From assembly GCF_002257665.1 (NCBI RefSeq), contig NZ_MQWB01000001.1, positions 432,502 to 496,501 on the forward strand: DNA of 64,000 nucleotides. The letters are read 5' to 3'. Made by a program: the position numbers and the translations under genes. Positions 1 to 64,000 of the stretch are shown here, one piece after another. Source of the DNA: Rubricoccus marinus (lineage in GTDB: Bacteria > Bacteroidota > Rhodothermia > Rhodothermales > Rubricoccaceae). The notes under the pieces were generated by a model. The model did not search any database. It was not told where the DNA came from and saw nothing but the letters and a program-made list of their open reading frames with translations. How positions within the stretch are numbered: position 1 is the first letter of the stretch; each line of letters opens with the position of its first letter.

Positions 1-2
1 CG

Positions 3-1937
3 CCAGAGGCCCCCAAGCCCGCGCCCGAGGTCCGCGACCTCGACCGGCCTCTGGCGGACGGCGACACCGTCTCCATCCTCACGTGGGACTCGGACGGCGG
101 CAAGATGGCCTTCTGGCACTCGTCGGCGCACCTCATGGCCGAGGCGCTGGAGGCGCTCTACCCCGGCATCCACCTCGGCATCGGGCCCGCCATCGACAAC
201 GGGTTCTACTACGACGTGGACCTCTCGAACACAGGCAAGGACCGCCTAACCGATGAGGACCTGCCCGCCATCGAGGCCAAGATGAAGGAGCTGGCGCGCG
301 GCGACAGCCGCTTCGAGCGCCGCGAGGTTTCTAAGGCCGAGGCCGTCGCCTACTTCGAGGAAAAGGGCGACCCGTACAAGCTCGAACTCCTAGAGCGCCT
401 GGAGGACGGCGAGATCACGTTCTACCAGCAGGGCGACTTTGTGGACCTCTGCCGCGGGCCGCACATCCCGAGCACGAAGCCCATCAAGGCCGTCAAGCTG
501 CTCAGCCTCGCGGGTGCCTACTGGCGCGGCGACGAGAGCCGCCCGCAGCTGACCCGCATCTACGGCGTCAGCTTCCCCAAGGCGAAGCAGCTGGAGGAGC
601 ACCTGGAGCGCCTGGAGCTCGCCAAGCAGCGCGACCACCGCAAGCTGGGCAAGGAGCTGGAGCTGTTCATGTTCTCCGACAAGGTCGGCCCCGGCCTGCC
701 GATCTGGCTGCCCAAGGGCGCGAGGCTGCGCGAGACACTCGTGGACTTCCTCAAGACCGAGCAGGTGGCCCGCGGCTACGAGCCCGTTATCACGCCGCAC
801 ATCGCGCGGCTGGACCTCTTCCGCACGTCCGGCCACTACCCGTACTACTCGGACTCGCAGTTCCCGCCCATGCTGGAGGGACAGAAGGGCCCGGCGCTGC
901 CCGACGGCGAGACGCCAGAGGCGCGCACGCACGACGAGGCCTCTGGCGCGGCGACGAGCGGCGACGAGCAGGGCTACCTGCTCAAGCCCATGAACTGCCC
1001 GCACCACACGCAGATCTACGACCGCAAGCCGCGCTCCTACCGCGATCTGCCCGTGCGCCTGGCCGAGTTCGGGACGGTCTACCGCTACGAGCAGAGCGGC
1101 GAGCTGGGCGGCCTCACGCGCGTCCGTGGCTTTACGCAGGACGACGCCCACGTCTTCTGCCGCCCGGATCAGGTCAAGGAGGAGTTCAAGGCCGCCATCG
1201 ACCTCACGATGACCGTCCTCCGCGCGCTCGACTTTACCGACTACACCGCGCAGGTCTCGCTCCGCGACCCCGAGAACACGACCAAGTACATCGGCGACGA
1301 CGCCACGTGGGACGCCGCAGAGCAGGCCATCCGCGAGGCCGCTGCCGAGATGGGCCTGGACACCGTCGAGGAGGAAGGCGAGGCCGCCTTCTACGGCGCC
1401 AAGCTGGACTTCATGGTCAAGGACGCGCTCGGTCGCTCCTGGCAGCTCGGGACGGTCCAGCTGGACTACAACCTCCCGGAACGCTTCGACCTCACCTACA
1501 CCGACGAGAACGACCAGCGCCAGAGGCCGGTCATGATCCATCGCGCGCCGTTTGGATCCCTGGAGCGCTTTATCGGCGTGCTCCTGGAGCACACCGGCGG
1601 CAACCTCCCGCTGTGGGTCGCGCCCGTCCAGGTCCGCATCCTGCCCATCACCGACGACCAGAACGGCTACGCCGAGGGCGTCGCGAAGGAGTTGCGCGAA
1701 GCGGGCCTCCGCGTCGAAGTCGACACACGCTCCGAGAAGACCGGCCGCAAGATCCGCGACGCCGAGGTCGAGAAGGTGCCGGTCATGCTCATCGTCGGCC
1801 GCAAAGAGGCCGAGGCCGGCACGGTCTCCGTCCGCCGCCACGGCCTGGGCGACGACTCCGACCAGGGCGCCCAGTCCACGGCCGATCTGCGCGACGCGCT
1901 CCTCGCGGAGATCGCCGCCAGCACGGGCCGCGCGTAG
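3..1937 (+). CDS. thrS: Threonine--tRNA ligase, 5' end missing
   Basis: Charges tRNA-Thr with threonine in the cytoplasm. The reading frame is open to the left edge, so the start lies outside the window; the first visible residues look like the end of the TGS domain, followed by the editing domain with an HSSAH (HxxxH) motif and the CRGPH segment. The catalytic core shows MNCPHH (zinc Cys), the motif 2 region [14 protein letters not shown] and the motif 3 region [13 protein letters not shown], then the anticodon-binding domain. Oddity: about 30 extra residues (around 875-970) lie just before YLLKPMNCP and contain two copies of the CGCCAGAGG motif, reading TPEAR and EASGA. No internal start is needed; the ATG at 105 is within the domain and is not the true start. 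Confidence 0.97.
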
Positions 1938-2005
1938 CGGCGTCGGCCTCTGGCGCGTGGATTCGTCTCCGCCGCCAGAGGCTGGGCGGTCTGGCTTCTG
2001 TGTGC

Positions 2006-2023
2006 GCCTCTGGCGCCAGAGGC
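2006..2023. repeat. Iterated-motif palindrome, GGCGCC-centred
   Basis: Perfect 18-base palindrome GCCTCTGGCGCCAGAGGC, formed by two copies of the window-wide motif tail to tail. It could act as a weak terminator for thrS, but there is no T tract. Confidence 0.9.
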
Positions 2024-2197
2024 CCCACATTTCACCCCCGGTCAACCCCATCCCGCACCGGCCCACCTAGCTTGGAACCGCTTCCGGCCGCACGCGGTGA
2101 TGCCGCCTCTGGCGCGCGCCCCGAGCGCGGTCCTGCCAGAGGCCCTGGCCGCCTGTGCCTCTGGCGTTGATCCGAAGCGCAAGAGGTGAACCCTCTG

Positions 2198-2232
2198 CCA
2201 GTCCCCTGTCCCGAACCCCCAGTCCCCGAACC
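2198..2232. repeat. Degenerate CAGTCCCC tandem repeat abutting a start codon
   Basis: A run of related words (CAGTCCCC, TGTCCCGAACC, CAGTCCCCGAACC) ends directly at the thiolase ATG. The same CCAGTCCCCGAA word directly precedes the ATG of the ABC ATPase at 61108. There is no Shine-Dalgarno sequence here. Confidence 0.75.
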
Positions 2233-3408
2233 ATGGCCTCCGTCATTCTCTCCGCCGCTCGCACGCCCGTCGGCTCCTTTAACGGCGCGCTCTCGTCCGT
2301 TCCGGCCCCTCAACTCGGCAGCGCGGCGCTTACCGGCGCGATGGAGCGCGCGGGCATCCAGGGCTCGGACCTCTCCGAAGTCATCCTCGGCAACGTCGTC
2401 ACCGCCGGCGAGGGGCAGGCGCCCGCCCGCCAGGCCGCGCTCGGCGCAGACATCCCGGACTCCGTTCCGTGCCTGACCATCAACAAGGTCTGCGGGTCCG
2501 GCATGAAGGCCGTCCTCCTCGCGGACCAGGCCATCCGCGCCGGCGACGCCGACGTGGTCGCCGCGGGCGGCATGGAGAACATGAGCATGGCGCCGTTCCT
2601 GCTGGACAAGGCGCGGACGGGCTACGGTTACGGCAACGGCACGCTGATCGACTCCCTCTTCCACGATGGCTTGCGCGATGCCTACGACGGCAACGCGATG
2701 GGCGTCGCCGCCGACCTCTGCGGCGACACGTGCAACGTGCCGCGCGAGCGCCAGGACGCCTTCTCCATCGAGAGCTACACGCGCGCCCAGGCGAGCATGG
2801 AGAACGGCCGCTTCGCGCAGGAGATCGTGCCGGTCACCATCAAGGGGCGCAAGGGCGACACCGTCGTGGAGCAGGACGAGGAGCCGCCGCGCACCAACTT
2901 CGACAAGATCCCGAGCCTCCGGGCCGTGTTCACCAAGGACGGGACCGTGACCGCCGCCAACGCGAGCACGATCAACGACGGCGCCGCGGCCATGATCGTG
3001 GCGAGCGAGGAGTGGGCGAGCGCCAACGGCAAGAAGCCTCTGGCGAAGATCGTCGCCACCTCGCAGCACAGCCAGAAGCCCGTCGAGTTCACGACGGCGC
3101 CGATCGAGGCGATCAACAAGGTGCTGCATAAGGCCGGCCTCTCGCTGGACGATATCGACCTATTCGAGATCAACGAGGCGTTCGCCGTCGTGGCGCTCGC
3201 GGCGCAGGACGCGCTCGGCATCCCGAGCGAGAAGCTCAACGTGCGCGGCGGCTCCGTCGCCGTGGGACACCCCATCGGCGCCTCTGGCGCGCGCATCATG
3301 ACCACGCTGCTCTACGCGATGGAGGAGGCCGACGCCCGCTACGGGCTGGCGGCGATCTGCATCGGCGGCGGCGAGGCCACGGCGATCATCCTGGAGCGCG
3401 GCGCGTAA
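2233..3408 (+). CDS. Acetyl-CoA C-acyltransferase (thiolase)
   Basis: Thiolase II family enzyme of 391 residues, the usual length. It condenses two acetyl-CoA or cleaves 3-ketoacyl-CoA. The nucleophilic Cys87 lies in NKVCGSGMK, the C-terminal His in GHPIGASGAR, and the second catalytic Cys in CIGGGEA, so all catalytic residues are present. The conserved GASGAR loop is itself encoded by a copy of the iterated motif. I chose the ATG at 2233, which gives the canonical N-terminus MASVILSAARTPVG; the frame is open further upstream but that part is repeat-derived. With the 3-hydroxyacyl-CoA dehydrogenase at 4703 it suggests a short-chain acyl-CoA pathway (beta-oxidation or acetoacetyl-CoA formation); which direction is not decidable from sequence. 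Confidence 0.95.
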   Translation: MASVILSAARTPVGSFNGALSSVPAPQLGSAALTGAMERAGIQGSDLSEVILGNVVTAGEGQAPARQAALGADIPDSVPCLTINKVCGSGMKAVLLADQAIRAGDADVVAAGGMENMSMAPFLLDKARTGYGYGNGTLIDSLFHDGLRDAYDGNAMGVAADLCGDTCNVPRERQDAFSIESYTRAQASMENGRFAQEIVPVTIKGRKGDTVVEQDEEPPRTNFDKIPSLRAVFTKDGTVTAANASTINDGAAAMIVASEEWASANGKKPLAKIVATSQHSQKPVEFTTAPIEAINKVLHKAGLSLDDIDLFEINEAFAVVALAAQDALGIPSEKLNVRGGSVAVGHPIGASGARIMTTLLYAMEEADARYGLAAICIGGGEATAIILERGA

Positions 3409-3544
3409 GCCTGCTCTCTCGCGCCAGAGGCACCACACCGGAGCCTCTGGCGTCGTGCGGCGGCGGGCGGTGTGCACGGGCGCGCGCCTCGCGGACGTTC
3501 CAGCCTCCGTCAGCACGCCAGCGGCCCGCTCTCTCCCCACCCCG

Positions 3545-4651
3545 ATGCCCTACGTCTCCCTCCGCTCGTTCCTCCTCCTCGCGCTCTTGGCCCTCACGGG
3601 CTGCGCGGGGGCGCGGGTGGATTTCACGCCAGAGGCGTCCTCAGCACGCGTCGAGGCCCGAGACATCGCGGCAGGGGAGGGGCTGTTCCCCGTCGTGGAG
3701 GCGGGGCGGTGGGGCTATATGGACCGCCGCGGCGAGGTCGTGATCTCGCCGCGGTTCCAGTTCGCGACGCCGTTCTCCGAAGGCCTCGCCGCAGCCAAGC
3801 AGGGCAACCTGTGGGGCTACCTTTCGCCCGACGGTACGTGGGCCATCGCGCCGCAGTTCGCGAGCGCCAGAGGCTTCTCGGACGGCCGCGGCTTGGTGGG
3901 CGTGGGCGGCGCGAAGGAGCGCCGCTTCGGGTTCGTAGACGCGACGGGCGCCTTCGTTGTGCCTACCGTGCTGCCCTACGCGCTGAGCTACAGCGAGGGC
4001 CTCGCGCTGGTGCGCCTGGCTGACAAGCAGACCCTCGTTCAAAAGCTGTTCTCCCCCCGCTCCACGCTCGTCTTCCTGGACCGCGACGGCGAGGTGGCCG
4101 TTCGGGTCCCCGCCTCCGGCATCTCCGCGGCGTCGTTCTCCGGCGGCCTCGCGCCGTACGAGAAAAGCCAGGGCCTCTTCCGCTCCACGACCTGGGGCTA
4201 CCTCGACGCCCAGGGCCGCGAGGTCATCGCGGCCGAGCTGGATGGCCCGGCGTTCCGCCACACCGACGGCCTCGCGCGCGTGGCCTCTGGCGGCGAGGTC
4301 GGCTTCGTGGACCGCGGCGGCGAGTTCGTGATCCCCCCCCAGTACGCGCTCGCGTTCTCGTTTTCCGAAGGCTTCGCGCCCGTCCAGGTGGGCGGCGCGT
4401 GGGGCTTCGCGGACGCCTCCGGGGCGCTCGCCATCGCGCCGCGTTTCCAGCAGGCGCGCGGCTTCTCCGAAGGCCTCGCCGCCGTACAGGTCGGGCGCCA
4501 GTGGGGCTACATCGACGCCGCAGGCGACCTCGCCATCCGCGCCACCTACACCAAGGCCGAGCCCTTCGCCAGAGGCCTCGCCCGCGTCTATGAAGGGCGC
4601 CTCTTGCGCTACATCGACGCCTCTGGCGCCGTCGTCTGGGCGCAGGACTAG
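3545..4651 (+). CDS. WG-repeat lipoprotein
   Basis: Predicted 368-residue lipoprotein. The N-terminus starting at the ATG at 3545 (MPYVSLRSFLL...) is a signal peptide with the lipobox LTGC. The rest is built from about eight WG repeats, each with a core like WGYLDAQGREVI followed by a phrase such as FSEGLAAVQ; this family forms solenoid or propeller-like scaffolds of unknown binding role. The upstream in-frame ATG at 3455 would put 30 unrelated residues ahead of the signal peptide, so I reject it. Probably anchored in the outer or inner membrane. The biological role is unknown. Confidence 0.88.
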   Translation: MPYVSLRSFLLLALLALTGCAGARVDFTPEASSARVEARDIAAGEGLFPVVEAGRWGYMDRRGEVVISPRFQFATPFSEGLAAAKQGNLWGYLSPDGTWAIAPQFASARGFSDGRGLVGVGGAKERRFGFVDATGAFVVPTVLPYALSYSEGLALVRLADKQTLVQKLFSPRSTLVFLDRDGEVAVRVPASGISAASFSGGLAPYEKSQGLFRSTTWGYLDAQGREVIAAELDGPAFRHTDGLARVASGGEVGFVDRGGEFVIPPQYALAFSFSEGFAPVQVGGAWGFADASGALAIAPRFQQARGFSEGLAAVQVGRQWGYIDAAGDLAIRATYTKAEPFARGLARVYEGRLLRYIDASGAVVWAQD

Positions 4652-4676
4652 CGCCCGCAGGCCACCAGACTTCTCT

Positions 4677-4702
4677 TTACGCATCACGCAGCACGCATCA
4701 TC
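4677..4702. repeat. Degenerate ACGCATC tandem repeat abutting a start codon
   Basis: Three imperfect copies of ACGCATCACGCA-like words fill the space immediately before the ATG of the dehydrogenase gene. This is one of five short-repeat word families found directly upstream of starts in this window. Confidence 0.65.
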
Positions 4703-5551
4703 ATGAACGTCACCGTTATCGGCGCCGGCACCATGGGCAACGGCATCGCCCACGTCTTCGCGCAGAGCGGCCACGCCGTCACCCTTGTAGACCTCGACGC
4801 CGCCGCGCTCGACCGCGCCCGCGCGACCATCGACAAGAACCTCGGCCGGCAGGTCGCGAAGGAGAAGATCACCGCTGAGGACCAGGCGGCGACGTTGGAC
4901 CGCATCGCGCTCGAAACCGACCTCGCCTCTGGCGTCGCACAGGCGGATCTCGTGGTGGAGGCCGCGACCGAGAACGCGGACCTGAAGGCCAAGATCTTCG
5001 GCCAGATCGACGACCACGCGCCAGAGGCCTGCATCCTCGCGAGCAACACGTCGTCCATTTCGATCACGCAAATCGCGGGCGCCACGCGGCGGCCGGAGCA
5101 GGTGATCGGGATGCACTTCTTCAACCCCGTCCCCGTCATGAAGCTCGTCGAGGTCGTGCGCGGGCTGGCGACGAGCGACGAGACGTACAAGGCGGTTCAT
5201 GACTTGAGCGAGCAGCTCGGCAAGGTCCCCGTCGAGGTCAACGACGCCGCGGGCTTTGTGAGCAACCGCGTGCTCATGCCGATGATCAACGAGGCCATCT
5301 TCTGCGTGCACGAGGGCGTCGCCACGCCAGAGGCCGTGGACACGGTGATGAAGCTGGGCATGGCGCACCCGATGGGGCCGCTCACGCTCGCGGACTTTAT
5401 CGGGCTCGACGTGTGCCTGAGCATCATGGAGGTGCTCCACCACGAGCTGGGCGAGGACAAGTACCGCCCGTGCCCGCTGCTCCGCAAGATGGTCGCCGCG
5501 GGCCGCATGGGCCGCAAGTCCGGCCAGGGCTTCTACGACTACTCGGCGTAG
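4703..5551 (+). CDS. 3-hydroxybutyryl-CoA (3-hydroxyacyl-CoA) dehydrogenase
   Basis: NAD-dependent oxidation or reduction of 3-hydroxyacyl-CoA and 3-ketoacyl-CoA. At 282 residues it has the length of the single-function Hbd/PaaH type. A Rossmann fold begins at once ([15 protein letters not shown], residues 5-19), the catalytic His138 lies in [15 protein letters not shown], and the C-terminal helical domain carries [15 protein letters not shown] and the closing [11 protein letters not shown] motif. It follows the thiolase and the WG-repeat gene on the same strand and most likely works on the same acyl-CoA intermediates. Confidence 0.95.
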
Positions 5552-5560
5552 ACGGCCGCC

Positions 5561-5585
5561 GCGGCGGGGTACCACGCCCCGCCGC
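5561..5585 (+). terminator. GC-rich hairpin after the dehydrogenase gene
   Basis: GCGGCGGGG and CCCCGCCGC form a perfect 9-bp stem around a 7-base loop, 10 bases after the stop codon. There is no T tract, so it may only protect the 3' end or pause transcription. Confidence 0.4.
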
Positions 5586-5621
5586 AGGTGCCGGCCCCGC
5601 CTTTCGCCCGCACCGTGGTCT

Positions 5622-5647
5622 GCCGCGCCAGAGGCCTCTGGCGCGGC
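5622..5647. repeat. Long iterated-motif palindrome (26 bp), AGGCCT-centred
   Basis: Perfect inverted repeat of 13 bp per arm. The core is CGCCAGAGGCCTCTGGCG with matching flanks on both sides. It lies between the dehydrogenase and the small gene at 5694, shortly before a promoter-like box. Confidence 0.9.
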
Positions 5648-5681
5648 GCCGCGGGCTGAATCCTCGCATGCCCCGCGCACG

Positions 5682-5689
5682 TAGCTTCG
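5682..5689 (+). promoter_or_regulatory. Promoter-like TAGCTTCG box, near-leaderless
   Basis: TAGCTTCG resembles the Bacteroidota -7 element TAnnTTTG and lies only 4 bases before the GTG start at 5694, which would give a leaderless mRNA. Similar boxes lie at 24871, 41283 and 59500. Inference only. Confidence 0.4.
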
Positions 5690-5693
5690 GCCC

Positions 5694-6044
5694 GTGCCCA
5701 GCGTCCCCTTTACCACACTCGACATCCACGGCGGCCTCAGTGAAGGCCAGGGCGTGCTGCGCGTGGACGGCGACGAGGTCAACGTGGAGGTGCAGGTGGC
5801 ACACCTCGGCGGCATCTTCAGCGGCCGCACGGAGCGCGCGTCGTTCCACCTGACGGACCTCGACGCGGTCCGCTACAAGAAGTCCATGCTGGGCGACAAG
5901 CTCACGCTCCGCACCCAGCCCATGCACCTCGTCAGCGACCTGCCCGGCGGCGCGCAGGGCGAGCTCGTGCTCAAGATCAAGAAAAAGCACCGGCCCGACC
6001 TCGACGCCGTGCTCAGCGCGTTCGATCTATGGCTGATCCCGTAG
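5694..6044 (+). CDS. Small conserved-looking protein of unknown function
   Basis: 116 residues, GTG start 4 bases after a promoter-like box. No signal peptide or membrane segment. The sequence alternates beta-strand-like stretches and ends with a helix (RPDLDAVLSAFDLWLIP), a layout that recalls small PH-like or GRAM-like domains, but I do not recognise the family. Its stop lies 16 bases inside menA, so the two are probably translated together. Function unknown. Confidence 0.75.
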   Translation: MPSVPFTTLDIHGGLSEGQGVLRVDGDEVNVEVQVAHLGGIFSGRTERASFHLTDLDAVRYKKSMLGDKLTLRTQPMHLVSDLPGGAQGELVLKIKKKHRPDLDAVLSAFDLWLIP

Positions 6045-6949
6045 CGGCCTCTGGCGCCCCCGGCTCGGCGAGACTTGGCGTGTGGATCGCGGCGGCGCGG
6101 CCCAAGACGCTGTGGGCGGCCGTGGCGCCGGTCCTGCTCGGCGTCGGCCTGGCGCTCGGCGACGGCGTGTTCCATCCTCTGGCGGCGCTGTGCGCGCTCG
6201 CGGGTGCGGTCTTTATCCAGATCGGGACGAACTACGTCAACGACTCTGAGGACGCCATCAAGGGCGCCGACACGGCTGACCGCAAAGGGCCGATGCGCGC
6301 CGTGGCCACAGGTTTGGTCTCGCCCGGCGCGATGCGCGCTGCGGCCGGCATCGCCTTCGCCCTCGCCTTCGCCTCTGGCGGGTACCTCATCGCCAGAGGC
6401 GGCGTGGAGATCCTGATCCTGGGGCTCGTCTGCATTGCCAGCGGCGTGGCGTACACGGCGGGGAAGTACGCGCTGGCGTACACAGGGCTGGCCGACCTCT
6501 TCGTGCTGGTGTTTTTCGGGCCTGTGGCCGTGGCGGGGACCTACTACGTGCAGGCGCTCGCACTGCCGAGTTGGGTGCCCATCGCGGGGCTCGGGCCGGG
6601 CGCGCTCGCGACGGCGATCCTGCTCGCGAACAACGTCCGCGATGTGAACGAGGACCGCATCGCGAACAAGATGACGCTCGTCGTGCGGTTCGGACGCAAC
6701 GCGGGCGTCGCGCTCTACAGTCTGATGATCACGGTGGCCGTTATGGTGCCGGCGGCGATGGTGTGGGTCTCGCGCGGGCACCTGGGCGCGCTGGCGGCCT
6801 CGGCCATCGCGTCGCTCGCCGGGCGCCGCCTGGCGACCGTCCTGGCTCGCAACGAGGACCCGGCGGTTCTCAACCCGCTTCTCGGCAAGACAGCGCTGCT
6901 GCTGCTCGTCTACAGCCTCGCGTTCGCACTGGGCTGGTGGCTGACGTGA
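6029..6949 (+). CDS. menA: 1,4-dihydroxy-2-naphthoate polyprenyltransferase
   Basis: UbiA-superfamily integral membrane prenyltransferase (306 residues) that attaches the polyprenyl chain in menaquinone synthesis. The two Asp-rich metal-diphosphate motifs are visible: NYVNDSEDAIKGAD with DRKGP after it, and NNVRDVNEDRIANKMTL. Several hydrophobic helices follow the usual pattern and the opening WIAAARPKTLWAAVAPVL is typical of MenA. It overlaps the previous gene by 16 bases. Assignment to MenA rather than another UbiA member rests on the NxxxD signatures and the N-terminus. Confidence 0.92.
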   Translation: MADPVAASGAPGSARLGVWIAAARPKTLWAAVAPVLLGVGLALGDGVFHPLAALCALAGAVFIQIGTNYVNDSEDAIKGADTADRKGPMRAVATGLVSPGAMRAAAGIAFALAFASGGYLIARGGVEILILGLVCIASGVAYTAGKYALAYTGLADLFVLVFFGPVAVAGTYYVQALALPSWVPIAGLGPGALATAILLANNVRDVNEDRIANKMTLVVRFGRNAGVALYSLMITVAVMVPAAMVWVSRGHLGALAASAIASLAGRRLATVLARNEDPAVLNPLLGKTALLLLVYSLAFALGWWLT

Positions 6950-6974
6950 GCGGAAAGCGTATTGCGTAAAGGGG

Positions 6975-6992
6975 CGCCAGAGGCCTCTGGCG
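6975..6992. repeat. Iterated-motif palindrome between converging genes
   Basis: Perfect CGCCAGAGGCCTCTGGCG palindrome between the ends of menA and the NAD-kinase-like gene, touching the stop codon of the latter. Placement fits a bidirectional transcription end, but no T tract is seen. Confidence 0.85.
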
Positions 6993-8042
6993 TTACGGCG
7001 TCACCAGCCACGTCTTCTGCGCCGACACGCCGACCGTGACCGAAACGCCGCGGCGGAACGGGAGGAAGTCCGCCTCCACGCCGTCACCGAAGATGGCGCC
7101 GCCCTCGGCCATGTGCGAGGTCAGCCGGAGCGGCGCGCGGCGCGTCACCTCGCCCCAGACGACCTCGGCGCCAGAGGCCACGCTCGGGAACGGCTCGCGG
7201 ACGGCGAAGACCAGCTTCTCGGCGTCCCACGCGAACCGCACGTCCTCTGGCGCCAGCGGCACGGCCCCGCCGCACGCCACGGCCACGCCTCTGGCGCCCG
7301 CGATGACCGACCGGAGCCAGCCCGTCGAGCCCGCGCCGGTGGAGACGATCACGCCAGAGGACGAGTGCCGCTCGCTCCGCCCGCCGTGGTCCAGCGTGTA
7401 GCGCGAGGAGACGTGCGTGCGCGCGCCGATGTAGAGGTCGTTCATCGCTAGGAGCCGCTGGCCGTCGCTTGTCATGGCCTCGGCCATCGAGATGGCGCGG
7501 AGGGCGGCGTCGTGCCGCACGGCGCGCGCGATGGCGCGAGAGGCCTGGTCGATCTCGACGGGCAGCAGCACGCCCTCGATGCTCTCGGGGTCGGGGTTAA
7601 TCGCCACGACGGGCTGTCCCGCGAGGTACTTCGCGGCGTTGACGACGAGCCCATCCGGGCCGAGGACGACGACCACGTCGCTGGCGTCGAACCGGTACTG
7701 CGGGAGGAGATCGCGCCCGAGCACCTGCACGCGCAACTCGCCCGGGATCTGGCGCCGGACCGCTCCGAGCGCCGTGTGGTAGCGCTCGTGCTCGGCCTCG
7801 ATGGCGTCCACGTCCTCGCCCGCGCGCTCCAGCCAGAACCGCGCCTGCCCGTGCGTGCCGAATCGGACGAGCAGTTCCTCCCACGCGGTCGGCTTCGTCA
7901 CCAGCACGGCGCGCTCGATGGCCGTGCGCTCGGCGCCAGAGGCCTCTGGCGAGCGGGCCTCTGGTGCGCTGCGTCGCGGGCGACCGGCCCGGTCGCCCCT
8001 ACGGAGCTTCTCGCCAGAGGCCAGGATCACGCGCTCGCTCAT
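6993..8042 (-). CDS. NAD(+) kinase-like protein
   Basis: 349 residues, related to the NAD kinase/diacylglycerol kinase superfamily that phosphorylates NAD to NADP. The central domain has VVVVLGPDGLVVNAAKYL where the family normally has GGDGT, so the second Gly and the Thr are replaced. The later motif MNDLYIGAR (NE/D motif) and STGAGSTGWLRS (glycine-rich loop) are kept. The N-terminal 40 residues (ASGEKLRRGDRAGRP...) are encoded by iterated motifs plus a GGGCGACCG hairpin and look non-homologous. It overlaps the SPFH gene by 4 bases (ATGA), so they are coupled. The NrtR-like regulator upstream supports a role in NAD metabolism. Confidence 0.75.
   Translation of the reverse strand: MSERVILASGEKLRRGDRAGRPRRSAPEARSPEASGAERTAIERAVLVTKPTAWEELLVRFGTHGQARFWLERAGEDVDAIEAEHERYHTALGAVRRQIPGELRVQVLGRDLLPQYRFDASDVVVVLGPDGLVVNAAKYLAGQPVVAINPDPESIEGVLLPVEIDQASRAIARAVRHDAALRAISMAEAMTSDGQRLLAMNDLYIGARTHVSSRYTLDHGGRSERHSSSGVIVSTGAGSTGWLRSVIAGARGVAVACGGAVPLAPEDVRFAWDAEKLVFAVREPFPSVASGAEVVWGEVTRRAPLRLTSHMAEGGAIFGDGVEADFLPFRRGVSVTVGVSAQKTWLVTP
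7978..7998. repeat. GGGCGACC hairpin element inside a coding region
   Basis: GGGCGACCG and CGGTCGCCC pair around a 3-base loop, followed by CCTACGG. It lies in the extra N-terminal part of the NAD-kinase-like gene, flanked on both sides by copies of the iterated motif. Confidence 0.7.
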
Positions 8043-8917
8043 CGGTTCTCCCGGCCCAGCGCCTGCACGAGGTTCGTGACGAGGTCCGGCGTGACCGTCA
8101 GCGCGTCGACCGATCCGCCGTGCTCGGCCCAGTCGCGGAGGGCGAGGCCGACGAGCGTCCGGGCGGGAAGCTCGGCGTAGGGCGCCAGCTTCATCTCGTC
8201 GGCGCGGGCGTCGGCTTCGGCGAGCGTGATCTGGTTCTGCGCCTGCTGCTCGACAAGCCTCTGCCGGGCCGTTTCCAACTCCACCTCGGTGTCGAGTTCG
8301 CTCTGGCGGATGCGCCGCTCCTCAGCGACGGCGGCGGCGCGGCGTCCGTAGACGGCTTCGTCGGCGCGGCGCAGCAACGCCTCGCGGTACTCGGCTTCGA
8401 GAGCGCGCTTGGTCTCGGGCGCGGCGGTGATGGAGCCGAGGTAGAGCGCCTCCACGGCGATGCCCATCTCGGCGAGCGTGGCGTCCTGCCGGACGCGCGC
8501 CAGGAGCGAGGCCGCGAGGGCGTCGGCGTCCTTGAGCGCGGCTTCGAGCGGCCTCTGGCGCACCCACGCGCGGGCCTGAGCGCGGACGGCGCTCAAGATG
8601 CGGTCTTCCAGCTTTTGCGGGTCCTCGGAGCGGTAGCGCTGCGTGGCGGGCTGCACGCTGAAATCCAGCAGCTCGGCGGCGCGCTCGGGGTCCGAGATGC
8701 GATAGGTGAGCTGACCTTGCACGGCCACGTCCTGGAAGTCCGAGGTGGTCTCGGAAAACGCGAACGGGAGGTCCTGCGTCGTGACCGGGACCGAGACGAC
8801 GGTCGTGGTCATGGGCGCGTAGAAGAACGAGAGGCCGCGGCCCTGGCGAACGACCTCGCCTCCTCGGTACTGGCGGACGAACGCGCTCGGGGCGCCTTTA
8901 AAGTGTGAGACGAACAT
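8039..8917 (-). CDS. SPFH (band 7/stomatin-like) domain protein
   Basis: 292 residues. The middle matches an SPFH domain (DVAVQGQLTYRISDPERAAELLDFSV, then QLEDRILSAVRAQARAWV) followed by an Ala/Glu-rich helix (RRIRQSELDTEVELETARQ) typical of the oligomerising coiled coil. No N-terminal membrane anchor is evident, unlike stomatins or HflK/C, so it may be cytosolic or peripheral. Members of this family form ring-like assemblies at membranes; its partner here is not known. It is 4 bases downstream of the NrtR-like gene and overlaps the NAD-kinase-like gene by 4, forming a three-gene operon. Confidence 0.85.
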   Translation of the reverse strand: MFVSHFKGAPSAFVRQYRGGEVVRQGRGLSFFYAPMTTTVVSVPVTTQDLPFAFSETTSDFQDVAVQGQLTYRISDPERAAELLDFSVQPATQRYRSEDPQKLEDRILSAVRAQARAWVRQRPLEAALKDADALAASLLARVRQDATLAEMGIAVEALYLGSITAAPETKRALEAEYREALLRRADEAVYGRRAAAVAEERRIRQSELDTEVELETARQRLVEQQAQNQITLAEADARADEMKLAPYAELPARTLVGLALRDWAEHGGSVDALTVTPDLVTNLVQALGRENR

Positions 8918-8921
8918 GGCT

Positions 8922-9572
8922 CTACTTGGTGATGTGGACGGTGGAGGGATCGGTAAGGCGGTACAGCGAGGCCGGGCGGCCCACGCCGCCGCGCTTCTCG
9001 CCGGTCTCCGCCAGGTGGCCTGTGGCCAGGATGGCCTTTCGGAAGTTTCTCTTGTCCAGCTCGGCGCCGCCCACGGCCTCGTAGACCGCCTGCGCGTCCG
9101 AAAGCGTGAACGTGGTCGGCAAGAACTGGAAGGCGATCGTCGTGTAGTCCAGCTTGGCCGTGAGCCTCTGGCGCGCGAGGGCGACGATCTCCGCGTGGTC
9201 GAACGCCAGAGGCGGGAGGGCGTCGGCAGAGTGCCACGCCGCGCGGCTGGCGTCGCTGCCGCCGACAGGCCTCAACTCGTCCGACGGCACCAGGCCGACG
9301 TAGGCGACGGTCACGACGCGGCCTCGCGGATCGCGCCCCGGCGCGCCAAACGTGTAGAGCTGCTCCAGGTACACGTCCTCGACGCCCGCCTCCTCGGCCA
9401 ACTCGCGCCGCGCGCACGCCTCCAGGCTCTCGCCGTCGACGACGAACCCGCCCGGCAGCGCCCACTTGCCTTTAAACGGCGCGATGCCGCGCTCGATGAG
9501 CAGGAGGTGCAGCACGCCCTCGCGGAGGGTAAAGAGCGCGATGTCGGTCGTGAGGGAGACGGTGGGCGTCAT
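8922..9572 (-). CDS. NrtR-like NUDIX transcriptional regulator
   Basis: 216 residues: an N-terminal NUDIX-like domain and a C-terminal winged-helix part (SDAQAVYEAVGG, then LDKRNFRKAILATG and GVGRPASLYRL), the arrangement of NrtR-family regulators that sense ADP-ribose or related nucleotides. The NUDIX box (GGFVVDGESLEACARRELAE continuing EAG) is close to the catalytic GX5EX7REUXEEXGU pattern, so hydrolase activity may remain. I chose the ATG at 9572 because a promoter and inverted repeats fill the bases upstream; a GTG at 9593 is the alternative. It heads an operon with the SPFH and NAD-kinase-like genes. Confidence 0.85.
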   Translation of the reverse strand: MTPTVSLTTDIALFTLREGVLHLLLIERGIAPFKGKWALPGGFVVDGESLEACARRELAEEAGVEDVYLEQLYTFGAPGRDPRGRVVTVAYVGLVPSDELRPVGGSDASRAAWHSADALPPLAFDHAEIVALARQRLTAKLDYTTIAFQFLPTTFTLSDAQAVYEAVGGAELDKRNFRKAILATGHLAETGEKRGGVGRPASLYRLTDPSTVHITK

Positions 9573-9587
9573 GACTTGGTGTGGTAG

Positions 9588-9627
9588 CGACACGAACTAG
9601 TTAAGTGTGTCGCGTACACGAAGTCAA
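9588..9627 (-). promoter_or_regulatory. Promoter with overlapping inverted repeats upstream of the NrtR-like gene
   Basis: Read on the minus strand, TTGAC (9623-9627) is followed by the box TAGTTCG (9593-9599). In the same stretch CGACAC (9588-9593) pairs with GTGTCG (9607-9612), GTGT (9607-9610) pairs with ACAC (9616-9619), and AACTAGTT (9595-9602) is a perfect palindrome. Three related half-sites covering a promoter suggest an autoregulatory operator. The sequence is noticeably richer in A+T than its surroundings. Confidence 0.5.
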
Positions 9628-9747
9628 GGCCCCGGAGTTGCAGGCGCCCACTTTTTCCCGTTCGGCCTCTGGCGGCAGAGGCTCTGTTTCCTCAGGATCC
9701 GCCTCTGGCGACGCTCTCGCCGCGACTCCTTCGCGCCTCGCCAGAGG

Positions 9748-11670
9748 CTACCGCTCCGGCATCTCACGCAGCCGCGCCGCCAGCCCGCTCGCGCGCCGCT
9801 CGGCCACGCCTGCGGCCTCCGCCATCTGCTCCGCCGCGCCTAGGATCGTAAGCGACGGCCCGCTAGAGGCTTCTGGCGCCGTGCCCTTCGCGCGGGTGAC
9901 GGCGGTGTAGACGAGCTGGCGCGAGAGGCGCCGCGCCTGCGTCGAGCCCGGCGTGGGGAGGACGAGGAGCACGTCGTCGAACTCCGAGCCCTGGCTTTTG
10001 TGGATCGTCATGGCCCACGCCGTCTCGTGCTCCGGCAACTGCGCGACGGGCACCTCGCGCACGCCGTCCTTGCCCTCGAAGACCACCACGGGCCTCTGGC
10101 GCCAGCGGGCCTCGGCGGATGGCCGCCAGACCACGCCCACGTCGCCGTTGAAGAGGTCGCGGTCGTAGTCGTTCTCGGTCACGAGGATCGGCCGGCCGTG
10201 GTACCACGGGTCGGTCGGCGAGAGGCGCAGGCCGTCCTCGCTCAGGCGCCGCTCGACGAGCCGGTTGAGGGCGTACACGCCCCAGCGTCCGCCCCGCGTC
10301 GGCGCGAGCATCCGGAACGCGGCGGCGGCGCTCAGCGCGGCCTCTGGCGTGCTCGCGGTGCACAGCGCGCGAGCGTGCGGCTCGGCATGGGTCCAGATGG
10401 CCTCGGCGCGGTCGGCGGGGTCGAGGCAGACCACGTCGCCAGAGGCTCCGTCTGTCAGCACATCCCGGACGCCCGCTTCGTCGCCATCGCGCAAGGCGGA
10501 GGCGAGGCGCCCGATGCCGGAGTCGGCCGCGAAGCGGTGCGAGACGACTAGGCGCACGACGGCGTCGGCCATCGCGTCTGGCTCCCGTAGGGACACACCG
10601 CTGGTGTGTCCGCTCGGTGCCTCGCCAGAGGCGCTGTCGCCAGAGGCCTCTGGCGTCGTCACGCCTAGCGCGTTGCAGAACGCCTGGAAGCCGGGGCCGA
10701 CTGCATCTCGCGCGCCCGCCTCGCAGAGGTCGCCGAAGACCGCGCCCACGCCGACACTCGGAAGCTGGTCCGCGTCGCCGAGAAGCACAAGCCGCGCGCC
10801 GGGGCGCAGCGACGCCAGAAGCGCGTCGAACATGAGCAGGTCCGCCATCGAGGTCTCGTCCACGACGACGACATCGGCCGGGATGGGCGAGGCCGGTCCG
10901 CGGCCCCACGCGCGGCGCGTGGGCGAGTACTTCAGCAGGCGATGCAGGGTGACGGCCTCCACGGCGAGCCTCTGGCGCACGTCGTCCGAGACGGGCAGCG
11001 CGGCGCTGCGCGAGGCGATGGACTCCGTGAGGCGGTTCGACGCCTTGCCGGTCGGCGTCGCGAGCGCGACCGTCAGATCCGGGTCGGCCGCGAGGAGCAG
11101 TGCCAGGAGCTTGGCGACGGTCGTCGTCTTGCCCGTGCCCGGTCCGCCCGCCACGACAGCCATTCTGTGTCGCAGAGCGCCCGCCGCCGCCAGCGCCTGC
11201 CGGTCGCCCGCACCGGCCTCGGGAAACAGCGCCGAGAACGTCTCGCGGACGGCCTCTGGCGCTTGCCCGGACTCGCCCACCAACTCCGCGATCCGGCTCG
11301 CCACGCGCCCTTCGGCGCGCCAGAGGCGGTAGAGGTAGAGCCGCCCGTCGCCATCCAGCACGAGCGGCGCGACGGTCCCGCCGTCGCTCACGACTGGGCT
11401 CTCGTTCAGCCTTTGCACCCACGCGTCGGTCTCGGGGAGCCGTACGGCCGCTCCCGGAAAGGGCTCGCCTGCCCACGCGTCCAGTTCGACGGCCGTGTGC
11501 CCGCGCCGCTGCATCGCGCTCACGAGCACGGCCGCGAGCGCCACCTCGCGGGCGCGCTCGGGATCATGCTCTGCCAGCATCCGCGCCAGGGCGAGGTCGA
11601 TGGGCGCCACGTCTTCGCTCTCGGCGAGGGCATCCAGCAGGGCGGTGGTCTCGGGGGCGAGGGTTCTCAT
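9748..11670 (-). CDS. recD: Exodeoxyribonuclease V subunit alpha (RecD helicase)
   Basis: 5'-3' helicase subunit of the RecBCD double-strand-break repair nuclease, 640 residues. Walker A reads VVAGGPGTGKTTTVAKLLAL, Walker B VVVVDETSMADLLMFDAL, followed by LVLLGDADQLPSVGVGAVF; near the C-terminus AMTIHKSQGSEFDDVLL and RQLVYTAVTRAK are the superfamily 1B motifs V and VI. An insertion of roughly 25-30 residues (encoded around 10583-10660) contains a GGACACACC hairpin and several iterated motifs, reading PEASGDSASGEAPSG. It is the third gene of recC-recB-recD, separated from recB by a repeat-filled 256-base gap. Confidence 0.95.
   Translation of the reverse strand: MRTLAPETTALLDALAESEDVAPIDLALARMLAEHDPERAREVALAAVLVSAMQRRGHTAVELDAWAGEPFPGAAVRLPETDAWVQRLNESPVVSDGGTVAPLVLDGDGRLYLYRLWRAEGRVASRIAELVGESGQAPEAVRETFSALFPEAGAGDRQALAAAGALRHRMAVVAGGPGTGKTTTVAKLLALLLAADPDLTVALATPTGKASNRLTESIASRSAALPVSDDVRQRLAVEAVTLHRLLKYSPTRRAWGRGPASPIPADVVVVDETSMADLLMFDALLASLRPGARLVLLGDADQLPSVGVGAVFGDLCEAGARDAVGPGFQAFCNALGVTTPEASGDSASGEAPSGHTSGVSLREPDAMADAVVRLVVSHRFAADSGIGRLASALRDGDEAGVRDVLTDGASGDVVCLDPADRAEAIWTHAEPHARALCTASTPEAALSAAAAFRMLAPTRGGRWGVYALNRLVERRLSEDGLRLSPTDPWYHGRPILVTENDYDRDLFNGDVGVVWRPSAEARWRQRPVVVFEGKDGVREVPVAQLPEHETAWAMTIHKSQGSEFDDVLLVLPTPGSTQARRLSRQLVYTAVTRAKGTAPEASSGPSLTILGAAEQMAEAAGVAERRASGLAARLREMPER
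10591..10611. repeat. GGACACACC hairpin element inside recD
   Basis: Perfect 9-bp inverted repeat GGACACACC/GGTGTGTCC with a 3-base loop, preceded by CCCGTAG. It encodes part of the extra segment GHTSGVSLRE in RecD and, like the element at 7978, sits next to iterated motifs. Confidence 0.75.
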
Positions 11671-11726
11671 GCGGGCCAGTGGGGAGTGGCCAGTAGCCAG
11701 TGGGGAGAGAGGCAGGGGGAGGGGCC
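11671..11726. repeat. Degenerate CCAGTGG tandem repeat before recD
   Basis: Imperfect copies of GGCCAGTGGGGAGTGG and GGCCAGTAGCCAGTGGGG directly precede the recD start codon (minus strand). The same words occur before recB (15779-15815) and inside recB (about 14508-14540). Confidence 0.75.
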
Positions 11727-11770
11727 GCCCATCGCGCCAGAGGCCTCTGGCGAGCGAGCCTCTTCCATCC

Positions 11771-11907
11771 TGTCATCCCGAACGAACGTGAGGGATCTAC
11801 TCGCCGAATGGCGTGAGGCTACAACTGACTCCGTGTGCGGCTGAGGGTAGATCCCTTCTCTCCCTACGGTTCGAGACAGGCGTCGCTTCGCTTCCTTCGA
11901 GATGACA
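11771..11907. repeat. Imperfect palindromic element with TGTCATC ends
   Basis: About 137 bases bounded by TGTCATC and GATGACA, with inner inverted segments GAGGGATCTAC and GTAGATCCCT. It lies between recB and recD. The ends match those of the shorter element at 50901-50989, so the two probably belong to one family of non-coding palindromic repeats. No ORF inside. Confidence 0.75.
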
Positions 11908-11926
11908 GAACTGGAGTGGTGCAGCT

Positions 11927-14900
11927 TCATCCAGCCTCTGGCGCCCGAGGCTCGCTTTCGCGCGCGCCGTCTCCTGCACCCGGCGCCTCCTCCGCCAGAG
12001 GCGCGAACAGGAGCGCGTCCAGCGCCTCCACGAGCGCGCGAGGCGGGCGGACGACGTGGAAGCCCGTCGCGGCCTCCAGGTTCTCGCCAGAGGCCTCTGG
12101 CGCACTAGTCGGTGGCGCAACCCCGCGAAGGAAGACGTAGGCCGCACCGCCGACGTGCCGGTCGTAGTCGTAGTCCGCGAGGCGCGTGCGGAGGTAGCGA
12201 TGCAGGCCGGCGAGGTAGAGGTGCGCCTGCAAGAGGTAGTGGTGCGCGCGCATCGTCCGCGCCAGAGGCTCCGCGCCGTAGTGCGCCGCCGTCGGCCCGA
12301 GGTGATTGCTCTTCCAGTCGATGAGCGACCAGCGCTCCTCGCCCGGGTGCTGCACGACGAGGTCGGCCGAGCCCACGAACAGCCCGTCCACGGCCTCTGG
12401 CGCGAGGCGCGCGACGACCTCCGCGTAGCTCTGGAGTACTTCGTCGCCGTGCTCGCGGAACAGGTCGGCGATCTGCGACGGCGCGACCCGCGCCAGAGGC
12501 GCCACGAACCGCCACTCGGCCGCGAACCCGCCGCGCGGCACGTCCTTGAGCGCGAACCCGAGGCCCGGCATCTCGGTCTCCGCGAGCGTCGCGATCATCT
12601 CGGACACGTCCGCCAGAGGCTGGCAGACGGCGCGGTGGACGCGACTCGTGCCGTCGTGCAGACCGTGGCGGCGAAGCACACGCGCGATGGCCTGCGCGTT
12701 GGAACTCTCGAGATCGCGGTACGAGTCGGGCAGGCGGAAAACGGCGTTCTCCAGCACCTCGTGCAGGCACGTCCCGGCACGCGGGCCGGAAGCGAAGGCG
12801 AACAGCCCGGCCTCTGGCGTGTCGCCGTCGGCCTCGGGCGCGGCGTCGCCCTCGTCGGCGCGGTCGTCGCGCGGAGCGCCAGAGGCCCACGACGAGAAGC
12901 TGGCGCGCGCCTCGGGCGAGTGGACGCGGTCGCGCGCTCCCGCACCGAGCGTGCGGACGCCAGAGGCGTCTTCGGCCTGCGCCTCGCGCTCCACGCGCCC
13001 CCCGCCCTGCGGCAGCGGCGCGACGGCCATCACGTGACCCAGTTCGGCCCGCGCGATCCACTCTTCGAGCGTCGCGAGACTCGTCCGCAGGTGCTCCAGG
13101 GCCGTCTTGCGGGTCGCGTCGTCGAAGCTCGCGAGACCCTCCGCCAGAGGCAGTGGGAGCGTGCGCAGGAGGTGGCCGATGCCGCTGGCGTGGCCGCCGC
13201 TGAGCGGTCCCCAGACGACGTAGAGCCGCTCGCGCGCCCGTGTGAGCGCGACGTAGGTGAGGCGGAGGCTTTCGGCGAGACGCTCGGCGTCCGCGAGCGC
13301 GCGGTGGGCCTCTTGCGCCGGGCTCCCGAGGTCGTAGACCGCCCCGCCCGAGCCGACGTGCGCGACCGGCGGGCTGGCCTCGAACGTGCCGTGCCACGTC
13401 GCCTTCTCCTTGTCGTCCCACACGAACGGCGCGAACACGACCGGGTACTCTAGCCCTTTCGCATTGTGCATCGTCACAAGCTGGACGGCGTGGTCGTCGC
13501 TCTCCAGCCGCATCTCGACGCGCTGCCGCTCGGCAAACGTCCGCTCCGTCCGCGTGCGGACCCAGTGCAGGAGTTCGTCCACGGACCGGTCCTCGGAGGT
13601 CTCGGCCTCGTGGAGCAGTTCGAGGCAGTGGCGCAGGTTCGTCAGCCGCCGCTCGCGGTCGGCGTACTGGTGAAGCCTCTGGCGCACGTCTTCGCGGCGC
13701 ACCCACGCCGTCAAAGCGCCGAAGACTCCGTTGCGGCGCCAGAGAGCGCGGTCCTTTCGGAGCCCTTCGACGACCTTGAGCATCCGGCCCTGCTCGTCGC
13801 TGTCGCCAGAGGCCGCGGCGAGGTCGGCGCCGGTCCAGCCCCACATCTCGGTCGCGAGGGCGGCGCGGACGCGGCGGGAGTCGGTCGGCCGCGCCATGGC
13901 GCGGAGCACGCGCTCGATTTCGTCCATCTCGCGCGAGGTCCGGATGTCGTCGCCCTTGCCGACCACCGCGACGACGTTCGCGCGCCGCAGGCGGTCCTGA
14001 AGCTCTCGCGCCTGCCCGTTCGTGCGCGTCAGAACCGCGAGGTCGCCCGCTTCGAGCCGGCGCCAGAGGCCCGTCTTGGCGTCGCGGATCTCGGCGCGCT
14101 CGTCGTTGAGCAGGCGGCAGATCTCCGCCACGGTCGCCTCCATCGCGGCCTCTCGCGCGTTGCCCTTGGTGACGATGTTGCCGCGCCCGCGCTCCAGGCC
14201 GTCCCCGGCCCACCACACGAACGGCGCCACTGGCGTCACGCCGCGAATCCCGGGCTCGCTCGCATTCGCGGCCACAGGCTCGAAGGGGATGCCGTCGTAG
14301 ATGAAAGGCTTGCCACCCGTTCCCAGTCGCGAGAACAGCGCGTTGACGGCGCTCACGAGGTCGGGCGACGAGCGGTAGTTGGTCCCGAGCGTGAACCGCC
14401 GGTCGGCGTCGCCGCGCGCTTCCAGATACGCGAATACGTCGGCGCCGCGGAAGGCGTAGATGGCCTGCTTCGGGTCGCCGATAAAGAAGAGGGGGCGGCC
14501 GGTGGCCGGGCCAGTGGGGAGTGGGGAGTGGACAGTGGCGGACTCGCCAGAGGCCTCTGGCGACGCGCCAAAGGCGCGGCGGAAGATTCGGTACTGCGTC
14601 GGGTCGGTGTCCTGGAACTCGTCGATAAGCGCGACCGCGAACTGGTCCTGGATGGCGCGGCGCAGCGAGGGGCCTGTGGCCGGGTGCGCGAGCGCGCGGT
14701 CCAGCCGCTCGATCAGGTCGTCGAACGTGAGCAGGCTCGCGGCGGCCTTGGCGCGGCGCGTGCCGGCTTCGAGCGAAGCGACAAAGGCGTGGATCAGCGC
14801 CGTCTCCAGCCGCGAGATCGCCGCGACGACATCTGTGCAGGCCCGGAATCCCGCATCGGCCTCCACGTCCGAAACGGCCTCTTTGCCGGCCTTCGAGCCG

Positions 14901-15778
14901 TTCTTGATCGCCGCGCTCGCGCGCTCCACCGTCGCCATCTCGACGGCGCCGATCTCGCCCCAGTCGCCTCTGGCGAAGGCGTCCACGCGGGCGAAGACGC
15001 CGCGGAGGTCGGTCGTGAACGGCTTGCTCTTGGTGTCCATCCGCCAGAGGCGCGGGTCGACGATGTCCTCTTGCGCCGCGGGGTGCCAGGCGTCGCGGAG
15101 CCGCTGGCGCGCGTCGCGGACCTCGGCCATCGCGTCCGCCAGAGGCTCGGCGGGCGGGAGGATGCGCGTGTCCACGAACTGCGTGGCGTTGGCGGCGTGC
15201 TGCGTGAGGCGGTCCAGCGTCCACCCCGCGGCGAGCGCCAGGGGCCCGAGGTCGGTGTGGCCGCCGACGAGGCCGTGCCACACGTCTCGGGCCACGCGGG
15301 TCTGGAGCCGCGCAGCGTCCTCGGTGAAGTCGAACGCGAACGGCTCGCCGCTCTCGAACGCGCTCCGCTCCAGCACGCGCTTGCAGAAGCCGTGGATGGT
15401 GAAGACCGCCGCCTCGCCGACCTGCCCGAGCGCGTGCCGCAGCCGCTGTGCCCCGGCCTCGCGGGCCTCTGGCGTCGCGCCGTAGCGCGCGAGAAACGGC
15501 TCGACCACGCCAGAGGCCTCGCCGCCCTCGAAGGCGTCCAGCGCTTCGCGGAGCGCCCGCCGGATGCGGGTCTTGAGTTCCTCCGTCGCTGCCACGGTGA
15601 ACGTGACGACGAGCAGCTTGCGGAGGTCGGGAGTGCCCTCGCCGAGCGCGCCGTCCTCCAGCACGAGGCGCAAGACGAGCTCGGTCAGCGCGTACGTCTT
15701 GCCCGTCCCGGCGCTGGCCTCGACGAGCGTGATGCCGGGCGCCAGAGGCACGTCGAGGGCCTTAAACGTCTCGGTCAT
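11927..15778 (-). CDS. recB: Exodeoxyribonuclease V subunit beta (RecB helicase-nuclease)
   Basis: 3'-5' helicase and nuclease subunit of RecBCD, 1283 residues from the ATG at 15778 (N-terminus MTETFKALDVPLAPG). Walker A reads VEASAGTGKTYALTELVLRL, Walker B ALIDEFQDTDPTQYRIF, motif III LFFIGDPKQAIYAFRGADVF; helicase motifs V/VI include VQLVTMHNAKGLEYPVV and LTYVALTRARERLYV. The C-terminal nuclease domain keeps the D-x-K motif in WSLIDWKSNHLG, so cleavage activity is expected. About 20-25 extra residues between FRRAFG and LFFIGDPKQ are encoded by a CCAGTGG tandem repeat plus an iterated-motif palindrome (14498-14569). The frame is open upstream to 15877, but that part is repeat-encoded. Confidence 0.96.
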   Translation of the reverse strand: MTETFKALDVPLAPGITLVEASAGTGKTYALTELVLRLVLEDGALGEGTPDLRKLLVVTFTVAATEELKTRIRRALREALDAFEGGEASGVVEPFLARYGATPEAREAGAQRLRHALGQVGEAAVFTIHGFCKRVLERSAFESGEPFAFDFTEDAARLQTRVARDVWHGLVGGHTDLGPLALAAGWTLDRLTQHAANATQFVDTRILPPAEPLADAMAEVRDARQRLRDAWHPAAQEDIVDPRLWRMDTKSKPFTTDLRGVFARVDAFARGDWGEIGAVEMATVERASAAIKNGSKAGKEAVSDVEADAGFRACTDVVAAISRLETALIHAFVASLEAGTRRAKAAASLLTFDDLIERLDRALAHPATGPSLRRAIQDQFAVALIDEFQDTDPTQYRIFRRAFGASPEASGESATVHSPLPTGPATGRPLFFIGDPKQAIYAFRGADVFAYLEARGDADRRFTLGTNYRSSPDLVSAVNALFSRLGTGGKPFIYDGIPFEPVAANASEPGIRGVTPVAPFVWWAGDGLERGRGNIVTKGNAREAAMEATVAEICRLLNDERAEIRDAKTGLWRRLEAGDLAVLTRTNGQARELQDRLRRANVVAVVGKGDDIRTSREMDEIERVLRAMARPTDSRRVRAALATEMWGWTGADLAAASGDSDEQGRMLKVVEGLRKDRALWRRNGVFGALTAWVRREDVRQRLHQYADRERRLTNLRHCLELLHEAETSEDRSVDELLHWVRTRTERTFAERQRVEMRLESDDHAVQLVTMHNAKGLEYPVVFAPFVWDDKEKATWHGTFEASPPVAHVGSGGAVYDLGSPAQEAHRALADAERLAESLRLTYVALTRARERLYVVWGPLSGGHASGIGHLLRTLPLPLAEGLASFDDATRKTALEHLRTSLATLEEWIARAELGHVMAVAPLPQGGGRVEREAQAEDASGVRTLGAGARDRVHSPEARASFSSWASGAPRDDRADEGDAAPEADGDTPEAGLFAFASGPRAGTCLHEVLENAVFRLPDSYRDLESSNAQAIARVLRRHGLHDGTSRVHRAVCQPLADVSEMIATLAETEMPGLGFALKDVPRGGFAAEWRFVAPLARVAPSQIADLFREHGDEVLQSYAEVVARLAPEAVDGLFVGSADLVVQHPGEERWSLIDWKSNHLGPTAAHYGAEPLARTMRAHHYLLQAHLYLAGLHRYLRTRLADYDYDRHVGGAAYVFLRGVAPPTSAPEASGENLEAATGFHVVRPPRALVEALDALLFAPLAEEAPGAGDGARESEPRAPEAG
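14498..14569. repeat. Repeat-derived in-frame insertion within recB
   Basis: A CCAGTGGGGAGTGG tandem repeat is followed by the palindrome CGCCAGAGGCCTCTGGCG. On the minus strand it is translated as roughly ASPEASGESATVHSPLP. Its position, between two conserved helicase segments that are normally a few residues apart, indicates a tolerated in-frame insertion. Confidence 0.75.
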
Positions 15779-16003
15779 GCGGGCCAGTGGGATGGGGCCA
15801 GTGGCCAGTTGCGGAGACGCGAGGCGGGGTACTGGGTACACGGATGCTCGCTTCTGGCGCCAGAGGCCGCGCGCCATGACGTACCCCGCACCCGGTACCC
15901 CGTGCCTCTCCCGCCAGAGGCCAGCGCGCGCGAGTCCCGAGCAGGAGGAACCCGGAACTCGGAACCGGGAGCTGTAAGGCCGGCGAAGCCTACTCGGAAC
16001 CCC
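15779..16003. repeat. recC-recB spacer made of three degenerate repeat families
   Basis: 225 bases with no gene. From left: CCAGTGG words (15779-15815), GGGTACTGGGTACACGG, a CTTCTGGCGCCAGAGG near-palindrome, GTACCCCGCACCCGGTACCCC (about 15890-15903), a CGCCAGAGG copy, and GGAACCCGGAACTCGGAACC (about 15947-15966). All three word families occur elsewhere in the window next to start codons. Confidence 0.75.
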
Positions 16004-19000
16004 CTACTCATCCTCCATCGCGGAAAAGACCGGCCCCCAGAGGAGGCGCGACCAGCGGTCGAACGACGCCGTCATGGTGTCGAGCGGGGCGCGGCGGCGG
16101 TAGCAGAGCGCGACGGCGGGGTCGGTGATGTCGCAGAACGTCTCGTACTGGCCGTCGAACGCCTTGCGGACATCGGGCTTGAGGACGGCGAACTGCTCTG
16201 GCGTGTCCAGCGCGACGGAGCGGCCCATGCGCATGGGCTTCCAGGCCTCTTGCGCGAGGATCTTGCGGCGGAAGTCGTGCTCCCACGAGCCGCGGCGCTG
16301 CCGGGCGTGGTCGTAGGAGGCGCGCGCGAAAAGAGGCGGCGGCACGTGCTGGAACGCGATGGCGCCGCGGATCAGGAACTGCAGCAGCGCCCGCGCCTCA
16401 TCCTCCGCCAGAGGCCCGAAGGCCGCGCTCGCGTCGGTCCCGTGGACGACCGTCCGGCGCACGCCGTCTACGGTCTCGTCGGCGCAGAGCGCGAGGTGAT
16501 CGGCCCAGGCGAAAAGGAGGTCCGTCCCGCGGAGCTTGCCGGGGCGCCAGCGGAGAGCGCCGGCCTCTGGCGCGTAGTCCACCGAGGCGTCCACGCGCCA
16601 GCGGCCCTCGGGGCAGGCGACGTGCAGCGCTCGCTTCTCAGTCTCGCCGTGCGAGCGGACGTGATCGGCCACGTCGCCGACGGCGCGCATCGCGCGGCCG
16701 ACGTACACGTCGGCCAAGTCGCCGGGCGGAAGCTGGCCGGAGCGTTGCAGGCGGTCCGCGATGGTGGGGGCGTCGCGTCCCAGCAGGTCGCCGTCCAGGA
16801 CATCGCGCTTGACGCCGTGGAAGGCGAGGCCGTCGAGTTCGACCGGCTCGTCGTCCGCGAGCGCGGCGTCTTCCAGGCGGAGGTCCAGGCCGAGCGCGTC
16901 CGTGTGCGCGCGGCATGGGTTGGACCACGCCCGGGCGAGCGCCGCCGCGGTCGTCTCGTGCGTCTCCTCCGGGAGCACGAACTCCAGGTCGGGCGCGGGT
17001 GCCTCGAAAAAGCGGAGTCCCTCGGGCGCGCCGGGCTCGGGCTGCGGGAGAACGTGCTGCTCGGCGAACGTGAACAGCTCTGGCCTCTGGCGCGAGACGT
17101 AGCCGGGGCTCGACGGCTGGAGCGGGTGCGCGATCACGAAGGCGCCAGAGGCCTCGGCGCCAAACGTCTTGCGGCACGCGTCGCGGAACGCGTCGAGCGC
17201 GACCGAGGCGGCGCGCTCGGCGTTGTCCATGTGCGAGCGGGCCACGCGGCTCAGAACGAGCCTCTGGCGCGCGGCGAGGACCGCCGCGAGGAAGCTCAGG
17301 CGGTCGTCGGCGTGCAGGTCGGGATCGCCCGCGCGGCGCTCGTGGCCGAGGAGGTCGAAGGCGGGCCGCGCGTCGGTCCCCGGGAAGCCGTCGCCCAGGC
17401 CGACAACCGCGAGCACGCGGAACGGCACGTGCCGCAGCGCCAGAGGCGAGCCGAACGTCACCTTGCCGGTCAGGTGCGGCTCGCGCCGGTCGATGCCGGA
17501 CAGCGCGCTCTGCAGGTGGCCGCGGACCGTCGAGGCCGTCACGACGGTCTCGGGCTCGTCCAGCGCCACCAGCCGGTCGATGGCGGTCCGTAGCGCGACG
17601 AGTGCGCCCAACTCTGCCTCTTCGCGCGGCATGAACACGCCGTCCACGAACAGGAGGAGGTCCTCGCGCCACGACGCCAGAGGCCGCCTCTGGCGCAGGT
17701 GCGCGAGCGCGTCGAACAGTGCCGTCGCCCACTCGGCGAAGCGGCCGAGCAGGTCGGCGCCGTCCAGCCCCGCTTCGGCGACGGGCAGGCGGCCCATCAC
17801 CACCTCGTCTTCGCGGCCGATGGCATAGCCGACGAGCAGGCGGTCGAGGCCGAAGCGCCACGTGTGCACGTCGTCCTCGGGCAGGCCATAGCCCGCCTTG
17901 TGCGCGGCGTCGCGGCCCCAGTGGACGCGCGCCTCGCGCACCCAGTCCAAGAGCGTGCCCAGTTCGCTTTCGTGGATGCGCGCCGCGCGACGGATCACCG
18001 GCACATCCAACAGGCCGATCAGGTCCGACGCCGTCGCCCGCCCGGAGTCGAGCGCGAGAACGCGCGCGAAGGCGTCGAGCACGCGGGCCTCTGGCGAGAA
18101 CGGCGGGTCCGCGATGTGATACGGGACGCGCACGCCCGCCACCTTTTCCGAGCCAAAGACGGCGTCGATGAGCGGCGCGTAGGTCGTCATGTCCGGCACG
18201 AGCACGCCGATCTCGCCGGGGCGGAGGTCACCCAGCGTGTCGAAGGCGTCGAGGATCTCGTCGCGCAGGACTTCCAGCTCGCGCAGCGGTGAGTGGCACT
18301 CGTGGATGCGGATGGAGCGGTCGTCCTCCGGGCACGTCACTGGCGCGGCGGGCGGCGTGTCGGCGACGAGCGCGGCCTGGAGGGCGTGGAGCGCGCACAG
18401 GGGATCACCAGAGGCCTCTGGCGCGGAGGGGGGGGCATCTGACTCGCACGGCTCGGGCTCCCACTTGTGGCCCGCTACGTCGCGCATCACCGCGACCCAG
18501 TCGCGGGTGCGGCCGCCGAGGTCGCGCAGAAGCGGGTGGCGCTGCATCGCCTCTGGCGTTCGGCGTTCGGCCTCTGGCGCCAGAGGTGCGGCGACGGCGG
18601 CGTAGGCCGTGACGGGCACGTGGCGGCCGAGCGCGTGGAGCGCGCGCCAGAACAGCGGCGGCACGACGGTCGTGCCGAACAGGCTCACGCGCGCCAGCGT
18701 CTCGCGGACCTCGTCGGACTGGCCGAGCACGTCGAGCAGGCGCAGCGTCGAAGTGGCGCGGTCCATGACCCGCCCCTCGCGGTTGCTGGGAGCGCTCTGG
18801 AGCAGGTGGCACCAGAGGTGGGCCTGCCACGGCTCGTCCTCCCAGCCGTGGGCGACGGTCGCGCCAGAGGCCCACGCGGCGAGGCAGTCCGTGCGGTAAA
18901 GCTGGTAGTCGTCGTAGAGCTGCGCGAGGCGGCTCGCGAGCGCCATCGTGCCCGAGCCTTCCTCGCCCTCGTCGGCAGCGCGCTCCAGGTAGGCCCGTAC

Positions 19001-19360
19001 GCGGTCATACGTGCCGCCAGAGGCGGGCAGGTCTTCCAGCACGCCGAGGATGCGCCACGTCAGGCCGTCCACCTCGAACGGGTGGCCGCGCTCGCCCTCT
19101 GGCGGCATGGACTCCGGCACGAGCTGGCGCATCAGGCTCGTGACCACCTCGCGCGGCGAGCGCATCTCGATGGACGCCGCGCAGCCCAGCTCGCGCGCCA
19201 GCTCGTTCTCCACCCACGTGCGGAGCGCCTGGTTCTGCGCCACGAGGATGGTCTCGCGCTGGAACGGCGCCAGCGGCCTCTGGCGCATCGTCTCCGCGAG
19301 GCGGGTCAGGAGCGGTTCGAGGCGCGGCGCGGTGAGGACGTGGAGCCCCGGGTTGGGCAC
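16004..19360 (-). CDS. recC: Exodeoxyribonuclease V subunit gamma (RecC)
   Basis: 1118-residue RecC, the subunit that holds RecB and RecD and recognises Chi in the well-studied enzymes. It has the typical opening LHVLTAPRLEPLLTRLAETM, a segment VAQNQALRTWVENELAREL, and the degenerate, inactive helicase and nuclease-like folds, so no Walker motif is expected. Start is GTG at 19360. A promoter-like TAGATTCG lies on the minus strand at 19386-19393. It follows panC-panD-DUF6483 on the same strand, 59 bases after the DUF6483 stop, and leads recB and recD. Confidence 0.93.
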   Translation of the reverse strand: MPNPGLHVLTAPRLEPLLTRLAETMRQRPLAPFQRETILVAQNQALRTWVENELARELGCAASIEMRSPREVVTSLMRQLVPESMPPEGERGHPFEVDGLTWRILGVLEDLPASGGTYDRVRAYLERAADEGEEGSGTMALASRLAQLYDDYQLYRTDCLAAWASGATVAHGWEDEPWQAHLWCHLLQSAPSNREGRVMDRATSTLRLLDVLGQSDEVRETLARVSLFGTTVVPPLFWRALHALGRHVPVTAYAAVAAPLAPEAERRTPEAMQRHPLLRDLGGRTRDWVAVMRDVAGHKWEPEPCESDAPPSAPEASGDPLCALHALQAALVADTPPAAPVTCPEDDRSIRIHECHSPLRELEVLRDEILDAFDTLGDLRPGEIGVLVPDMTTYAPLIDAVFGSEKVAGVRVPYHIADPPFSPEARVLDAFARVLALDSGRATASDLIGLLDVPVIRRAARIHESELGTLLDWVREARVHWGRDAAHKAGYGLPEDDVHTWRFGLDRLLVGYAIGREDEVVMGRLPVAEAGLDGADLLGRFAEWATALFDALAHLRQRRPLASWREDLLLFVDGVFMPREEAELGALVALRTAIDRLVALDEPETVVTASTVRGHLQSALSGIDRREPHLTGKVTFGSPLALRHVPFRVLAVVGLGDGFPGTDARPAFDLLGHERRAGDPDLHADDRLSFLAAVLAARQRLVLSRVARSHMDNAERAASVALDAFRDACRKTFGAEASGAFVIAHPLQPSSPGYVSRQRPELFTFAEQHVLPQPEPGAPEGLRFFEAPAPDLEFVLPEETHETTAAALARAWSNPCRAHTDALGLDLRLEDAALADDEPVELDGLAFHGVKRDVLDGDLLGRDAPTIADRLQRSGQLPPGDLADVYVGRAMRAVGDVADHVRSHGETEKRALHVACPEGRWRVDASVDYAPEAGALRWRPGKLRGTDLLFAWADHLALCADETVDGVRRTVVHGTDASAAFGPLAEDEARALLQFLIRGAIAFQHVPPPLFARASYDHARQRRGSWEHDFRRKILAQEAWKPMRMGRSVALDTPEQFAVLKPDVRKAFDGQYETFCDITDPAVALCYRRRAPLDTMTASFDRWSRLLWGPVFSAMEDE

Positions 19361-19419
19361 AGACTAGGGTGGTTTTTTGTGCTCGCGAATCTACGGCCGC
19401 CCGTTATGACGAGCGTCTG

Positions 19420-19809
19420 TCACGCCCCCCGCGTGCCCGGCTCATGTGCGGGCAAGGCCGCAATGCGTTCGCGGATGTCCAGCGGGACGGGGCCGCCAGA
19501 GGCCAGGACGGCTTCGTACAGCCACCGCGCGCGGACGCGGCTTGCGGGGGCGTCGTCTTCGGCCAGGAGTTGCGCCAGCGCCGCGGCCTTTTCGGGGGAG
19601 AAGGTGCCCTCGTCGCTCGCGGCGTCGAGGATGTCCGCCAGAGGCCTCTGGCGGAGGCGCTCGAGGGTCACGCCGGTGACGGCTTCGATGCCTTCGGCGA
19701 GGGCCGCGTAGGCGCCGGCGGGATCGCCGTCTTGCTTCTGGAGAAGCACCTGCGCGAGGACCTGGATCGCCTGCTGGATCTGGCGCAGCAGGTAATCGCG
19801 AGAGATCAC
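19420..19809 (-). CDS. DUF6483-like protein, coupled to panD
   Basis: 129 residues from a GTG at 19809. The N-terminus (MISRDYLLRQIQQAIQVLAQVL) and the following repeat-like helices (GAYAALAEGIEAVTGVTLERL) resemble DUF6483, an all-helical family with a TPR-like look and no known function. The GTG overlaps the panD stop codon (GTGA), so translation is coupled. The central sequence LRQRPLADI is encoded by an iterated-motif palindrome (about 19636-19653). No membrane segment or signal peptide. Family assignment is from memory of the pattern, so moderate. Confidence 0.65.
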   Translation of the reverse strand: MISRDYLLRQIQQAIQVLAQVLLQKQDGDPAGAYAALAEGIEAVTGVTLERLRQRPLADILDAASDEGTFSPEKAAALAQLLAEDDAPASRVRARWLYEAVLASGGPVPLDIRERIAALPAHEPGTRGA

Positions 19810-20276
19810 TTCCGGCCGCCGCGCCAGGAGGGGGCCCAAACGCTGTGGTCCATGTTGGTCACGTCGATCGCGTCCGTCACGGCGGGCATGTTCGGGTTGC
19901 TGACCGAGGCGCCGTCGAGGTCGAACGTCTGCACCGGGTTATTGTCACGGTCCACGAGGACCACGCGCGGTTGGTGCGTTTCGGCCTCCTCTGGCGTCAT
20001 GTCGGCGTAGGCCATCACAATCACCACGTCGCCGGGGGCGCAGAGCCGAGCGGCGGGCCCATTAAGGCAGCACGTGCGCGTGCCCTTCTCGGCGGGGATG
20101 GTGTAGGTCTCCAGGCGCGCGCCGTTGTTGACGTTGACGATCTGCACCCGCTCGTACGGCAGGATGTTCGCCATCTCCATCAGCTCGCGGTCGAGCGTGA
20201 CGGAGCCCTCGTAGTAGAGGTCGGCCTCGGTGACGGTGAGGCGGTGGAGCTTCCCCTTGAAGAGCGTGACGGTCAT
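19806..20276 (-). CDS. panD: Aspartate 1-decarboxylase
   Basis: Makes beta-alanine from aspartate for pantothenate and CoA synthesis. 156 residues, a little longer than the usual 115-130 because of a C-terminal tail (SNPNMPAVTDAIDVTNMDH and beyond). The self-cleavage site that yields the pyruvoyl group is visible as YYEGSVTLD (Gly-Ser). Also typical: LHRLTVTEADL at the start and VNVNNGARLETY in the middle. It sits directly behind panC in the same direction, forming a panC-panD pair, and overlaps the DUF6483-like gene by 4 bases. Confidence 0.95.
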   Translation of the reverse strand: MTVTLFKGKLHRLTVTEADLYYEGSVTLDRELMEMANILPYERVQIVNVNNGARLETYTIPAEKGTRTCCLNGPAARLCAPGDVVIVMAYADMTPEEAETHQPRVVLVDRDNNPVQTFDLDGASVSNPNMPAVTDAIDVTNMDHSVWAPSWRGGRK

Positions 20277-20280
20277 GGCT

Positions 20281-20353
20281 GGGAGGGAATGGGGACTGGG
20301 TTCTGGGGGCTGGGGAAATGCAAAAGTCCCTAGTCCCCACGTCCCGAGTCCCC
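20281..20353. repeat. Degenerate GGGACTGGG / AGTCCCC repeat between panC and panD
   Basis: Left half GGGACTGGGTTCTGGGGGCTGGGG, right half CCCTAGTCCCCACGTCCCGAGTCCCC; the halves are roughly inverted copies around AAATGCAAAAG. It fills almost the whole gap between panC and panD and runs into the panC 3' end. Confidence 0.7.
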
Positions 20354-21235
20354 CACGCGGAGCGTGACGTTATCGATGAGTCGGGTCTCGCCGACGAACG
20401 CGGCGACAGCGGCAAGGTACCGCCCGCCAGAGGCCCCTTGCGGGTTCAGCGTGTCTGCGGGTAGGAGCGTGTCGGCATCCACGATCTCCGCATAGTCGAT
20501 CCGGGCCTGGGGCGCGAGCGCGATCTGCTCGCGCATGGCGCTGCGGAGCACGTCGGCGGAGCGCTCGCCCTGTCCGGCAGCGTGGCTGGCGGCGAAGAGC
20601 GCGCGCGAGAGGACCGTGGCCTGCCTGCGCTCCTCTGGCGAGAGATAGCGGTTGCGCGAGGACAGCGCGAGGCCGTCTTCCTCGCGCACGATGGGATGCC
20701 CCACGACCTCGATGCCGAAGCCCAGCTCGCGCGTCATGCGGCGCAGGATGGCGAGCTGCTGCGCATCCTTCTGGCCGAAAACGGCGAGGTGCGGCCGGCA
20801 CGCGAGGTAGAGCCGCGTCACGACCGAGGTGACGCCGTCGAAGTGCCCCGGGCGGCTCGCGCCGCACAGGTACCAGCCCATCTCCGCCACCTGGACGGTC
20901 GCCAGAGGCGGCAAGCCGAAGGGGTACATCTCGCGGGCCTCTGGCGCGAAGACGGCGTCGACGCCTGCGCCAGAGGCGAGCAGCGCCTCGCGGTCGGCGT
21001 CGAGCGTGCGGGGGTAGGCGTCGAAGTCCTCGCCGGGGCCGAACTGCGTCGGGTTGACGAAGATGCTGACGGTCACGTGCCCCTCGGGGCCGACCTGTTC
21101 GCGGGCGTGGCGGACGAGCGCGAGGTGGCCGTCGTGCAGCGCGCCCATGGTGGGGATGAGGGCGAGGCGCCGGCCGTCGCAGCGCGCGGCATCGGCTTCC
21201 GCCTGCATCGCGGCGACGGTGGTGATCGTGTCCAA
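20330..21235 (-). CDS. panC: Pantothenate synthetase (pantoate--beta-alanine ligase)
   Basis: Joins pantoate and beta-alanine with ATP; 301 residues. The HIGH-like nucleotide-binding motif is in IPTMGALHDGHLALV; also FVNPTQFGPGEDFDAYPRT, FGQKDAQQLAILRRM and REEDGLALSSRNRYLS, all canonical. Start is a TTG at 21235, giving MDTITTVAAMQAEADA, which fits the usual spacing before the PTMGALH motif. Divergent from fumC; the 154-base gap contains an inverted GGAACTC repeat. The beta-alanine comes from the neighbouring panD. Confidence 0.96.
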   Translation of the reverse strand: MDTITTVAAMQAEADAARCDGRRLALIPTMGALHDGHLALVRHAREQVGPEGHVTVSIFVNPTQFGPGEDFDAYPRTLDADREALLASGAGVDAVFAPEAREMYPFGLPPLATVQVAEMGWYLCGASRPGHFDGVTSVVTRLYLACRPHLAVFGQKDAQQLAILRRMTRELGFGIEVVGHPIVREEDGLALSSRNRYLSPEERRQATVLSRALFAASHAAGQGERSADVLRSAMREQIALAPQARIDYAEIVDADTLLPADTLNPQGASGGRYLAAVAAFVGETRLIDNVTLRVGDSGRGD

Positions 21236-21303
21236 AATCTGGGCGTGGGAGGGCCGCGCAAGTTCGCGGGAGTTCTCCGAACCGGCAACCGGCGGGCCAA
21301 GTA

Positions 21304-21412
21304 CGTTCCGAGTTCCGGGTTCCGAGTTCCGAGTTTGAGGAAGTCGACCCGGAAGCGTTGCCCTTTCTTGCCTACCACAACTCGGAACTATGAACTCGGA
21401 ACCCGGAACTAG
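21304..21412. repeat. Inverted GGAACTC repeat cluster between panC and fumC
   Basis: TTCCGAGTTCCGGGTTCCGA (21307-21326) and its near-complement AACTCGGAACCCGGAACT (21393-21410) flank about 40 bases. The right arm includes the fumC start codon and encodes its first residues (MNSEPGT). The arms could pair over some 20 bases in either the DNA or the fumC leader RNA. Confidence 0.75.
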
Positions 21413-22790
21413 AATCGAAACCGACTCCCTCGGCGACGTGCGCGTCCCCGCCGACGCCCTCTACGGCGCCCAGACGCAGCGCGCCGTCGACAACTTCCCC
21501 ATCTCGGGCATCCGCTTCCCGCGCCGCTTTATCCAGGCCGTCGGGACCGTCAAGGCCGCTGCGGCCCGCGCGAACGTGAGCCTGGACCTGATGGACGGCG
21601 CCAGAGGCCAGGCCATCGCCGACGCCGCCGAAAAGGTCCGCAGTGGCGAGCTCGACGCGCAGTTCCCGCTCGACATCTTCCAGACAGGCTCGGGGACCAG
21701 CACGAACATGAACGCCAACGAGGTCATCGCGCGCGTCGCGCAAGAGGCCTCTGGCGAGAGCGTGCACCCCAACGACGACGTCAACATGGGGCAGTCCTCC
21801 AACGACGTCATCCCGACCGCCATGCACGTCGCGGCGCGCGTCGCGATGCACGAGGAGCTTCTGCCCGCGCTGGAGAAGCTGGCGACCTCGCTGGAGGCCA
21901 AGGCCGACGAGTTCGATGACGTGGTAAAGTCCGGCCGCACGCACCTCATGGACGCCACGCCGGTCCGGCTGGGCCAGGAGTTCGGCGGCTACGCCGCACA
22001 AGTCCGTAAGGGCATCGCGCGCGTCGAGGCGGCGAGCGAGGAGTTGGCCGAGCTAGCGCTTGGCGGCACGGCGACGGGCACGGGCATCAACCGGCCTCTG
22101 GCGTTCCCCGAAGCGGCCATCAAAGAGATCAGCGCCATGACCGGGATCGCGTTCCGCGAGGCCGAGAACCACTTCGAGGCGCAAGCGGCCAAGGACGGAT
22201 ACGTGGCCGCGGCCGGCGCGCTCAACACGCTGGCCGTTAGCCTGATGAAGATCGCCAACGACATCCGGCACCTCTCCTCCGGGCCGACGAGCGGCCTTTC
22301 GGAGATCCAGCTTCCCGCCATCCAGCCCGGCTCCTCCATCATGCCCGGCAAGGTCAACCCGGTGATGAGCGAGGCCATGATGATGGTCTGCGCGAGGGTG
22401 ATGGGCAACGCGACCACGATCACCGTCGGAGGCCAGCACGGCAACTTCGAGCTCAACGTGATGATGCCCGTCATGGCGCACGCCATGCTGGAGTCCATCG
22501 GCTCGCTCGCCGGCGCCTGCGACGCCTTCCGCACGCGCTGCCTGGACGGCATCACCGCCGACCGCGACCGCGCGCGCGACCTGCTGCTCAAGAACCCCAG
22601 CATCGCGACCGCCCTCAACGACGAGATCGGCTACGACAAGGCGAGCAAGGTGGCCAAAAAGGCCGCCGCCGAGAAGCGCTCGGTCCGCGACGTGGTCCTG
22701 GAGATGGGCCTCATCCCCGAGGATCGCATCGACGAGATTTTGGACGTGCGCGGCATGACCGAGCCCGGCATCCCCGGACGCGACGCGTAG
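21390..22790 (+). CDS. fumC: Class II fumarate hydratase
   Basis: Interconverts fumarate and malate in the TCA cycle; 466 residues, normal length. Key segments: GSGTSTNMNANEVIA, HPNDDVNMGQSSNDVIPTA, a KSGRTHLMDATPV loop with the catalytic base region, and the family signature GSSIMPGKVNP. These match fumarase rather than aspartase or argininosuccinate lyase. The ATG at 21390 lies inside a GGAACTC repeat, so the first seven residues are repeat-derived; homology begins about at RIETDSLGDV. Divergent from panC. Confidence 0.95.
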   Translation: MNSEPGTRIETDSLGDVRVPADALYGAQTQRAVDNFPISGIRFPRRFIQAVGTVKAAAARANVSLDLMDGARGQAIADAAEKVRSGELDAQFPLDIFQTGSGTSTNMNANEVIARVAQEASGESVHPNDDVNMGQSSNDVIPTAMHVAARVAMHEELLPALEKLATSLEAKADEFDDVVKSGRTHLMDATPVRLGQEFGGYAAQVRKGIARVEAASEELAELALGGTATGTGINRPLAFPEAAIKEISAMTGIAFREAENHFEAQAAKDGYVAAAGALNTLAVSLMKIANDIRHLSSGPTSGLSEIQLPAIQPGSSIMPGKVNPVMSEAMMMVCARVMGNATTITVGGQHGNFELNVMMPVMAHAMLESIGSLAGACDAFRTRCLDGITADRDRARDLLLKNPSIATALNDEIGYDKASKVAKKAAAEKRSVRDVVLEMGLIPEDRIDEILDVRGMTEPGIPGRDA

Positions 22791-22809
22791 CGCCAGAGGC
22801 CTCTGGCGC
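22790..22809. repeat. Iterated-motif palindrome at the fumC 3' end
   Basis: GCGCCAGAGGCCTCTGGCGC, a perfect 20-base palindrome beginning at the last base of the fumC stop codon. Confidence 0.9.
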
Positions 22810-22847
22810 CCCAAAACACGCGGAGCGCCGGGGCCGTGTAGGCGGAA

Positions 22848-22975
22848 CCCCTAAAAATCGACGAGGGGGACACGAAGCGCATGCACGCTTCGTTACCCCG
22901 TCGCTACCTCCGAGTTGGGCTTGTGTGTGAGCCACAGCCGGTGCGGGGCGCCCAGAACGGGCGCCCCGTTTTTTT
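22848..22975 (+). ncRNA. Candidate structured RNA ending in an intrinsic terminator
   Basis: The stretch has low coding potential but strong folding potential. ACGAAGCG and CGCTTCGT form an 8-bp stem with loop CATGCA (22869-22890). The outer segment AGGGGG (22864-22869) can pair either with CCCCT (22848-22852) upstream or with CCCCGTC (22896-22902) downstream, two mutually exclusive folds. GGCT and AGCC form a further small hairpin (22918-22933), and a terminator closes the region. This could be an sRNA, a fumC 3' UTR or a leader attenuator. I match it to no known RNA family. Confidence 0.4.
22944..22975 (+). terminator. Intrinsic terminator
   Basis: CGGGGCGCCC and GGGCGCCCCG form a perfect 10-bp stem around AGAAC, followed by seven T. 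It is the clearest Rho-independent terminator of the window and ends either fumC or the candidate RNA before it. Confidence 0.9.
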
Positions 22976-23187
22976 GTGCGTCCGCTTCCGGCGCAACGTG
23001 AATGCCGGAACGAGATAACGCGACGGCCGGACCTCTGGCGGGCAAAGGCGTTCACGCCCCACGCCAGAGGCCGACGGTCTTGCGCGCACCCGCACGAAAC
23101 GCCAGAGGCGCGCCGTTGGAACGGCCCACGACTGCAACCGCGTAGGGCCTCTGGCGTCCCACGCACGACCGCTTTCTCGACACACCG
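22976..23187. other. Spacer upstream of the DegP-type protease gene
   Basis: 212 bases without a gene. Iterated-motif copies appear at about 23034, 23062, 23100 and 23149. I see no convincing promoter box. Confidence 0.6.
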
Positions 23188-24780
23188 ATGCATACCGATC
23201 CCATCAACGAACCACGTCCGGCCCGGCGGAAGCTGGCGACCGGGCTCCTCGTCGCCGCCGCGTTCTTGGGCGGCATCTTCTTCGTGGCCTCCGCGGCCAA
23301 CCTGCTCGGCCTCACCGACTTGCTGCCCGGCAGCATCGCGCAGCGCGTGGAGCAGACCGAGGCCATCGCCACGGCCGAGGACCTCGGCCGCGCGTTTACC
23401 CAGGTCGCCGAGCGTGTCAACCCCGCCGTTGTCCAGATCCGCGCGACGCAACTCATCGACCGGAGCGATGACCCGATGGCGGGCGGCAACCCGCTCGACT
23501 TCTTCTTTCAGCGGCCGCCTGGCATGAGCCCAGACGCCGCGCCCGACGTAGAGCGCGAGCCGTTCGCGCGGAGCGGGCTGGGTTCCGGCGCCTTTATCCG
23601 CGACGACGGGTACATCGTGACCAACAACCACGTCGTCGAGAACGCGAGCGAACTCGTGGTGCACCTGTTCGACGGGCGCGAGCTGCGGGCCGAAATCGTC
23701 GGCACGGACCCGTTCTCGGACCTCGCCGTCATCAAAGTGGAAGGCGACGACTTCCCGACCATCCCGTTTGGCGAAAGCGACGAAGTGCGCGTCGGTCAGT
23801 GGGTGCTCGCAATCGGCAGCCCGCTGGATGAGAACCTCTCCAACACGGTGACGAGCGGCATCATCTCCAGCCTCGGCCGTTACCAGGGCGGCAACAACTC
23901 GATCTCGAACTACATCCAGACCGACGCGGCGGTCAACCCGGGCAACTCCGGCGGACCGCTCGTCAACCTCCGCGGCGAGATCGTAGGCATCAACAGCGCC
24001 ATCGCGACGCGGACGGGCACCTTTAACGGCATCTCGTTCGCGATCCCGGTCGACATCGTGCGCAACACCGCCGAGCAACTCATCGAAAGCGGTGAGGTGG
24101 AGCGCGGCTTCCTCGGCATCTCGTTCGAGGCCGCGACGCCCAGCCTCCGCCGCGCGTATGGAGCCGGCCCGGGCGCGGCTCGCGTGGCGAACACCTCTCC
24201 AGACGGTCAGGGGCGCGAACCCGCCAAGGAGGCGGGCATCCGTACCGATGACCTCATCACAGCCGTTGACGGCGTGGCGCTGATCGACAGCCGCCAGATC
24301 GTCTCGCTGATCGCGAACAAGCGCCCCGGCGACCGCGTGGACCTGACCATCAACCGCGGCGGGAAGGAAGAAACCGTGACCGTCCGCCTCGGCGTGCGCC
24401 CCGAGAACCTCGGCGGCACCGCGCCAGAGGCCCCGTCGGCGCCCGCAATGCCGGAGGAGGAGCCCGCGTCCATGGAGGCGCTCGGCCTGACGATCCAGAA
24501 CCCGACGCGCGCCGTCCTCCAGCGCTACCGCATCGACGCGGACGCCGTGGAAGGCGTGGTGGTGACGGACGTGGAGCGCAACAGCGAGGCGTTCCGGGAC
24601 GCCGGCATCGTGCGTGGCATGGTTATCACGGAAGTGAACAGGAAGCCGGTCGCCAACCGCGAGGACTTCGAGGCGGCCCTCGCGAGCGTTCCCCCAGGCG
24701 AGACGTTCCTCGTGCGCGTGCAGCGCTTCGGCGGCGGCCAGTCCGCGAGCACGCTCACCGCGCTGACCAAGCCTGGCTGA
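23188..24780 (+). CDS. DegP/HtrA-type periplasmic serine protease
   Basis: 530-residue trypsin-like protease with two PDZ domains for envelope protein quality control. Residues about 14-40 form a hydrophobic signal or anchor (LATGLLVAAAFLGGIFFVA). The catalytic triad is seen as His in IVTNNHVVEN, Asp in DPFSDLAVIKV and Ser in NPGNSGGPLVNL. PDZ1 starts near GFLGISFEAATPSLRRAYG and PDZ2 near LGLTIQNPTRAVL. The family is usually induced by envelope stress; no specific operator is visible here. A strong hairpin follows at 24807. Confidence 0.94.
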   Translation: MHTDPINEPRPARRKLATGLLVAAAFLGGIFFVASAANLLGLTDLLPGSIAQRVEQTEAIATAEDLGRAFTQVAERVNPAVVQIRATQLIDRSDDPMAGGNPLDFFFQRPPGMSPDAAPDVEREPFARSGLGSGAFIRDDGYIVTNNHVVENASELVVHLFDGRELRAEIVGTDPFSDLAVIKVEGDDFPTIPFGESDEVRVGQWVLAIGSPLDENLSNTVTSGIISSLGRYQGGNNSISNYIQTDAAVNPGNSGGPLVNLRGEIVGINSAIATRTGTFNGISFAIPVDIVRNTAEQLIESGEVERGFLGISFEAATPSLRRAYGAGPGAARVANTSPDGQGREPAKEAGIRTDDLITAVDGVALIDSRQIVSLIANKRPGDRVDLTINRGGKEETVTVRLGVRPENLGGTAPEAPSAPAMPEEEPASMEALGLTIQNPTRAVLQRYRIDADAVEGVVVTDVERNSEAFRDAGIVRGMVITEVNRKPVANREDFEAALASVPPGETFLVRVQRFGGGQSASTLTALTKPG

Positions 24781-24806
24781 GCCCGGCGCCTCTGGCGCCC
24801 TTGAAA

Positions 24807-24840
24807 AACGCCCCCGCAAGCCGAGGCCTGCGGGGGCGTT
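24807..24840. terminator. Strong hairpin after the protease gene
   Basis: AACGCCCCCGCA and TGCGGGGGCGTT form a perfect 12-bp stem around a 10-base loop. On the plus strand only TTCTGT follows, while the minus strand has TTTTT, so it can work in both directions but more strongly on the minus strand. Confidence 0.75.
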
Positions 24841-24848
24841 CTGTATCT

Positions 24849-24868
24849 GGCCTCTGGCGCCAGAGGCC
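24849..24868. repeat. Iterated-motif palindrome, GGCGCC-centred
   Basis: GGCCTCTGGCGCCAGAGGCC, a perfect 20-base palindrome, ends 2 bases before the promoter-like box of the DUF3667 gene. Confidence 0.9.
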
Positions 24869-24870
24869 GA

Positions 24871-24878
24871 TAATTTGG
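24871..24878 (+). promoter_or_regulatory. Promoter-like TAATTTGG box, near-leaderless
   Basis: TAATTTGG fits the TAnnTT(G/T)G pattern and ends 4 bases before the ATG at 24883, implying a leaderless mRNA. No Shine-Dalgarno sequence could fit here. Confidence 0.45.
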
Positions 24879-24882
24879 GTGC

Positions 24883-25677
24883 ATGACGGAGCCCATTCTG
24901 ACCGCGTCCCCCGCCCCGTGCGTCTCCTGCGGAGCGGTCCGAAGTGGTCCGTACTGCTCGGCCTGTGGCCAGAAGGAACGCGCGCACCGCCTCACGCTCG
25001 GGAGCGTGGCGCGAGAGGCGCTTCAGCATCTCACGTCGCTCGACAGAGGGTTCGGGCGGACAGTGGTGGACCTCGTGCGTCGGCCGGCCGAGGTGGCGAC
25101 GGATTACTGGCGCGGGCGGACCGTTCCGTATGCGGGGCCGGGTCGGTTCTTTCTTGTGGCTGTGACTCTCGTGCAGGTTGCCGTCTTCGCGCTCGGCCTC
25201 GCGCCCGAGTTCATCGGCTCACTCGCCGATGGATTCAACTCGGGCCGAACGACAGGCGCCGAGATCGTGGACCACGCGACGCTCGTGGACCGGCTCCAGC
25301 GGTTCTGGGTTGTCGGCCTCGCGGGCCTGGTACCCGTGATGACGCTTTGGAGCCGGACCGTTTTCCGCCGCGCGCGCCGGACGCTTGCGGAGCACGCCGT
25401 AGCGCACCTTTACTTCCTGGGCGTGTTCGTGCTGGGGCTCGGGCTCGTGATGGTTCTGGGAAACACCGCGTATCAGTTTGCGCCCGCCACCGTCGGATAC
25501 GCGATTGAGACACTGCTTCTCACGTCCGCAGCAGCGCTGTACGTGTGGAGCCTGGGCCGAGCGTTCGGCCAGACGTGGTGGGCGGGACTCGCGGGAGGCA
25601 CAACGGTCCTAGTGCTCGGCCTCCTGACCTACATCGCGGGAGTGAGTCTGCTCATCGTCGCTCTTCAGAGGCTGTAA
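24883..25677 (+). CDS. DUF3667 membrane protein with N-terminal zinc ribbon
   Basis: 264 residues. Cys13, Cys16, Cys25 and Cys28 (CVSCG...YCSACGQ) form a zinc ribbon followed by a short helical part and about four to five membrane segments (for example FFLVAVTLVQVAVFALGLA and HLYFLGVFVLGLGLVMVLG). This matches DUF3667, common in Bacteroidota and of unknown function. It stands alone, between a strong hairpin and the convergent Rieske oxidoreductase. An ATG 4 bases after the promoter-like box fixes the start. Confidence 0.82.
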   Translation: MTEPILTASPAPCVSCGAVRSGPYCSACGQKERAHRLTLGSVAREALQHLTSLDRGFGRTVVDLVRRPAEVATDYWRGRTVPYAGPGRFFLVAVTLVQVAVFALGLAPEFIGSLADGFNSGRTTGAEIVDHATLVDRLQRFWVVGLAGLVPVMTLWSRTVFRRARRTLAEHAVAHLYFLGVFVLGLGLVMVLGNTAYQFAPATVGYAIETLLLTSAAALYVWSLGRAFGQTWWAGLAGGTTVLVLGLLTYIAGVSLLIVALQRL

Positions 25678-25683
25678 GGAGCG

Positions 25684-27384
25684 TCAGCCTCTGGCGAGGG
25701 CCTCTTGCGGGTCGAAGCCCTCGCGGACGGCGCTGGCCTCTGGCGCGCCGTGCTCGGCGAGGAGCCACTCGAACGCGGCAGCGGCTTTATCGCGGCCGAC
25801 AAACGCGGCGGCGTGGGCGCGGCCGTCTTGGAGGTAATAGACCGCGGCGTCCTTGCCCGCGAGGTCGCCGTCCACAACGGCCTCGTCCCAATCATCGGCG
25901 TGGCCGACGTAGCGGAGGCTGATGCCCCACTGGCCGGTCCAGAAAAAGGGGACATCGGTGAACGGCTCGCCGGAATCCTCGGGCGAGTCGGCGCCAGAGA
26001 CGAGCGCCCGCGCGATGTTCTGCGCGGCGTGGCGGCCGTGCTGCTGCGCGAGGCGCCAGTGCTCGATGCGGACGCGGCGGCCAAGCCGCACCTCGGGGTA
26101 CTCCACGACGTCGCCAGCGGCGTAGAGGCCGGGCGCGAGGGCGAGCGTGCTCGCGGCAAGCAGCGCGCCGTGCTCCCCGTAGAACTCGCCGTGCCCACTC
26201 AGGAACTCCGTCGCGGGCGTCACGCCGACGCCAAGGACGACGAGGTCGCCGTCAACGCGCTCGCCAGAGGCGAGGACGACACCGAGGCCTCTGGCGCCGG
26301 CTCCGTGCTCGTCGCCGCCGAAGGTGGTTTCGATGCGCTCCACGTCGGCGCCGAGGTGGAACGTGGCGCCCTTGGCCTCGGCCGCGTTCTGGAACGTGCG
26401 GCCGAGGTCTTCGCCAAGGACGCCCTCGAACGGCACGCTGTCGCGCCCCACGAGTGCGACCTCGACGCCGCGCTCGGTCAGCGCCGCCGCGGCTTCCATG
26501 CCGATAAACGACGTGCCGATCACGACGGCCCGCTTGGCGCCAGAGGCCGCCTCGACGATGCTGTTGGCGTCTTCCCACGATCGGAGCACGTGGACGCCTT
26601 CCAGGTCCGCGCCGTCGATGGGGAGGCGCCGCGGTGTACCACCGGTGCAGATCAGGCACGCGCTGTACGCCAGAGGCTCGCCCTCTTCAAAGCTCGCTTC
26701 CCGCGTGTCCGTGTTGATGCCCGTGATCGTGCGGTCGGTCCAGACCTCGATGCCGAGGCGCTCGTAGAAACCGCCGTCACGGAGGGGGAGCGACTCCGGT
26801 CCGGCGCCTCCACCCAGGAAGCCTTTGGAGAGCTTGGTGCGGTCGTACGGCGCGCGCGTCTCGGGCGTCACCATCACGAGGCGCCCGGCGTAGTCCTGCC
26901 TCCGCAACTCTTCGGCCGCCGCCTGCCCCGCGGCTCCGCCGCCGATGATGAGGACGGTCTGCCCGCCAGAGGCCGCGCCCTCGCGTAGCGACGGCTCCGT
27001 CTCGACGGAGTCGGGCTCGCGGCCGTCGCTCTCGCGGTAGTCGATGCCTTTGCCGTGCTGGTCGGCGTCGTCCGGGACGCGCACAAAGACGTCATCGCCG
27101 TCCAGCTTGACCTCGAAGGTGCGGAGCGCATCCAGCGCTGGTGGCTGGTCCAGCGCGCCGCTGCACACGTCGAAGGCGGCGTGGTGCCACGGGCACACGA
27201 CCGTCGTGCCGGTGAGCACGCCCGTCGCCAGAGGCGCGCCGTAGTGGGGACAGTGCGCCGTGCAGGCGTGGAAGCCGCCGTCCACGCGCGAGAGGAGAAC
27301 GGCGGTGCCGCCGGCCTCGACCTGCTTCATCTCGCCATCGGCGAGGTCGGAGACGGAGGCGACGCGGACGAAATCGGCAGGCAT
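25684..27384 (-). CDS. Rieske-FAD pyridine nucleotide-disulfide oxidoreductase (AIF-like)
   Basis: 566 residues. Residues 1-100 are a Rieske [2Fe-2S] domain with ligands Cys45-Pro-His47 and Cys64-x2-His67 (CPHYGAPL, CPWHHAAFDV). Then come an FAD-binding fold (VLIIGGGAAGQAAAEELRR), an NAD-binding fold (AVVIGTSFIGMEAAAALTERG) and a C-terminal domain with GLYAAGDVVEYP. Domain order matches apoptosis-inducing-factor-like or nitrite-reductase-like ferredoxin reductases of bacteria. Probably a cytosolic electron-transfer enzyme; the acceptor is not known. I chose the ATG at 27384, which begins the Rieske domain; the longer frame is repeat-encoded. Confidence 0.92.
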   Translation of the reverse strand: MPADFVRVASVSDLADGEMKQVEAGGTAVLLSRVDGGFHACTAHCPHYGAPLATGVLTGTTVVCPWHHAAFDVCSGALDQPPALDALRTFEVKLDGDDVFVRVPDDADQHGKGIDYRESDGREPDSVETEPSLREGAASGGQTVLIIGGGAAGQAAAEELRRQDYAGRLVMVTPETRAPYDRTKLSKGFLGGGAGPESLPLRDGGFYERLGIEVWTDRTITGINTDTREASFEEGEPLAYSACLICTGGTPRRLPIDGADLEGVHVLRSWEDANSIVEAASGAKRAVVIGTSFIGMEAAAALTERGVEVALVGRDSVPFEGVLGEDLGRTFQNAAEAKGATFHLGADVERIETTFGGDEHGAGARGLGVVLASGERVDGDLVVLGVGVTPATEFLSGHGEFYGEHGALLAASTLALAPGLYAAGDVVEYPEVRLGRRVRIEHWRLAQQHGRHAAQNIARALVSGADSPEDSGEPFTDVPFFWTGQWGISLRYVGHADDWDEAVVDGDLAGKDAAVYYLQDGRAHAAAFVGRDKAAAAFEWLLAEHGAPEASAVREGFDPQEALARG

Positions 27385-27437
27385 GACGGGCGGGGGAGAG
27401 GGGAGGGCTGTACCCGCCTCGCCGGGCGCGGATCCGG

Positions 27438-27455
27438 GCCTCTGGCGCCAGAGGC
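27438..27455. repeat. Iterated-motif palindrome, GGCGCC-centred
   Basis: Perfect GCCTCTGGCGCCAGAGGC between the small secreted protein gene and the Rieske oxidoreductase gene. Confidence 0.9.
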
Positions 27456-27489
27456 GGGGCTGGAAAGGGCGCCGGCCCAAGGCGCCCTG

Positions 27490-27876
27490 TCAGTCGGCGT
27501 CGCGGGTGGCGGTCCAGTAGGAGAGGAAGCCGCGCTCGATGGCGTGCGTGGTGCCCTCCAGCCAGCCGTCGTGGAGGATCCCGGTCGTGTGGTACGTGGT
27601 GCCGCCATCGGACGTGACGAAGGCGAAGCGGACCTCGCCCCACGCGCCGTTCAGCACGGCCTCCCGGACGGGCGAGCCGTAGAACGTGGCCTCCATCGTG
27701 CTGTCCGTCGCAGCCTCCACCACGAACGGGACGGCGTAGTAGGCGGCCTCTGGCGACGGCCGGAGGTCCACGGTCCACGCGCCGACAAGGGCTTCGGCGG
27801 GCGTCTGGGCACCCGCGCCAGAGGCGAGGGCGAGGAGAAACGCGAGAGGGGGGATACGTAGGGCGGGAATACGCAT
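27490..27876 (-). CDS. Small secreted protein of unknown function
   Basis: 128 residues from the ATG at 27876. A signal peptide (MRIPALRIPPLAFLLALASG, cut after GAGAQ) is followed by a compact beta-rich domain (VGAWTVDLRPSPEAAYYAVP ... EATFYGSP ... WGEVRFAFVTSDGG ... TTYHTTG) reminiscent of small lipocalin-like or NTF2-like secreted domains, though I do not recognise a family. Likely periplasmic or outer membrane associated. An upstream in-frame start at 27984 would add 36 repeat-encoded residues before the signal peptide and is rejected. Confidence 0.75.
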   Translation of the reverse strand: MRIPALRIPPLAFLLALASGAGAQTPAEALVGAWTVDLRPSPEAAYYAVPFVVEAATDSTMEATFYGSPVREAVLNGAWGEVRFAFVTSDGGTTYHTTGILHDGWLEGTTHAIERGFLSYWTATRDAD

Positions 27877-28062
27877 GGTGCCGGGGGAAGACGCCGGAGG
27901 ATAGCCGACGCCCCGCGTTCCGCGCGCGAGCGGCTTCTGGCGCCAGAGGCCGCAGTCAGGGGAGGCGCCGGCGGTTGGACGCAATCATTTAACACCGCCG
28001 CGCACAACCGGCGGAAACCCGCGGCGTTTGCGGCCGATCCAGCGCCCTCACGGGCCACGCGA

Positions 28063-29169
28063 TTGTCCACATCCGTCGAGCGTTCGCTCGCCACCGCCGA
28101 CCTCTCCCGGCGCGACACGCTTCTCCGGGTCGCCCGGAACGAGCGGCAGTTCCTCCTCCTTGTCGGCCTCGCGTTTTTCCTCGCGGGCGCCTTTGCGGGC
28201 GTGCCGGACGTCGCGCGATGGATTGGGTTCGCGCTCGCGGCCTATTCCACCGTCGCCAACGACTCCATCCAGACCGTCGGCACGTTTATCGTCTCCAACG
28301 AGAAGCAGCGGTGGTGGGTGCTGTGGCTGTTCATCGGCGGCGTCTTCCTCGCGACGGTGACGTACGGCTGGATCTCCGCCTCTGGCGACGTGTCGTTCGG
28401 GCGCCTCGCCTCCAAGGGTTTCGCCGAGGCGCCGACGCAGTTCTCGTTTTTGCAGGTGGCCGCGCCGGTCTTCCTGCTGATCCTGACGCGGCTGCGGATG
28501 CCGGTCTCGACGACGTTCCTCATCCTCTCGTGCTTCGCGACGGACCCCGAGGGCGTGGCCGAGGTGCTGGAAAAGAGCCTCTACGGATACGGCATCGCCT
28601 TCCTCTTCGGCGCGCTAGCGTTTGGCCTCACGGCCCGATGGGTGGCCCGCGCCGCTCACGCCCCGGCCTCGCGGTGGTGGGGCCCCGCGCAGTGGCTCTC
28701 GACGGGCGTGCTGTGGGTGAGCTGGGTGCAACAGGACATGGCGAACCTCGCGGTGTACCTCCCGCGCCAGCTCGGGCTCTGGGAGCTCGCCGCCTTCGCA
28801 GGGACGGTCTTTTTCGGGCTCGGCGTGCTGTTCTACCTCCGCGGCGACCGCATCCAGCGCATCGTGAGCGAGAAGTCCTCGGTCGTCGACATCCGCGCGG
28901 CGACGCTGGTGGACATCGTCTACGCCGTCATCCTGTTCGGTTTCAAGGAGGTCTCCAGCATCCCCATGTCCACGACGTGGGTATTCATCGGGCTTCTGGC
29001 AGGCCGCGAGCTCGCCATCACGCTTCTCACGCGCTCCGACCGCTCGTTCCAGCAGGGCCTCCGCCTCGCCGGGCGCGACGTGCTCTACGCGACCATCGGG
29101 CTCATCGTCTCGCTGGGCCTCGCGGTCGCGGCCAACCCGGTCATGCGCGAGGCCGTGTTCGGCCGCTAG
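28063..29169 (+). CDS. PiT-like inorganic phosphate transporter family membrane protein
   Basis: 368 residues, about ten membrane segments. Two internal repeats carry the PiT/PHO4-like signatures: AYSTVANDSIQTVGTFIVSN (cf. GANDvaNaigT) in the first half, and SSIPMSTTWVFIGLLAGRE (cf. VSTTHv) in the second, with a further RMPVSTTFLIL motif. These suggest a divergent ion-coupled phosphate carrier, but the sequence is distant from PitA and the substrate is unproven. Start is a TTG at 28063, chosen because the upstream frame has no better start; an ATG alternative is not seen near it. Confidence 0.65.
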   Translation: MSTSVERSLATADLSRRDTLLRVARNERQFLLLVGLAFFLAGAFAGVPDVARWIGFALAAYSTVANDSIQTVGTFIVSNEKQRWWVLWLFIGGVFLATVTYGWISASGDVSFGRLASKGFAEAPTQFSFLQVAAPVFLLILTRLRMPVSTTFLILSCFATDPEGVAEVLEKSLYGYGIAFLFGALAFGLTARWVARAAHAPASRWWGPAQWLSTGVLWVSWVQQDMANLAVYLPRQLGLWELAAFAGTVFFGLGVLFYLRGDRIQRIVSEKSSVVDIRAATLVDIVYAVILFGFKEVSSIPMSTTWVFIGLLAGRELAITLLTRSDRSFQQGLRLAGRDVLYATIGLIVSLGLAVAANPVMREAVFGR

Positions 29170-29214
29170 CCTCTGGCGAGAGCCTCCACCTCTGGCGCGC
29201 CTGACCCCGCGAGG

Positions 29215-29234
29215 GCGCCAGAGGCCTCTGGCGC
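29215..29234. repeat. Iterated-motif palindrome between converging genes
   Basis: GCGCCAGAGGCCTCTGGCGC, a perfect 20-base palindrome, ends on the last base of the DUF2071 gene stop codon and faces the phosphate-transporter-like gene. Two further motif copies lie just to its left. Confidence 0.9.
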
Positions 29235-29956
29235 TAGGCGATGCGCCGCCCTTTGTGAACGGCCACCTCGCTGCCGACGGCGAGAAACGCCGAGCGCGGC
29301 GGCCCGGCCAGGACGCCCGCGAACTCCGGCCCGTAGAGCGCCGACGTGTCGCCCGTGAGCGTGGCCTCGTCCAGCGCCCACGTGTCCCATTTGGGGTGCT
29401 CCACCTGGTATTCCAGCGTGCCGCCATCGCGCTGGCGCGTGTAGCCCCAGTAGTGCTCGGTGATGAACTCGGACTCGGTCCCCGGCTCGCTCTGCGCCGC
29501 CGCGCCAGAGGCCACGCCGCGTAGCGCGAACTCCCGGCCGCCGTCGCGCCAGCCGTACGTCACCGAGCCGCCCGCCTCTGGCGTGAGCGCGATGGCGTGC
29601 GACATCGGGACGGCGGAGTAGGGCTCGTTGTACGCGACGCGCGCGACGGTGGCGATGGCGCGCTTGGGCACCAGCTCGCGCACGAACACGACCGCGCGGC
29701 GCACCTCGCCCTCTGGCGTCGTTCGGGTCACGTAAAAGCGGAGGTTGACCTCCTCGAACGTGCGGTGGAACGGGACCGGCACGCCCAGCACGCGCGTGTC
29801 ACGCATCATGAAGCCGACCACGCTTACGAGCGCCTCGCCGCGCCAGAGGTCAAGCGCGGTCCCGGCCGGGACGCGCGGCAAGAGCGCCTCTGGCGGGACG
29901 GCGTAGTTGAGCAGCAGCAGGCTCTCCCAGCGGGCGGTGAGGAACGGGCGGGACAT
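29234..29956 (-). CDS. DUF2071 (YqjF-like) family protein
   Basis: 240 residues starting at the ATG at 29956 (MSRPFLTARWESLLLLNYAV). The order of segments (RWESLLLLNYAVPPEALLPRVPAG; VSVVGFMMRDTRVLGVPVPFHRTFEEVNLRFYV; EHYWGYTRQRDGGTLEYQVEHPKW) is characteristic of DUF2071/YqjF proteins, whose biochemical role is unknown. No signal peptide. It is divergent from the acetyltransferase gene, which starts about 155 bases to the right. An upstream in-frame start at 30016 lies in repeat sequence and is less likely. Confidence 0.85.
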   Translation of the reverse strand: MSRPFLTARWESLLLLNYAVPPEALLPRVPAGTALDLWRGEALVSVVGFMMRDTRVLGVPVPFHRTFEEVNLRFYVTRTTPEGEVRRAVVFVRELVPKRAIATVARVAYNEPYSAVPMSHAIALTPEAGGSVTYGWRDGGREFALRGVASGAAAQSEPGTESEFITEHYWGYTRQRDGGTLEYQVEHPKWDTWALDEATLTGDTSALYGPEFAGVLAGPPRSAFLAVGSEVAVHKGRRIA

Positions 29957-30111
29957 GGCGCAAGAGGCAGGCGCGTCACGATACGCCAGAGGCCTCTGGC
30001 GCGAGGCGCGGCGCACGGGCGGCCGGATTCCCGGGCGAGCTTCGGGGAGCGTTCACCGAGGGCTCGCGCGAGCCGCACAACGCCAGCGGCGGCGGCCGGT
30101 ATGCTGTACCT

Positions 30112-30684
30112 ATGACGACTCCTGACTCGCAGCCCATGCACTGGTACGACGCCCTCAACACCTATTTCCCCATCGAGGAGATGAAGTCGCGCCCTCACAT
30201 CGAGGCGCTGCTCCGTGAGCGCGGTCACGTCTACCACGTGGACCGCGACGAGCACCACGTGCTGCTCTATGTCGAAGGCGAGGAGTTCGTGTTCGTGGAC
30301 TACCTCCTCGTCAAGGCCTCCGCCAGAGGCCAGGGCCTGGGCGCCAAGCTGCTCGACCGGCTCAAGGCGAAGGGCAAGACGATCCTCCTGGAAGTGGAGC
30401 CCACCGACTACGACGACACCGATACGGTCAAGCGCCAGCGGTTCTACGCCCGCGAGGGGTTCCACCACGCCAAGCGCCTCTCGTACCGCCGTCGCTCCCT
30501 CGCCACCGGCGAGGTCAACGAGCTGGAAATCCTCTACTGGGCGCCGGACGAGACCACGACCGAGGACGACGTGTACCGTCACATGAAGGCCACCTACGAG
30601 CACATCCACACGTGGCGCGACGAGGAGTTCTACGGCGAGCGCTACCAGCCCGTGGATGAAGCGTTGACGCTCGCGGGGAAATAG
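30112..30684 (+). CDS. GNAT-family N-acetyltransferase
   Basis: 190 residues. The acetyl-CoA binding site reads VKASARGQGLGAKLLDRL (RGxGxG/A type), followed by TILLEVEP and an RQRFYAREGFHHAK motif typical of the GNAT fold. The last 50 residues form an acidic helical tail (APDETTTEDDVYRHMKATY). Substrate unknown. A TATGCTGT sequence 4 bases before the ATG suggests a near-leaderless promoter. It converges with the DUF429 gene. Confidence 0.88.
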   Translation: MTTPDSQPMHWYDALNTYFPIEEMKSRPHIEALLRERGHVYHVDRDEHHVLLYVEGEEFVFVDYLLVKASARGQGLGAKLLDRLKAKGKTILLEVEPTDYDDTDTVKRQRFYAREGFHHAKRLSYRRRSLATGEVNELEILYWAPDETTTEDDVYRHMKATYEHIHTWRDEEFYGERYQPVDEALTLAGK

Positions 30685-30701
30685 CCTCTGGCGCCAGCGG
30701 C

Positions 30702-31439
30702 TCAGGGGCCGGGCTTCTGGAACCAGATCCAGCCCTCACGCCGCGCCCGCTCGGGCGCCACGCCGGCGGCCTCTGGCGTGAGCACGTCGCCAGAGGCGTA
30801 GTCCGCCGCGGCAACGCAGCACAGGATGGCGTCGAGCGCGTGGTCGGTGACGAGCGCGGCCGTCCGGGCCTCGGGCTCGATCTCGGCGTCGAGCGCGTCC
30901 ACGAGGTCGGCGCGGAGGTCGCGCGCGCCAGCGGCTTTGTAGCCGCGCGTCGGCAGGCCTCTGGCGAGGAGCGTGGCGGCGGGGTACACCTCCAGCGCCT
31001 GACGCGAGGCGACGACCCCGGGCGTCCACCCCATCTCGACGGGCATGCGGGCGCCGACGGCGTTCAGGACGCCGAGCGCCGAGAGCGCCGTCCGCGCGAT
31101 CCTGTCGGCGCCGACCTCCAGCGGCTTTTTGCCCAGCATCTTCCGCACGACGCGGTCGGTCTCGCGATTGAACATCTGGTCCGCCTCTGGCGCCAGAGAC
31201 CCGCCCGCTTGGTGCGCCGCGAGGACCGTACCCATCGCCAGAGGCCAGCCCAGCGGCGCGTCGAGCGCAAAGACGGCCTCTGGCGCGGCCGCGAGCCAGG
31301 TGGCGAGGGTGCCGACGATGTCCTCCGCACTTCGGCCGGTGCGCGCCTCGTGAACGGTAAGGTGGCCGCCGTCCAGCGTGGCGCGGGCGAGGCCGGTGTT
31401 CTTGGGCTGCGTCGCGCAGTCGAGGCCGACGAGGAGCAT
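30702..31439 (-). CDS. DUF429 family protein
   Basis: 245 residues. The N-terminal LVGLDCATQPKNTGLAR and FALDAPLGWPLAM match DUF429, an RNase H-like/ASKHA-like fold of unknown activity. Further conserved Asp and His residues appear in NRETDRVVRKM, EVYPAATLLARG and VTDHALDAILCCVAA. No signal peptide, probably cytoplasmic. Two iterated-motif copies are used in frame (SLAPEADQ, LTPEAAG). It is monocistronic, with repeat spacers on both sides. Confidence 0.8.
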   Translation of the reverse strand: MLLVGLDCATQPKNTGLARATLDGGHLTVHEARTGRSAEDIVGTLATWLAAAPEAVFALDAPLGWPLAMGTVLAAHQAGGSLAPEADQMFNRETDRVVRKMLGKKPLEVGADRIARTALSALGVLNAVGARMPVEMGWTPGVVASRQALEVYPAATLLARGLPTRGYKAAGARDLRADLVDALDAEIEPEARTAALVTDHALDAILCCVAAADYASGDVLTPEAAGVAPERARREGWIWFQKPGP

Positions 31440-31694
31440 AGCAGGAAGGGCGGTTTGGGAAGGGCGGCGCTTGGGGCGCCAGAGGCGTGTACGCGCGAGA
31501 AGCGGTGGAGTCCGCAGGAGCCGAGGGGTCTACGCCGAGCGCCGCCACGTAGCGGGGCGCGGGGTGGCGGCGCCAGAGGCCGCCGTGTCGGAAGCGGGGC
31601 GCCGGAACGGCGCGCAGCCGATCTTCGAGGGCGCCCGGGCAACCCGGACCCCTCCTGATCGTTTCCGCTCTCGGACCTGACCTCTCCTGCTCTG
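31440..31694. other. Spacer between the DUF429 gene and a lipoprotein gene
   Basis: 255 bases between divergent genes. Contains iterated-motif copies at about 31479 and 31572; no clear gene, terminator or promoter box. Confidence 0.5.
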
Positions 31695-33302
31695 TTGAAC
31701 CCCCGCCTCTTCCTCGTCCCCGCGCTCGCCTTCGTCCTTGCCGGATGTAGCGGCAGCGCCCCGGCGCCCTCCGCTCCCGCCACGCCGGGCGCCGCGCCCT
31801 CCGCCGACATCGACTACGACGCGCTCCAATCGCTGGACTACGAGCGCTACGTCCGGCCACTCCTCGCCTCTCGCGACGTGCTGGCAGCCTCTGGCGCCAG
31901 CGGCCCCGCCGCCTACGACCTCGAAAGCGTCGTCATGGCCGGCCCGAGCGGGTTTGTCGTGCCGTTCGATGCGGCCGGGAGCCTGATGCTCCGGTTCGTC
32001 CGCGACCTCCCCGAGACCGCCGAGATCCCGTTCCCCAACCTCCGCGACCTGGAGCCCGACGAGCTCCGCTACCTCGAGCGCTGGATCGAGGCCGGCGCCA
32101 GAGGCTCCGACGGGCACATCCCGTTTATGGACGCGCAGCACCTCCTCTTCGCGGGCGAGCAGGGGCAGAACAGCCTCGCCATTCTGGACGCCGAAACGCT
32201 CCGGCTCGTCCGGCGTGTGTACTTCGACGACCACGGCATCCCGAGCACGCCCTACGGCCCGCACCACTTCGTCTTCGAGCCCGACGGCAGCGCGGCCTAC
32301 GTCTCGCTCGTCTCGGCCGGCGTCGTCGCCAAGGTCTCGCTGGACCTTTCGGTGGATCCCTCGGACCCCGCGTTTCTCCTTGGCCGCACCGACAACAGCT
32401 TTGTTACGCCGGGCATGATGACGCTGGACCCCTCCAGCGACCGCATCTACGTCGGCCGCTCGACGCTCTCGGACCCGCGCGCAAACGGCTTCGGCATCCT
32501 GAACCGCGAGACGATGGAGATGGAGAGCGTCGCGACGCCGTTCGCCGTGCCCCACGCGCTTTCCGCCACGCCAGACGGCCGCTACGTCATTACTGCCGAG
32601 CTTTCGGGCCAGGCAGACGCCAGCCGCGCGCTCGTGTATGACACGCGCACGGAGGACATCACCCTCGTCACGATCCCGACCGACGACCGCCCGCGCGAGT
32701 TCATCCACTTCAGCATTCTCGGCGCGCACCACATGGGCGGTCACGGCGGCGGTCATTCCGGCCACAGCATGGCGAGCTATCCCTACACGGTCACGCTCAC
32801 CAGCCGCTCTACCAACGAGGTCCTCTTCTTCACGCTCGCTGAGGACGGCACGCTCACGATGGACGGCACCGCCCCGGCCGGCGACGGTCCGTACCACGCC
32901 CACGCCAACCACGACGGCACGATGCTGCTCATCCCCGACCAGCGCGGCAACACCGTCTCCATCCTCACCGCCGACACCCGCCAGCCTGCCGCGACCGTCC
33001 GCAACGCGGCGCTTTCGCAGCCTCACAGCCCGGCTCCCGGCCCGGACGGCTCCCGCTTTTTCGTGACCTCCTCCAACCTCACCGGCAACTGGACGCCGCC
33101 GTACCTCTTCCACGGCGCCGATGGTCAGCCTGCGAGCGCGCGCGCCTTTGGCAACGTGGCCGCGTTCACGCCCATGGGCGAACTGGTCGGCGTGGTGCAA
33201 CTCGGCGCGTACCCGTCCGGGCTGGAGCCCGTCTCGCTCCCCGAGAAGACGATGGATCACGGCGGAATGGATCATGGCGGGATGAACCACGACAACCACT
33301 AG
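31695..33302 (+). CDS. Beta-propeller lipoprotein with His-rich tail
   Basis: 535 residues from a TTG at 31695. A lipoprotein signal (LFLVPALAFVLAGC, lipid Cys18) precedes a segment resembling c-type-cytochrome-like domains of surface proteins (YERYVRPLLASRDVL ... LERWIEAGARGSDGHIP) but without a CxxCH haem motif. Residues 150-510 form a YncE-like beta-propeller (repeated GQNSLAILDAETLRLV, YVGRSTLSDP, TPDGRYVITAEL, HDGTMLLIPDQRGNTVSILT). Two His-rich stretches (HHMGGHGGGHSGHSM in the middle and MDHGGMDHGGMNHDNH at the end) suggest metal binding. Likely outer-membrane or periplasmic; ligand unknown. Confidence 0.82.
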   Translation: MNPRLFLVPALAFVLAGCSGSAPAPSAPATPGAAPSADIDYDALQSLDYERYVRPLLASRDVLAASGASGPAAYDLESVVMAGPSGFVVPFDAAGSLMLRFVRDLPETAEIPFPNLRDLEPDELRYLERWIEAGARGSDGHIPFMDAQHLLFAGEQGQNSLAILDAETLRLVRRVYFDDHGIPSTPYGPHHFVFEPDGSAAYVSLVSAGVVAKVSLDLSVDPSDPAFLLGRTDNSFVTPGMMTLDPSSDRIYVGRSTLSDPRANGFGILNRETMEMESVATPFAVPHALSATPDGRYVITAELSGQADASRALVYDTRTEDITLVTIPTDDRPREFIHFSILGAHHMGGHGGGHSGHSMASYPYTVTLTSRSTNEVLFFTLAEDGTLTMDGTAPAGDGPYHAHANHDGTMLLIPDQRGNTVSILTADTRQPAATVRNAALSQPHSPAPGPDGSRFFVTSSNLTGNWTPPYLFHGADGQPASARAFGNVAAFTPMGELVGVVQLGAYPSGLEPVSLPEKTMDHGGMDHGGMNHDNH

Positions 33303-33305
33303 CGG

Positions 33306-33323
33306 CGCCAGAGGCCTCTGGCG
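33306..33323. repeat. Iterated-motif palindrome, AGGCCT-centred
   Basis: Perfect CGCCAGAGGCCTCTGGCG directly after the stop of the beta-propeller gene; a further copy lies at about 33382. Confidence 0.9.
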
Positions 33324-33491
33324 ACCGGAGCGGCCGCCCGGCCTCGAGCGGAGCGCCCCCGTGGTCCTCGGCCTCGGGTGACCGCCAGAGGCCGCGCCCG
33401 ATTTCCGCCGCCGGCCACTCCCTGCCGGCGGACCCCTTGCACGTGGCCTCTGGCGTGGGCACCTTCCAGGCCCCATCTCCTACGCCTCGTC

Positions 33492-36398
33492 ATGCGGATT
33501 CTCTCCACCAACGTCTACGTCGGTCCCAACGTTTACGCGCGGTTCCCCGTGATCCGCCACGTCATCGACCTGGGCCCGCTGGAGAACTACCCGACGGGCA
33601 CGCTCGGCGACTTTCCTGCGCGGCTGGTGGAGGCTTTGCCAGGGCTTCAGGAGCACGGGTGCTCGTACCGCGAGCCCGGAGGCTTTATCCGGCGCATGAC
33701 CGAGGACGAGGGGACGTGGCTCGGCCACGTGTGGGAGCACGTCGCGCTGGAACTCCAGGGGATCGCGGGGAGCGACGTGACGTTTGGCAAGACGCGTAGC
33801 CGGAGGGGGGAGCCGGGGTGCTACGACATGGTTTACTCCTACCACCAGCGCGAGGTGGGGCTGGAGGCGGGGAAGCTGGCGCGGCGCCTGATCTTGCAAC
33901 TCCTACCGCCAGAGGTGCAAGCCGAGATCGACGAGGAAAAGGAGGACTGGGACTGGGACGAGGAGCGCGACGACTTTATCCGCTTCGCGCAACGCCGCGA
34001 GTTCGGCCCCAGCACGCAGTCCATCGTGGACGCGGCGGTGGCCCGTGGCATCCCGTGGCTGCGCCTCAACAAGTACAGCCTGGTCCAGTTCGGCCACGGC
34101 AAGTACCAGAAGCGCATCCAGGCGACGGTCACGAGCGAGACGAAGCACATCTCGGTCGAGCTGGCCAGCGACAAGGACGAGACGCACTCGCTCCTGGGCG
34201 ACCTCGGCCTGCCCGTTCCCAAGCAGACGCTCTGCTACTCGGTCCGCGACGCCATCCGCGCCGCTGAGAAAACCGGCTACCCCGTCGTCGTCAAGCCGCT
34301 CAACGCCAACCACGGGCGCGGCGTGAGCATCCGGCTGATGACGCCAGAGGCCGTCGAGACCGGCTTCCACGTCGCGAGCGAGCACGGGACCAGCCGCGGC
34401 GTCCTCGTGGAGAGCTTCGTGGAGGGCTTCGACCACCGGATGCTCGTCGTGGGCGGCAAGCTCATCGCCGTGGCCAAGCGCGTGCCGGGGCACGTCGTGG
34501 GCGACGGCACGCACACGATTGAGGAACTCGTCGAGATCGTCAACGCCGACCCGCGCCGCGGCGTGGGCCACGAAAAGGTGCTGACGCAACTCCAGTTCGA
34601 CGAGCAGGCCGAGCGCCTCATGGAAAAGCGCGGCGTGACGAAAGAGACCGTGCTCGCCTCTGGCGAGACGCTGTTCCTGCGCGAAACGGCGAACCTCTCC
34701 ACCGGCGGCACGGCCATCGACTTGACCGACGTGGTGCACCCGGACAACCGCGACATGGCCGAGCGCGCCATCAAGGCCATCGGGCTCGACGTGGGCGGCG
34801 TGGACTTCCTCTCGACCGACATCACCAAAAGCTGGCGCGACATCGGCGGCGGCATCGTGGAGTGCAACGCCGCGCCCGGCTTCCGCATGCACGTGGCGCC
34901 GAGTGAGGGCACGCCGCGCAACGTCGCCGAGCCGGTCATCGACCTGCTCTTCCCGCCCGGCACGCCCGCGCGGATCCCCATCGCGGCAATCACCGGCACC
35001 AACGGCAAGACGACCACGACGCGGATGCTCGCGCACATCGCGCAGATGGCGGGCTACACGCCGGGCATGACCACCAGCGACGGTGTGTACATCAACGGCC
35101 GCATGAGCGTCAAGGGCGACATGACCGGTCCGACGAGCTCCAACATGGTGCTCCGTGACCCGGACGTGGACTGCGCGATCCTCGAAACCGCCAGAGGCGG
35201 CATGGTGCGCTCCGGCCTCGCGTTCAACGAGTGCGACGTGGCCGCCTGCCTCAACGTCCGCGCCGACCACCTCGGGATTCGGGGCATCGACACGCTGGAC
35301 CAGCTCGCGGAGATCAAGAAGATCCCCATCGACGTGGCGAAGGACTGCGCCGTGCTCAACGCCGACGACGAGCGCTGCCTCGCGATGGCGGCCGACAGCC
35401 GCGCCGAGAGCATCTGCTACGTCACGATGGACCCGCAGCACGCCATCGTGCGCGAGCACGTCCGCGCCGGGGGACGCGCGGTCGTTCTGGAGCCGGGCAT
35501 GAACGGGGACATGATCACGATCTACGACGGCGGGAGGCACATCCCTCTTCTCTGGACGCACCTCATCCCGGCCACGATGGAAGGCAAAGCGACGCACAAC
35601 GTACAGAACGCGATGTTCGCCGCCGGGATGGCCTACGCGCTGGGCGAGAACGCGATGGAGAAGATCAACCTCGACCACATCCGCCACGGCCTCCGGACCT
35701 TCTCCACCTCCTACTACGAGGCGCCGGGCCGGCTCAACGTGTTCGACGAGCACCCGTTCAAGGTCATTCTGGACTACGCCCACAACCCGGACGCCGTCGG
35801 CATGATGGTGGAGCTGGCGGGCAAGCTGGACGTGCGCGGCAAGCGCCGCCTGGTCCTCGCAGCCCCTGGCGACCGCCGGGACGAGGACATCCGCGAGATC
35901 GCGACGATCGCGGCCGGGCACTTCGACCACTACGTCTGCAAGCGCGACGACAACCCCCGCGGGCGCGACGAGCGCGAGGTCCCGCTCATGCTCCAGAAAG
36001 CGCTCCTCGACGCCGGCGTGGCGCCAGAGGCGGTCGACATCGTCGTGGACGAGCAGGAGGCCATCGAACACGCGCTCGCCTCTGGCGAGGAGAACGACCT
36101 CATCCTCATCTTCGGGGACGACATCAGCCGCTCGTGGAAACAGATCATCTACTTCGGGCAGGCTTCGGGCGACGGCGAGGACGAAACGGCGCCGCCGACG
36201 CCCGTCACGGCCCCGATGCTCGCGCCAGAGGCCTCGGGCGGCATGATCGCCGCACCTGCGACGGCCTCCGCCAAGCCCGCCAAGGGCCCCATCACCCGGC
36301 GCGACGCCGACATGGACGCGGTGGACCTCCCCGACGGCCAGCGCCTCGTGCGCGACGAGCGCGGCGTGCGGATCGTTCTCGACGAGGAGGCTGACTAG
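33492..36398 (+). CDS. cphA: Cyanophycin synthetase
   Basis: 968 residues. CphA polymerises Asp and Arg into the storage polymer cyanophycin: an N-terminal domain (MRILSTNVYVGPNVYARFPV), an ATP-grasp domain around residues 220-480 (VVVKPLNANHGRGVSIRL, GGIVECNAAPGFRMH) that adds Asp, and a Mur-ligase domain from about residue 495 (ITGTNGKTTTTRM, LETARGGMVRSGL) that adds Arg. The segment GHGKYQKRIQATVTSETKHI is typical. An acidic, Pro-rich C-terminal stretch (about 895-968) is extra. I chose the ATG at 33492; a frame-consistent start at 33378 is repeat-encoded. Its downstream partner is a second CphA-like Mur ligase. Confidence 0.97.
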   Translation: MRILSTNVYVGPNVYARFPVIRHVIDLGPLENYPTGTLGDFPARLVEALPGLQEHGCSYREPGGFIRRMTEDEGTWLGHVWEHVALELQGIAGSDVTFGKTRSRRGEPGCYDMVYSYHQREVGLEAGKLARRLILQLLPPEVQAEIDEEKEDWDWDEERDDFIRFAQRREFGPSTQSIVDAAVARGIPWLRLNKYSLVQFGHGKYQKRIQATVTSETKHISVELASDKDETHSLLGDLGLPVPKQTLCYSVRDAIRAAEKTGYPVVVKPLNANHGRGVSIRLMTPEAVETGFHVASEHGTSRGVLVESFVEGFDHRMLVVGGKLIAVAKRVPGHVVGDGTHTIEELVEIVNADPRRGVGHEKVLTQLQFDEQAERLMEKRGVTKETVLASGETLFLRETANLSTGGTAIDLTDVVHPDNRDMAERAIKAIGLDVGGVDFLSTDITKSWRDIGGGIVECNAAPGFRMHVAPSEGTPRNVAEPVIDLLFPPGTPARIPIAAITGTNGKTTTTRMLAHIAQMAGYTPGMTTSDGVYINGRMSVKGDMTGPTSSNMVLRDPDVDCAILETARGGMVRSGLAFNECDVAACLNVRADHLGIRGIDTLDQLAEIKKIPIDVAKDCAVLNADDERCLAMAADSRAESICYVTMDPQHAIVREHVRAGGRAVVLEPGMNGDMITIYDGGRHIPLLWTHLIPATMEGKATHNVQNAMFAAGMAYALGENAMEKINLDHIRHGLRTFSTSYYEAPGRLNVFDEHPFKVILDYAHNPDAVGMMVELAGKLDVRGKRRLVLAAPGDRRDEDIREIATIAAGHFDHYVCKRDDNPRGRDEREVPLMLQKALLDAGVAPEAVDIVVDEQEAIEHALASGEENDLILIFGDDISRSWKQIIYFGQASGDGEDETAPPTPVTAPMLAPEASGGMIAAPATASAKPAKGPITRRDADMDAVDLPDGQRLVRDERGVRIVLDEEAD

Positions 36399-36410
36399 CG
36401 CCTCTGGCGC

Positions 36411-36491
36411 AGGTGCAGGGTACGCGGTACGAGGTGCGGGTCGCTCCGTCACTCCGCCAGAGGCGTACTCGGTGCCCCGTACCCGGACCCC
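36411..36491. repeat. Degenerate GGTACGCGGTAC / GTACCCGG repeats before a start codon
   Basis: GGGTACGCGGTACGAGGTGC (about 36418-36437) and, 28 bases on, GTACTCGGTGCCCCGTACCC (36466-36485) form a loose inverted pair, ending just before the ATG at 36492. Between them is one CGCCAGAGG copy. Confidence 0.7.
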
Positions 36492-38204
36492 ATGAAACTG
36501 ACCGACACCCGCCGGCTTACCGGCCCCAGCCTCCTCCTCGACGGCCCCGGCGCCATCGCCGAAGTCGCCTGCGAGGACGCCCAGGCGCGGCCTCTGGCGG
36601 ACGCCTGGGAAACGCACCTCCGCGCGCTGTGCCGCGCCGTGGGCTGGCCTGCGCCCCACACCGCCGTTCGGATCTACAGCGGCGGCGCCTCGCTCGCCTT
36701 CGCGGCGCCGACCGACGCGCTCTACGCCGCGACCGAGATCAACGAGACCGCCGTCGGCGCCGCGGTGGCAACGCTCGGCGGTGACGCCGCGGCGGCGCTG
36801 GAGGGGACAGGCCAGATGCACCCGACCGGCGACCTGATCGCCAGCGTCCGCGACGAGCAGAACCCAGCGCTCCTCGCGCTCGAACAGGCCTCTGGCCCCC
36901 GAGGCGTCCCGTTCCTTTGGGACGACGACGAGGCCTCGGTTGGGCTCGGCGCAGGCAGCCAGACGTGGCCCGTCACGGCGCTTCCTTCGCCAGAGGCCAT
37001 CAGCTGGGACGCCGTGCGCGGCATCCCGACGTGCATCATCACGGGGACCAACGGCAAGTCCACGACCGCGCGGATGGTCGGCGCGGTGGTACGGGCCTCT
37101 GGCGCCGTGCCCGGCATGACGAGCACGGACGGCGTCGTGGTCGGCAGCGAGATGGTGGAGCGCGGCGACTACTCAGGCCCGGGTGGGGCGCGGACCGCCC
37201 TGCGCGACCGGCGCGTCGAAGTCGGCGTGTTGGAGGTCGCCAGAGGCGGCATCCTGCGGCGCGGGCTGGGCCTCCCGAACGCGAGCGCGGTAGCGGTCAA
37301 CAACGTGGACGAGGACCACCTCGGCGACTACGGCATCGACACGGTCCCGCAACTCGCGGAGGTGAAATTCGTCGTCGCCAAGGCGCTCGGCGAGGGCGGC
37401 GCGCTCGTCACCAACTGGGACGACGCGCACTGCCGCCGCGAGGGGCAGCGCCTGGCCGGGCCTCTGGCGCAGCGCGGCGCGCACATCGTCTGGACCGGCA
37501 TGACGCCAGAGGCGTTGCCCGAGGGCCCCGCGGTCTCGGTCGTGGGCGGGTGGGTCGTGCGCCGAGGCGCCTCTGGCGGCTGGACCCGGGTCGTAGAGGT
37601 GACCGAGATCCCCGCCGCCCGCGGCGGCGCGGCGAAGTACAACGTGCGCAACGCGCTCACGGCGACGGGCCTCTCGCACGCGCTCGGCATCGCGGACGAG
37701 CACATCGCCAGAGGCCTGGGCGACTTCGCGAGCGACGTGGAGACCAACCCCGGACGCGGCAACGTCTTCCGCGTCAACGGCGCGACGGCGTGGATCGACT
37801 TCGCGCACAATGCCCATGGGCTCCGTGCCCTCGTGGAGACCGTGCAGGCGCTGCCGGCCACGCGCCGACTCGTGCAGATGAGCCACGCGGGCGACCGCTC
37901 CGACCGCGAGATCCGCGCCATCGCCCACACGCTGCACGCGCTCGACGCCGCGCAGTACGTCGTGGCCGACATGCCGGACTACCTCCGCGGACGCGAGCCG
38001 GGCGAGATCCCAGCGCTCCAGCGCGACACGCTGCTGGGCCTCGGCGTCTCGCCAGAGGCCATTCAGGAGGCGCCGGACCCGGCCTCTGGCGTGCGGCAGG
38101 CCCTCGCGTGGGCCGAGCCCGGCGACGTGCTGATGCTGATGGTGCTCGCGCGGCGCGAGGAGGCGATCCGGGCCATCCGCGAGGCCGGAGGCGTGCCCGC
38201 CTGA
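36492..38204 (+). CDS. CphA-like Mur ligase without ATP-grasp domain
   Basis: 570 residues. The P-loop IITGTNGKSTTARM lies near residue 182; then STDGVVVGSEMVERGDYSGPGG and EVARGGILRRGLGLPNASAV resemble the Mur half of CphA (its LETARGGMVRSGL) more than MurE, MurF or FolC. The last part has the usual C-terminal Rossmann-like domain (VFRVNGATAWIDFAHNAHGL, SHAGDRSDREI). The N-terminal 170 residues are not ATP-grasp and I do not recognise them. It starts 93 bases after cphA in the same direction, so it is likely part of cyanophycin metabolism; the reaction, perhaps addition of Arg or another amino acid, is unknown. Confidence 0.85.
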   Translation: MKLTDTRRLTGPSLLLDGPGAIAEVACEDAQARPLADAWETHLRALCRAVGWPAPHTAVRIYSGGASLAFAAPTDALYAATEINETAVGAAVATLGGDAAAALEGTGQMHPTGDLIASVRDEQNPALLALEQASGPRGVPFLWDDDEASVGLGAGSQTWPVTALPSPEAISWDAVRGIPTCIITGTNGKSTTARMVGAVVRASGAVPGMTSTDGVVVGSEMVERGDYSGPGGARTALRDRRVEVGVLEVARGGILRRGLGLPNASAVAVNNVDEDHLGDYGIDTVPQLAEVKFVVAKALGEGGALVTNWDDAHCRREGQRLAGPLAQRGAHIVWTGMTPEALPEGPAVSVVGGWVVRRGASGGWTRVVEVTEIPAARGGAAKYNVRNALTATGLSHALGIADEHIARGLGDFASDVETNPGRGNVFRVNGATAWIDFAHNAHGLRALVETVQALPATRRLVQMSHAGDRSDREIRAIAHTLHALDAAQYVVADMPDYLRGREPGEIPALQRDTLLGLGVSPEAIQEAPDPASGVRQALAWAEPGDVLMLMVLARREEAIRAIREAGGVPA

Positions 38205-38250
38205 GCCTCTGGCGACGCGCGTCTCGGCGCCTGCTCACGCCGCACACGAA

Positions 38251-38282
38251 CGAGCCCCGCTGCCAGGTGGCAACGGGGCTCG
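38251..38282. terminator. Two-part hairpin between converging genes
   Basis: CGAGCCCCG and CGGGGCTCG form a 9-bp stem, continued by an inner TGCCA/TGGCA stem. No T tract follows. It lies between the Mur ligase and the convergent metallopeptidase, fitting a bidirectional transcription end. Confidence 0.65.
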
Positions 38283-38302
38283 CGAGAGGCCAGGCTTTGG
38301 GC

Positions 38303-40942
38303 TTAGCGCACGACCGTGATGCGCTGCGTGGCGGAGAACGTCTCGCCCTGCGCGCGCACGACGTACACGCCCGACGCGAGACCCGACGTGTCCAGCGCGA
38401 GCGAGTGGACCGACGCCGCCAGAGGCCCCTCGTGCACCGTGCGCACGCTCCGGCCGAGCAGGTCCACGACCTCCACCGTCACGGCCTCTGGCGAGGCGAG
38501 CGTGAGCGCGAGCGTGGTCCCGCTCCGAGAGGGGTTGGCGCCGGTAACCGACAAGACGGCGCCAGAGGCGTTCGGCGAGGCTTCCGCAGCGACGGGGAGG
38601 CTGAAGTCCGCCGTGCCATCCGTCGCGCTCGAGGAGAGGCCCTGGCTGGCGTTGACGCCCAGCCCGCGGCGGGCGAATGCGGCCCAGATGAGGTCGCTGT
38701 TGGCGCCGCTGTAGAGCAGTTCGTCGGCCGCGAGGATGGCGTCGCGGCCGTCCACGAAGCCCGGGCTGCACGGCTGGAGCTTGAGCCCCTGCGTGACGAG
38801 GTTGAGTGCGACCTGGTTGCCCGCGCCGCCGTCGGCGTCGTAGGCGTCGGTGTCGAAGCCGTACCGGTCCACGAGGTCGAGCGTCATGTCCCACAGAACT
38901 GTTGCCCAGACGCTACCGACGCCGTGGGGGATCGAGAGCGTAGTTCCGGCTCCCGAGATCACGCTCTGGTAGGTGAGCGGGTTGACGGCGAAGTCCCGGG
39001 TGTACGGTGCCGGGCGGATGCCCCCTCCGTCCGTGCCCTCGTACTCCAGGTATGTCCCGATGCCCCTCGGGATGTCCTCGCCGGTCTGCATGGTGAGGAG
39101 GAGGCCGTAGTAGTCGCTCCAGCCCTCGCCCATCTGCTCCTGGTTGCCGAGGCATCCCGCGCGGCTGGCGCCGCCGGTGAGCCGGTTGGAAAGCCCGTGC
39201 CCGAACTCGTGGATGACCACGCCCGAATCGAGCCCGCTATCGCGCCGGATTCGAGGCCCGACGTTTACCTGCACGCCAGCCGTGGACCGAAGGAGGGTGC
39301 CCGTGCTGTTCTGCACGAACGACGAGGGAATGCCGACATCGTCGACGCCCCCCGCGGGGAGGCCCATGTTGACGAGGTCTTCAGGGCTGCCGGTCTCGCC
39401 CGCTCCTTTCCGGTCGTTGTTGTAGACCACGGCCGCGATGGCGCCAGCGGCCTCGGCGCTGCGGGCCTTGTCGATGAAGTTGCAATCGCCGCGTTCGATA
39501 AACGCGATGTTGCCCGCCAGCGCCGCCGCGTTCGCGATGGACCCCACCGTGCAGCCGCGCCCGGGGATGCCGTTCGCGTCCACGACGGTGACGAGGAGGC
39601 CGGAGGCGAGCCGCTCAGGGCCGAAGGAGGCTGCGGCGCTCGGGTAGGTGCGTGCCACGCCCGCAGGGGCGGTGACCTCGAAGACGGTGCCGGACCACTC
39701 GTACATCTGCATCCGCCCGGGGCTACCGTCCGAGGGCGTCGCGAAGTTGGCGTTGTTGAGGCACGGGCTCGTCGACTGGCAGGTGTCCGCCCCGCTCTGC
39801 GTTTCCAGGCGCGCCGCGTCCCCACCGGCGCCGCCGCGGCCGAAGTTGTTGACTTGGAAGTTGCCGGCGGCCTCGTCGAAGCCGTACTGGTAGGTGATGT
39901 CGTGGAAGACGTTGCCCCAGTAGAAGAGGTTGGTCACCGCCGCGTCCACGTTGTCCACGGGCTCGGCGTTGAAGTCGTAGGCGAAGTCGAAGACGAGCGA
40001 GGCGCCGCCCTCGGGCTGGCCGCTGGCGGTCGGCGCGCTGGTGTCGTCGCGGTCGAGGTAGGCCCAGACATTGTTGCCGCGGGTGGTGGTGAACTGCTGC
40101 GAGCCGGTGTCGTGCCAGCCCAACTCCGACGCCGTCGCGTCGGCGGGCTTGGCGACGAGCTCGTAGCTGCCGTGGTTGGGGCTCTCGGCAGGCCACGCGA
40201 CCACGCGGTAGCTCCCGCCCGCCACCATGCCGAGGCTGGCCTCTGGCGCCAGAGGCGCGCGCGAGACCGGGGCCACCTCGGCGCCCGAGCCGTGCGCTGC
40301 CGGCCACTGATCGCGAGCGACGAGGTCGTCGGTGGCGAGGACGGAGCCGGTCAGGGCGTCCACGCGGACGGCCCACATCTGCGAGCCGTTGGTGGCGTGG
40401 AGCGTCATCGCCCACGCGAGGCGGAGCGCGCCGTCGGCGGTTGGCTGGTAGACGAGGTGGGGCTCAGTCGCTTCGTAGGCCGTCGCCTCTGGCGTTGGGA
40501 TCGTCTCGCCGGGCTCATCGCTGAGCCACATCGGCCCGACGGGGGCCGGCGTGGACGCCCGGACGTGCGCCACCGCGAGCGCGGACGCGGCGCCAGAGGC
40601 CAGGCTCGGCTCGGTGGCGTTGGCGCGGGCCGCGAGGTTGGACGCGTAGCGCGGGCGGACGGCGTGGACCTTGCCGCTGGCGAGAACGGCCGCGGGCGCG
40701 ATGGCGCCCCAGACCTCGATGCCCGCGTGGCGTTGCGCGAGGTAGACGTACGTGGCACCTGTGCGCCGGTCGAAGTGGCTGTCCGACACGTGGAGGTCAG
40801 CGAGGTCCGAGCCGCTAAACGCGTCGGCGGCGGAGGCTTGGACGTGCTGACGGGCGGCGAGGACGGCGGCGGACTCCTGAGCGAGGATCGGCGCGGAGAG
40901 TCCGAGGGCGAGCAGGGCGAAAAGCGCGTAGCGGAGGCGCAT
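38303..40942 (-). CDS. Secreted M36 (fungalysin) metallopeptidase with T9SS sorting domain
   Basis: 879 residues. A signal peptide (MRLRYALFALLALGLSAPILA) precedes an N-terminal propeptide-like region, the M36 catalytic domain with zinc motif HEFGHGLSNRL and the third ligand region EQMGEGWSDYYGLL, and a PA domain inserted in it (GCTVGSIANAAALAGNIAF ... ERGDCNFIDKARSAEAAGA). The last 80-90 residues (ANPSRSGTTLALTLASPEAV, VEVVDLLGRSVRTV, GVYVVRAQG) are a type A T9SS C-terminal domain, so it is exported across the outer membrane and processed there. Likely degrades extracellular protein. Confidence 0.94.
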   Translation of the reverse strand: MRLRYALFALLALGLSAPILAQESAAVLAARQHVQASAADAFSGSDLADLHVSDSHFDRRTGATYVYLAQRHAGIEVWGAIAPAAVLASGKVHAVRPRYASNLAARANATEPSLASGAASALAVAHVRASTPAPVGPMWLSDEPGETIPTPEATAYEATEPHLVYQPTADGALRLAWAMTLHATNGSQMWAVRVDALTGSVLATDDLVARDQWPAAHGSGAEVAPVSRAPLAPEASLGMVAGGSYRVVAWPAESPNHGSYELVAKPADATASELGWHDTGSQQFTTTRGNNVWAYLDRDDTSAPTASGQPEGGASLVFDFAYDFNAEPVDNVDAAVTNLFYWGNVFHDITYQYGFDEAAGNFQVNNFGRGGAGGDAARLETQSGADTCQSTSPCLNNANFATPSDGSPGRMQMYEWSGTVFEVTAPAGVARTYPSAAASFGPERLASGLLVTVVDANGIPGRGCTVGSIANAAALAGNIAFIERGDCNFIDKARSAEAAGAIAAVVYNNDRKGAGETGSPEDLVNMGLPAGGVDDVGIPSSFVQNSTGTLLRSTAGVQVNVGPRIRRDSGLDSGVVIHEFGHGLSNRLTGGASRAGCLGNQEQMGEGWSDYYGLLLTMQTGEDIPRGIGTYLEYEGTDGGGIRPAPYTRDFAVNPLTYQSVISGAGTTLSIPHGVGSVWATVLWDMTLDLVDRYGFDTDAYDADGGAGNQVALNLVTQGLKLQPCSPGFVDGRDAILAADELLYSGANSDLIWAAFARRGLGVNASQGLSSSATDGTADFSLPVAAEASPNASGAVLSVTGANPSRSGTTLALTLASPEAVTVEVVDLLGRSVRTVHEGPLAASVHSLALDTSGLASGVYVVRAQGETFSATQRITVVR

Positions 40943-41323
40943 AAACCAAGGGGGTGCAGGGGAGGGCCAAGAAAGCCCCGCCTCGGAAGAATCGCCACCA
41001 TATAGGCCCTCTTATCCTACCCGCCGCTCCGGATCACGCGGCCCGTCTCCGTCCGGTCGGGCGCCAGAGGCGTTGCGATTCCGCACCGAGGCGTGCCGCT
41101 ACGGCCCTGAGGCGGCCGGCGGTGCGTTCGCGATCTGCCTCACTCGTCGCCACCTCTCCGCCCCTCTTGAACGAACGCGGGGAGCCGAGCCGCAGGAGAG
41201 GAGCGGCCCGCGCCGCGGTAAAGAATCGGACAACGCAGGGGGCGCCAGAGGCCGCGAGCCCAGGCCGGCGCCTCTGGCGGGCTAGCTTGCGCGCCCGACA
41301 CCCGCGCTCCAGTCCGCGCCCCG
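40943..41323. other. Divergent promoter region of the peptidase and argS genes
   Basis: 381 bases without a gene, between the minus-strand peptidase and argS. Contains iterated-motif copies near 41062, 41243 and 41270 and a TAGCTTGCG box at 41283. I see no other clear element; CTATATGG near 40996 on the minus strand might belong to the peptidase promoter. Confidence 0.5.
41283..41291 (+). promoter_or_regulatory. Promoter-like TAGCTTGCG box of argS
   Basis: TAGCTTGCG matches the TAnnTT(G/C)G box seen before other genes; with a start point 5-8 bases later the argS leader would be about 28 bases. Confidence 0.4.
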
Positions 41324-43096
41324 ATGGAAGACACCCTCGCCCGCCTGTTCCGCGACGCTCTCGCGCAGCTCCCCGACCTCCCCGCCGACTTCGACCCCGA
41401 GACGGTCGAGGTGGACTTCGAGGTGCCCGGCAACCCTGACCACGGCGACCTCGCGACAAACGTCGCGATGAAGCTCGCCAAGCCGCTGCGCCGCGCGCCG
41501 CGCCAGATCGCCGAGGCGCTCGTCGCGAATCTCAACGCCGATCCTAAGCAGGTTGCGGCCGTCGAGATCGCCGGGCCGGGCTTTATCAACGTCCGCCTTG
41601 CAAAGGCGTACCTGACCGACGGCCTGGCGGACATCCTCGCCTCTGGCGACGACTACGGGCGGACCGAGGACGGCGCGGGCAAGACCGCCATCGTGGAGTT
41701 CGTCTCCGCCAACCCGACCGGCCCGCTGACGGTCGGCCACGGCCGCAATGCGGTCCTGGGCGACACCGTGGCGACGCTGCTGACGTGGACCGGCTGGGAC
41801 GTCACGCGCGAGTACTACTTCAACGACGCCGGGCGCCAGATGCGCGTGCTCGGCGAGAGCGTGCGCGCGCGCTACCAGCAGATCGTGGACCCCGAGGCGA
41901 CGCAGAAGACGCTGGAGGACGGGACCGTCGTGCCGGCGAGCTTCCCCGACGAGGGCTACCGCGGCGCCTACATCACCGACGTGGCGCGCGCGCTCTTCGA
42001 CGCCAGAGGCGACGCGCTCATGAGCGCCGAGACGGAGGAGCCGTTCCGCGACGCCGCCCGCGACGCCGTCTTCGCCGAGATCAAGGCCACGCTGGAGCGC
42101 ATGTCGATCCACATGGACAGCTACTTCACCGAGCAGACCGTCTACGACAACAACGCGGTCTGGGACGTGGTGGAGAAGCTCAAGGCGCAGGACCTCGCCT
42201 ACGAGAAGGACGACGCCACGTGGTTCGCGACGGGCAAGCTGGGCAAAACCGTCACGCGCGACGGCGAGACCAAGGCGCAGGACACCGTCCTCATCAAGGC
42301 CTCTGGCGAGCCGACGTACCGGCTCCCGGACATCGCCTACCACCTGGACAAGCTCGCCAGAGGCTATGAGCGCATCGTGGACGTGTTCGGCGCCGACCAC
42401 ATCGCGACGGTCCCCGACGTGATCCGCGGCGTGCGCGCGCTCGCCGGCGACGAGGCGGCGGAGAAGATCGACGTGCTCATCTACCAGTTCGTCACGCTCG
42501 TGCGGAGCGGGCAGCCGGTGAAGATGAGCACCCGCAAGGCCAACTACGTCACGCTGGACGACCTGATGGACGAGGTCAACGCCGCGCTCGCCGCCCAGGC
42601 CGAGCCCGGCCGCGAGGCGAGCGAGGACGCCGGCGCCGACGTGGTGCGCTACTTCTTCCTCATGCGCTCGCCCAACACGCACCTGGAGTTCGACCTGGAT
42701 CAGGCGACCGAGACGGCGGAGAAAAACCCCGTTTTCTACCTCCAGTACGCCCACGCGCGCATCGCGAGCATCATCGACAAGGCTACGGAGGCCGGCATCA
42801 CGGCCTCTGGCGCGGACCTCTCCACGCTTACGCACGAGAGCGCCGTCGACCTCACCAAGGGCCTGCTTCAGTTCCCGGACGAGATCCGCGGCGCCGCCGA
42901 GGCCATGGGCCCGCACCGCTTGGCGACGTACCTCCGCGAGGTCGCAACACTGTTCAACCGCTTCTACCGCGACTGCCACATCCTCGGTGAACCCGCCGAC
43001 ATCGCGGGCGCGCGCTTGGCCCTCGCGATGGCGACGAAAACGGTTCTTAAGAATGGGCTGTCCATTCTCGGCCTCTCGGCACCAGAGGAGATGTAA
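41324..43096 (+). CDS. argS: Arginine--tRNA ligase
   Basis: 590 residues, normal length for class I ArgRS. HIGH-like motif in SANPTGPLTVGHGRNAVLGD, KMSK-like motif in VKMSTRKANYVTL, and the typical C-terminal anticodon-binding helices (NPVFYLQYAHARIASII, ATLFNRFYRDCHIL). The N-terminal segment FEVPGNPDHGDLATNVAMKL is the family Add1 domain. All three TCT and both AGA codons of this gene fall inside iterated-motif copies; elsewhere it uses GC-rich synonyms. ATG start without a Shine-Dalgarno sequence. Confidence 0.97.
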   Translation: MEDTLARLFRDALAQLPDLPADFDPETVEVDFEVPGNPDHGDLATNVAMKLAKPLRRAPRQIAEALVANLNADPKQVAAVEIAGPGFINVRLAKAYLTDGLADILASGDDYGRTEDGAGKTAIVEFVSANPTGPLTVGHGRNAVLGDTVATLLTWTGWDVTREYYFNDAGRQMRVLGESVRARYQQIVDPEATQKTLEDGTVVPASFPDEGYRGAYITDVARALFDARGDALMSAETEEPFRDAARDAVFAEIKATLERMSIHMDSYFTEQTVYDNNAVWDVVEKLKAQDLAYEKDDATWFATGKLGKTVTRDGETKAQDTVLIKASGEPTYRLPDIAYHLDKLARGYERIVDVFGADHIATVPDVIRGVRALAGDEAAEKIDVLIYQFVTLVRSGQPVKMSTRKANYVTLDDLMDEVNAALAAQAEPGREASEDAGADVVRYFFLMRSPNTHLEFDLDQATETAEKNPVFYLQYAHARIASIIDKATEAGITASGADLSTLTHESAVDLTKGLLQFPDEIRGAAEAMGPHRLATYLREVATLFNRFYRDCHILGEPADIAGARLALAMATKTVLKNGLSILGLSAPEEM

Positions 43097-43565
43097 TCGG
43101 CGGCGCTGGCGCGGAACTAGGGAAAGGGGACTGGTAGAGCGGCGCGGCTTCTGGCGCCAGAGGCGCGTTTGGGGTCTGCGGTGAGGGGTGGCTGCCCCCC
43201 GCTTTGCTTCCTCTGATCGAAACGCTGTCCCCTTTGCCAAGGAGGACAGGCCGACCGCCATCCAGGCGGGGCGGCCTTGGGGACTCTCGGAATGGTTCGG
43301 CGCCGAGCCTCTGGCGCCAGAAGCCGAGCGTGGCACTGCTTTTGGGAGTCCTCCCGTCACGCCCTGTCCGCCTCTGGCGCCGTGCAACACCCGCGCGAGG
43401 TGTCTACACAGCTTTCCGTGTGGCGCTCTTGATGTGTCTCGCTCCGATACCCGACCTTTTCCGCTCATCTCCCGGCCCGGGCACCTCGGCGGCGGCACCC
43501 GCGTTGGGGCCCCTTCAGGCCTCCCGCTCCGGAAGGCCCGCTCCTCCCACGCCCGGATCTCCTCG
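43097..43565. other. Long non-coding spacer between argS and the Memo-like gene
   Basis: 469 bases, the longest gene-free stretch. It contains GCTTCTGGCGCCAGAGGCG near 43147, CCTCTGGCGCCAG near 43309 and a CCTCTGGCG near 43371, plus GGACTC and GAGTCC words that could pair across 43278-43358. The frame of the Memo-like gene is open through part of it but the sequence lacks homology to that family. Confidence 0.55.
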
Positions 43566-44345
43566 ATGAGCCTCGCACAGCGCGCCGTCTACCCGACGCA
43601 AGCCGGCCCCCTCGGCCAGACCCTCGACTCCCTCCTCGCCAACGCTGCCCCCGCGCCAGAGGCCGACCTGATCGCCCTCGTCGTCCCCGACTCCAACCGC
43701 CTCGCGGGCGGGACCGCCGCTGCGGCCGCCTACGCGTACGCCAAAGGCCGCTCAATGGAGAGCGTCATCCTCGTCTCACCCAGCCACACCGGCGACTTCG
43801 GACGGCTCTCCATCTGCCAGGCCGACACCTACACCACGCCGCTCGGCCCCGTCGCGATCGACGACCGCCTCCGGCACGAGCTGTGCGACGAGGACGACGA
43901 CATCTTCGTGGACGACACCGGCCACTACCACACCGAAGGTGCCGACGTGCAGCTGCCGTTTCTCCAGCGCGTGCTGGAGGGCGACTTCAAGGCCGTCCCC
44001 ATCGTGATGGGGGAGGAGAGCCCGGCGTTCTGCCGCGAGCTCGGCCACGCCGTCGGCGAGGTGCTCTACGGCCACCGGTCGCTGCTCGTGGGCTCGTCCG
44101 ACGTCGTTGGCGCCGAGGACGGTGCGTTGGACGCGCTGCGCGACGCCATTGAGACCTTCAACACGTCGGAGCTCATGCACCTTCTCGGCAGCGAGAAGGT
44201 GAAGGTGGAAGGCATGGGGTCCCTCATCGTGACGCTTCTTGCCGCGCAGGCTCGCGGCGCCAACAAGGCCACCATCCTCGCGCTCAGCGAGCCCGACGAG
44301 AACGGCGCCCCGGGCGCCATCGCCATCGCCCTCACGCGCGAGTAA
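43566..44345 (+). CDS. Memo-like protein (AmmeMemoRadiSam system protein B)
   Basis: 259 residues, start at the ATG at 43566 (MSLAQRAVYPTQAGPLGQTL). Motifs SPSHTGDF, HYHTEGADVQLPFLQRVL and GSSDVVGAEDGALDAL match the Memo family (class III dioxygenase-like fold, His ligands). In other bacteria these proteins stand beside an AMMECR1 domain and a radical SAM enzyme; neither partner is in this window. The DUF2520 gene begins 6 bases after the stop, suggesting an operon. Exact reaction unknown. Confidence 0.82.
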   Translation: MSLAQRAVYPTQAGPLGQTLDSLLANAAPAPEADLIALVVPDSNRLAGGTAAAAAYAYAKGRSMESVILVSPSHTGDFGRLSICQADTYTTPLGPVAIDDRLRHELCDEDDDIFVDDTGHYHTEGADVQLPFLQRVLEGDFKAVPIVMGEESPAFCRELGHAVGEVLYGHRSLLVGSSDVVGAEDGALDALRDAIETFNTSELMHLLGSEKVKVEGMGSLIVTLLAAQARGANKATILALSEPDENGAPGAIAIALTRE

Positions 44346-44351
44346 ACCCGT

Positions 44352-45335
44352 ATGGACGTCTTCGCCTCGGCCTTCCGCGAGCCTCGCCCGCCCGTCGCCA
44401 TTATCGGCGCGGGCGCCGTAGGCCGGGCGTTCGCGCTCCGCTTGTCTGACCGCGGCTTCCCCATCCGGGCCGTGATCAGCCGCACGGCCTCTGGCGCAGA
44501 TGCGCTGGCGCGGGCCGTCGGCGCGCCCGTTTCGTCGGACCGCCTGGAGGACGTGCCCGAGGGCGTCGCTCTCGTGCTGCTCTGCGTCGGCGACGACCAG
44601 ATCGAGGACGTGGGCGAGCTCTTGACCGGCGTACGCCGGAACTGGTCCGAGATCGTCGTGGCGCACACGTCGGGCGCGATTCAATCCGAGGCGCTCGCGC
44701 CGCTAGAGGCCGAGGGCGCCGCGGTGCTCTCGTTTCACCCGCTCCAGGCCATCACGCGCCAGTCCGACGCGTCGACGCTGGACGGGGCGTACATCGGGCT
44801 TGAAGGCGCGCCGCGAGGCGTCGCTGCCGGCATCGAGTTGGCCGTGGGACTCGGGCTGCGCTACATCGTGATTCCGGCCGAGGCCAAGCCGCGCTACCAC
44901 CTCGCGGCTACGATGGCGTCCAACTTCCTCGTGACGCTGCTCGGCATGGTGCAAGAGGTCCTCGCCTCGCTGGACATCGACCGCCGCGAGGGCATCGCCA
45001 TGCTCGAACCCCTCTTGCGCGGCACGCTCGATAACCTCGGCGCCAGAGGCCCGGAGGAGGCGCTGACCGGCCCCGTCGTACGCGGCGACATCCACACGTT
45101 GCGCCAGCACGGGCTCGCGCTGCGCCAGCACCTCCCGCACCTCGTGCCGGCCTACGCGGCGCTCAGCGTTGAAACCGTCCGCCTCGCGGTCCGCTCGGGG
45201 CGCCTGGACCCGGACCGCGCCGATGACGTGCTCTCGTTGCTCCAGCGCATGGTGACCACGCCGCTGCCCAACCGCGCCGGCGACGCTAGAGGCCCGGACC
45301 GACCGCCCGTTCCTCCGCCTGTGGAGGCGGGGTGA
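44352..45335 (+). CDS. Rossmann-fold and DUF2520 domain protein
   Basis: 327 residues. An N-terminal NAD(P)-binding fold (VAIIGAGAVGRAFALRLSDRG) is followed by LVLLCVGDDQIEDVGELL and the DUF2520 domain with SFHPLQAI, AKPRYHLAATMASNFLVTLL and EALTGPVVRGD, a layout related to 6-phosphogluconate-dehydrogenase-type reductases (ProC-like). Substrate unknown. Starts 6 bases after the Memo-like gene. Confidence 0.85.
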   Translation: MDVFASAFREPRPPVAIIGAGAVGRAFALRLSDRGFPIRAVISRTASGADALARAVGAPVSSDRLEDVPEGVALVLLCVGDDQIEDVGELLTGVRRNWSEIVVAHTSGAIQSEALAPLEAEGAAVLSFHPLQAITRQSDASTLDGAYIGLEGAPRGVAAGIELAVGLGLRYIVIPAEAKPRYHLAATMASNFLVTLLGMVQEVLASLDIDRREGIAMLEPLLRGTLDNLGARGPEEALTGPVVRGDIHTLRQHGLALRQHLPHLVPAYAALSVETVRLAVRSGRLDPDRADDVLSLLQRMVTTPLPNRAGDARGPDRPPVPPPVEAG

Positions 45336-45466
45336 GGAGGGGGCGAACGGATCGTGTCGGGAGGGTGGATCCGCAGTGAGGGATGGAACGAAAGACGAAA
45401 CGTGGGATACCTTGTGTCTCACCGATGTGCGACCCGCGCGGCTAGCCTCTGGCGACCCGCCTGTGT

Positions 45467-46066
45467 ATGGACCCGAAAACGACTCTGGCGGCCTCGGCCG
45501 CACTCCCGACCCCGGATGGGGTCTCGGCGCTCGCCGCGCGAAGCCTCGCTCGCGAGTCTGGCGCCGCTTTTCAGAGCTTGCTGGCTGCCACGCACGACGC
45601 GCTTGGCCGCCTTATCGCCACCGTCCGCGCGGCGGAGTCCTCGGCGCTGTGCCTCGCGCAGCAAGAGCACGCCCACGGTATCGCGGAGAACCTGATCGCC
45701 ACGCGAGAGGCCCTCTACACCGGCATCGCCGATGAGGCGCGCTGCCTCCGCACCGGGGCGCCCTCGCTGAGCGCCGCGCTCCGAGGCCTCGTGCGGCCCA
45801 CGCGCCAACGCCTCGCCGACGCGGCGCAGGCCGTCCGCGAAGCCGCGCGCACGTCGCTCCAGCCTGAGGCCTGCGGTGGCAGCGGCTGGTTCGTCTCGAC
45901 CGCCCGCGCCGTAGAGGCGCTGGGCGAGACCGCCACGCACCTCGACGCCCTCGCTGAGGCGCAGCCGCAGGGCTCCGCCGCCCGCGAACTCGGCGCCGAG
46001 GTGGCCTCCATGCTCCGCCACTCGCGCGACACGCTGCTGGCGGACATCGAGCGGCTGGTGGACTAG
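45467..46066 (+). CDS. Helical protein of unknown function
   Basis: 199 residues, almost entirely helical and Ala-rich (SLLAATHDALGRLIATVRAA, RQRLADAAQAVREAARTSL). No signal peptide or membrane segment. I do not recognise a family. A TACCTTGT box about 50 bases upstream may be its promoter. Codon use matches the neighbours, so I believe it is real, but homology would have to confirm it. Confidence 0.6.
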   Translation: MDPKTTLAASAALPTPDGVSALAARSLARESGAAFQSLLAATHDALGRLIATVRAAESSALCLAQQEHAHGIAENLIATREALYTGIADEARCLRTGAPSLSAALRGLVRPTRQRLADAAQAVREAARTSLQPEACGGSGWFVSTARAVEALGETATHLDALAEAQPQGSAARELGAEVASMLRHSRDTLLADIERLVD

Positions 46067-46100
46067 GGAAGCCCGGCGCTTTTCGGGACGTAGGGACAGG

Positions 46101-46118
46101 GCCTCTGGCGCCAGAGGC
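46101..46118. repeat. Iterated-motif palindrome, GGCGCC-centred
   Basis: Perfect GCCTCTGGCGCCAGAGGC between the helical unknown and the saccharopine-dehydrogenase-like gene, followed by a TTCACGGTTCACGG double word. Confidence 0.9.
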
Positions 46119-46203
46119 ACGGGGGCTTCACGGTTCACGGTTGCTCCGTATGGCCTCGGACGGGTACGTTCGCGCTTCTCGTTTCCCCGTTGCCCGACCC
46201 TCC

Positions 46204-47319
46204 ATGTCCGACGCCCCTTCCATTCTCATCGCGGGTGCCGGCGGCATCGGCGAGGCCACGGCCTTTATGCTCCTGGAGTGGGCGGATGTCCCCGTAAACC
46301 GGGTGTACATCGCGGACGCGAACGCAGACCAGCTCTCGCGGGCGCTCCGGTTTGTGGGAGACTCGGACCGGCTGGTGCCCGTCCCCCAGGCGATCTCGGC
46401 GAACCCGACCGGGCCTCTGGCGGCGGCGCTGGAGGCGTCGGCGGTTGTGCTGGACTGCCTGCCGGGCAGCCTCGCGCCAACGGTTGCCAAGCTGGCGATG
46501 GACGCCGGGTGCCACTACGCGAACCTGACCGAGTACGTCGCGGAGACGAACGCGATCATGGAGATGGCCGAGGGCGCCGAAACGGCGTTCCTGCTCCAGA
46601 CCGGCCTCGCGCCCGGAACGGTGAACGTCCTCGCGCACCAGCTTATCCGGCGATTCGAGGCCTCTGGCGGGACCGTCGTCGCCGTGGAGATGAAGGTGGG
46701 CGCGCTCACGCGCCACGCCAGCGGCCCGCACCACTACGGCTTCACGTGGAGCCCCATCGGCGTCGCGACGGAGTACGTCAAGCCCGCGATCGTGCTCCGC
46801 GGCGGGCAGGTGCAGGAGGTGGACGCGCTCTCGGAACGCGGCCAGATCGTGATCCAGGGCGTCACCTACGAGGACGACCTCACCTCGGGCGGCGCGGCCG
46901 ACATGCCGCAGCACTTCGCGGGCAAAATCAAGACGCTGGACTACAAAACGCTCCGCTACCCCGGCCACTACGCGTGGGTGGAGGAGATGATGTACGAGAC
47001 CGGCCGCGACCCCGACATGCTCCAGGCCCGCATGGAGCGGGAAATCCCGATGGAGGAGGACGACGTGGTGATTGTGTACGCGAGCGTGGAAGGCGCCGAC
47101 GAAGACGGCCGCCGCCGCCGCATCGCCAGAAGCTTCGTCATCGACCCGGTGGACACGCCGAACGGCCGGATGCGGGCGATCCAGGCGACGACCGCCGCGG
47201 GCCTGGCAGAGTCCGCCAAGGTGCTCCTTGCCGGTAGTCACAAGGGCGCCGTTCTCCAGATGGACCTCGACCCCGACGCGTTCCTCAACGGCGCGTTCGT
47301 CGGACGCGTCTACCGCTAG
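46204..47319 (+). CDS. Saccharopine dehydrogenase-like NAD(P)-binding protein
   Basis: 371 residues. A Rossmann fold opens the protein (ILIAGAGGIGEATAFMLLEW), with VLDCLPGSLAPTVAKLAMDAG and the glycine-rich LLQTGLAPGTVNVLAHQLI typical of saccharopine dehydrogenase-type reductases. These enzymes act on lysine pathway intermediates or related amino-acid adducts; the substrate here is not known. Start chosen at 46204 because the Rossmann motif begins 6 residues later; an in-frame ATG at 46141 would add 21 unsupported residues. Confidence 0.85.
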   Translation: MSDAPSILIAGAGGIGEATAFMLLEWADVPVNRVYIADANADQLSRALRFVGDSDRLVPVPQAISANPTGPLAAALEASAVVLDCLPGSLAPTVAKLAMDAGCHYANLTEYVAETNAIMEMAEGAETAFLLQTGLAPGTVNVLAHQLIRRFEASGGTVVAVEMKVGALTRHASGPHHYGFTWSPIGVATEYVKPAIVLRGGQVQEVDALSERGQIVIQGVTYEDDLTSGGAADMPQHFAGKIKTLDYKTLRYPGHYAWVEEMMYETGRDPDMLQARMEREIPMEEDDVVIVYASVEGADEDGRRRRIARSFVIDPVDTPNGRMRAIQATTAAGLAESAKVLLAGSHKGAVLQMDLDPDAFLNGAFVGRVYR

Positions 47320-47355
47320 CCTCTGGCGCGAAAAGCGAGGCGTGCACGCGCTGAT

Positions 47356-48585
47356 CTACTCGAACTCGGAGCGGTCCACGACCGCGCCGGAGGCGATCCA
47401 GCGCGCGAGGGCCTCTGGCGAGGCGCCATGCTCTGAGAGCACGGCCAGAGTGCCGTCGGCGTACATCGGAGGGGGCGCTAGCCCCTCGCCAGAGGCCATC
47501 CCATCAAGCCTAAACGCGGCCTGCCGCAGTCCCGCCAGCGGCCCCTCGCGCAGCACCACTCGCTCCGCCTCTGGCGCCTGGAACGCGTCCGAGACGCGCC
47601 GCACGGCGCCCGCGGGGACGGAACGGGCGTGGAGCGCCGCCAGCAGCGCCTCGCGCTCCCGGGTGGAGGTCGCCGCCACCAAGGCCTTTTCGAGCGCGTC
47701 GCGGTGCTGGACGCGCGCCGGATTCGTCGCAAAACGCGGGTCACGTGCCAGAGGCAGGTCCAGAACCTCGCAAAGCGCCGCGAACTGCCGATCCGTTCCG
47801 ACGGCGAGGACGACGGGGCCGGTGAGGGTGGGGTAGAGCGTGCCGTAGGGCGCGATCTGCGGGTGCGCCGAGCCCATCCGGCGCGGCTCGTGCCCGGCCT
47901 GGAGCCACGCCGTGCCCTGGTTGGCAAGCGCGCCGAGCGCGGCGCCGAGCAGCGAGACCTGGATGCGCGCGCCCGTGCCGGTCCGCTCGCGCCGAAACAG
48001 CGCCGCGAGGACGCCCTCTTTGATCTGGTGCGCCGCCAGCACGTCCATCAGCGCGACGGGCAGCTTGGTCGGCTCGGCCTCTGGCGGGCCGTTGAGGTAC
48101 ATGAACCCGCTTTCGGCCTGCACCACGGCGTCGTAGCCCGCGCGCAGGTCGTCCGGTCCGTAGCCGGTCAGCTCCGCGACGATGAGGTCCGGCCTCTGGC
48201 GCCAGAGGCCCGCGATGCCCAGCCGCTCGGCGTCGCCGGGCTTGTAAGCGGTGAGGACGACGTCGGCGGCGTCGAGGAGGAGCGCCAGCGCCTCGCGGCC
48301 GCCGCGCTGGGTGAGGTCCAGCGCGACCGAGCGCTTGCCCCAGTTGGCGGCGCTGAAGTACGCCGTGCGGTCGTCGGCCGTGCTCTCGCCAGAGGCCTCT
48401 GGCGCCGTACCTGACTCTGGCGCCTCGCCGGGCAGGCGCCACGTCCGCGTCACGTCCCCGGCCGTGCGCGCGTTCTCGACTTTGATGACCTCGGCGCCGA
48501 GTTCTGCGAATAGCTGCCCTGCGCTGGGGCCCGCGAGCACGCCCGCGAGCTCGACCACGCGGATCCCCTTGAGCACGTCCATCAT
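47356..48585 (-). CDS. CaiB/BaiF family CoA-transferase
   Basis: 409 residues, class III CoA-transferase. Typical segments: GIRVVELAGVLAGPSAGQLFAELGAEVIKVE, NWGKRSVALDL, LTGYGPDD, GYDAVVQAESGFM (catalytic Asp region) and ALMDVLAAHQIKEGVLAALF. A 20-residue insertion before DDRTAYFSAANWG (encoded about 48375-48435) is made of iterated motifs and reads APESG, APEASGE. Two consecutive Met codons open the protein; the first overlaps the stop of the BtuF-like gene (ATGA), so the two are coupled. CoA donor and acceptor are unknown. Confidence 0.92.
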   Translation of the reverse strand: MMDVLKGIRVVELAGVLAGPSAGQLFAELGAEVIKVENARTAGDVTRTWRLPGEAPESGTAPEASGESTADDRTAYFSAANWGKRSVALDLTQRGGREALALLLDAADVVLTAYKPGDAERLGIAGLWRQRPDLIVAELTGYGPDDLRAGYDAVVQAESGFMYLNGPPEAEPTKLPVALMDVLAAHQIKEGVLAALFRRERTGTGARIQVSLLGAALGALANQGTAWLQAGHEPRRMGSAHPQIAPYGTLYPTLTGPVVLAVGTDRQFAALCEVLDLPLARDPRFATNPARVQHRDALEKALVAATSTREREALLAALHARSVPAGAVRRVSDAFQAPEAERVVLREGPLAGLRQAAFRLDGMASGEGLAPPPMYADGTLAVLSEHGASPEALARWIASGAVVDRSEFE

Positions 48586-49349
48586 GCGAGGCTCTGGCGG
48601 AGCGCGTGCAGGGCATCGGGCGCGGTGCGCATGCGGCTGCCGTACCACGAGAACGCCTCGCCGTCTACGAGCACGATCTCCGCCTCCGGCGCCAGAGGCT
48701 GAAGCTCGGCGATGTGCTTCTGGGCGAATGGGTAAGGCTCGGAAGAGAGCATGACCACGTCGGGCGCGAGCGCCGTGATGGCCTCTGGCGTGAGGACGGG
48801 GTAGCGCGTCTGGTCGGCGCAGACGTTGGCGAAGCCGCCGCGCGCCATCACGTCCGAGATGTACGTGTCGCCGCCGACCGTCATCCACGGCTCGCGCCAG
48901 ATGAGGTACAGCGCACGGGTGGAGGGCGGAGGGGCGTGGCCTCTCGCTGGCTCGGCTTCTGGCGCGAGAGAGGAGAACGCGCTCGCGATGTCCGCTGCCC
49001 ACTTCTCCGCCTCTGGCGCGCGGCCGACGAGGACGCCGATGCGGCGGATCTCGTCCAGCGCCCCGTCTACGGTCGCGATGTCAGTCAGGTGGACCGGCGC
49101 GAACGTCCCGATGGCTTCGACCTGCTCGCGCACGTTTTCCTCCTTGCTTGCCAGCACCACGTCCGGCGCCAGAGGCCGCACCCGCTCGGGGTCCACGTTT
49201 TTCGTTCCGCCAACGATGGTTTTGCGCGCTTTCCAGTCTGCGGGGTGGACGCAGAACCGCGTGAGGCCGACGACTTCGTCGTCCAGGCCGAGGTCGGCCA
49301 GGAGTTCGGTGAGGCTGGGGACGAGGGAGACGATGCGCTGCGCGGCCAT
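48582..49349 (-). CDS. BtuF-like helical-backbone metal/cobalamin receptor, no signal peptide
   Basis: 255 residues. Homologous in pattern to periplasmic binding proteins for cobalamin or haem (IVSLVPSLTELLADLGLDDEVVGLT, PDVVLASKEENVREQVEAIG, EPWMTVGGDTYISDVMARGG). It begins directly with the mature fold and shows no signal peptide, so either a longer exported form does not exist or the protein works in the cytoplasm. No ABC permease or ATPase is adjacent. It overlaps the CoA-transferase gene by 4 bases. Ligand uncertain. Confidence 0.82.
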   Translation of the reverse strand: MAAQRIVSLVPSLTELLADLGLDDEVVGLTRFCVHPADWKARKTIVGGTKNVDPERVRPLAPDVVLASKEENVREQVEAIGTFAPVHLTDIATVDGALDEIRRIGVLVGRAPEAEKWAADIASAFSSLAPEAEPARGHAPPPSTRALYLIWREPWMTVGGDTYISDVMARGGFANVCADQTRYPVLTPEAITALAPDVVMLSSEPYPFAQKHIAELQPLAPEAEIVLVDGEAFSWYGSRMRTAPDALHALRQSLA

Positions 49350-49372
49350 GGGGCAAGCTACCGGGTGCGGGC

Positions 49373-49390
49373 GCCTCTGGCGCCAGAGGC
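49373..49390. repeat. Iterated-motif palindrome in a divergent promoter region
   Basis: Perfect GCCTCTGGCGCCAGAGGC between the start codons of the BtuF-like gene (minus) and the CBS gene (plus). Confidence 0.9.
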
Positions 49391-49448
49391 CCCGCTCGGA
49401 TGCGCGGAGGCTGCGCCGTATCGTGAGGGGTCACCAGCCTGAAGTGCC

Positions 49449-49892
49449 ATGTCTATCACGGTCTCCTCCATGCTCACGCACAAAGGCGGCGGGGTTGTCT
49501 CCATCTACCCCGAGGCTACGGTGTTCGAAGCCATCGGGCGGATGGTGGAGCACAACGTCGGCGCCATCATCGCGGCCGACGGAGACGACGTGCGGGGCAT
49601 CTTTACCGAGCGGGATTACCTCCGGCAGATCGCGCTAGAGGGCCGCACGTCTCGCGAGACGCGCGTCGAGGAGGTCATGACGACCGACCTCGTCACCGTT
49701 ACGCCTGAGACGCGCGTGGACGCCTGCCTCGCGACGATGACCGAGCGGAAGATCCGCCACCTGCCCGTTCTGCACGCCGGGCGCCTCGTCGGCGTGGTCT
49801 CCATCGGCGACTGCGTGCGCGCCCAGGCCGAGGCCGCCAGAGGCGAGGCTGATGAGCTCAAGCGCTTCGTCGCGGGCGGGTACACCGGGTAG
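49449..49892 (+). CDS. Two-CBS-domain protein
   Basis: 147 residues consisting of a CBS pair: ATVFEAIGRMVEHNVGAIIA ... GIFTERDYLRQ and VEEVMTTDLVTVTPETRVDA ... IRHLPVLHAGRLVGVVSIGD. Such stand-alone pairs bind adenosine nucleotides and sense energy state. No attached enzyme or membrane domain. Partner not evident from the neighbourhood. Confidence 0.93.
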   Translation: MSITVSSMLTHKGGGVVSIYPEATVFEAIGRMVEHNVGAIIAADGDDVRGIFTERDYLRQIALEGRTSRETRVEEVMTTDLVTVTPETRVDACLATMTERKIRHLPVLHAGRLVGVVSIGDCVRAQAEAARGEADELKRFVAGGYTG

Positions 49893-49954
49893 CGCCCGGC
49901 TTCACGCACCTCTGGCGCCACACGCGCGTTGGGACCCCCGATCTTCCCCGTCCC

Positions 49955-50839
49955 ATGCTGCGTCTCGCCGTTTTCCTCCTGCTCGCCTCTGGCGCCGCCC
50001 AGGCCCAGGAGGCGTTCACCTTCGCCGACCCCTCGGACTGCGCCTACATCGCCTGCGGCGACGGCGGCCCGTGCTACCTGGACCCGCGCGACGTCTCGGC
50101 GCCAGAGGCCCTCGCGCTCCTGGCCGAGCCCGCGCCGCCGTACCGACTGGAGGACCTCAGCGACCGCATCGCGGCCTCTGGCGACGGGGCGTTCGTCGCG
50201 CCGCTCCTCGCCCTCGCAGACGGGCAGGCCGGCGTGGATGGGGACCTGGATGCGCTGATCCGCCAGCAGGACCACGCCTTTTACGCGTTCCGGGCCGCCA
50301 GCGGCCTCGGGGCGCCACGCGAGGCGTTCGCGCGCCGCGCGGCGGACTTCAGCCGTCCCGTGGTCGCCGCCGCCGCCATCCGCGCGCTGGCGCTGGACCC
50401 GCAAGAGGCGGAGCTGGACAGCTTACGTGCGGCCTCTGGCGAGGTGGACCTGGGGCAGTCCCCGGCGCACGCGCTCGCCGCGTCCGCGCTGACGCACTAC
50501 ACGGCGTCGCTGCTCGCGCGCCAGCGGTACGAGACGCTCCGGAGCATCAACGGCCGGCTCAACTACATCCTGTGGGGGCCGCGGGAGGGCTGGCGCGTCC
50601 ACGCCCTCCGCGACCTCCACGCTGAGGACTCCCGCCGCGTGGACCTCGCGATCCTCTCGTATCAGGTCGGCACGGCCGGAAACGGCGGGCCGCCCGCACC
50701 CTCGCGGAGCCTCGCGTGCGAGCAGACGGAGATCGAGGCGTACGCCCGGGAGCGGCAGGCGCTCTATCTCCTGCTGGAAGCCCCACCGAGCCTCGTGCCC
50801 CCGTTCCGTGCGCCAGAGGCGGAGGGCGACGAAAGCTGA
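49955..50839 (+). CDS. Secreted protein of unknown function, HEAT-like
   Basis: 294 residues. A signal peptide (MLRLAVFLLLASGAAQAQEA) precedes a Cys-containing segment (DCAYIACGDGGPCYLDPRD) and an alpha-helical region whose repeats (PLLALADGQAGVDGDLDAL, VVAAAAIRALALDPQEAEL) recall HEAT-type scaffolds. I do not recognise a family. Its stop codon overlaps an iterated-motif palindrome. Confidence 0.7.
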   Translation: MLRLAVFLLLASGAAQAQEAFTFADPSDCAYIACGDGGPCYLDPRDVSAPEALALLAEPAPPYRLEDLSDRIAASGDGAFVAPLLALADGQAGVDGDLDALIRQQDHAFYAFRAASGLGAPREAFARRAADFSRPVVAAAAIRALALDPQEAELDSLRAASGEVDLGQSPAHALAASALTHYTASLLARQRYETLRSINGRLNYILWGPREGWRVHALRDLHAEDSRRVDLAILSYQVGTAGNGGPPAPSRSLACEQTEIEAYARERQALYLLLEAPPSLVPPFRAPEAEGDES

Positions 50840-50859
50840 GCCTCTGGCGCCAGAGGCTC
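50838..50859. repeat. Iterated-motif palindrome overlapping a stop codon
   Basis: A perfect 22-base palindrome, GAG + CCTCTGGCGCCAGAGG + CTC, starts inside the TGA of the secreted protein gene. Confidence 0.9.
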
Positions 50860-50900
50860 TGGATGGGTGGGCCGGTTCCCGGCTTAGAGGCCTTCCAGCC

Positions 50901-50989
50901 GGTGTCATCGCGAGGAGCGTGCGACGCGGCGATCTGGCGGGTCCGTGCTCGGCGCCGCAGGATCGCCGCGCTTCGCTCGCGATGACACC
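50901..50989. repeat. Palindromic element with GGTGTCATC ends
   Basis: 89 bases bounded by GGTGTCATCGCGA and TCGCGATGACACC (perfect 13-bp ends), with inner GGCGATC and GATCGCC segments. It shares the TGTCATC/GATGACA ends of the element at 11771-11907. Non-coding; located between two gene ends that converge. Confidence 0.8.
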
Positions 50990-51057
50990 GATGACGCCGG
51001 TGCGGAGGTCCGGCGATGGGGACGTGGCGAGAGAGACTAAACCCTGTCGCCAGAGGC

Positions 51058-52551
51058 TCAGGCCTCTGGCGCGAGCGCCGCGGCCAGGCGGCGCGGGAGG
51101 CCGTCAAAGGAGCCGTTGGACATGACGAGCGCGAGGTCGCCGGGACGCAACGCTTCTACTAGCTCCGGCAGGAGGTCGTCGGCGCTGGCGAAGGCGCGCG
51201 CCGAGGTGCCGCTGGCGCCGACGCCAGAGGCGACCGCTTCGGCGTCGAGGAAATCCGCGGGGTCGTCGTTGTGGCGGAGTGGCGGCGTGGAGAGGAACAG
51301 CGCGTCGGCCGTCGCGAGGGCCTCGGCGTACGGAGCCTCGAAGGCCTTGCGGCGCGAGGAGTTGCTGCGCGGCTCGAAGACGGCGACGACGCGGCGCCCC
51401 GGCCACCGCTCGCGCACGCCCTGGACCGTCGCGCTGACGGCCGTTGGGTGGTGCGCGAAGTCGTCCACGACGAGCACGCCCGCTTCCTCGGCGATGACCT
51501 CCTGCCGCCGCTTCATGCCGCCAAACGATCCCAGCCCGCGCGCCACGGCCTCTGGCGTCGCGCCGGCGTCGATCGCGACGGCCGCGACGGCCAGGGCGTT
51601 GAGCGCGTTGTAGCGGCCGCCCATCGGCAGGCGCACGTCGGCGACGGGCTCGCCATGCACGACAAGTGTAAACGCCTGCCCGCCCTCGACCGGCGTGAGG
51701 TCCCGCGCGGCGACGTGGAACGTCACGCCAGAGGCCTCGCGGCCTTCCTCGCCGTAGAGCCGCACGCGCGCCCACGTCCGCTTGGCCAGCTTGCGGACCT
51801 CGGCGTCCTCGCCGTTGAGGACGAGCAGGCCGTCCGGCGGCGGGAGCGCGACGAAGGCGTGGAAGGCGCGCTTGTACTCCTCCCAGTCGCGGTAGATGTC
51901 GGCGTGGTCGAACTCCAGGCTCGTCACAATCGCGCGGTACGGCTGGTAGAGGATCATCTTGGGGCGCTTGTCGAAGTACGCCGCGTCGTACTCGTCGCCC
52001 TCGATGGCGAACACCTCGCCCGTCCCCAGCCCGCTCGTGGTCTCCTCGCCCACCATGACCCCGCCGACGAGGAAGCCGGGGTCCAGCCCCGCCTCGCGGA
52101 GCACGTGCGTGAGGAGCCCCGTCGTGGTCGTCTTGCCGTGCGTGCCGGCCACGACCGCCGGGCGCCTCTGGCGCAGGAAGAGGTGCGCGAGCGTTTCGGG
52201 CAGCGACGCCTGCACGACGTTCTGCTCGCGCGCCGCCGCGGCCTCCGGGTGCGTCGGCGTGGCCGCGTTGCCGACGACGACCAGGTCCGCCCAGCCGCTG
52301 ATGTGCGCCGCGCTGTAGCCTTCGTCCACCCGGATGCCTCTGGCGGCCAAGCGCGTGCTCATGGGCGGGTAGGCCGCCTCGTCGCTTCCGCGCACCTCGT
52401 AGCCGGCCTCCGCCAAGAGCTCGGCGAGGGCGCCCATGCCTTTCCCGCAGATGCCGATGAGGTACACCTTCCGGATGGCCTCTGGCGGCGGGAGCGGGGG
52501 CCGCGCGAAGACGCGGAGGTCGGCATCGGCGAAGTCTTCGAGGCGGCGCAT
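51058..52551 (-). CDS. mpl: UDP-N-acetylmuramate:L-Ala-gamma-D-Glu-meso-Dap ligase
   Basis: 497 residues from the ATG at 52551 (MRRLEDFADADLRVFARPPL). Mpl recycles cell-wall tripeptide by attaching it to UDP-MurNAc. Seen: the N-terminal Rossmann VYLIGICGKGMGALAELL, ATP loop VVAGTHGKTTTTGLLTHVL, and late motifs DDFAHHPTAVSATVQGV and FEPRSNSSRR, the last typical of Mpl/MurC. A longer in-frame start at 52806 would read through the neighbouring gene's coding frame and is rejected. Implies meso-diaminopimelate peptidoglycan. Confidence 0.94.
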   Translation of the reverse strand: MRRLEDFADADLRVFARPPLPPPEAIRKVYLIGICGKGMGALAELLAEAGYEVRGSDEAAYPPMSTRLAARGIRVDEGYSAAHISGWADLVVVGNAATPTHPEAAAAREQNVVQASLPETLAHLFLRQRRPAVVAGTHGKTTTTGLLTHVLREAGLDPGFLVGGVMVGEETTSGLGTGEVFAIEGDEYDAAYFDKRPKMILYQPYRAIVTSLEFDHADIYRDWEEYKRAFHAFVALPPPDGLLVLNGEDAEVRKLAKRTWARVRLYGEEGREASGVTFHVAARDLTPVEGGQAFTLVVHGEPVADVRLPMGGRYNALNALAVAAVAIDAGATPEAVARGLGSFGGMKRRQEVIAEEAGVLVVDDFAHHPTAVSATVQGVRERWPGRRVVAVFEPRSNSSRRKAFEAPYAEALATADALFLSTPPLRHNDDPADFLDAEAVASGVGASGTSARAFASADDLLPELVEALRPGDLALVMSNGSFDGLPRRLAAALAPEA

Positions 52552-52609
52552 GAGGCGGATAAAGGGGAGCCGGGAAGGTACCGGCAGCGCCCGCCCCTGG
52601 CGCCAGAGG

Positions 52610-53791
52610 CTACGCCTCGTCCACCGGCGGAACGCCGCCGGTGAGGCCCAGCTCCACGACGGCTTTTTTCTCGCTTGCGACCTGCTTGGAGGCCTTCTCC
52701 GCGGCCTCTGGCGAGAGGCCCAGCTTGCGCGCGCGGGACTCCCAGCGCTCGCGAGCGGCGGCCTGCATGTCGTGGTCGGTGTCCACCTCGTCGACGATCT
52801 CCACATCGAGCAGCGTCTCGATCACGTCCTCGACGGTGACCACGCCGGCCGTCCCGCCGTACTCGCCGACGACGACGGCGAGGTGCTCCTGGCGGTCCAG
52901 GAGTTGCTCGAAGACCTGCGGCAGCGGGAGGTCGTGCGCGACCGAGAGCACGTCGCGGCGGAGCGACGAGGCCGGCACCTCGCCCTCGCCTCCGGCGACG
53001 GCCGCGAGGACCTCGTCGCGGAGGACGTAGCCGGTGACGTTGTCCATCGAGCCGGTGTAGAGCGGCAGCCGCGAAAACGTCTTCTGCTCCGCGACGGTCG
53101 CCAGAGGCGTGCTCTCGTCGAAGGCGACCGTGACGGTCCGCGGCGTCATCACGTCGCGCGCTTTGAGCTCGTTAAAGCGCAAGAGGCTGGCGAGGATGCG
53201 GCTCTCGGACTTGTCGAAGACGCCCTCTTCGTGCCCGATCTGCGCGAGCGCGGCGATCTCCTCGCGCGAGACCGAGCCCTCCTTCTCGCCTCTGGCGATG
53301 AGCTTGGTGATGCCCTGCGAGAGCCACACGAGCGGGATCGTGATCCAGATCAGCCACGGCAGCACGCGGCTGACCAGCGGCGCGAGGCCGCGCCAGTAGA
53401 CTGCGCCGAGCGTCTTGGGGATGATCTCCGAGAGCACGAGGATGCCCAGCGTGAGGACGGCGGAGAAGATGCCGATGGCCTCGTTGCCGAAGTAGGCCGC
53501 CGCCTCGGCGCCGGCGCCGGCCGCGCCGATCGTGTGCGCGACCGTGTTAAGGCTCAGGATCGCCGCCAGAGGCCGCTCCACGTCGGCCTTGAGGCCCTTG
53601 AGGCGCTCGGCGGCCTTGGGCTTCGTCGCCGAGAGGTTGCCGATGTAGGCCGGGCTCACGCTCAGCAGCACGGCCTCCAGGACCGAGCACAGAAAGCTCA
53701 CGCCGATGGCGAGCGCGATGTAGAGGATGAGCAGGGTCAGCGAGCCGGAGCCGGTACCGACGGCGCCGCCGGGGACGAGGAACAGGAGCAT
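52610..53791 (-). CDS. CNNM/CorC-type membrane protein (DUF21 and CBS domains)
   Basis: 393 residues. A DUF21 membrane domain with about four helices (LLILYIALAIGVSFLCSVLEAVLLS and following) precedes two CBS domains (DVMTPRTVTVAFDESTPL; LAVVVGEYGGTAGVVTVEDV). This is the CNNM/CorB/hemolysin-like family, linked to Mg2+ export. The usual C-terminal CorC-HlyC domain is replaced by a short charged tail. Start at 53791 (MLLFLVPGGAVG); an extension to 54001 would overlap the next gene in repeat sequence. Confidence 0.9.
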   Translation of the reverse strand: MLLFLVPGGAVGTGSGSLTLLILYIALAIGVSFLCSVLEAVLLSVSPAYIGNLSATKPKAAERLKGLKADVERPLAAILSLNTVAHTIGAAGAGAEAAAYFGNEAIGIFSAVLTLGILVLSEIIPKTLGAVYWRGLAPLVSRVLPWLIWITIPLVWLSQGITKLIARGEKEGSVSREEIAALAQIGHEEGVFDKSESRILASLLRFNELKARDVMTPRTVTVAFDESTPLATVAEQKTFSRLPLYTGSMDNVTGYVLRDEVLAAVAGGEGEVPASSLRRDVLSVAHDLPLPQVFEQLLDRQEHLAVVVGEYGGTAGVVTVEDVIETLLDVEIVDEVDTDHDMQAAARERWESRARKLGLSPEAAEKASKQVASEKKAVVELGLTGGVPPVDEA

Positions 53792-53840
53792 GGTGGAAGC
53801 GGGGTGACTCCCGGGTACGCGCGCGCTGCCCGTCGGGTCC

Positions 53841-53858
53841 GCCTCTGGCGCCAGAGGC
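53841..53858. repeat. Iterated-motif palindrome in a divergent promoter region
   Basis: Perfect GCCTCTGGCGCCAGAGGC between the CNNM-type gene (minus) and the large surface protein gene (plus). Confidence 0.9.
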
Positions 53859-53932
53859 CGCTGCGATTTGTGTGGGGCGTGAGCCGATCCGGCGCGGGAA
53901 TGCGATCTGTGGTCACCCCAGACTCCACACGC

Positions 53933-56900
53933 ATGACTCGCGCTTTCTGCTTCGCCCTCGCGCTGCTCGCCGGCGCCTTCGCCTCGGGCGCCGACGCTCA
54001 AACCTGCACCACCTCGTGGACCGCCGCCTCTGGCGCGTGGTCTGGGGACGCCAACTGGAGCAACGGCGCGCCAGGCGCCTCGGACACGGCCTGCATCACG
54101 CGGAACGGGACGTACACCGTCACGCTAGACCGCGATCAGGCCCTCGCCGGGCTCGTCGTCGGGGGCGGCAGCGGTCAGCAGACGCTGGTCTTGGACCGGA
54201 CGTTCACGTCGCTCGGCGGCGGCACCATCGGCGCCAGAGGCCGCGTTGAGATCGGCACGTCAGGCCTGCGCGACATCACCGGCACGCTCACCGTGGAGGG
54301 CACGCTTGTCCACCGCAACGGCTCGGGGCTCCTCACGCAAGGCGGGACCGTGGACGTGGCCTCTGGCGGCACGCTCCGCGTCCGCACCGGCATCAACTCG
54401 GTGTCCATGGGCTCCTTTTCGGCGGACGACCCCTCGCGGATCATCGTCCGAGGGACGCTGCTCTTCGACGCGGAGGGCGAGACGCCACGCGGCGTGAACG
54501 TCCGGAGCGGCCTGGACCTCGCGGGCGGAACGATCGCCGTGACCGCCGGCCGCGTGGACTTCTCGACAGGAGGAACGTGGACCGGCGGCACGTTCGACGT
54601 GCCCGAAGGGGGCTACCTGTGGTTTACGAGCGGGGCCTATGAGGTCACCGGGACGCTTGGAGGCAGCCCCGCCGGACAGGTCCAGTTCAGCAGCGGCGTC
54701 ACCCTCTCAGCAGGCGTGGGCGGCGCCACGTTCGACGTGGGCGGTGCGGGAATCGAGGTCTCGCCTGGCAGTGGCAGAACCACGTACTTGCGCAGCGCGG
54801 GCGGCACGTTCATCAACAAAGGGCGGCTCACGGCGCAGGGCAACGGCCTCTGGCTCAACAACGCGACGCTTCGCAACGAGGGCCGGATGACCATCCGGAC
54901 GGGGATGCGGCTGGAAGAAGCCGCGACGCTGAACAACCAGGCCTCTGGCCGGATCGAACTGGCGAACGGGGGAGGGATCTCGGGTGGCGTGGCCGGCGGC
55001 GCAGTCCGGGGGACCGGGCGGATCGAGGCCGCGTCGGGAGGGCGGGCTTCTATCACTGTGCCCTCGTTTCTCGACGGGGCGACCGTAGCCGTCACCGACG
55101 CGGAACGCCTGCAACTGAGCGGCGGCTCGCTCCGCGATGTCACGTTCGAGGTGAGCGAGGGCAGCTCGCTCTGGCTCACGTCCAGCAACGGGGGAGGCGT
55201 CGGCGGCGCGTTCGAGGTGGGCGGCACCCTCGCGGGCGACATCGCGGGCGAACTCCTGCTCACCTCTGGCGGCACGTTCGTGGCGGTCGCGGACGGCGTC
55301 ACCCTGGACGTAGGAGGAACGGGCCTCACGGTTTCGCCTGGCAGCGGGCAGACCGCGTTCTTCCGGAGCGCGGGCGGCGCGTTCCTCAACACGGGCCTCC
55401 TCACGGCGGATGGCAACGGCCTCTGGCTGGACGGCACCACGCTCCTCAACGAGGCACGGTTCGACGCCAGCACCAACGTCCGGCTGCTTTCCGGCGCGCA
55501 GATCGTCAACGCCAGAGGCGCCACGTTCCGATTTGTAGACGGCGGCGGCATCACGCCGGGTGAGGGCAGCGGCCGGGTCGTCAACCGCGGAGACCTGATC
55601 AGCACTCTCGATCAGCGCACGTCGGCGCGGTCAACGATCTCTGTTCCCGTTGACGTAGAAAACGCCAGCGTATCAGCAGAGGCCGCGGACCTCTTCTTCC
55701 AGGGCGGCGGCACGTGGGAGGACGCCGTCGTAGCGGTGGCAGAAGACCTCGACCTGTGGATGTACAGCTCGGAGTTCACCCTCGTGGGTACGTTCTCCGG
55801 CAGCTCCGAGGGAGCGTTGCTGTTCACCTCGGGCGGCACGTTTACCTCGGGGGCGGGCACTACCACCCTGGACGTGGGCGGTAACGGCATCGTGTTTACG
55901 CCAGGCAGCGGGCAAGCCACGTTCCTCCAGGGCGCGTTCACCAACACCGGCCGCGCGACCATATCGAACAACGGGCTCTGGATGCAGGGCGCGAGCCTGC
56001 TCAACGAGGGGGAACTGATCGTCCGTACGACGCTTCGGTTGAACGAGGGCGCAACCGCGCGCAACACCGGCACGGCCATCTTCGCCGGCGGCGGCAGCAT
56101 CAGAGGAGACGCCTCTGGCGGCACGTTTACCAACGAGTTCCTCGTACTCAAGACAGAAGGCAGCAGCACAAGCTTTGGCGGCTACCTACGGAGCGCGCCC
56201 GGCTCCGAACTGCGGACGCTCAACGGGCGCCTCTTCCTCAGCGACGAGAACCCGGCCAACTACGGAGCGGGCGTGCGGCTCACCCTCGCAGCGCAGGACA
56301 GCGCGAGCATTTATACCACCCAGTTTCTCCAAGGCACCTTCAGTCCCGGTGTCCCCGGCGCCGAGATCGTCGCCGTCAACCACGACGGGAACCTCCGCCT
56401 GAGCGATTCTGAAGGCGACGCCCGTCTTGTGATCGACGTGGGGCCGGACGGGACCGGCGACCTCATCAACACCGAGCAGACGGTCACGCTCGGCGGCACG
56501 CTCGTCGTGCGTGTGCAGGACGGATACACGCCCACCGCGGGCGAGTCGTGGACCATCATCCGCGATCTTCGCAACAACCTGACGCAGGGCGACTTCTCCT
56601 CCATCGAGGTAATCGGCGGGCCGCCAGAGGTCACGTTTGTGGTGGACGCGTCAAATCCTGGCGCCGTGGTTCTGCGGGCGGCCTCTGGCGTGGCGGTGAG
56701 CGCGCCGGTGGCGGAGGTACGTGAGGGGGGGGCGCCGGTCGCGTTCCTCCTCTCGCACCCCCGCTTCGACACCCCGTTTACGATCGAGTACGAACTGGAT
56801 GGGCAGGCCACGCTGTTTGAGGACTACACGCTCTCCGTCTCGCGCGGCACCATCCGCGCGCTGCCCAACACGACCGAGACGGCCGTGACGCTCTTCCCCC

Positions 56901-59431
56901 GCCGCGACGCGCGCACGACGGAGGGGCCGGAGGCTGTGGTCTTCCGCGTCGTGGACGGCGGCGATGCGACTCCCCTCCCGGGCTTCGCCGAGGCTGGCGT
57001 CGTCATCACCGACGGGCCGTCGGTGGACGCGCTCACGCTCGACGGCGTCGCCCCCGCCAGAGGCGCCAACACGGGGACGGTCACCCCGACCGTCTTCGGC
57101 TCTGGCTTCAGCGACGCGGCGACGGTCCGGCTGCAGCGCGGCGGCGCGTCCGTCACGGCCTCCTTCGTCTCGGCGGCGACGGGCGGGGCGGGCGTCAGCG
57201 CCGAGTTCGACGTGGCAGGCCTTGCGCCCGGTGCCTACGACGTGGTTGTGGAGGAGGGCGGCGAGGCCGCTACGCTCGCGGGCGCCTTCGAGATCGTCGA
57301 GGTCCCTCGCCGCGTGGAGGTTTGGGCGGACATCGCTGGGACCTCGGCCCCGCGCAGCGGCCGTTGGAGCACCTACACCCTATTCCTCGGCAACGATTCC
57401 GACGCCGACATTTACGACGTGGGTCTCGTCCTCCGCATCACGCCGGACACCGAGTACCGCTTCCTGGAGGGGGTCAACGATCTCACCGGCCTCCCCGCGA
57501 GTGAGCAGGAGCCCTCGCTGACGGCCGTGGGCCAGTCGCAAGTGGTTCCGATGTGGTTCAAGAAGCTCCCTGCGCGCTCCACGGGGTCGTTCCGCGTCCA
57601 ACTCAAGAACGTCGCCCCGCTCGGGATCGGCGACGGCATGGGCATCGCCTACGAGCTCTACCCGCCAGAGGCCCTCAACCCGGTCACGTGGAGCGGGGAC
57701 TTCGACGGCGAGGACATCCCGTACAATTACGGGCTGCTCTGGGGCGGATTCGGAGTGTTCTCCGAGATCGAGTTCACGCCCGAGAGCGGGGAACTCCCGG
57801 ACTTCCTGGCCTCTGGCGAAAGCAGCACGGCTCTGATACGCAACAGAGGCCCGAACCCGCGGTGGGACCGCGACAAGCCGATCTCGGACTACACCGACGA
57901 CCAGATCTTCGACGAGTACGACACCGCCGGCCGGTTCAACTCTTATTACAACACAGACATCCAGCCGAGCGAGCAGACGAGCGTCGACAACCTGGGAGGA
58001 TTTCTGATTAGCCCCCTGTTCCAAGAGGCGGCCATTGCAGCGGGCTACAGCACCGCGGCCATCGCGGCCATCATCGCAGGTGGCATCACCGCGATGTGGA
58101 CGGTTCGGGCGTATGGACTGAAGTCTCGCCAGATCCTCTGCGACCGCGATATCCTCCCGCCAGAGGAGTGCGGGCCGAACCCGCCAAACGGTCCGCCCGG
58201 CAGCCCACCTGGCAGCCCACCCGGCGGCGGCGGATCCGGCGGCCCGGCCGGCCCCAACGGCGGCCCGGGTGGCGGCATCGGCGGCGGCAAGCTAGGCGGC
58301 TCGTTTGACCCCAACGACAAGCTCGGCCCCGTCGGCGCAGGCGGGCAGCGGTTCTACGATCCCGCTCGCGCCACGACGCCGTACACCATCCGCTTCGAGA
58401 ACATCGACACCGCCACCTTCCCCGCCCAGGAAGTCGTGGTTGTGGACACCCTCGATGCAAGCGTTTTCGACCTTTCCACCTTCTCGCTCGGGCCCATTCG
58501 CTGGGGCACCTCTGGCGTCGTCATCCCGCCGCCGGGCGCTCAGGCTTTCGAGGCCGAGGTCGATCTCTCCCCGGGGCTGCAGGCCACGCTGCTTATCACT
58601 GCCGGGCTCGATCCCACGACGGGCCGCGCGACGTGGCGCTTCACCACGCTTGACCCATCCACAGGCGACCTTCCTGAGGACGGCACGGTCGGGTTCCTCC
58701 CGCCCAATACCACCCAGCCGGAGGGGGAAGGGAGCGTGACGTTCTCTGTGCGCACCCACCCTGCGCTTCCAACGGGGACAGCAGTCTCCAACGGGGCCGA
58801 GATCGTCTTTGATGTCAACGCGCCCATCGTAACGCCAGTGTGGACGAACACCGTGGACACCACCGCGCCGATGACGAGCGCGGACCCGCTGGGCGCAGTG
58901 GTGGAGAGTCCGGTCCGGATCACGGCCTCTGGCGATGACTCCGGCAGCGGGGTCAACATCTACGCGCTTTACGCCTCGCAGGACGGCGGGGACTTCCTGC
59001 AGATAGCGGTCTCCGAGGCCCCGGAGTTCGAGGTGGAACTGGAGCCCGGAAGCACGTACGGGTTCTACACGCTAGGCATCGACTTCGTGGGCAACATCGA
59101 AGGCGCGAAGACCGAGGCCGAGGCGACGACGATGATCGCCGTTGCAGGCGAAGAGACCCCCACCGGGCCTCTGGCGCTGACGCTGGAGGCGCCACGCCCC
59201 AACCCCGCCAGAGGCCTCGTGCGGCTCCGCTTTGGCGTGCCAACGAGCACAGCCGTGAGCATGCGCGTGCTGGACGCGCTTGGCCGTGAGGTGGCCACGC
59301 TGGCCTCGGGCGAGAGCGCGGCGGGATGGCACGCGGCGGAGTGGTCGCCGTCGGTGGCCTCGGGTGTGTACGTGGTGGAGCTCCGAGCGGGCGACGAGGT
59401 GCGGCACCAGCGCCTGACGGTCGTGCGGTGA
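53933..59431 (+). CDS. Large modular surface protein with T9SS sorting domain
   Basis: 1832 residues from the ATG at 53933. Signal peptide (MTRAFCFALALLAGAFASGA), then about 750 residues of Gly/Thr-rich beta-solenoid with three longer modules, each with LWF/LWL ... VTGTLGGS ... TLDVGGTGL ... SPGSGQT ... NGLWL. Next come a Calx-beta-like domain (EVREGGAPVAFLLSHP), an IPT/TIG-like domain (GSGFSDAATVRLQRGG), a DUF11-like stretch, a hydrophobic run (AIAAGYSTAAIAAIIAGGIT), a Pro/Gly linker, a DUF7619-like domain (FDPNDKLGPVG) and a type A T9SS domain (PRPNPARGLVRLRF, GVYVVELRAG). Likely a cell-surface adhesin or structural protein. The preceding open frame from 52436 is not expressed sequence. Confidence 0.88.
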   Translation: MTRAFCFALALLAGAFASGADAQTCTTSWTAASGAWSGDANWSNGAPGASDTACITRNGTYTVTLDRDQALAGLVVGGGSGQQTLVLDRTFTSLGGGTIGARGRVEIGTSGLRDITGTLTVEGTLVHRNGSGLLTQGGTVDVASGGTLRVRTGINSVSMGSFSADDPSRIIVRGTLLFDAEGETPRGVNVRSGLDLAGGTIAVTAGRVDFSTGGTWTGGTFDVPEGGYLWFTSGAYEVTGTLGGSPAGQVQFSSGVTLSAGVGGATFDVGGAGIEVSPGSGRTTYLRSAGGTFINKGRLTAQGNGLWLNNATLRNEGRMTIRTGMRLEEAATLNNQASGRIELANGGGISGGVAGGAVRGTGRIEAASGGRASITVPSFLDGATVAVTDAERLQLSGGSLRDVTFEVSEGSSLWLTSSNGGGVGGAFEVGGTLAGDIAGELLLTSGGTFVAVADGVTLDVGGTGLTVSPGSGQTAFFRSAGGAFLNTGLLTADGNGLWLDGTTLLNEARFDASTNVRLLSGAQIVNARGATFRFVDGGGITPGEGSGRVVNRGDLISTLDQRTSARSTISVPVDVENASVSAEAADLFFQGGGTWEDAVVAVAEDLDLWMYSSEFTLVGTFSGSSEGALLFTSGGTFTSGAGTTTLDVGGNGIVFTPGSGQATFLQGAFTNTGRATISNNGLWMQGASLLNEGELIVRTTLRLNEGATARNTGTAIFAGGGSIRGDASGGTFTNEFLVLKTEGSSTSFGGYLRSAPGSELRTLNGRLFLSDENPANYGAGVRLTLAAQDSASIYTTQFLQGTFSPGVPGAEIVAVNHDGNLRLSDSEGDARLVIDVGPDGTGDLINTEQTVTLGGTLVVRVQDGYTPTAGESWTIIRDLRNNLTQGDFSSIEVIGGPPEVTFVVDASNPGAVVLRAASGVAVSAPVAEVREGGAPVAFLLSHPRFDTPFTIEYELDGQATLFEDYTLSVSRGTIRALPNTTETAVTLFPRRDARTTEGPEAVVFRVVDGGDATPLPGFAEAGVVITDGPSVDALTLDGVAPARGANTGTVTPTVFGSGFSDAATVRLQRGGASVTASFVSAATGGAGVSAEFDVAGLAPGAYDVVVEEGGEAATLAGAFEIVEVPRRVEVWADIAGTSAPRSGRWSTYTLFLGNDSDADIYDVGLVLRITPDTEYRFLEGVNDLTGLPASEQEPSLTAVGQSQVVPMWFKKLPARSTGSFRVQLKNVAPLGIGDGMGIAYELYPPEALNPVTWSGDFDGEDIPYNYGLLWGGFGVFSEIEFTPESGELPDFLASGESSTALIRNRGPNPRWDRDKPISDYTDDQIFDEYDTAGRFNSYYNTDIQPSEQTSVDNLGGFLISPLFQEAAIAAGYSTAAIAAIIAGGITAMWTVRAYGLKSRQILCDRDILPPEECGPNPPNGPPGSPPGSPPGGGGSGGPAGPNGGPGGGIGGGKLGGSFDPNDKLGPVGAGGQRFYDPARATTPYTIRFENIDTATFPAQEVVVVDTLDASVFDLSTFSLGPIRWGTSGVVIPPPGAQAFEAEVDLSPGLQATLLITAGLDPTTGRATWRFTTLDPSTGDLPEDGTVGFLPPNTTQPEGEGSVTFSVRTHPALPTGTAVSNGAEIVFDVNAPIVTPVWTNTVDTTAPMTSADPLGAVVESPVRITASGDDSGSGVNIYALYASQDGGDFLQIAVSEAPEFEVELEPGSTYGFYTLGIDFVGNIEGAKTEAEATTMIAVAGEETPTGPLALTLEAPRPNPARGLVRLRFGVPTSTAVSMRVLDALGREVATLASGESAAGWHAAEWSPSVASGVYVVELRAGDEVRHQRLTVVR

Positions 59432-59499
59432 GGGCCGGCCTCTGGCGGGTGAGGGTTCGCCAGAGGCCGACGGGCTAACGTGGGGCCGCCGAGGGCCGA

Positions 59500-59507
59500 T
59501 ACCTTGG
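59500..59507 (+). promoter_or_regulatory. Promoter-like TACCTTGG box
   Basis: TACCTTGG fits the TAnnTT(G/C)G pattern 17 bases before the GTG at 59525. Weak evidence on its own. Confidence 0.3.
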
Positions 59508-59524
59508 GGCCCCACCACGGCGCT

Positions 59525-60997
59525 GTGTTCCTCTCGCTTCTTCGGCTCCAGTCGCTCGCGTTCTGGCGCGCGCCCTACCTCGGCGGGCGCATCGCGCTCG
59601 CGCTCGTCAAAGGCGCGGGCGCGCTCTACGCCATCGCCTCGGCGCTCATCATCGGCTTCGTGTGGCCGGACTTGGTGGGCGTGGTCTCGCCAGAGGCCGA
59701 CGCGGTGGGACTGGTGGAGACGTGGTTTCTGCCGGCGCTGGCCGTGCTGATGGGCGTCCGGTTCGTGTTCCAGGAGGTGCCCACGCGAGGGGCGACGGCG
59801 TTCCTGCTGCTGCCGGTCTCGCGCCGCCGCGTCGCCTCGGGCGTGCTCGCGCGTTCGCTGCCGACGCCGCTCAACCTTGCGCCTCTGGCGTTTATGCTGC
59901 CGTTCGCGGTCCGGGCGGTGCAGATGGCCTCGGGCGGTCCCGATTCGGCGTCCGCTGCTGGCGCAGCGTGGGGCGTGGGCGTGGCGGCGGTGCTGCTGGT
60001 CGCGCTCTCGCATTTCCTGTTCGTGGTGTGGAAAACGCAGTCTGGCGCGCGGCCTCTGGCGACGGTTTTGGGCGTGGCCGGGACCGTGGGCGCCGTGGCG
60101 TTGCTGGACCTCGCGGCGGGCGGCCTGCTCGCGAGCGTCCGCGCGGGCGCGCTCTGGCCTCTGGCGGTCCTGGGCGTTCTCCTCGCGGCGATAGGCGCGG
60201 CGGCCTACCGCGGGCTGGTGGCGTCGCTGTACCTGGACCACCGCTCGCAGCGCAAGAGGAAGAAGGCCTCTGGCGCCAGCGGCTTCGCGCGCGGCGGCGT
60301 GCGGGACTGGCTGGACCTCAACGGCGTGCTCCTGCGCCGGACGACGTTCCCGCGCGGCATCGCGGTCAACGCCGTGTTGGTGAGCCTGGGTCTGACCGTG
60401 CTCGTGCTGATCCCAGACAGCGGGGGCTTTACTGGGGGGCTGTTCACGTCGTCGCTCGTGCTCGTGTTCTCGACGGGCGCGCTCGCGGGCTCGCTCGGTC
60501 AGTACGCGCTGCCCTTCGCTAGTGGCTACTTCGACCGGCTGCTGACGCTCCCCGGCGGGATCGAGCGGTTCGTGCGCGCGGCGGCGGGGACGGTCGTACT
60601 CGGGACGCTCGGGATCGGCGCGTTGCAGGTGATCCCGGTTCTGATCCTCGCGCCGGGCTCGGTCTGGCTGATCGGCGTGTCCATCTTGTTCAGCCTCGGG
60701 GTGCTCGCGCCCTCGGCGCTGTGGGGCTCCACGCTGGGCCCGAAGCCGGTCGACGTCTCGGAGCGGCTCGCGTTCAACTACAAGGCGCAGTCGTTCGGAG
60801 CGCAGTTCGCGGTCGGCGGTACGGCAGTGCTCGTGGGCGGGCTGCTCGCGCTGGCAGGCCCGACGTGGGGGCCGGCCGTCGCGGCGCTGCTCGGGACTGC
60901 TGGCATCGCGCTCGCGCCGCTCTGGCTCCGGGCCCTCGCGCGCCGCATCCGGCGCCAGAGGCACGTCATCTCGGCCCGCTTCCGAGGCGCGCTGTGA
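59525..60997 (+). CDS. DUF5687-like ABC transporter permease
   Basis: 490 residues and about ten to twelve membrane segments. The N-terminus from the GTG at 59525 (MFLSLLRLQSLAFWRAPYLG) and the length match DUF5687, a Bacteroidota ABC permease-like family that occurs next to an ATPase, as it does here. A longer start at 59480 adds 15 residues without membrane character. The ATPase gene follows 110 bases on. Substrate unknown; these pairs resemble exporters more than importers. Confidence 0.75.
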   Translation: MFLSLLRLQSLAFWRAPYLGGRIALALVKGAGALYAIASALIIGFVWPDLVGVVSPEADAVGLVETWFLPALAVLMGVRFVFQEVPTRGATAFLLLPVSRRRVASGVLARSLPTPLNLAPLAFMLPFAVRAVQMASGGPDSASAAGAAWGVGVAAVLLVALSHFLFVVWKTQSGARPLATVLGVAGTVGAVALLDLAAGGLLASVRAGALWPLAVLGVLLAAIGAAAYRGLVASLYLDHRSQRKRKKASGASGFARGGVRDWLDLNGVLLRRTTFPRGIAVNAVLVSLGLTVLVLIPDSGGFTGGLFTSSLVLVFSTGALAGSLGQYALPFASGYFDRLLTLPGGIERFVRAAAGTVVLGTLGIGALQVIPVLILAPGSVWLIGVSILFSLGVLAPSALWGSTLGPKPVDVSERLAFNYKAQSFGAQFAVGGTAVLVGGLLALAGPTWGPAVAALLGTAGIALAPLWLRALARRIRRQRHVISARFRGAL

Positions 60998-61032
60998 CGC
61001 GGGAGCCGTGAAGACTTCCAACCGTAGCGCTC

Positions 61033-61050
61033 GCCTCTGGCGCCAGAGGC
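61033..61050. repeat. Iterated-motif palindrome between permease and ATPase genes
   Basis: Perfect GCCTCTGGCGCCAGAGGC in the 110-base gap of the ABC gene pair. Confidence 0.9.
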
Positions 61051-61081
61051 GGACGTGAACCTCGGCTCTCTCCGCCTCGTC

Positions 61082-61107
61082 CTCAGTACCCACTCTCCAG
61101 TCCCCGA
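61082..61107. repeat. Degenerate CAGTCCCC repeat abutting a start codon
   Basis: CTCAGTACCCACTCTCCAGT followed by CCCCGA, ending directly at the ATPase ATG; the final CCAGTCCCCGAA word is also found at the thiolase start (2221-2230). Confidence 0.65.
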
Positions 61108-61863
61108 ATGACCCTCTCCGCCTCCCGCCTCTCCAAGCGCTACGGCGAGTCGACGGCGCTCGCGCTGGACTCGCTGGAGATCGGCGAGGGCGAGCGGATC
61201 GCGCTCGTCGGCAACAACGGGGCGGGCAAGACGACCCTGCTCCGGCTCGCGCTCGACCTCATCCGACCCACAACGGGCCACGTCGATCTGGACGGCGTGC
61301 GCGTCGGCGGCGCGGACGAAACGTGGAAGCGGCGGACGGGCGCGTTCCTGGATTCCAGCTTTCTCGTGGACTTCCTCCGGCCGCAGGAGTACTTCCGCCT
61401 CGTCGCGGGGAGCTACGGCGTCTCGGCGCCAGAGGCCGACGCGCGGCTGGCGCGCTTCGCGGACTTTCTCGGCGCGGCGCTGGACGGCGCGTTGATCCGC
61501 GACCTCTCGCTCGGCAACGCGGCCAAGGTGGGCATCGTGGGCGCCCTCTTGCCGGAGCTGGACCTGATCCTGCTCGACGAGCCGTTCGCCAACCTCGATC
61601 CCGGCGCGCGGATCGCGCTGGAGACCCTCATCACGCGCGAGGCCTCTGGCGCCGACCGGCTCTCCGCCAGAGGCGCGACGGTCCTCGTCTCCAGCCACGA
61701 CCTCGACCACGTGATCGGCATCGCCACGCGCGTGCTCGTGCTCGCCGACGGGCGCCTCGTGCGCGACACGCCCGCCTCGCCCCACACGCTGCGCGAGCTG
61801 CGGTCCTTCTTCGCCTCTGGCGGACACGGCCCGGCGCCAGAGGCCGGCCCCTCCGGGGCTTGA
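61108..61863 (+). CDS. ABC transporter ATP-binding protein
   Basis: 251 residues, one ABC domain. Walker A IALVGNNGAGKTTLLRLAL (residues 31-49), signature region RDLSLGNAAKVGIVGALLPE (LSLGN in place of LSGGQ), Walker B LDLILLDEPFANLDPGA and switch His in VLVSSHDLDHV. The C-terminal tail (GHGPAPEAGPSGA) is motif-derived. Together with the permease it forms an export-type ABC system. Confidence 0.95.
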   Translation: MTLSASRLSKRYGESTALALDSLEIGEGERIALVGNNGAGKTTLLRLALDLIRPTTGHVDLDGVRVGGADETWKRRTGAFLDSSFLVDFLRPQEYFRLVAGSYGVSAPEADARLARFADFLGAALDGALIRDLSLGNAAKVGIVGALLPELDLILLDEPFANLDPGARIALETLITREASGADRLSARGATVLVSSHDLDHVIGIATRVLVLADGRLVRDTPASPHTLRELRSFFASGGHGPAPEAGPSGA

Positions 61864-62039
61864 TCCGTTTGGCGCCGGAATCTCGATGTGTAGAGATAGA
61901 CCCGCGCCGTCCTGGCGCGAGGTCTCGCGCGCGGAGGCTGGTTGTCGTGGTGGAAGCCGCCCTCTGAGCGCGAACGCGGGCCTCTGGCGGGACCTGATCT
62001 CGCCAGAGGCCCTGCGTGGTGTGCCGCCTGTGCGTCCGG
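61864..62039. other. Spacer between converging ATPase and cyclase genes
   Basis: 176 bases with CCTCTGGCG and CGCCAGAGG copies at about 61981 and 62000. No hairpin with a T tract is visible. Confidence 0.45.
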
Positions 62040-63143
62040 CTAGGCCGCCACGCCAGAGGGCTGAGCGCGTTGCACGGCGCAGATATCCACTTCGGCGGCT
62101 TTGCCCCGCAGCCCAATGGGGCCGAGCGCGAGGCTCGCGAGGCCGTCCGGCAGCGCCATCTGCTCCAGAAGCCAGTGCGAGACGAGCAGCCGGTGGCCGC
62201 GCGGGCGGCACTCCGCCTCGATGCGCGCCGCCGTGTTCACCACGTCGCCCGAGTGCACGATGTCGCGTTTCAGGTCGCCTACTTCGGCCGTGACCACGGT
62301 CCCGCCGTGGCAGCCCGCCTTGAACGCCGGGACCACGCCGTGCCTCTGGCGGTAGCGCTCCGCGCGGGCGTCGATCTGCTCATCGACGAGCGCGAAAAAG
62401 CGCAGCGGCGCGGCGGTCTTGAGCGCGCTCGCCATCGGCCACGAGACCATCACCTCGTCGCCGACGTATTGCACGATGCGGCCGCCGGTGGCGAGGACGG
62501 GCTCGGCCACGTCGGCGAAGAAGTCGTTCTTGAAGTCCGTGAACGCCAGAGGCCCGAGGCGTTCGGCGATGGCGGTGGAGTCCGTGAGATCCAGGAAGAG
62601 GAAGACGCGGTCCTCCTCCACGGGGCGGCGGTAGCGGCCGACCAGGAGCGCCAGGAGCGTCTCGGGGCCGAGCACGCGCCGGAGTTGGAGCCCGAGGTTG
62701 ATCCCGAACGAGGCGACGGTCAGCAGCCCCAGCATGCTCCAGATCTGAGTGCCAGCGAGGAGGGCCTGGAACTCGGGCGTGCGGACGAGCACGCCGGGCG
62801 AAACCCCGAACTGCACCCACGAGACGACCCCGATGATGACGAGGATGCCGAGCGTGACCGCGAGCGCGTACGCCACCGTCCGGAGCGCTAGCGCGATCCC
62901 GAGCGGGAACAGCCGCCCGATCCGCGCCAGAGGCCCCGTCTCCAGCCACGCCCCGAGCGATCCCACCGTGAGCCCGATGGTGGCCGAGCGAACAACCGCC
63001 ACCGCGAGGCTCTCCGTCCCGTTGGGCGCCGAGATGCCGACGATGCGCGCCGCCACGAACGCCGCCACCGACCACGCCAGAATTAACCCCGGCGCGATGG
63101 CGAGGGCGCGGCGGACGCGGCGGTGGGACAGGCGGGCGCTCAA
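62040..63143 (-). CDS. Membrane-bound class III adenylate/guanylate cyclase
   Basis: 367 residues. Four hydrophobic stretches (for example IAPGLILAWSVAAFVAARI, TVAYALAVTLGILVIIGVV) form a membrane domain, followed by a class III cyclase domain with RVFLFLDLTDSTAIAERL (metal Asp), VQYVGDEVMVSWP (second metal site) and HSGDVVNTAARIEAEC. It should make cAMP or cGMP; no attached sensor domain beyond the membrane part. I chose the TTG at 63143, which overlaps the stop of the metallo-hydrolase gene (TTGA); the frame is open upstream through that gene but is not conserved. Confidence 0.85.
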   Translation of the reverse strand: MSARLSHRRVRRALAIAPGLILAWSVAAFVAARIVGISAPNGTESLAVAVVRSATIGLTVGSLGAWLETGPLARIGRLFPLGIALALRTVAYALAVTLGILVIIGVVSWVQFGVSPGVLVRTPEFQALLAGTQIWSMLGLLTVASFGINLGLQLRRVLGPETLLALLVGRYRRPVEEDRVFLFLDLTDSTAIAERLGPLAFTDFKNDFFADVAEPVLATGGRIVQYVGDEVMVSWPMASALKTAAPLRFFALVDEQIDARAERYRQRHGVVPAFKAGCHGGTVVTAEVGDLKRDIVHSGDVVNTAARIEAECRPRGHRLLVSHWLLEQMALPDGLASLALGPIGLRGKAAEVDICAVQRAQPSGVAA

Positions 63144-64000
63144 GAAAACAAGCCTCTGGCGGGATCGACCCCGGACGATACGACGGGCGCCTCCTCGGCC
63201 GTCTGCCAGACGAGGTCCGGCCACCACCGCGTGGGCTCGGCACCCGCGGCCTCTGGCGTCACGTCGATGCTCTCGCCCGGGCGCGGCAGCGCCAAAGGCA
63301 GCCCGGCTTTGCGTGCCGCTACGAGCACGCGCTCGGCGGGCTCGGTCCAGCCGTGCAGCGCGAGATCGAACGTGGCCCAGTGGACCGGCAGGAGCAACTC
63401 GGCCTTTGCGTCGAGCGCGGCCTGGACCGCCTGCTCCGGCCCGAGGTGGATGTCGGCCCACGCCTCGTTGTAGGCGCCCATCTCCATCAGCGCCACGTCG
63501 AACGGCCCCAGCCGCTCGCCGACGGCGCGGAAGCCGTCCGAGTAGCCGCCGTCGCCGCCGATGTAGACCGAGTGGCCGCCAGAGGCCTCTGGCGCCTGGA
63601 GCACGAACCCGCACCAAAGCGTGCTGTCGCGGTCGGTCAGGAAGCGGCCGGAGAAGTGCCGCGAGGGCGTTGCGGTCACGCGGAGGCCCGAGGCGTGGGG
63701 CACTTCGATGTCCTCCCACCAGTCGAGTTCGGTCACCACCTCTGGCGGCACGCCCCAGCCTTCCAGCCGCGCGCCGACGCCGAGCGGACAAACCCAGCGC
63801 GGCACGCGGCCGGCGAGCGCCGTCACGGTCTCGGCGTCCAGGTGGTCGTAGTGATCGTGCGTGATGAGCACGGCGTCTAGGGGCGGGAGGTCCTCCAGCG
63901 CCAGCGGCACGGCGTGGAACCGCTTGACGCCGAAGAGCCGTCCCGGCGAGGCGTTGCCGCTCCACAACGGGTCGACAAGCAAGCGCCGCCCGCTGATCTC
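63140..64000 (-). CDS. Metallo-beta-lactamase-fold hydrolase, 5' end missing
   Basis: At least 286 residues; the frame runs off the right edge. The zinc site is seen as VLITHDHYDHLD (HxHxDH), a second His in TPSRHFSGRF, Asp in YIGGDGGYSDGF and His in LLPVHWATFDLALHGW. This pattern matches UlaG/NAPE-PLD-like MBL hydrolases. An insertion QAPEASGGH (about 63578-63600) carries an iterated-motif palindrome. It is upstream of and overlaps the cyclase gene. Confidence 0.92.
   Translation of the reverse strand, partial: EISGRRLLVDPLWSGNASPGRLFGVKRFHAVPLALEDLPPLDAVLITHDHYDHLDAETVTALAGRVPRWVCPLGVGARLEGWGVPPEVVTELDWWEDIEVPHASGLRVTATPSRHFSGRFLTDRDSTLWCGFVLQAPEASGGHSVYIGGDGGYSDGFRAVGERLGPFDVALMEMGAYNEAWADIHLGPEQAVQAALDAKAELLLPVHWATFDLALHGWTEPAERVLVAARKAGLPLALPRPGESIDVTPEAAGAEPTRWWPDLVWQTAEEAPVVSSGVDPARGLFS

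Follow-up and report, generated by a model that had tools for sequence, protein, structure and literature searches.

A non-palindromic DNA word repeated genome-wide in Rubricoccus marinus and its effect on codon choice

Results

The 64-kb stretch of Rubricoccus marinus SG-29T DNA analyzed here (the window) contains the gene argS, in which the 10-mer CGCCAGAGGC (reverse complement, GCCTCTGGCG) occurs five times, as well as a complete recC-recB-recD operon (9748-19360). The features discussed below are as follows (window coordinates).

41324-43096, plus strand: argS, arginine-tRNA ligase, 590 amino acids (TIGR00456, 414 bits)
41639-41648, minus strand: motif copy in argS, GCCTCTGGCG on the plus strand, codons GCC TCT GGC (Ala-Ser-Gly)
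42001-42010, plus strand: motif copy in argS, CGCCAGAGGC, codons GCC AGA GGC (Ala-Arg-Gly)
42299-42308, minus strand: motif copy in argS, GCCTCTGGCG, codons GCC TCT GGC (Ala-Ser-Gly)
42355-42364, plus strand: motif copy in argS, CGCCAGAGGC, codons GCC AGA GGC (Ala-Arg-Gly)
42803-42812, minus strand: motif copy in argS, GCCTCTGGCG, codons GCC TCT GGC (Ala-Ser-Gly)
43147-43164: near-perfect inverted motif pair just 3' of argS, GCTTCTGGCGCCAGAGGC
40239-40256: perfect inverted pair, GCCTCTGGCGCCAGAGGC
46101-46118: perfect inverted pair in an intergenic gap
16004-19360, minus strand: recC (TIGR01450, 590 bits, above cut-off; PF04257, PF17946; matches the E. coli structure PDB 1w36_C), candidate reader of the motif
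11927-15778, minus strand: recB (TIGR00609, 684 bits, slightly below the cut-off of 696; UvrD domains)
9748-11670, minus strand: recD (TIGR01447, 461 bits, above cut-off; PF21185, RecD_N)

Inverted pairs in the window number 10 of type GCCTCTGGCGCCAGAGGC and 14 of type CGCCAGAGGCCTCTGGCG. Over the 9.6 kb of recBCD the motif occurs 51 times (5.3/kb), a density higher than the chromosome mean.

All three TCT and both AGA codons of argS lie inside its five motif copies, as the original prediction had claimed, and the gene elsewhere uses GC-rich synonyms (TCC, TCG, or AGC for the other 15 Ser codons; CGC or CGG for the other 35 Arg codons). Its two further examples are present as described, ETARGG in cphA (position 35184, GAAACCGCCAGAGGCGGC) and GASGAR in the thiolase (position 3277, GGCGCCTCTGGCGCGCGC), as is the exception that it conceded, a TCT at 330 in the gene at 105-1937 (thrS).

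The genome (4,430,441 bases, 15 contigs; draft published in PMC5609423) contains 14,176 motif copies, equal on both strands (7,127 + 7,049) and spaced at one per 312 bases, against only 61 (37 + 24) of the word reversed. The window holds 268 exact copies (132 + 136 by strand), where base composition predicts ~0.7, and 1.28 Mb of chromosome holds 4,701, where a motif-masked third-order Markov model predicts 20.5, an excess of about 230-fold. Chance is excluded as the source of the copies. Statistics below rest on ~1.3 Mb of chromosome and on whole-genome pattern counts. One-mismatch copies are 4.6-fold over-represented and two-mismatch copies are not; the one-mismatch excess is uneven and concentrated at positions 4, 7, 8, and 10, which suggests a stricter core of positions 1 to 3, 5 to 6, and 9. 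Among the variants, A to C at position 7 was counted 407 times (50 expected) and C to A at position 4 185 times (7 expected), with 176 and 155 copies for C to A and C to T at position 10 and 157 for G to A at position 8. A literature search gave no paper describing the motif, and neither letter string occurred in the papers listed.

Codon usage was tabulated from 391,766 codons of chromosomal genes (~1.3 Mb), a codon being counted as in the motif if it lay wholly inside an exact copy. Genes came from a simple codon-likelihood caller that ignored AGA and TCT in scoring, and their ends are approximate. Motif copies contain 476 of 674 AGA codons (71%) and 1048 of 2144 TCT codons (49%), against 2.3% of all codons, and one-mismatch copies hold another 40 AGA and 190 TCT; in the window alone the shares are 69% and 63%. 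The prediction that both codons are largely confined to the motif thus stands for AGA and falls short for TCT, about half of which is inside; the opposite outcome, most such codons lying outside, is clearly not seen with AGA, and with TCT the two sides are nearly even. Three codons that the prediction did not mention are also affected (CCA, 41% inside the motif; CCT, 32%; AGG, 31%). Outside the motif, in large chromosome regions, AGA makes up 0.6 to 0.8% of Arg codons and TCT 4 to 6% of Ser codons.

Copies are read in all six frames, and 3,071 of the 4,701 chromosomal copies (65%) lie inside genes. Density is nonetheless lowest there (2.8/kb), rising through divergent (7.1/kb) and tandem (11.0/kb) to convergent gaps (17.5/kb), so that gaps are 2.6 to 6 times as dense in copies as genes; within tandem gaps it drops from the upstream stop toward the next start. 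Compared with four relatives, motif codons show lower amino acid identity than the rest of the same genes (0.52 versus 0.70, 0.49 versus 0.62, 0.45 versus 0.70, and 0.54 versus 0.70). Where the residue is conserved, the ortholog codon differs from the motif codon in every case (19/19 Ser, 20/20 Arg; 39/39).

The 3.95-Mb scaffold carries 3.5 to 3.8 copies/kb in each of the three large regions read, whereas scaffolds C10, C11, C14, and C15 carry 0.05 to 1.1 at similar G+C; on the latter, TCT and AGA are generally rarer (C11 excepted) and mostly without motif context. Because two of them encode mobilization or transposition genes (a MobC protein beside a Type ISP-like restriction enzyme on C15, 14540-18172; an integrase-core transposase and an RHS protein on C11), the low-motif scaffolds look like acquired or plasmid DNA, with replicon status unproven. 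A natural control within the same cell is provided by a sulfur/rhodanese cluster (C1:211701-218750) with 38 motif copies and its paralogous cluster on C10 with none, the two sharing ten gene pairs of 56 to 75% identity. Several genes of the C10 cluster (C10:30501-40400) are 76 to 90% identical to genes in a relative (G006), which suggests transfer within the family.

The original view that the DNA motif, not the protein, is maintained and shapes synonymous choice is borne out by the six frames, the intergenic enrichment, the differing codons of all 39 orthologs, and the motif-free paralogs. Its placing of this effect at conserved residues is contradicted, since in all four comparisons conservation is markedly lower at motif codons than elsewhere in their genes; the motif therefore settles in permissive places. 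It probably also shapes amino acids, beyond synonymous choice.

No comparable motif excess was found in 60 relatives or in 393 other genomes sampled from the phylum (0/393), and spread of the motif through the phylum was rejected on the latter count. The genome of a same-genus sister species (G001) contains only 99 copies. Relatives without the motif carry other words, which emerged from top k-mers and Markov outliers with no word expected beforehand, so the motif behaves as a dialect: CCGCCAGC is abundant in the sister species (8,020 versus control 1,599) and in G007 (7,454 versus control 2,023), and CCGCCTCGG is abundant in G004 (4,084 versus control 459) and G006 (3,300 versus control 241). 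In three further family members (G002, G003, and G005), neither word is more than slightly over-represented, if at all. Dialect density peaks in convergent and tandem gaps in G001, G007, and G004, and neighbors within 40 bp lie in opposite orientation in 35/35, 35/42, and 12/12 cases, respectively (close pairs were too few for this count in G006). GGCGG is all that the G004/G006 word has in common with the sister species word. Sharing of the motif with phages was rejected, as neither 18-base inverted pair had a match in IMG/VR.

Opposite-orientation neighbors in R. marinus exceed chance out to 300 bp, and with overlapping pairs removed, about 65% of neighbors at 61 to 300 bp alternate. Inside genes, pair correlation puts same-orientation pairs at 0.2 to 0.9 of expectation up to 300 bp and, past 20 bp, opposite pairs close to or above a 1.2 baseline at almost every distance. 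Repulsion to ~300 bp that spares opposite copies implies strand-specific reading: for a one-strand reader, same-strand neighbors would be redundant, and an orientation-blind reader of double-stranded DNA would ignore relative orientation. This strand-aware spacing is the main new clue to the reader. Each chromosomal region read carries the word evenly on both strands, with alternating neighbors and no replication polarity, and replication-polar signals (E. coli-type Chi, KOPS) were rejected because the chromosomal scaffold shows no strand bias along its length. An origin of the opposite pairs by templated inverted duplication was rejected (flanks are no more alike than those of random copies), as was helical or fixed spacing (no clear period).

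Both types of inverted pair occur, the -+ type more commonly (285 versus 169); pairs are found 3' of stop codons, and 47% of convergent gaps contain them. After one copy, an overlapping opposite copy requires only 8 more bases. Computed from pair counts, the excess over local density and this 2-base overlap is ~2-fold in genes and 1.7- to 2.3-fold between genes. Being about equal inside genes, it led us to reject the dyads as dedicated terminators.

Discussion

The best explanation of these observations is a non-palindromic genome-wide DNA recognition word, kept at the DNA level and dragging codon choice along, most likely as a signal for DNA-break repair or DNA uptake. We infer from the genomic patterns above what reads it, what it does, and in which direction dialects have changed.

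As candidate reader we tentatively favor the cell's own RecBCD, for which the motif may, short of being probable, be a Chi-like signal. Within RecBCD, Chi is read by the RecC subunit. Here GCCTCTGGCG would be the strand with Chi-like action: RecBCD digesting a broken end and meeting the word in the right orientation would stop destruction and start recombinational repair. Enzymes coming in from the two sides would each read a single orientation, and each strand would for that reason have to be tiled separately. As a by-product, uptake or degradation might discriminate against foreign DNA without the word, and changes in RecC could account for the change of word between close relatives.

A RecBCD-read signal is consistent with the strand-balanced abundance of the word against its rare reversal, with the complete operon in the window, with the chromosomal excess and the scarcity in apparently acquired DNA, and with the same-orientation repulsion, to which the uniformly opposite close pairs of the sister species can be added. 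Like Chi in E. coli (GCTGGTGG) and Pseudomonas syringae (GCTGGCGC), the motif is a non-palindromic, G-rich word, over-represented on the chromosome, for which strand-specific reading is expected in a genome with recBCD. The over-represented octamer of the sister species, GCTGGCGG (the CCGCCAGC strand), is one base from E. coli Chi (7/8 identical) and has already been listed in print among Chi candidates (PMC8022716). At its end, the strand of the R. marinus word has CTGGCG, the center of the experimentally determined P. syringae Chi (PMC5959072), a likeness that could be due to chance in a 70% G+C genome. Among the RecC residues listed as affecting Chi recognition (PMC5959072), those at E. coli positions T40, Q44, L64, W70, and D133 differ between R. 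marinus and the sister species and from E. coli, and Q38, L134, D136, R142, and R186 are kept. The two genes next to recBCD in R. marinus are also next to it in the sister species (contig C4); they have other neighbors in G006 and G007, so recBCD is elsewhere or absent there. The RecBCD proteins of R. marinus and its sister species are only 41 to 45% identical, where the median ortholog pair reaches 75%. As fast evolution is usual for RecBCD, this divergence is no more than suggestive.

Against a Chi-like signal stand the density of the word, about ten times that cited for the E. coli and P. syringae Chi (1 per 312 bp versus 1 per 3 to 5 kb), and its length of 10 bases, which exceeds both Chi words; it differs from them also in its excess of about 230-fold over Markov expectation and in its enrichment between genes. 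Among the dialect genomes, RecBCD was located in R. marinus and the sister species alone. Replichore polarity, characteristic of Chi in E. coli though not in all species, is absent, the opposite of E. coli; it is likewise absent in P. syringae, Haemophilus influenzae, Staphylococcus aureus, and Bacillus subtilis (PMC5959072), and its lack therefore counts against an E. coli-type Chi, not against Chi generally. Finally, a word that forms inverted pairs and is enriched at gene ends looks like a textbook uptake sequence.

A DNA uptake sequence is thus a close rival, possible but on the doubtful side. Here a competence surface receptor would prefer word-bearing DNA, imports would accumulate by drive in permissive sites, and relatives would have dialects. 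Like the DUS of Neisseriaceae and the USS of Pasteurellaceae, the motif is a non-palindromic word of about 10 bases in thousands of copies, without chromosomal orientation bias and rare in acquired DNA. It is enriched 3' of stop codons and in convergent gaps (17.5/kb versus 2.8 coding) and lies in more divergent parts of genes, as DUS do (PMC2397512). Its two inverted-pair types, one commoner, recall the H. influenzae USS (69 versus 40; PMC7811141), and such pairs, together with dialects, here found within one family, are classic for uptake sequences (PMC3630211; PMC7811141). The 4.6-fold excess of one-mismatch copies, not shared by two-mismatch copies, also fits, as do PilB, PilC, PilT, and a secretin, encoded on the R. 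marinus chromosome, and the R. marinus ComEC and DprA. Beside PilT and upstream of the secretin, three proteins with N-terminal hydrophobic stretches and without a Pfam match (C1:690227-693389) are possible minor pilins of the chromosomal pilus. PF07963 pilins in R. marinus lie only on low-motif scaffold C11.

Other observations fit an uptake sequence less well. Published uptake is independent of the orientation of the uptake sequence (PMC1939737) and does not predict repulsion on the same strand only. ComEC and DprA do not discriminate, because they are present in 20/20 genomes tested, with or without the motif. Neither a T2SSE ATPase nor a PF07963 pilin was found in the dialect-bearing sister species (a draft 91% complete and partly masked), and no specific uptake receptor could be named in R. 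marinus. The inverted-pair excess, just ~2-fold after correction for density and overlap, calls for no special terminator role. The motif is three-fold denser than USS (about 1 per 1,000 bp) and belongs to a different phylum; our literature search found no paper that brings DNA uptake sequences together with Bacteroidetes and over-representation. Most genomic traits are common to uptake sequences and Chi (core-genome enrichment, scarcity in acquired DNA, and non-palindromic words). We place the RecBCD-read signal above uptake because same-strand repulsion is predicted by a Chi-like reader and not by orientation-independent uptake.

A word like cyanobacterial HIP1 (GCGATCGC), created or kept by a DNA methyltransferase or a repair process and perhaps marking one strand as self, is improbable. 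HIP1 is likewise extremely abundant, is replaced by alternate words in some species, and is tied to orphan methyltransferases (PMC4390886), and the concentration of the one-mismatch excess at four positions looks as if a core were read. HIPs, however, are palindromic and matched by known methyltransferases, whereas CGCCAGAGGC is not its own reverse complement. No N6_N4 methyltransferase (PF01555) was found in R. marinus, G001, or G004, all with dialects; Eco57I-type matches (PF07669) in R. marinus fall below cut-off, and the one Type ISP-like enzyme examined lies on a low-motif scaffold (C15).

A transcription terminator or RNA hairpin element would suit the pairs 3' of stop codons and in convergent gaps but is very improbable, given that most copies lie inside genes, that most are single and a lone copy cannot form a hairpin, and that the pairs look like a by-product of density and overlap; with an excess of ~2-fold everywhere after overlap correction, the pairs can be explained without terminators. 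Selection for the codons as such, through translation pausing at AGA and TCT, would agree with their rarity outside the motif and is refuted by the use of all six frames, some without either codon, and by the higher density between genes.

We file the motif in none of the Chi, uptake-sequence, or HIP families, in which membership is defined by functional tests. With considerable reservation, we propose that genome words in Rubricoccaceae change fast and tile the two strands independently, that RecBCD repair and self-recognition may co-evolve with the word, and that R. marinus, after the split from its sister species, may have rewritten its chromosome with some 14,000 copies. In that case the word would belong to an extreme Chi system that switches dialects, or would be a word for both uptake and repair outside the two bacterial families known to have uptake sequences. 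Should RecBCD be the reader, the density of this Chi system would be some tenfold that of the systems cited, accompanied by matching recC variants; should the word serve uptake, uptake sequences would extend beyond Neisseriaceae and Pasteurellaceae. Statistics on codon usage, codon adaptation, and gene transfer in this clade would be misread if the motif were ignored, and close relatives with different words make the co-change of a genome-wide word and its reader testable.
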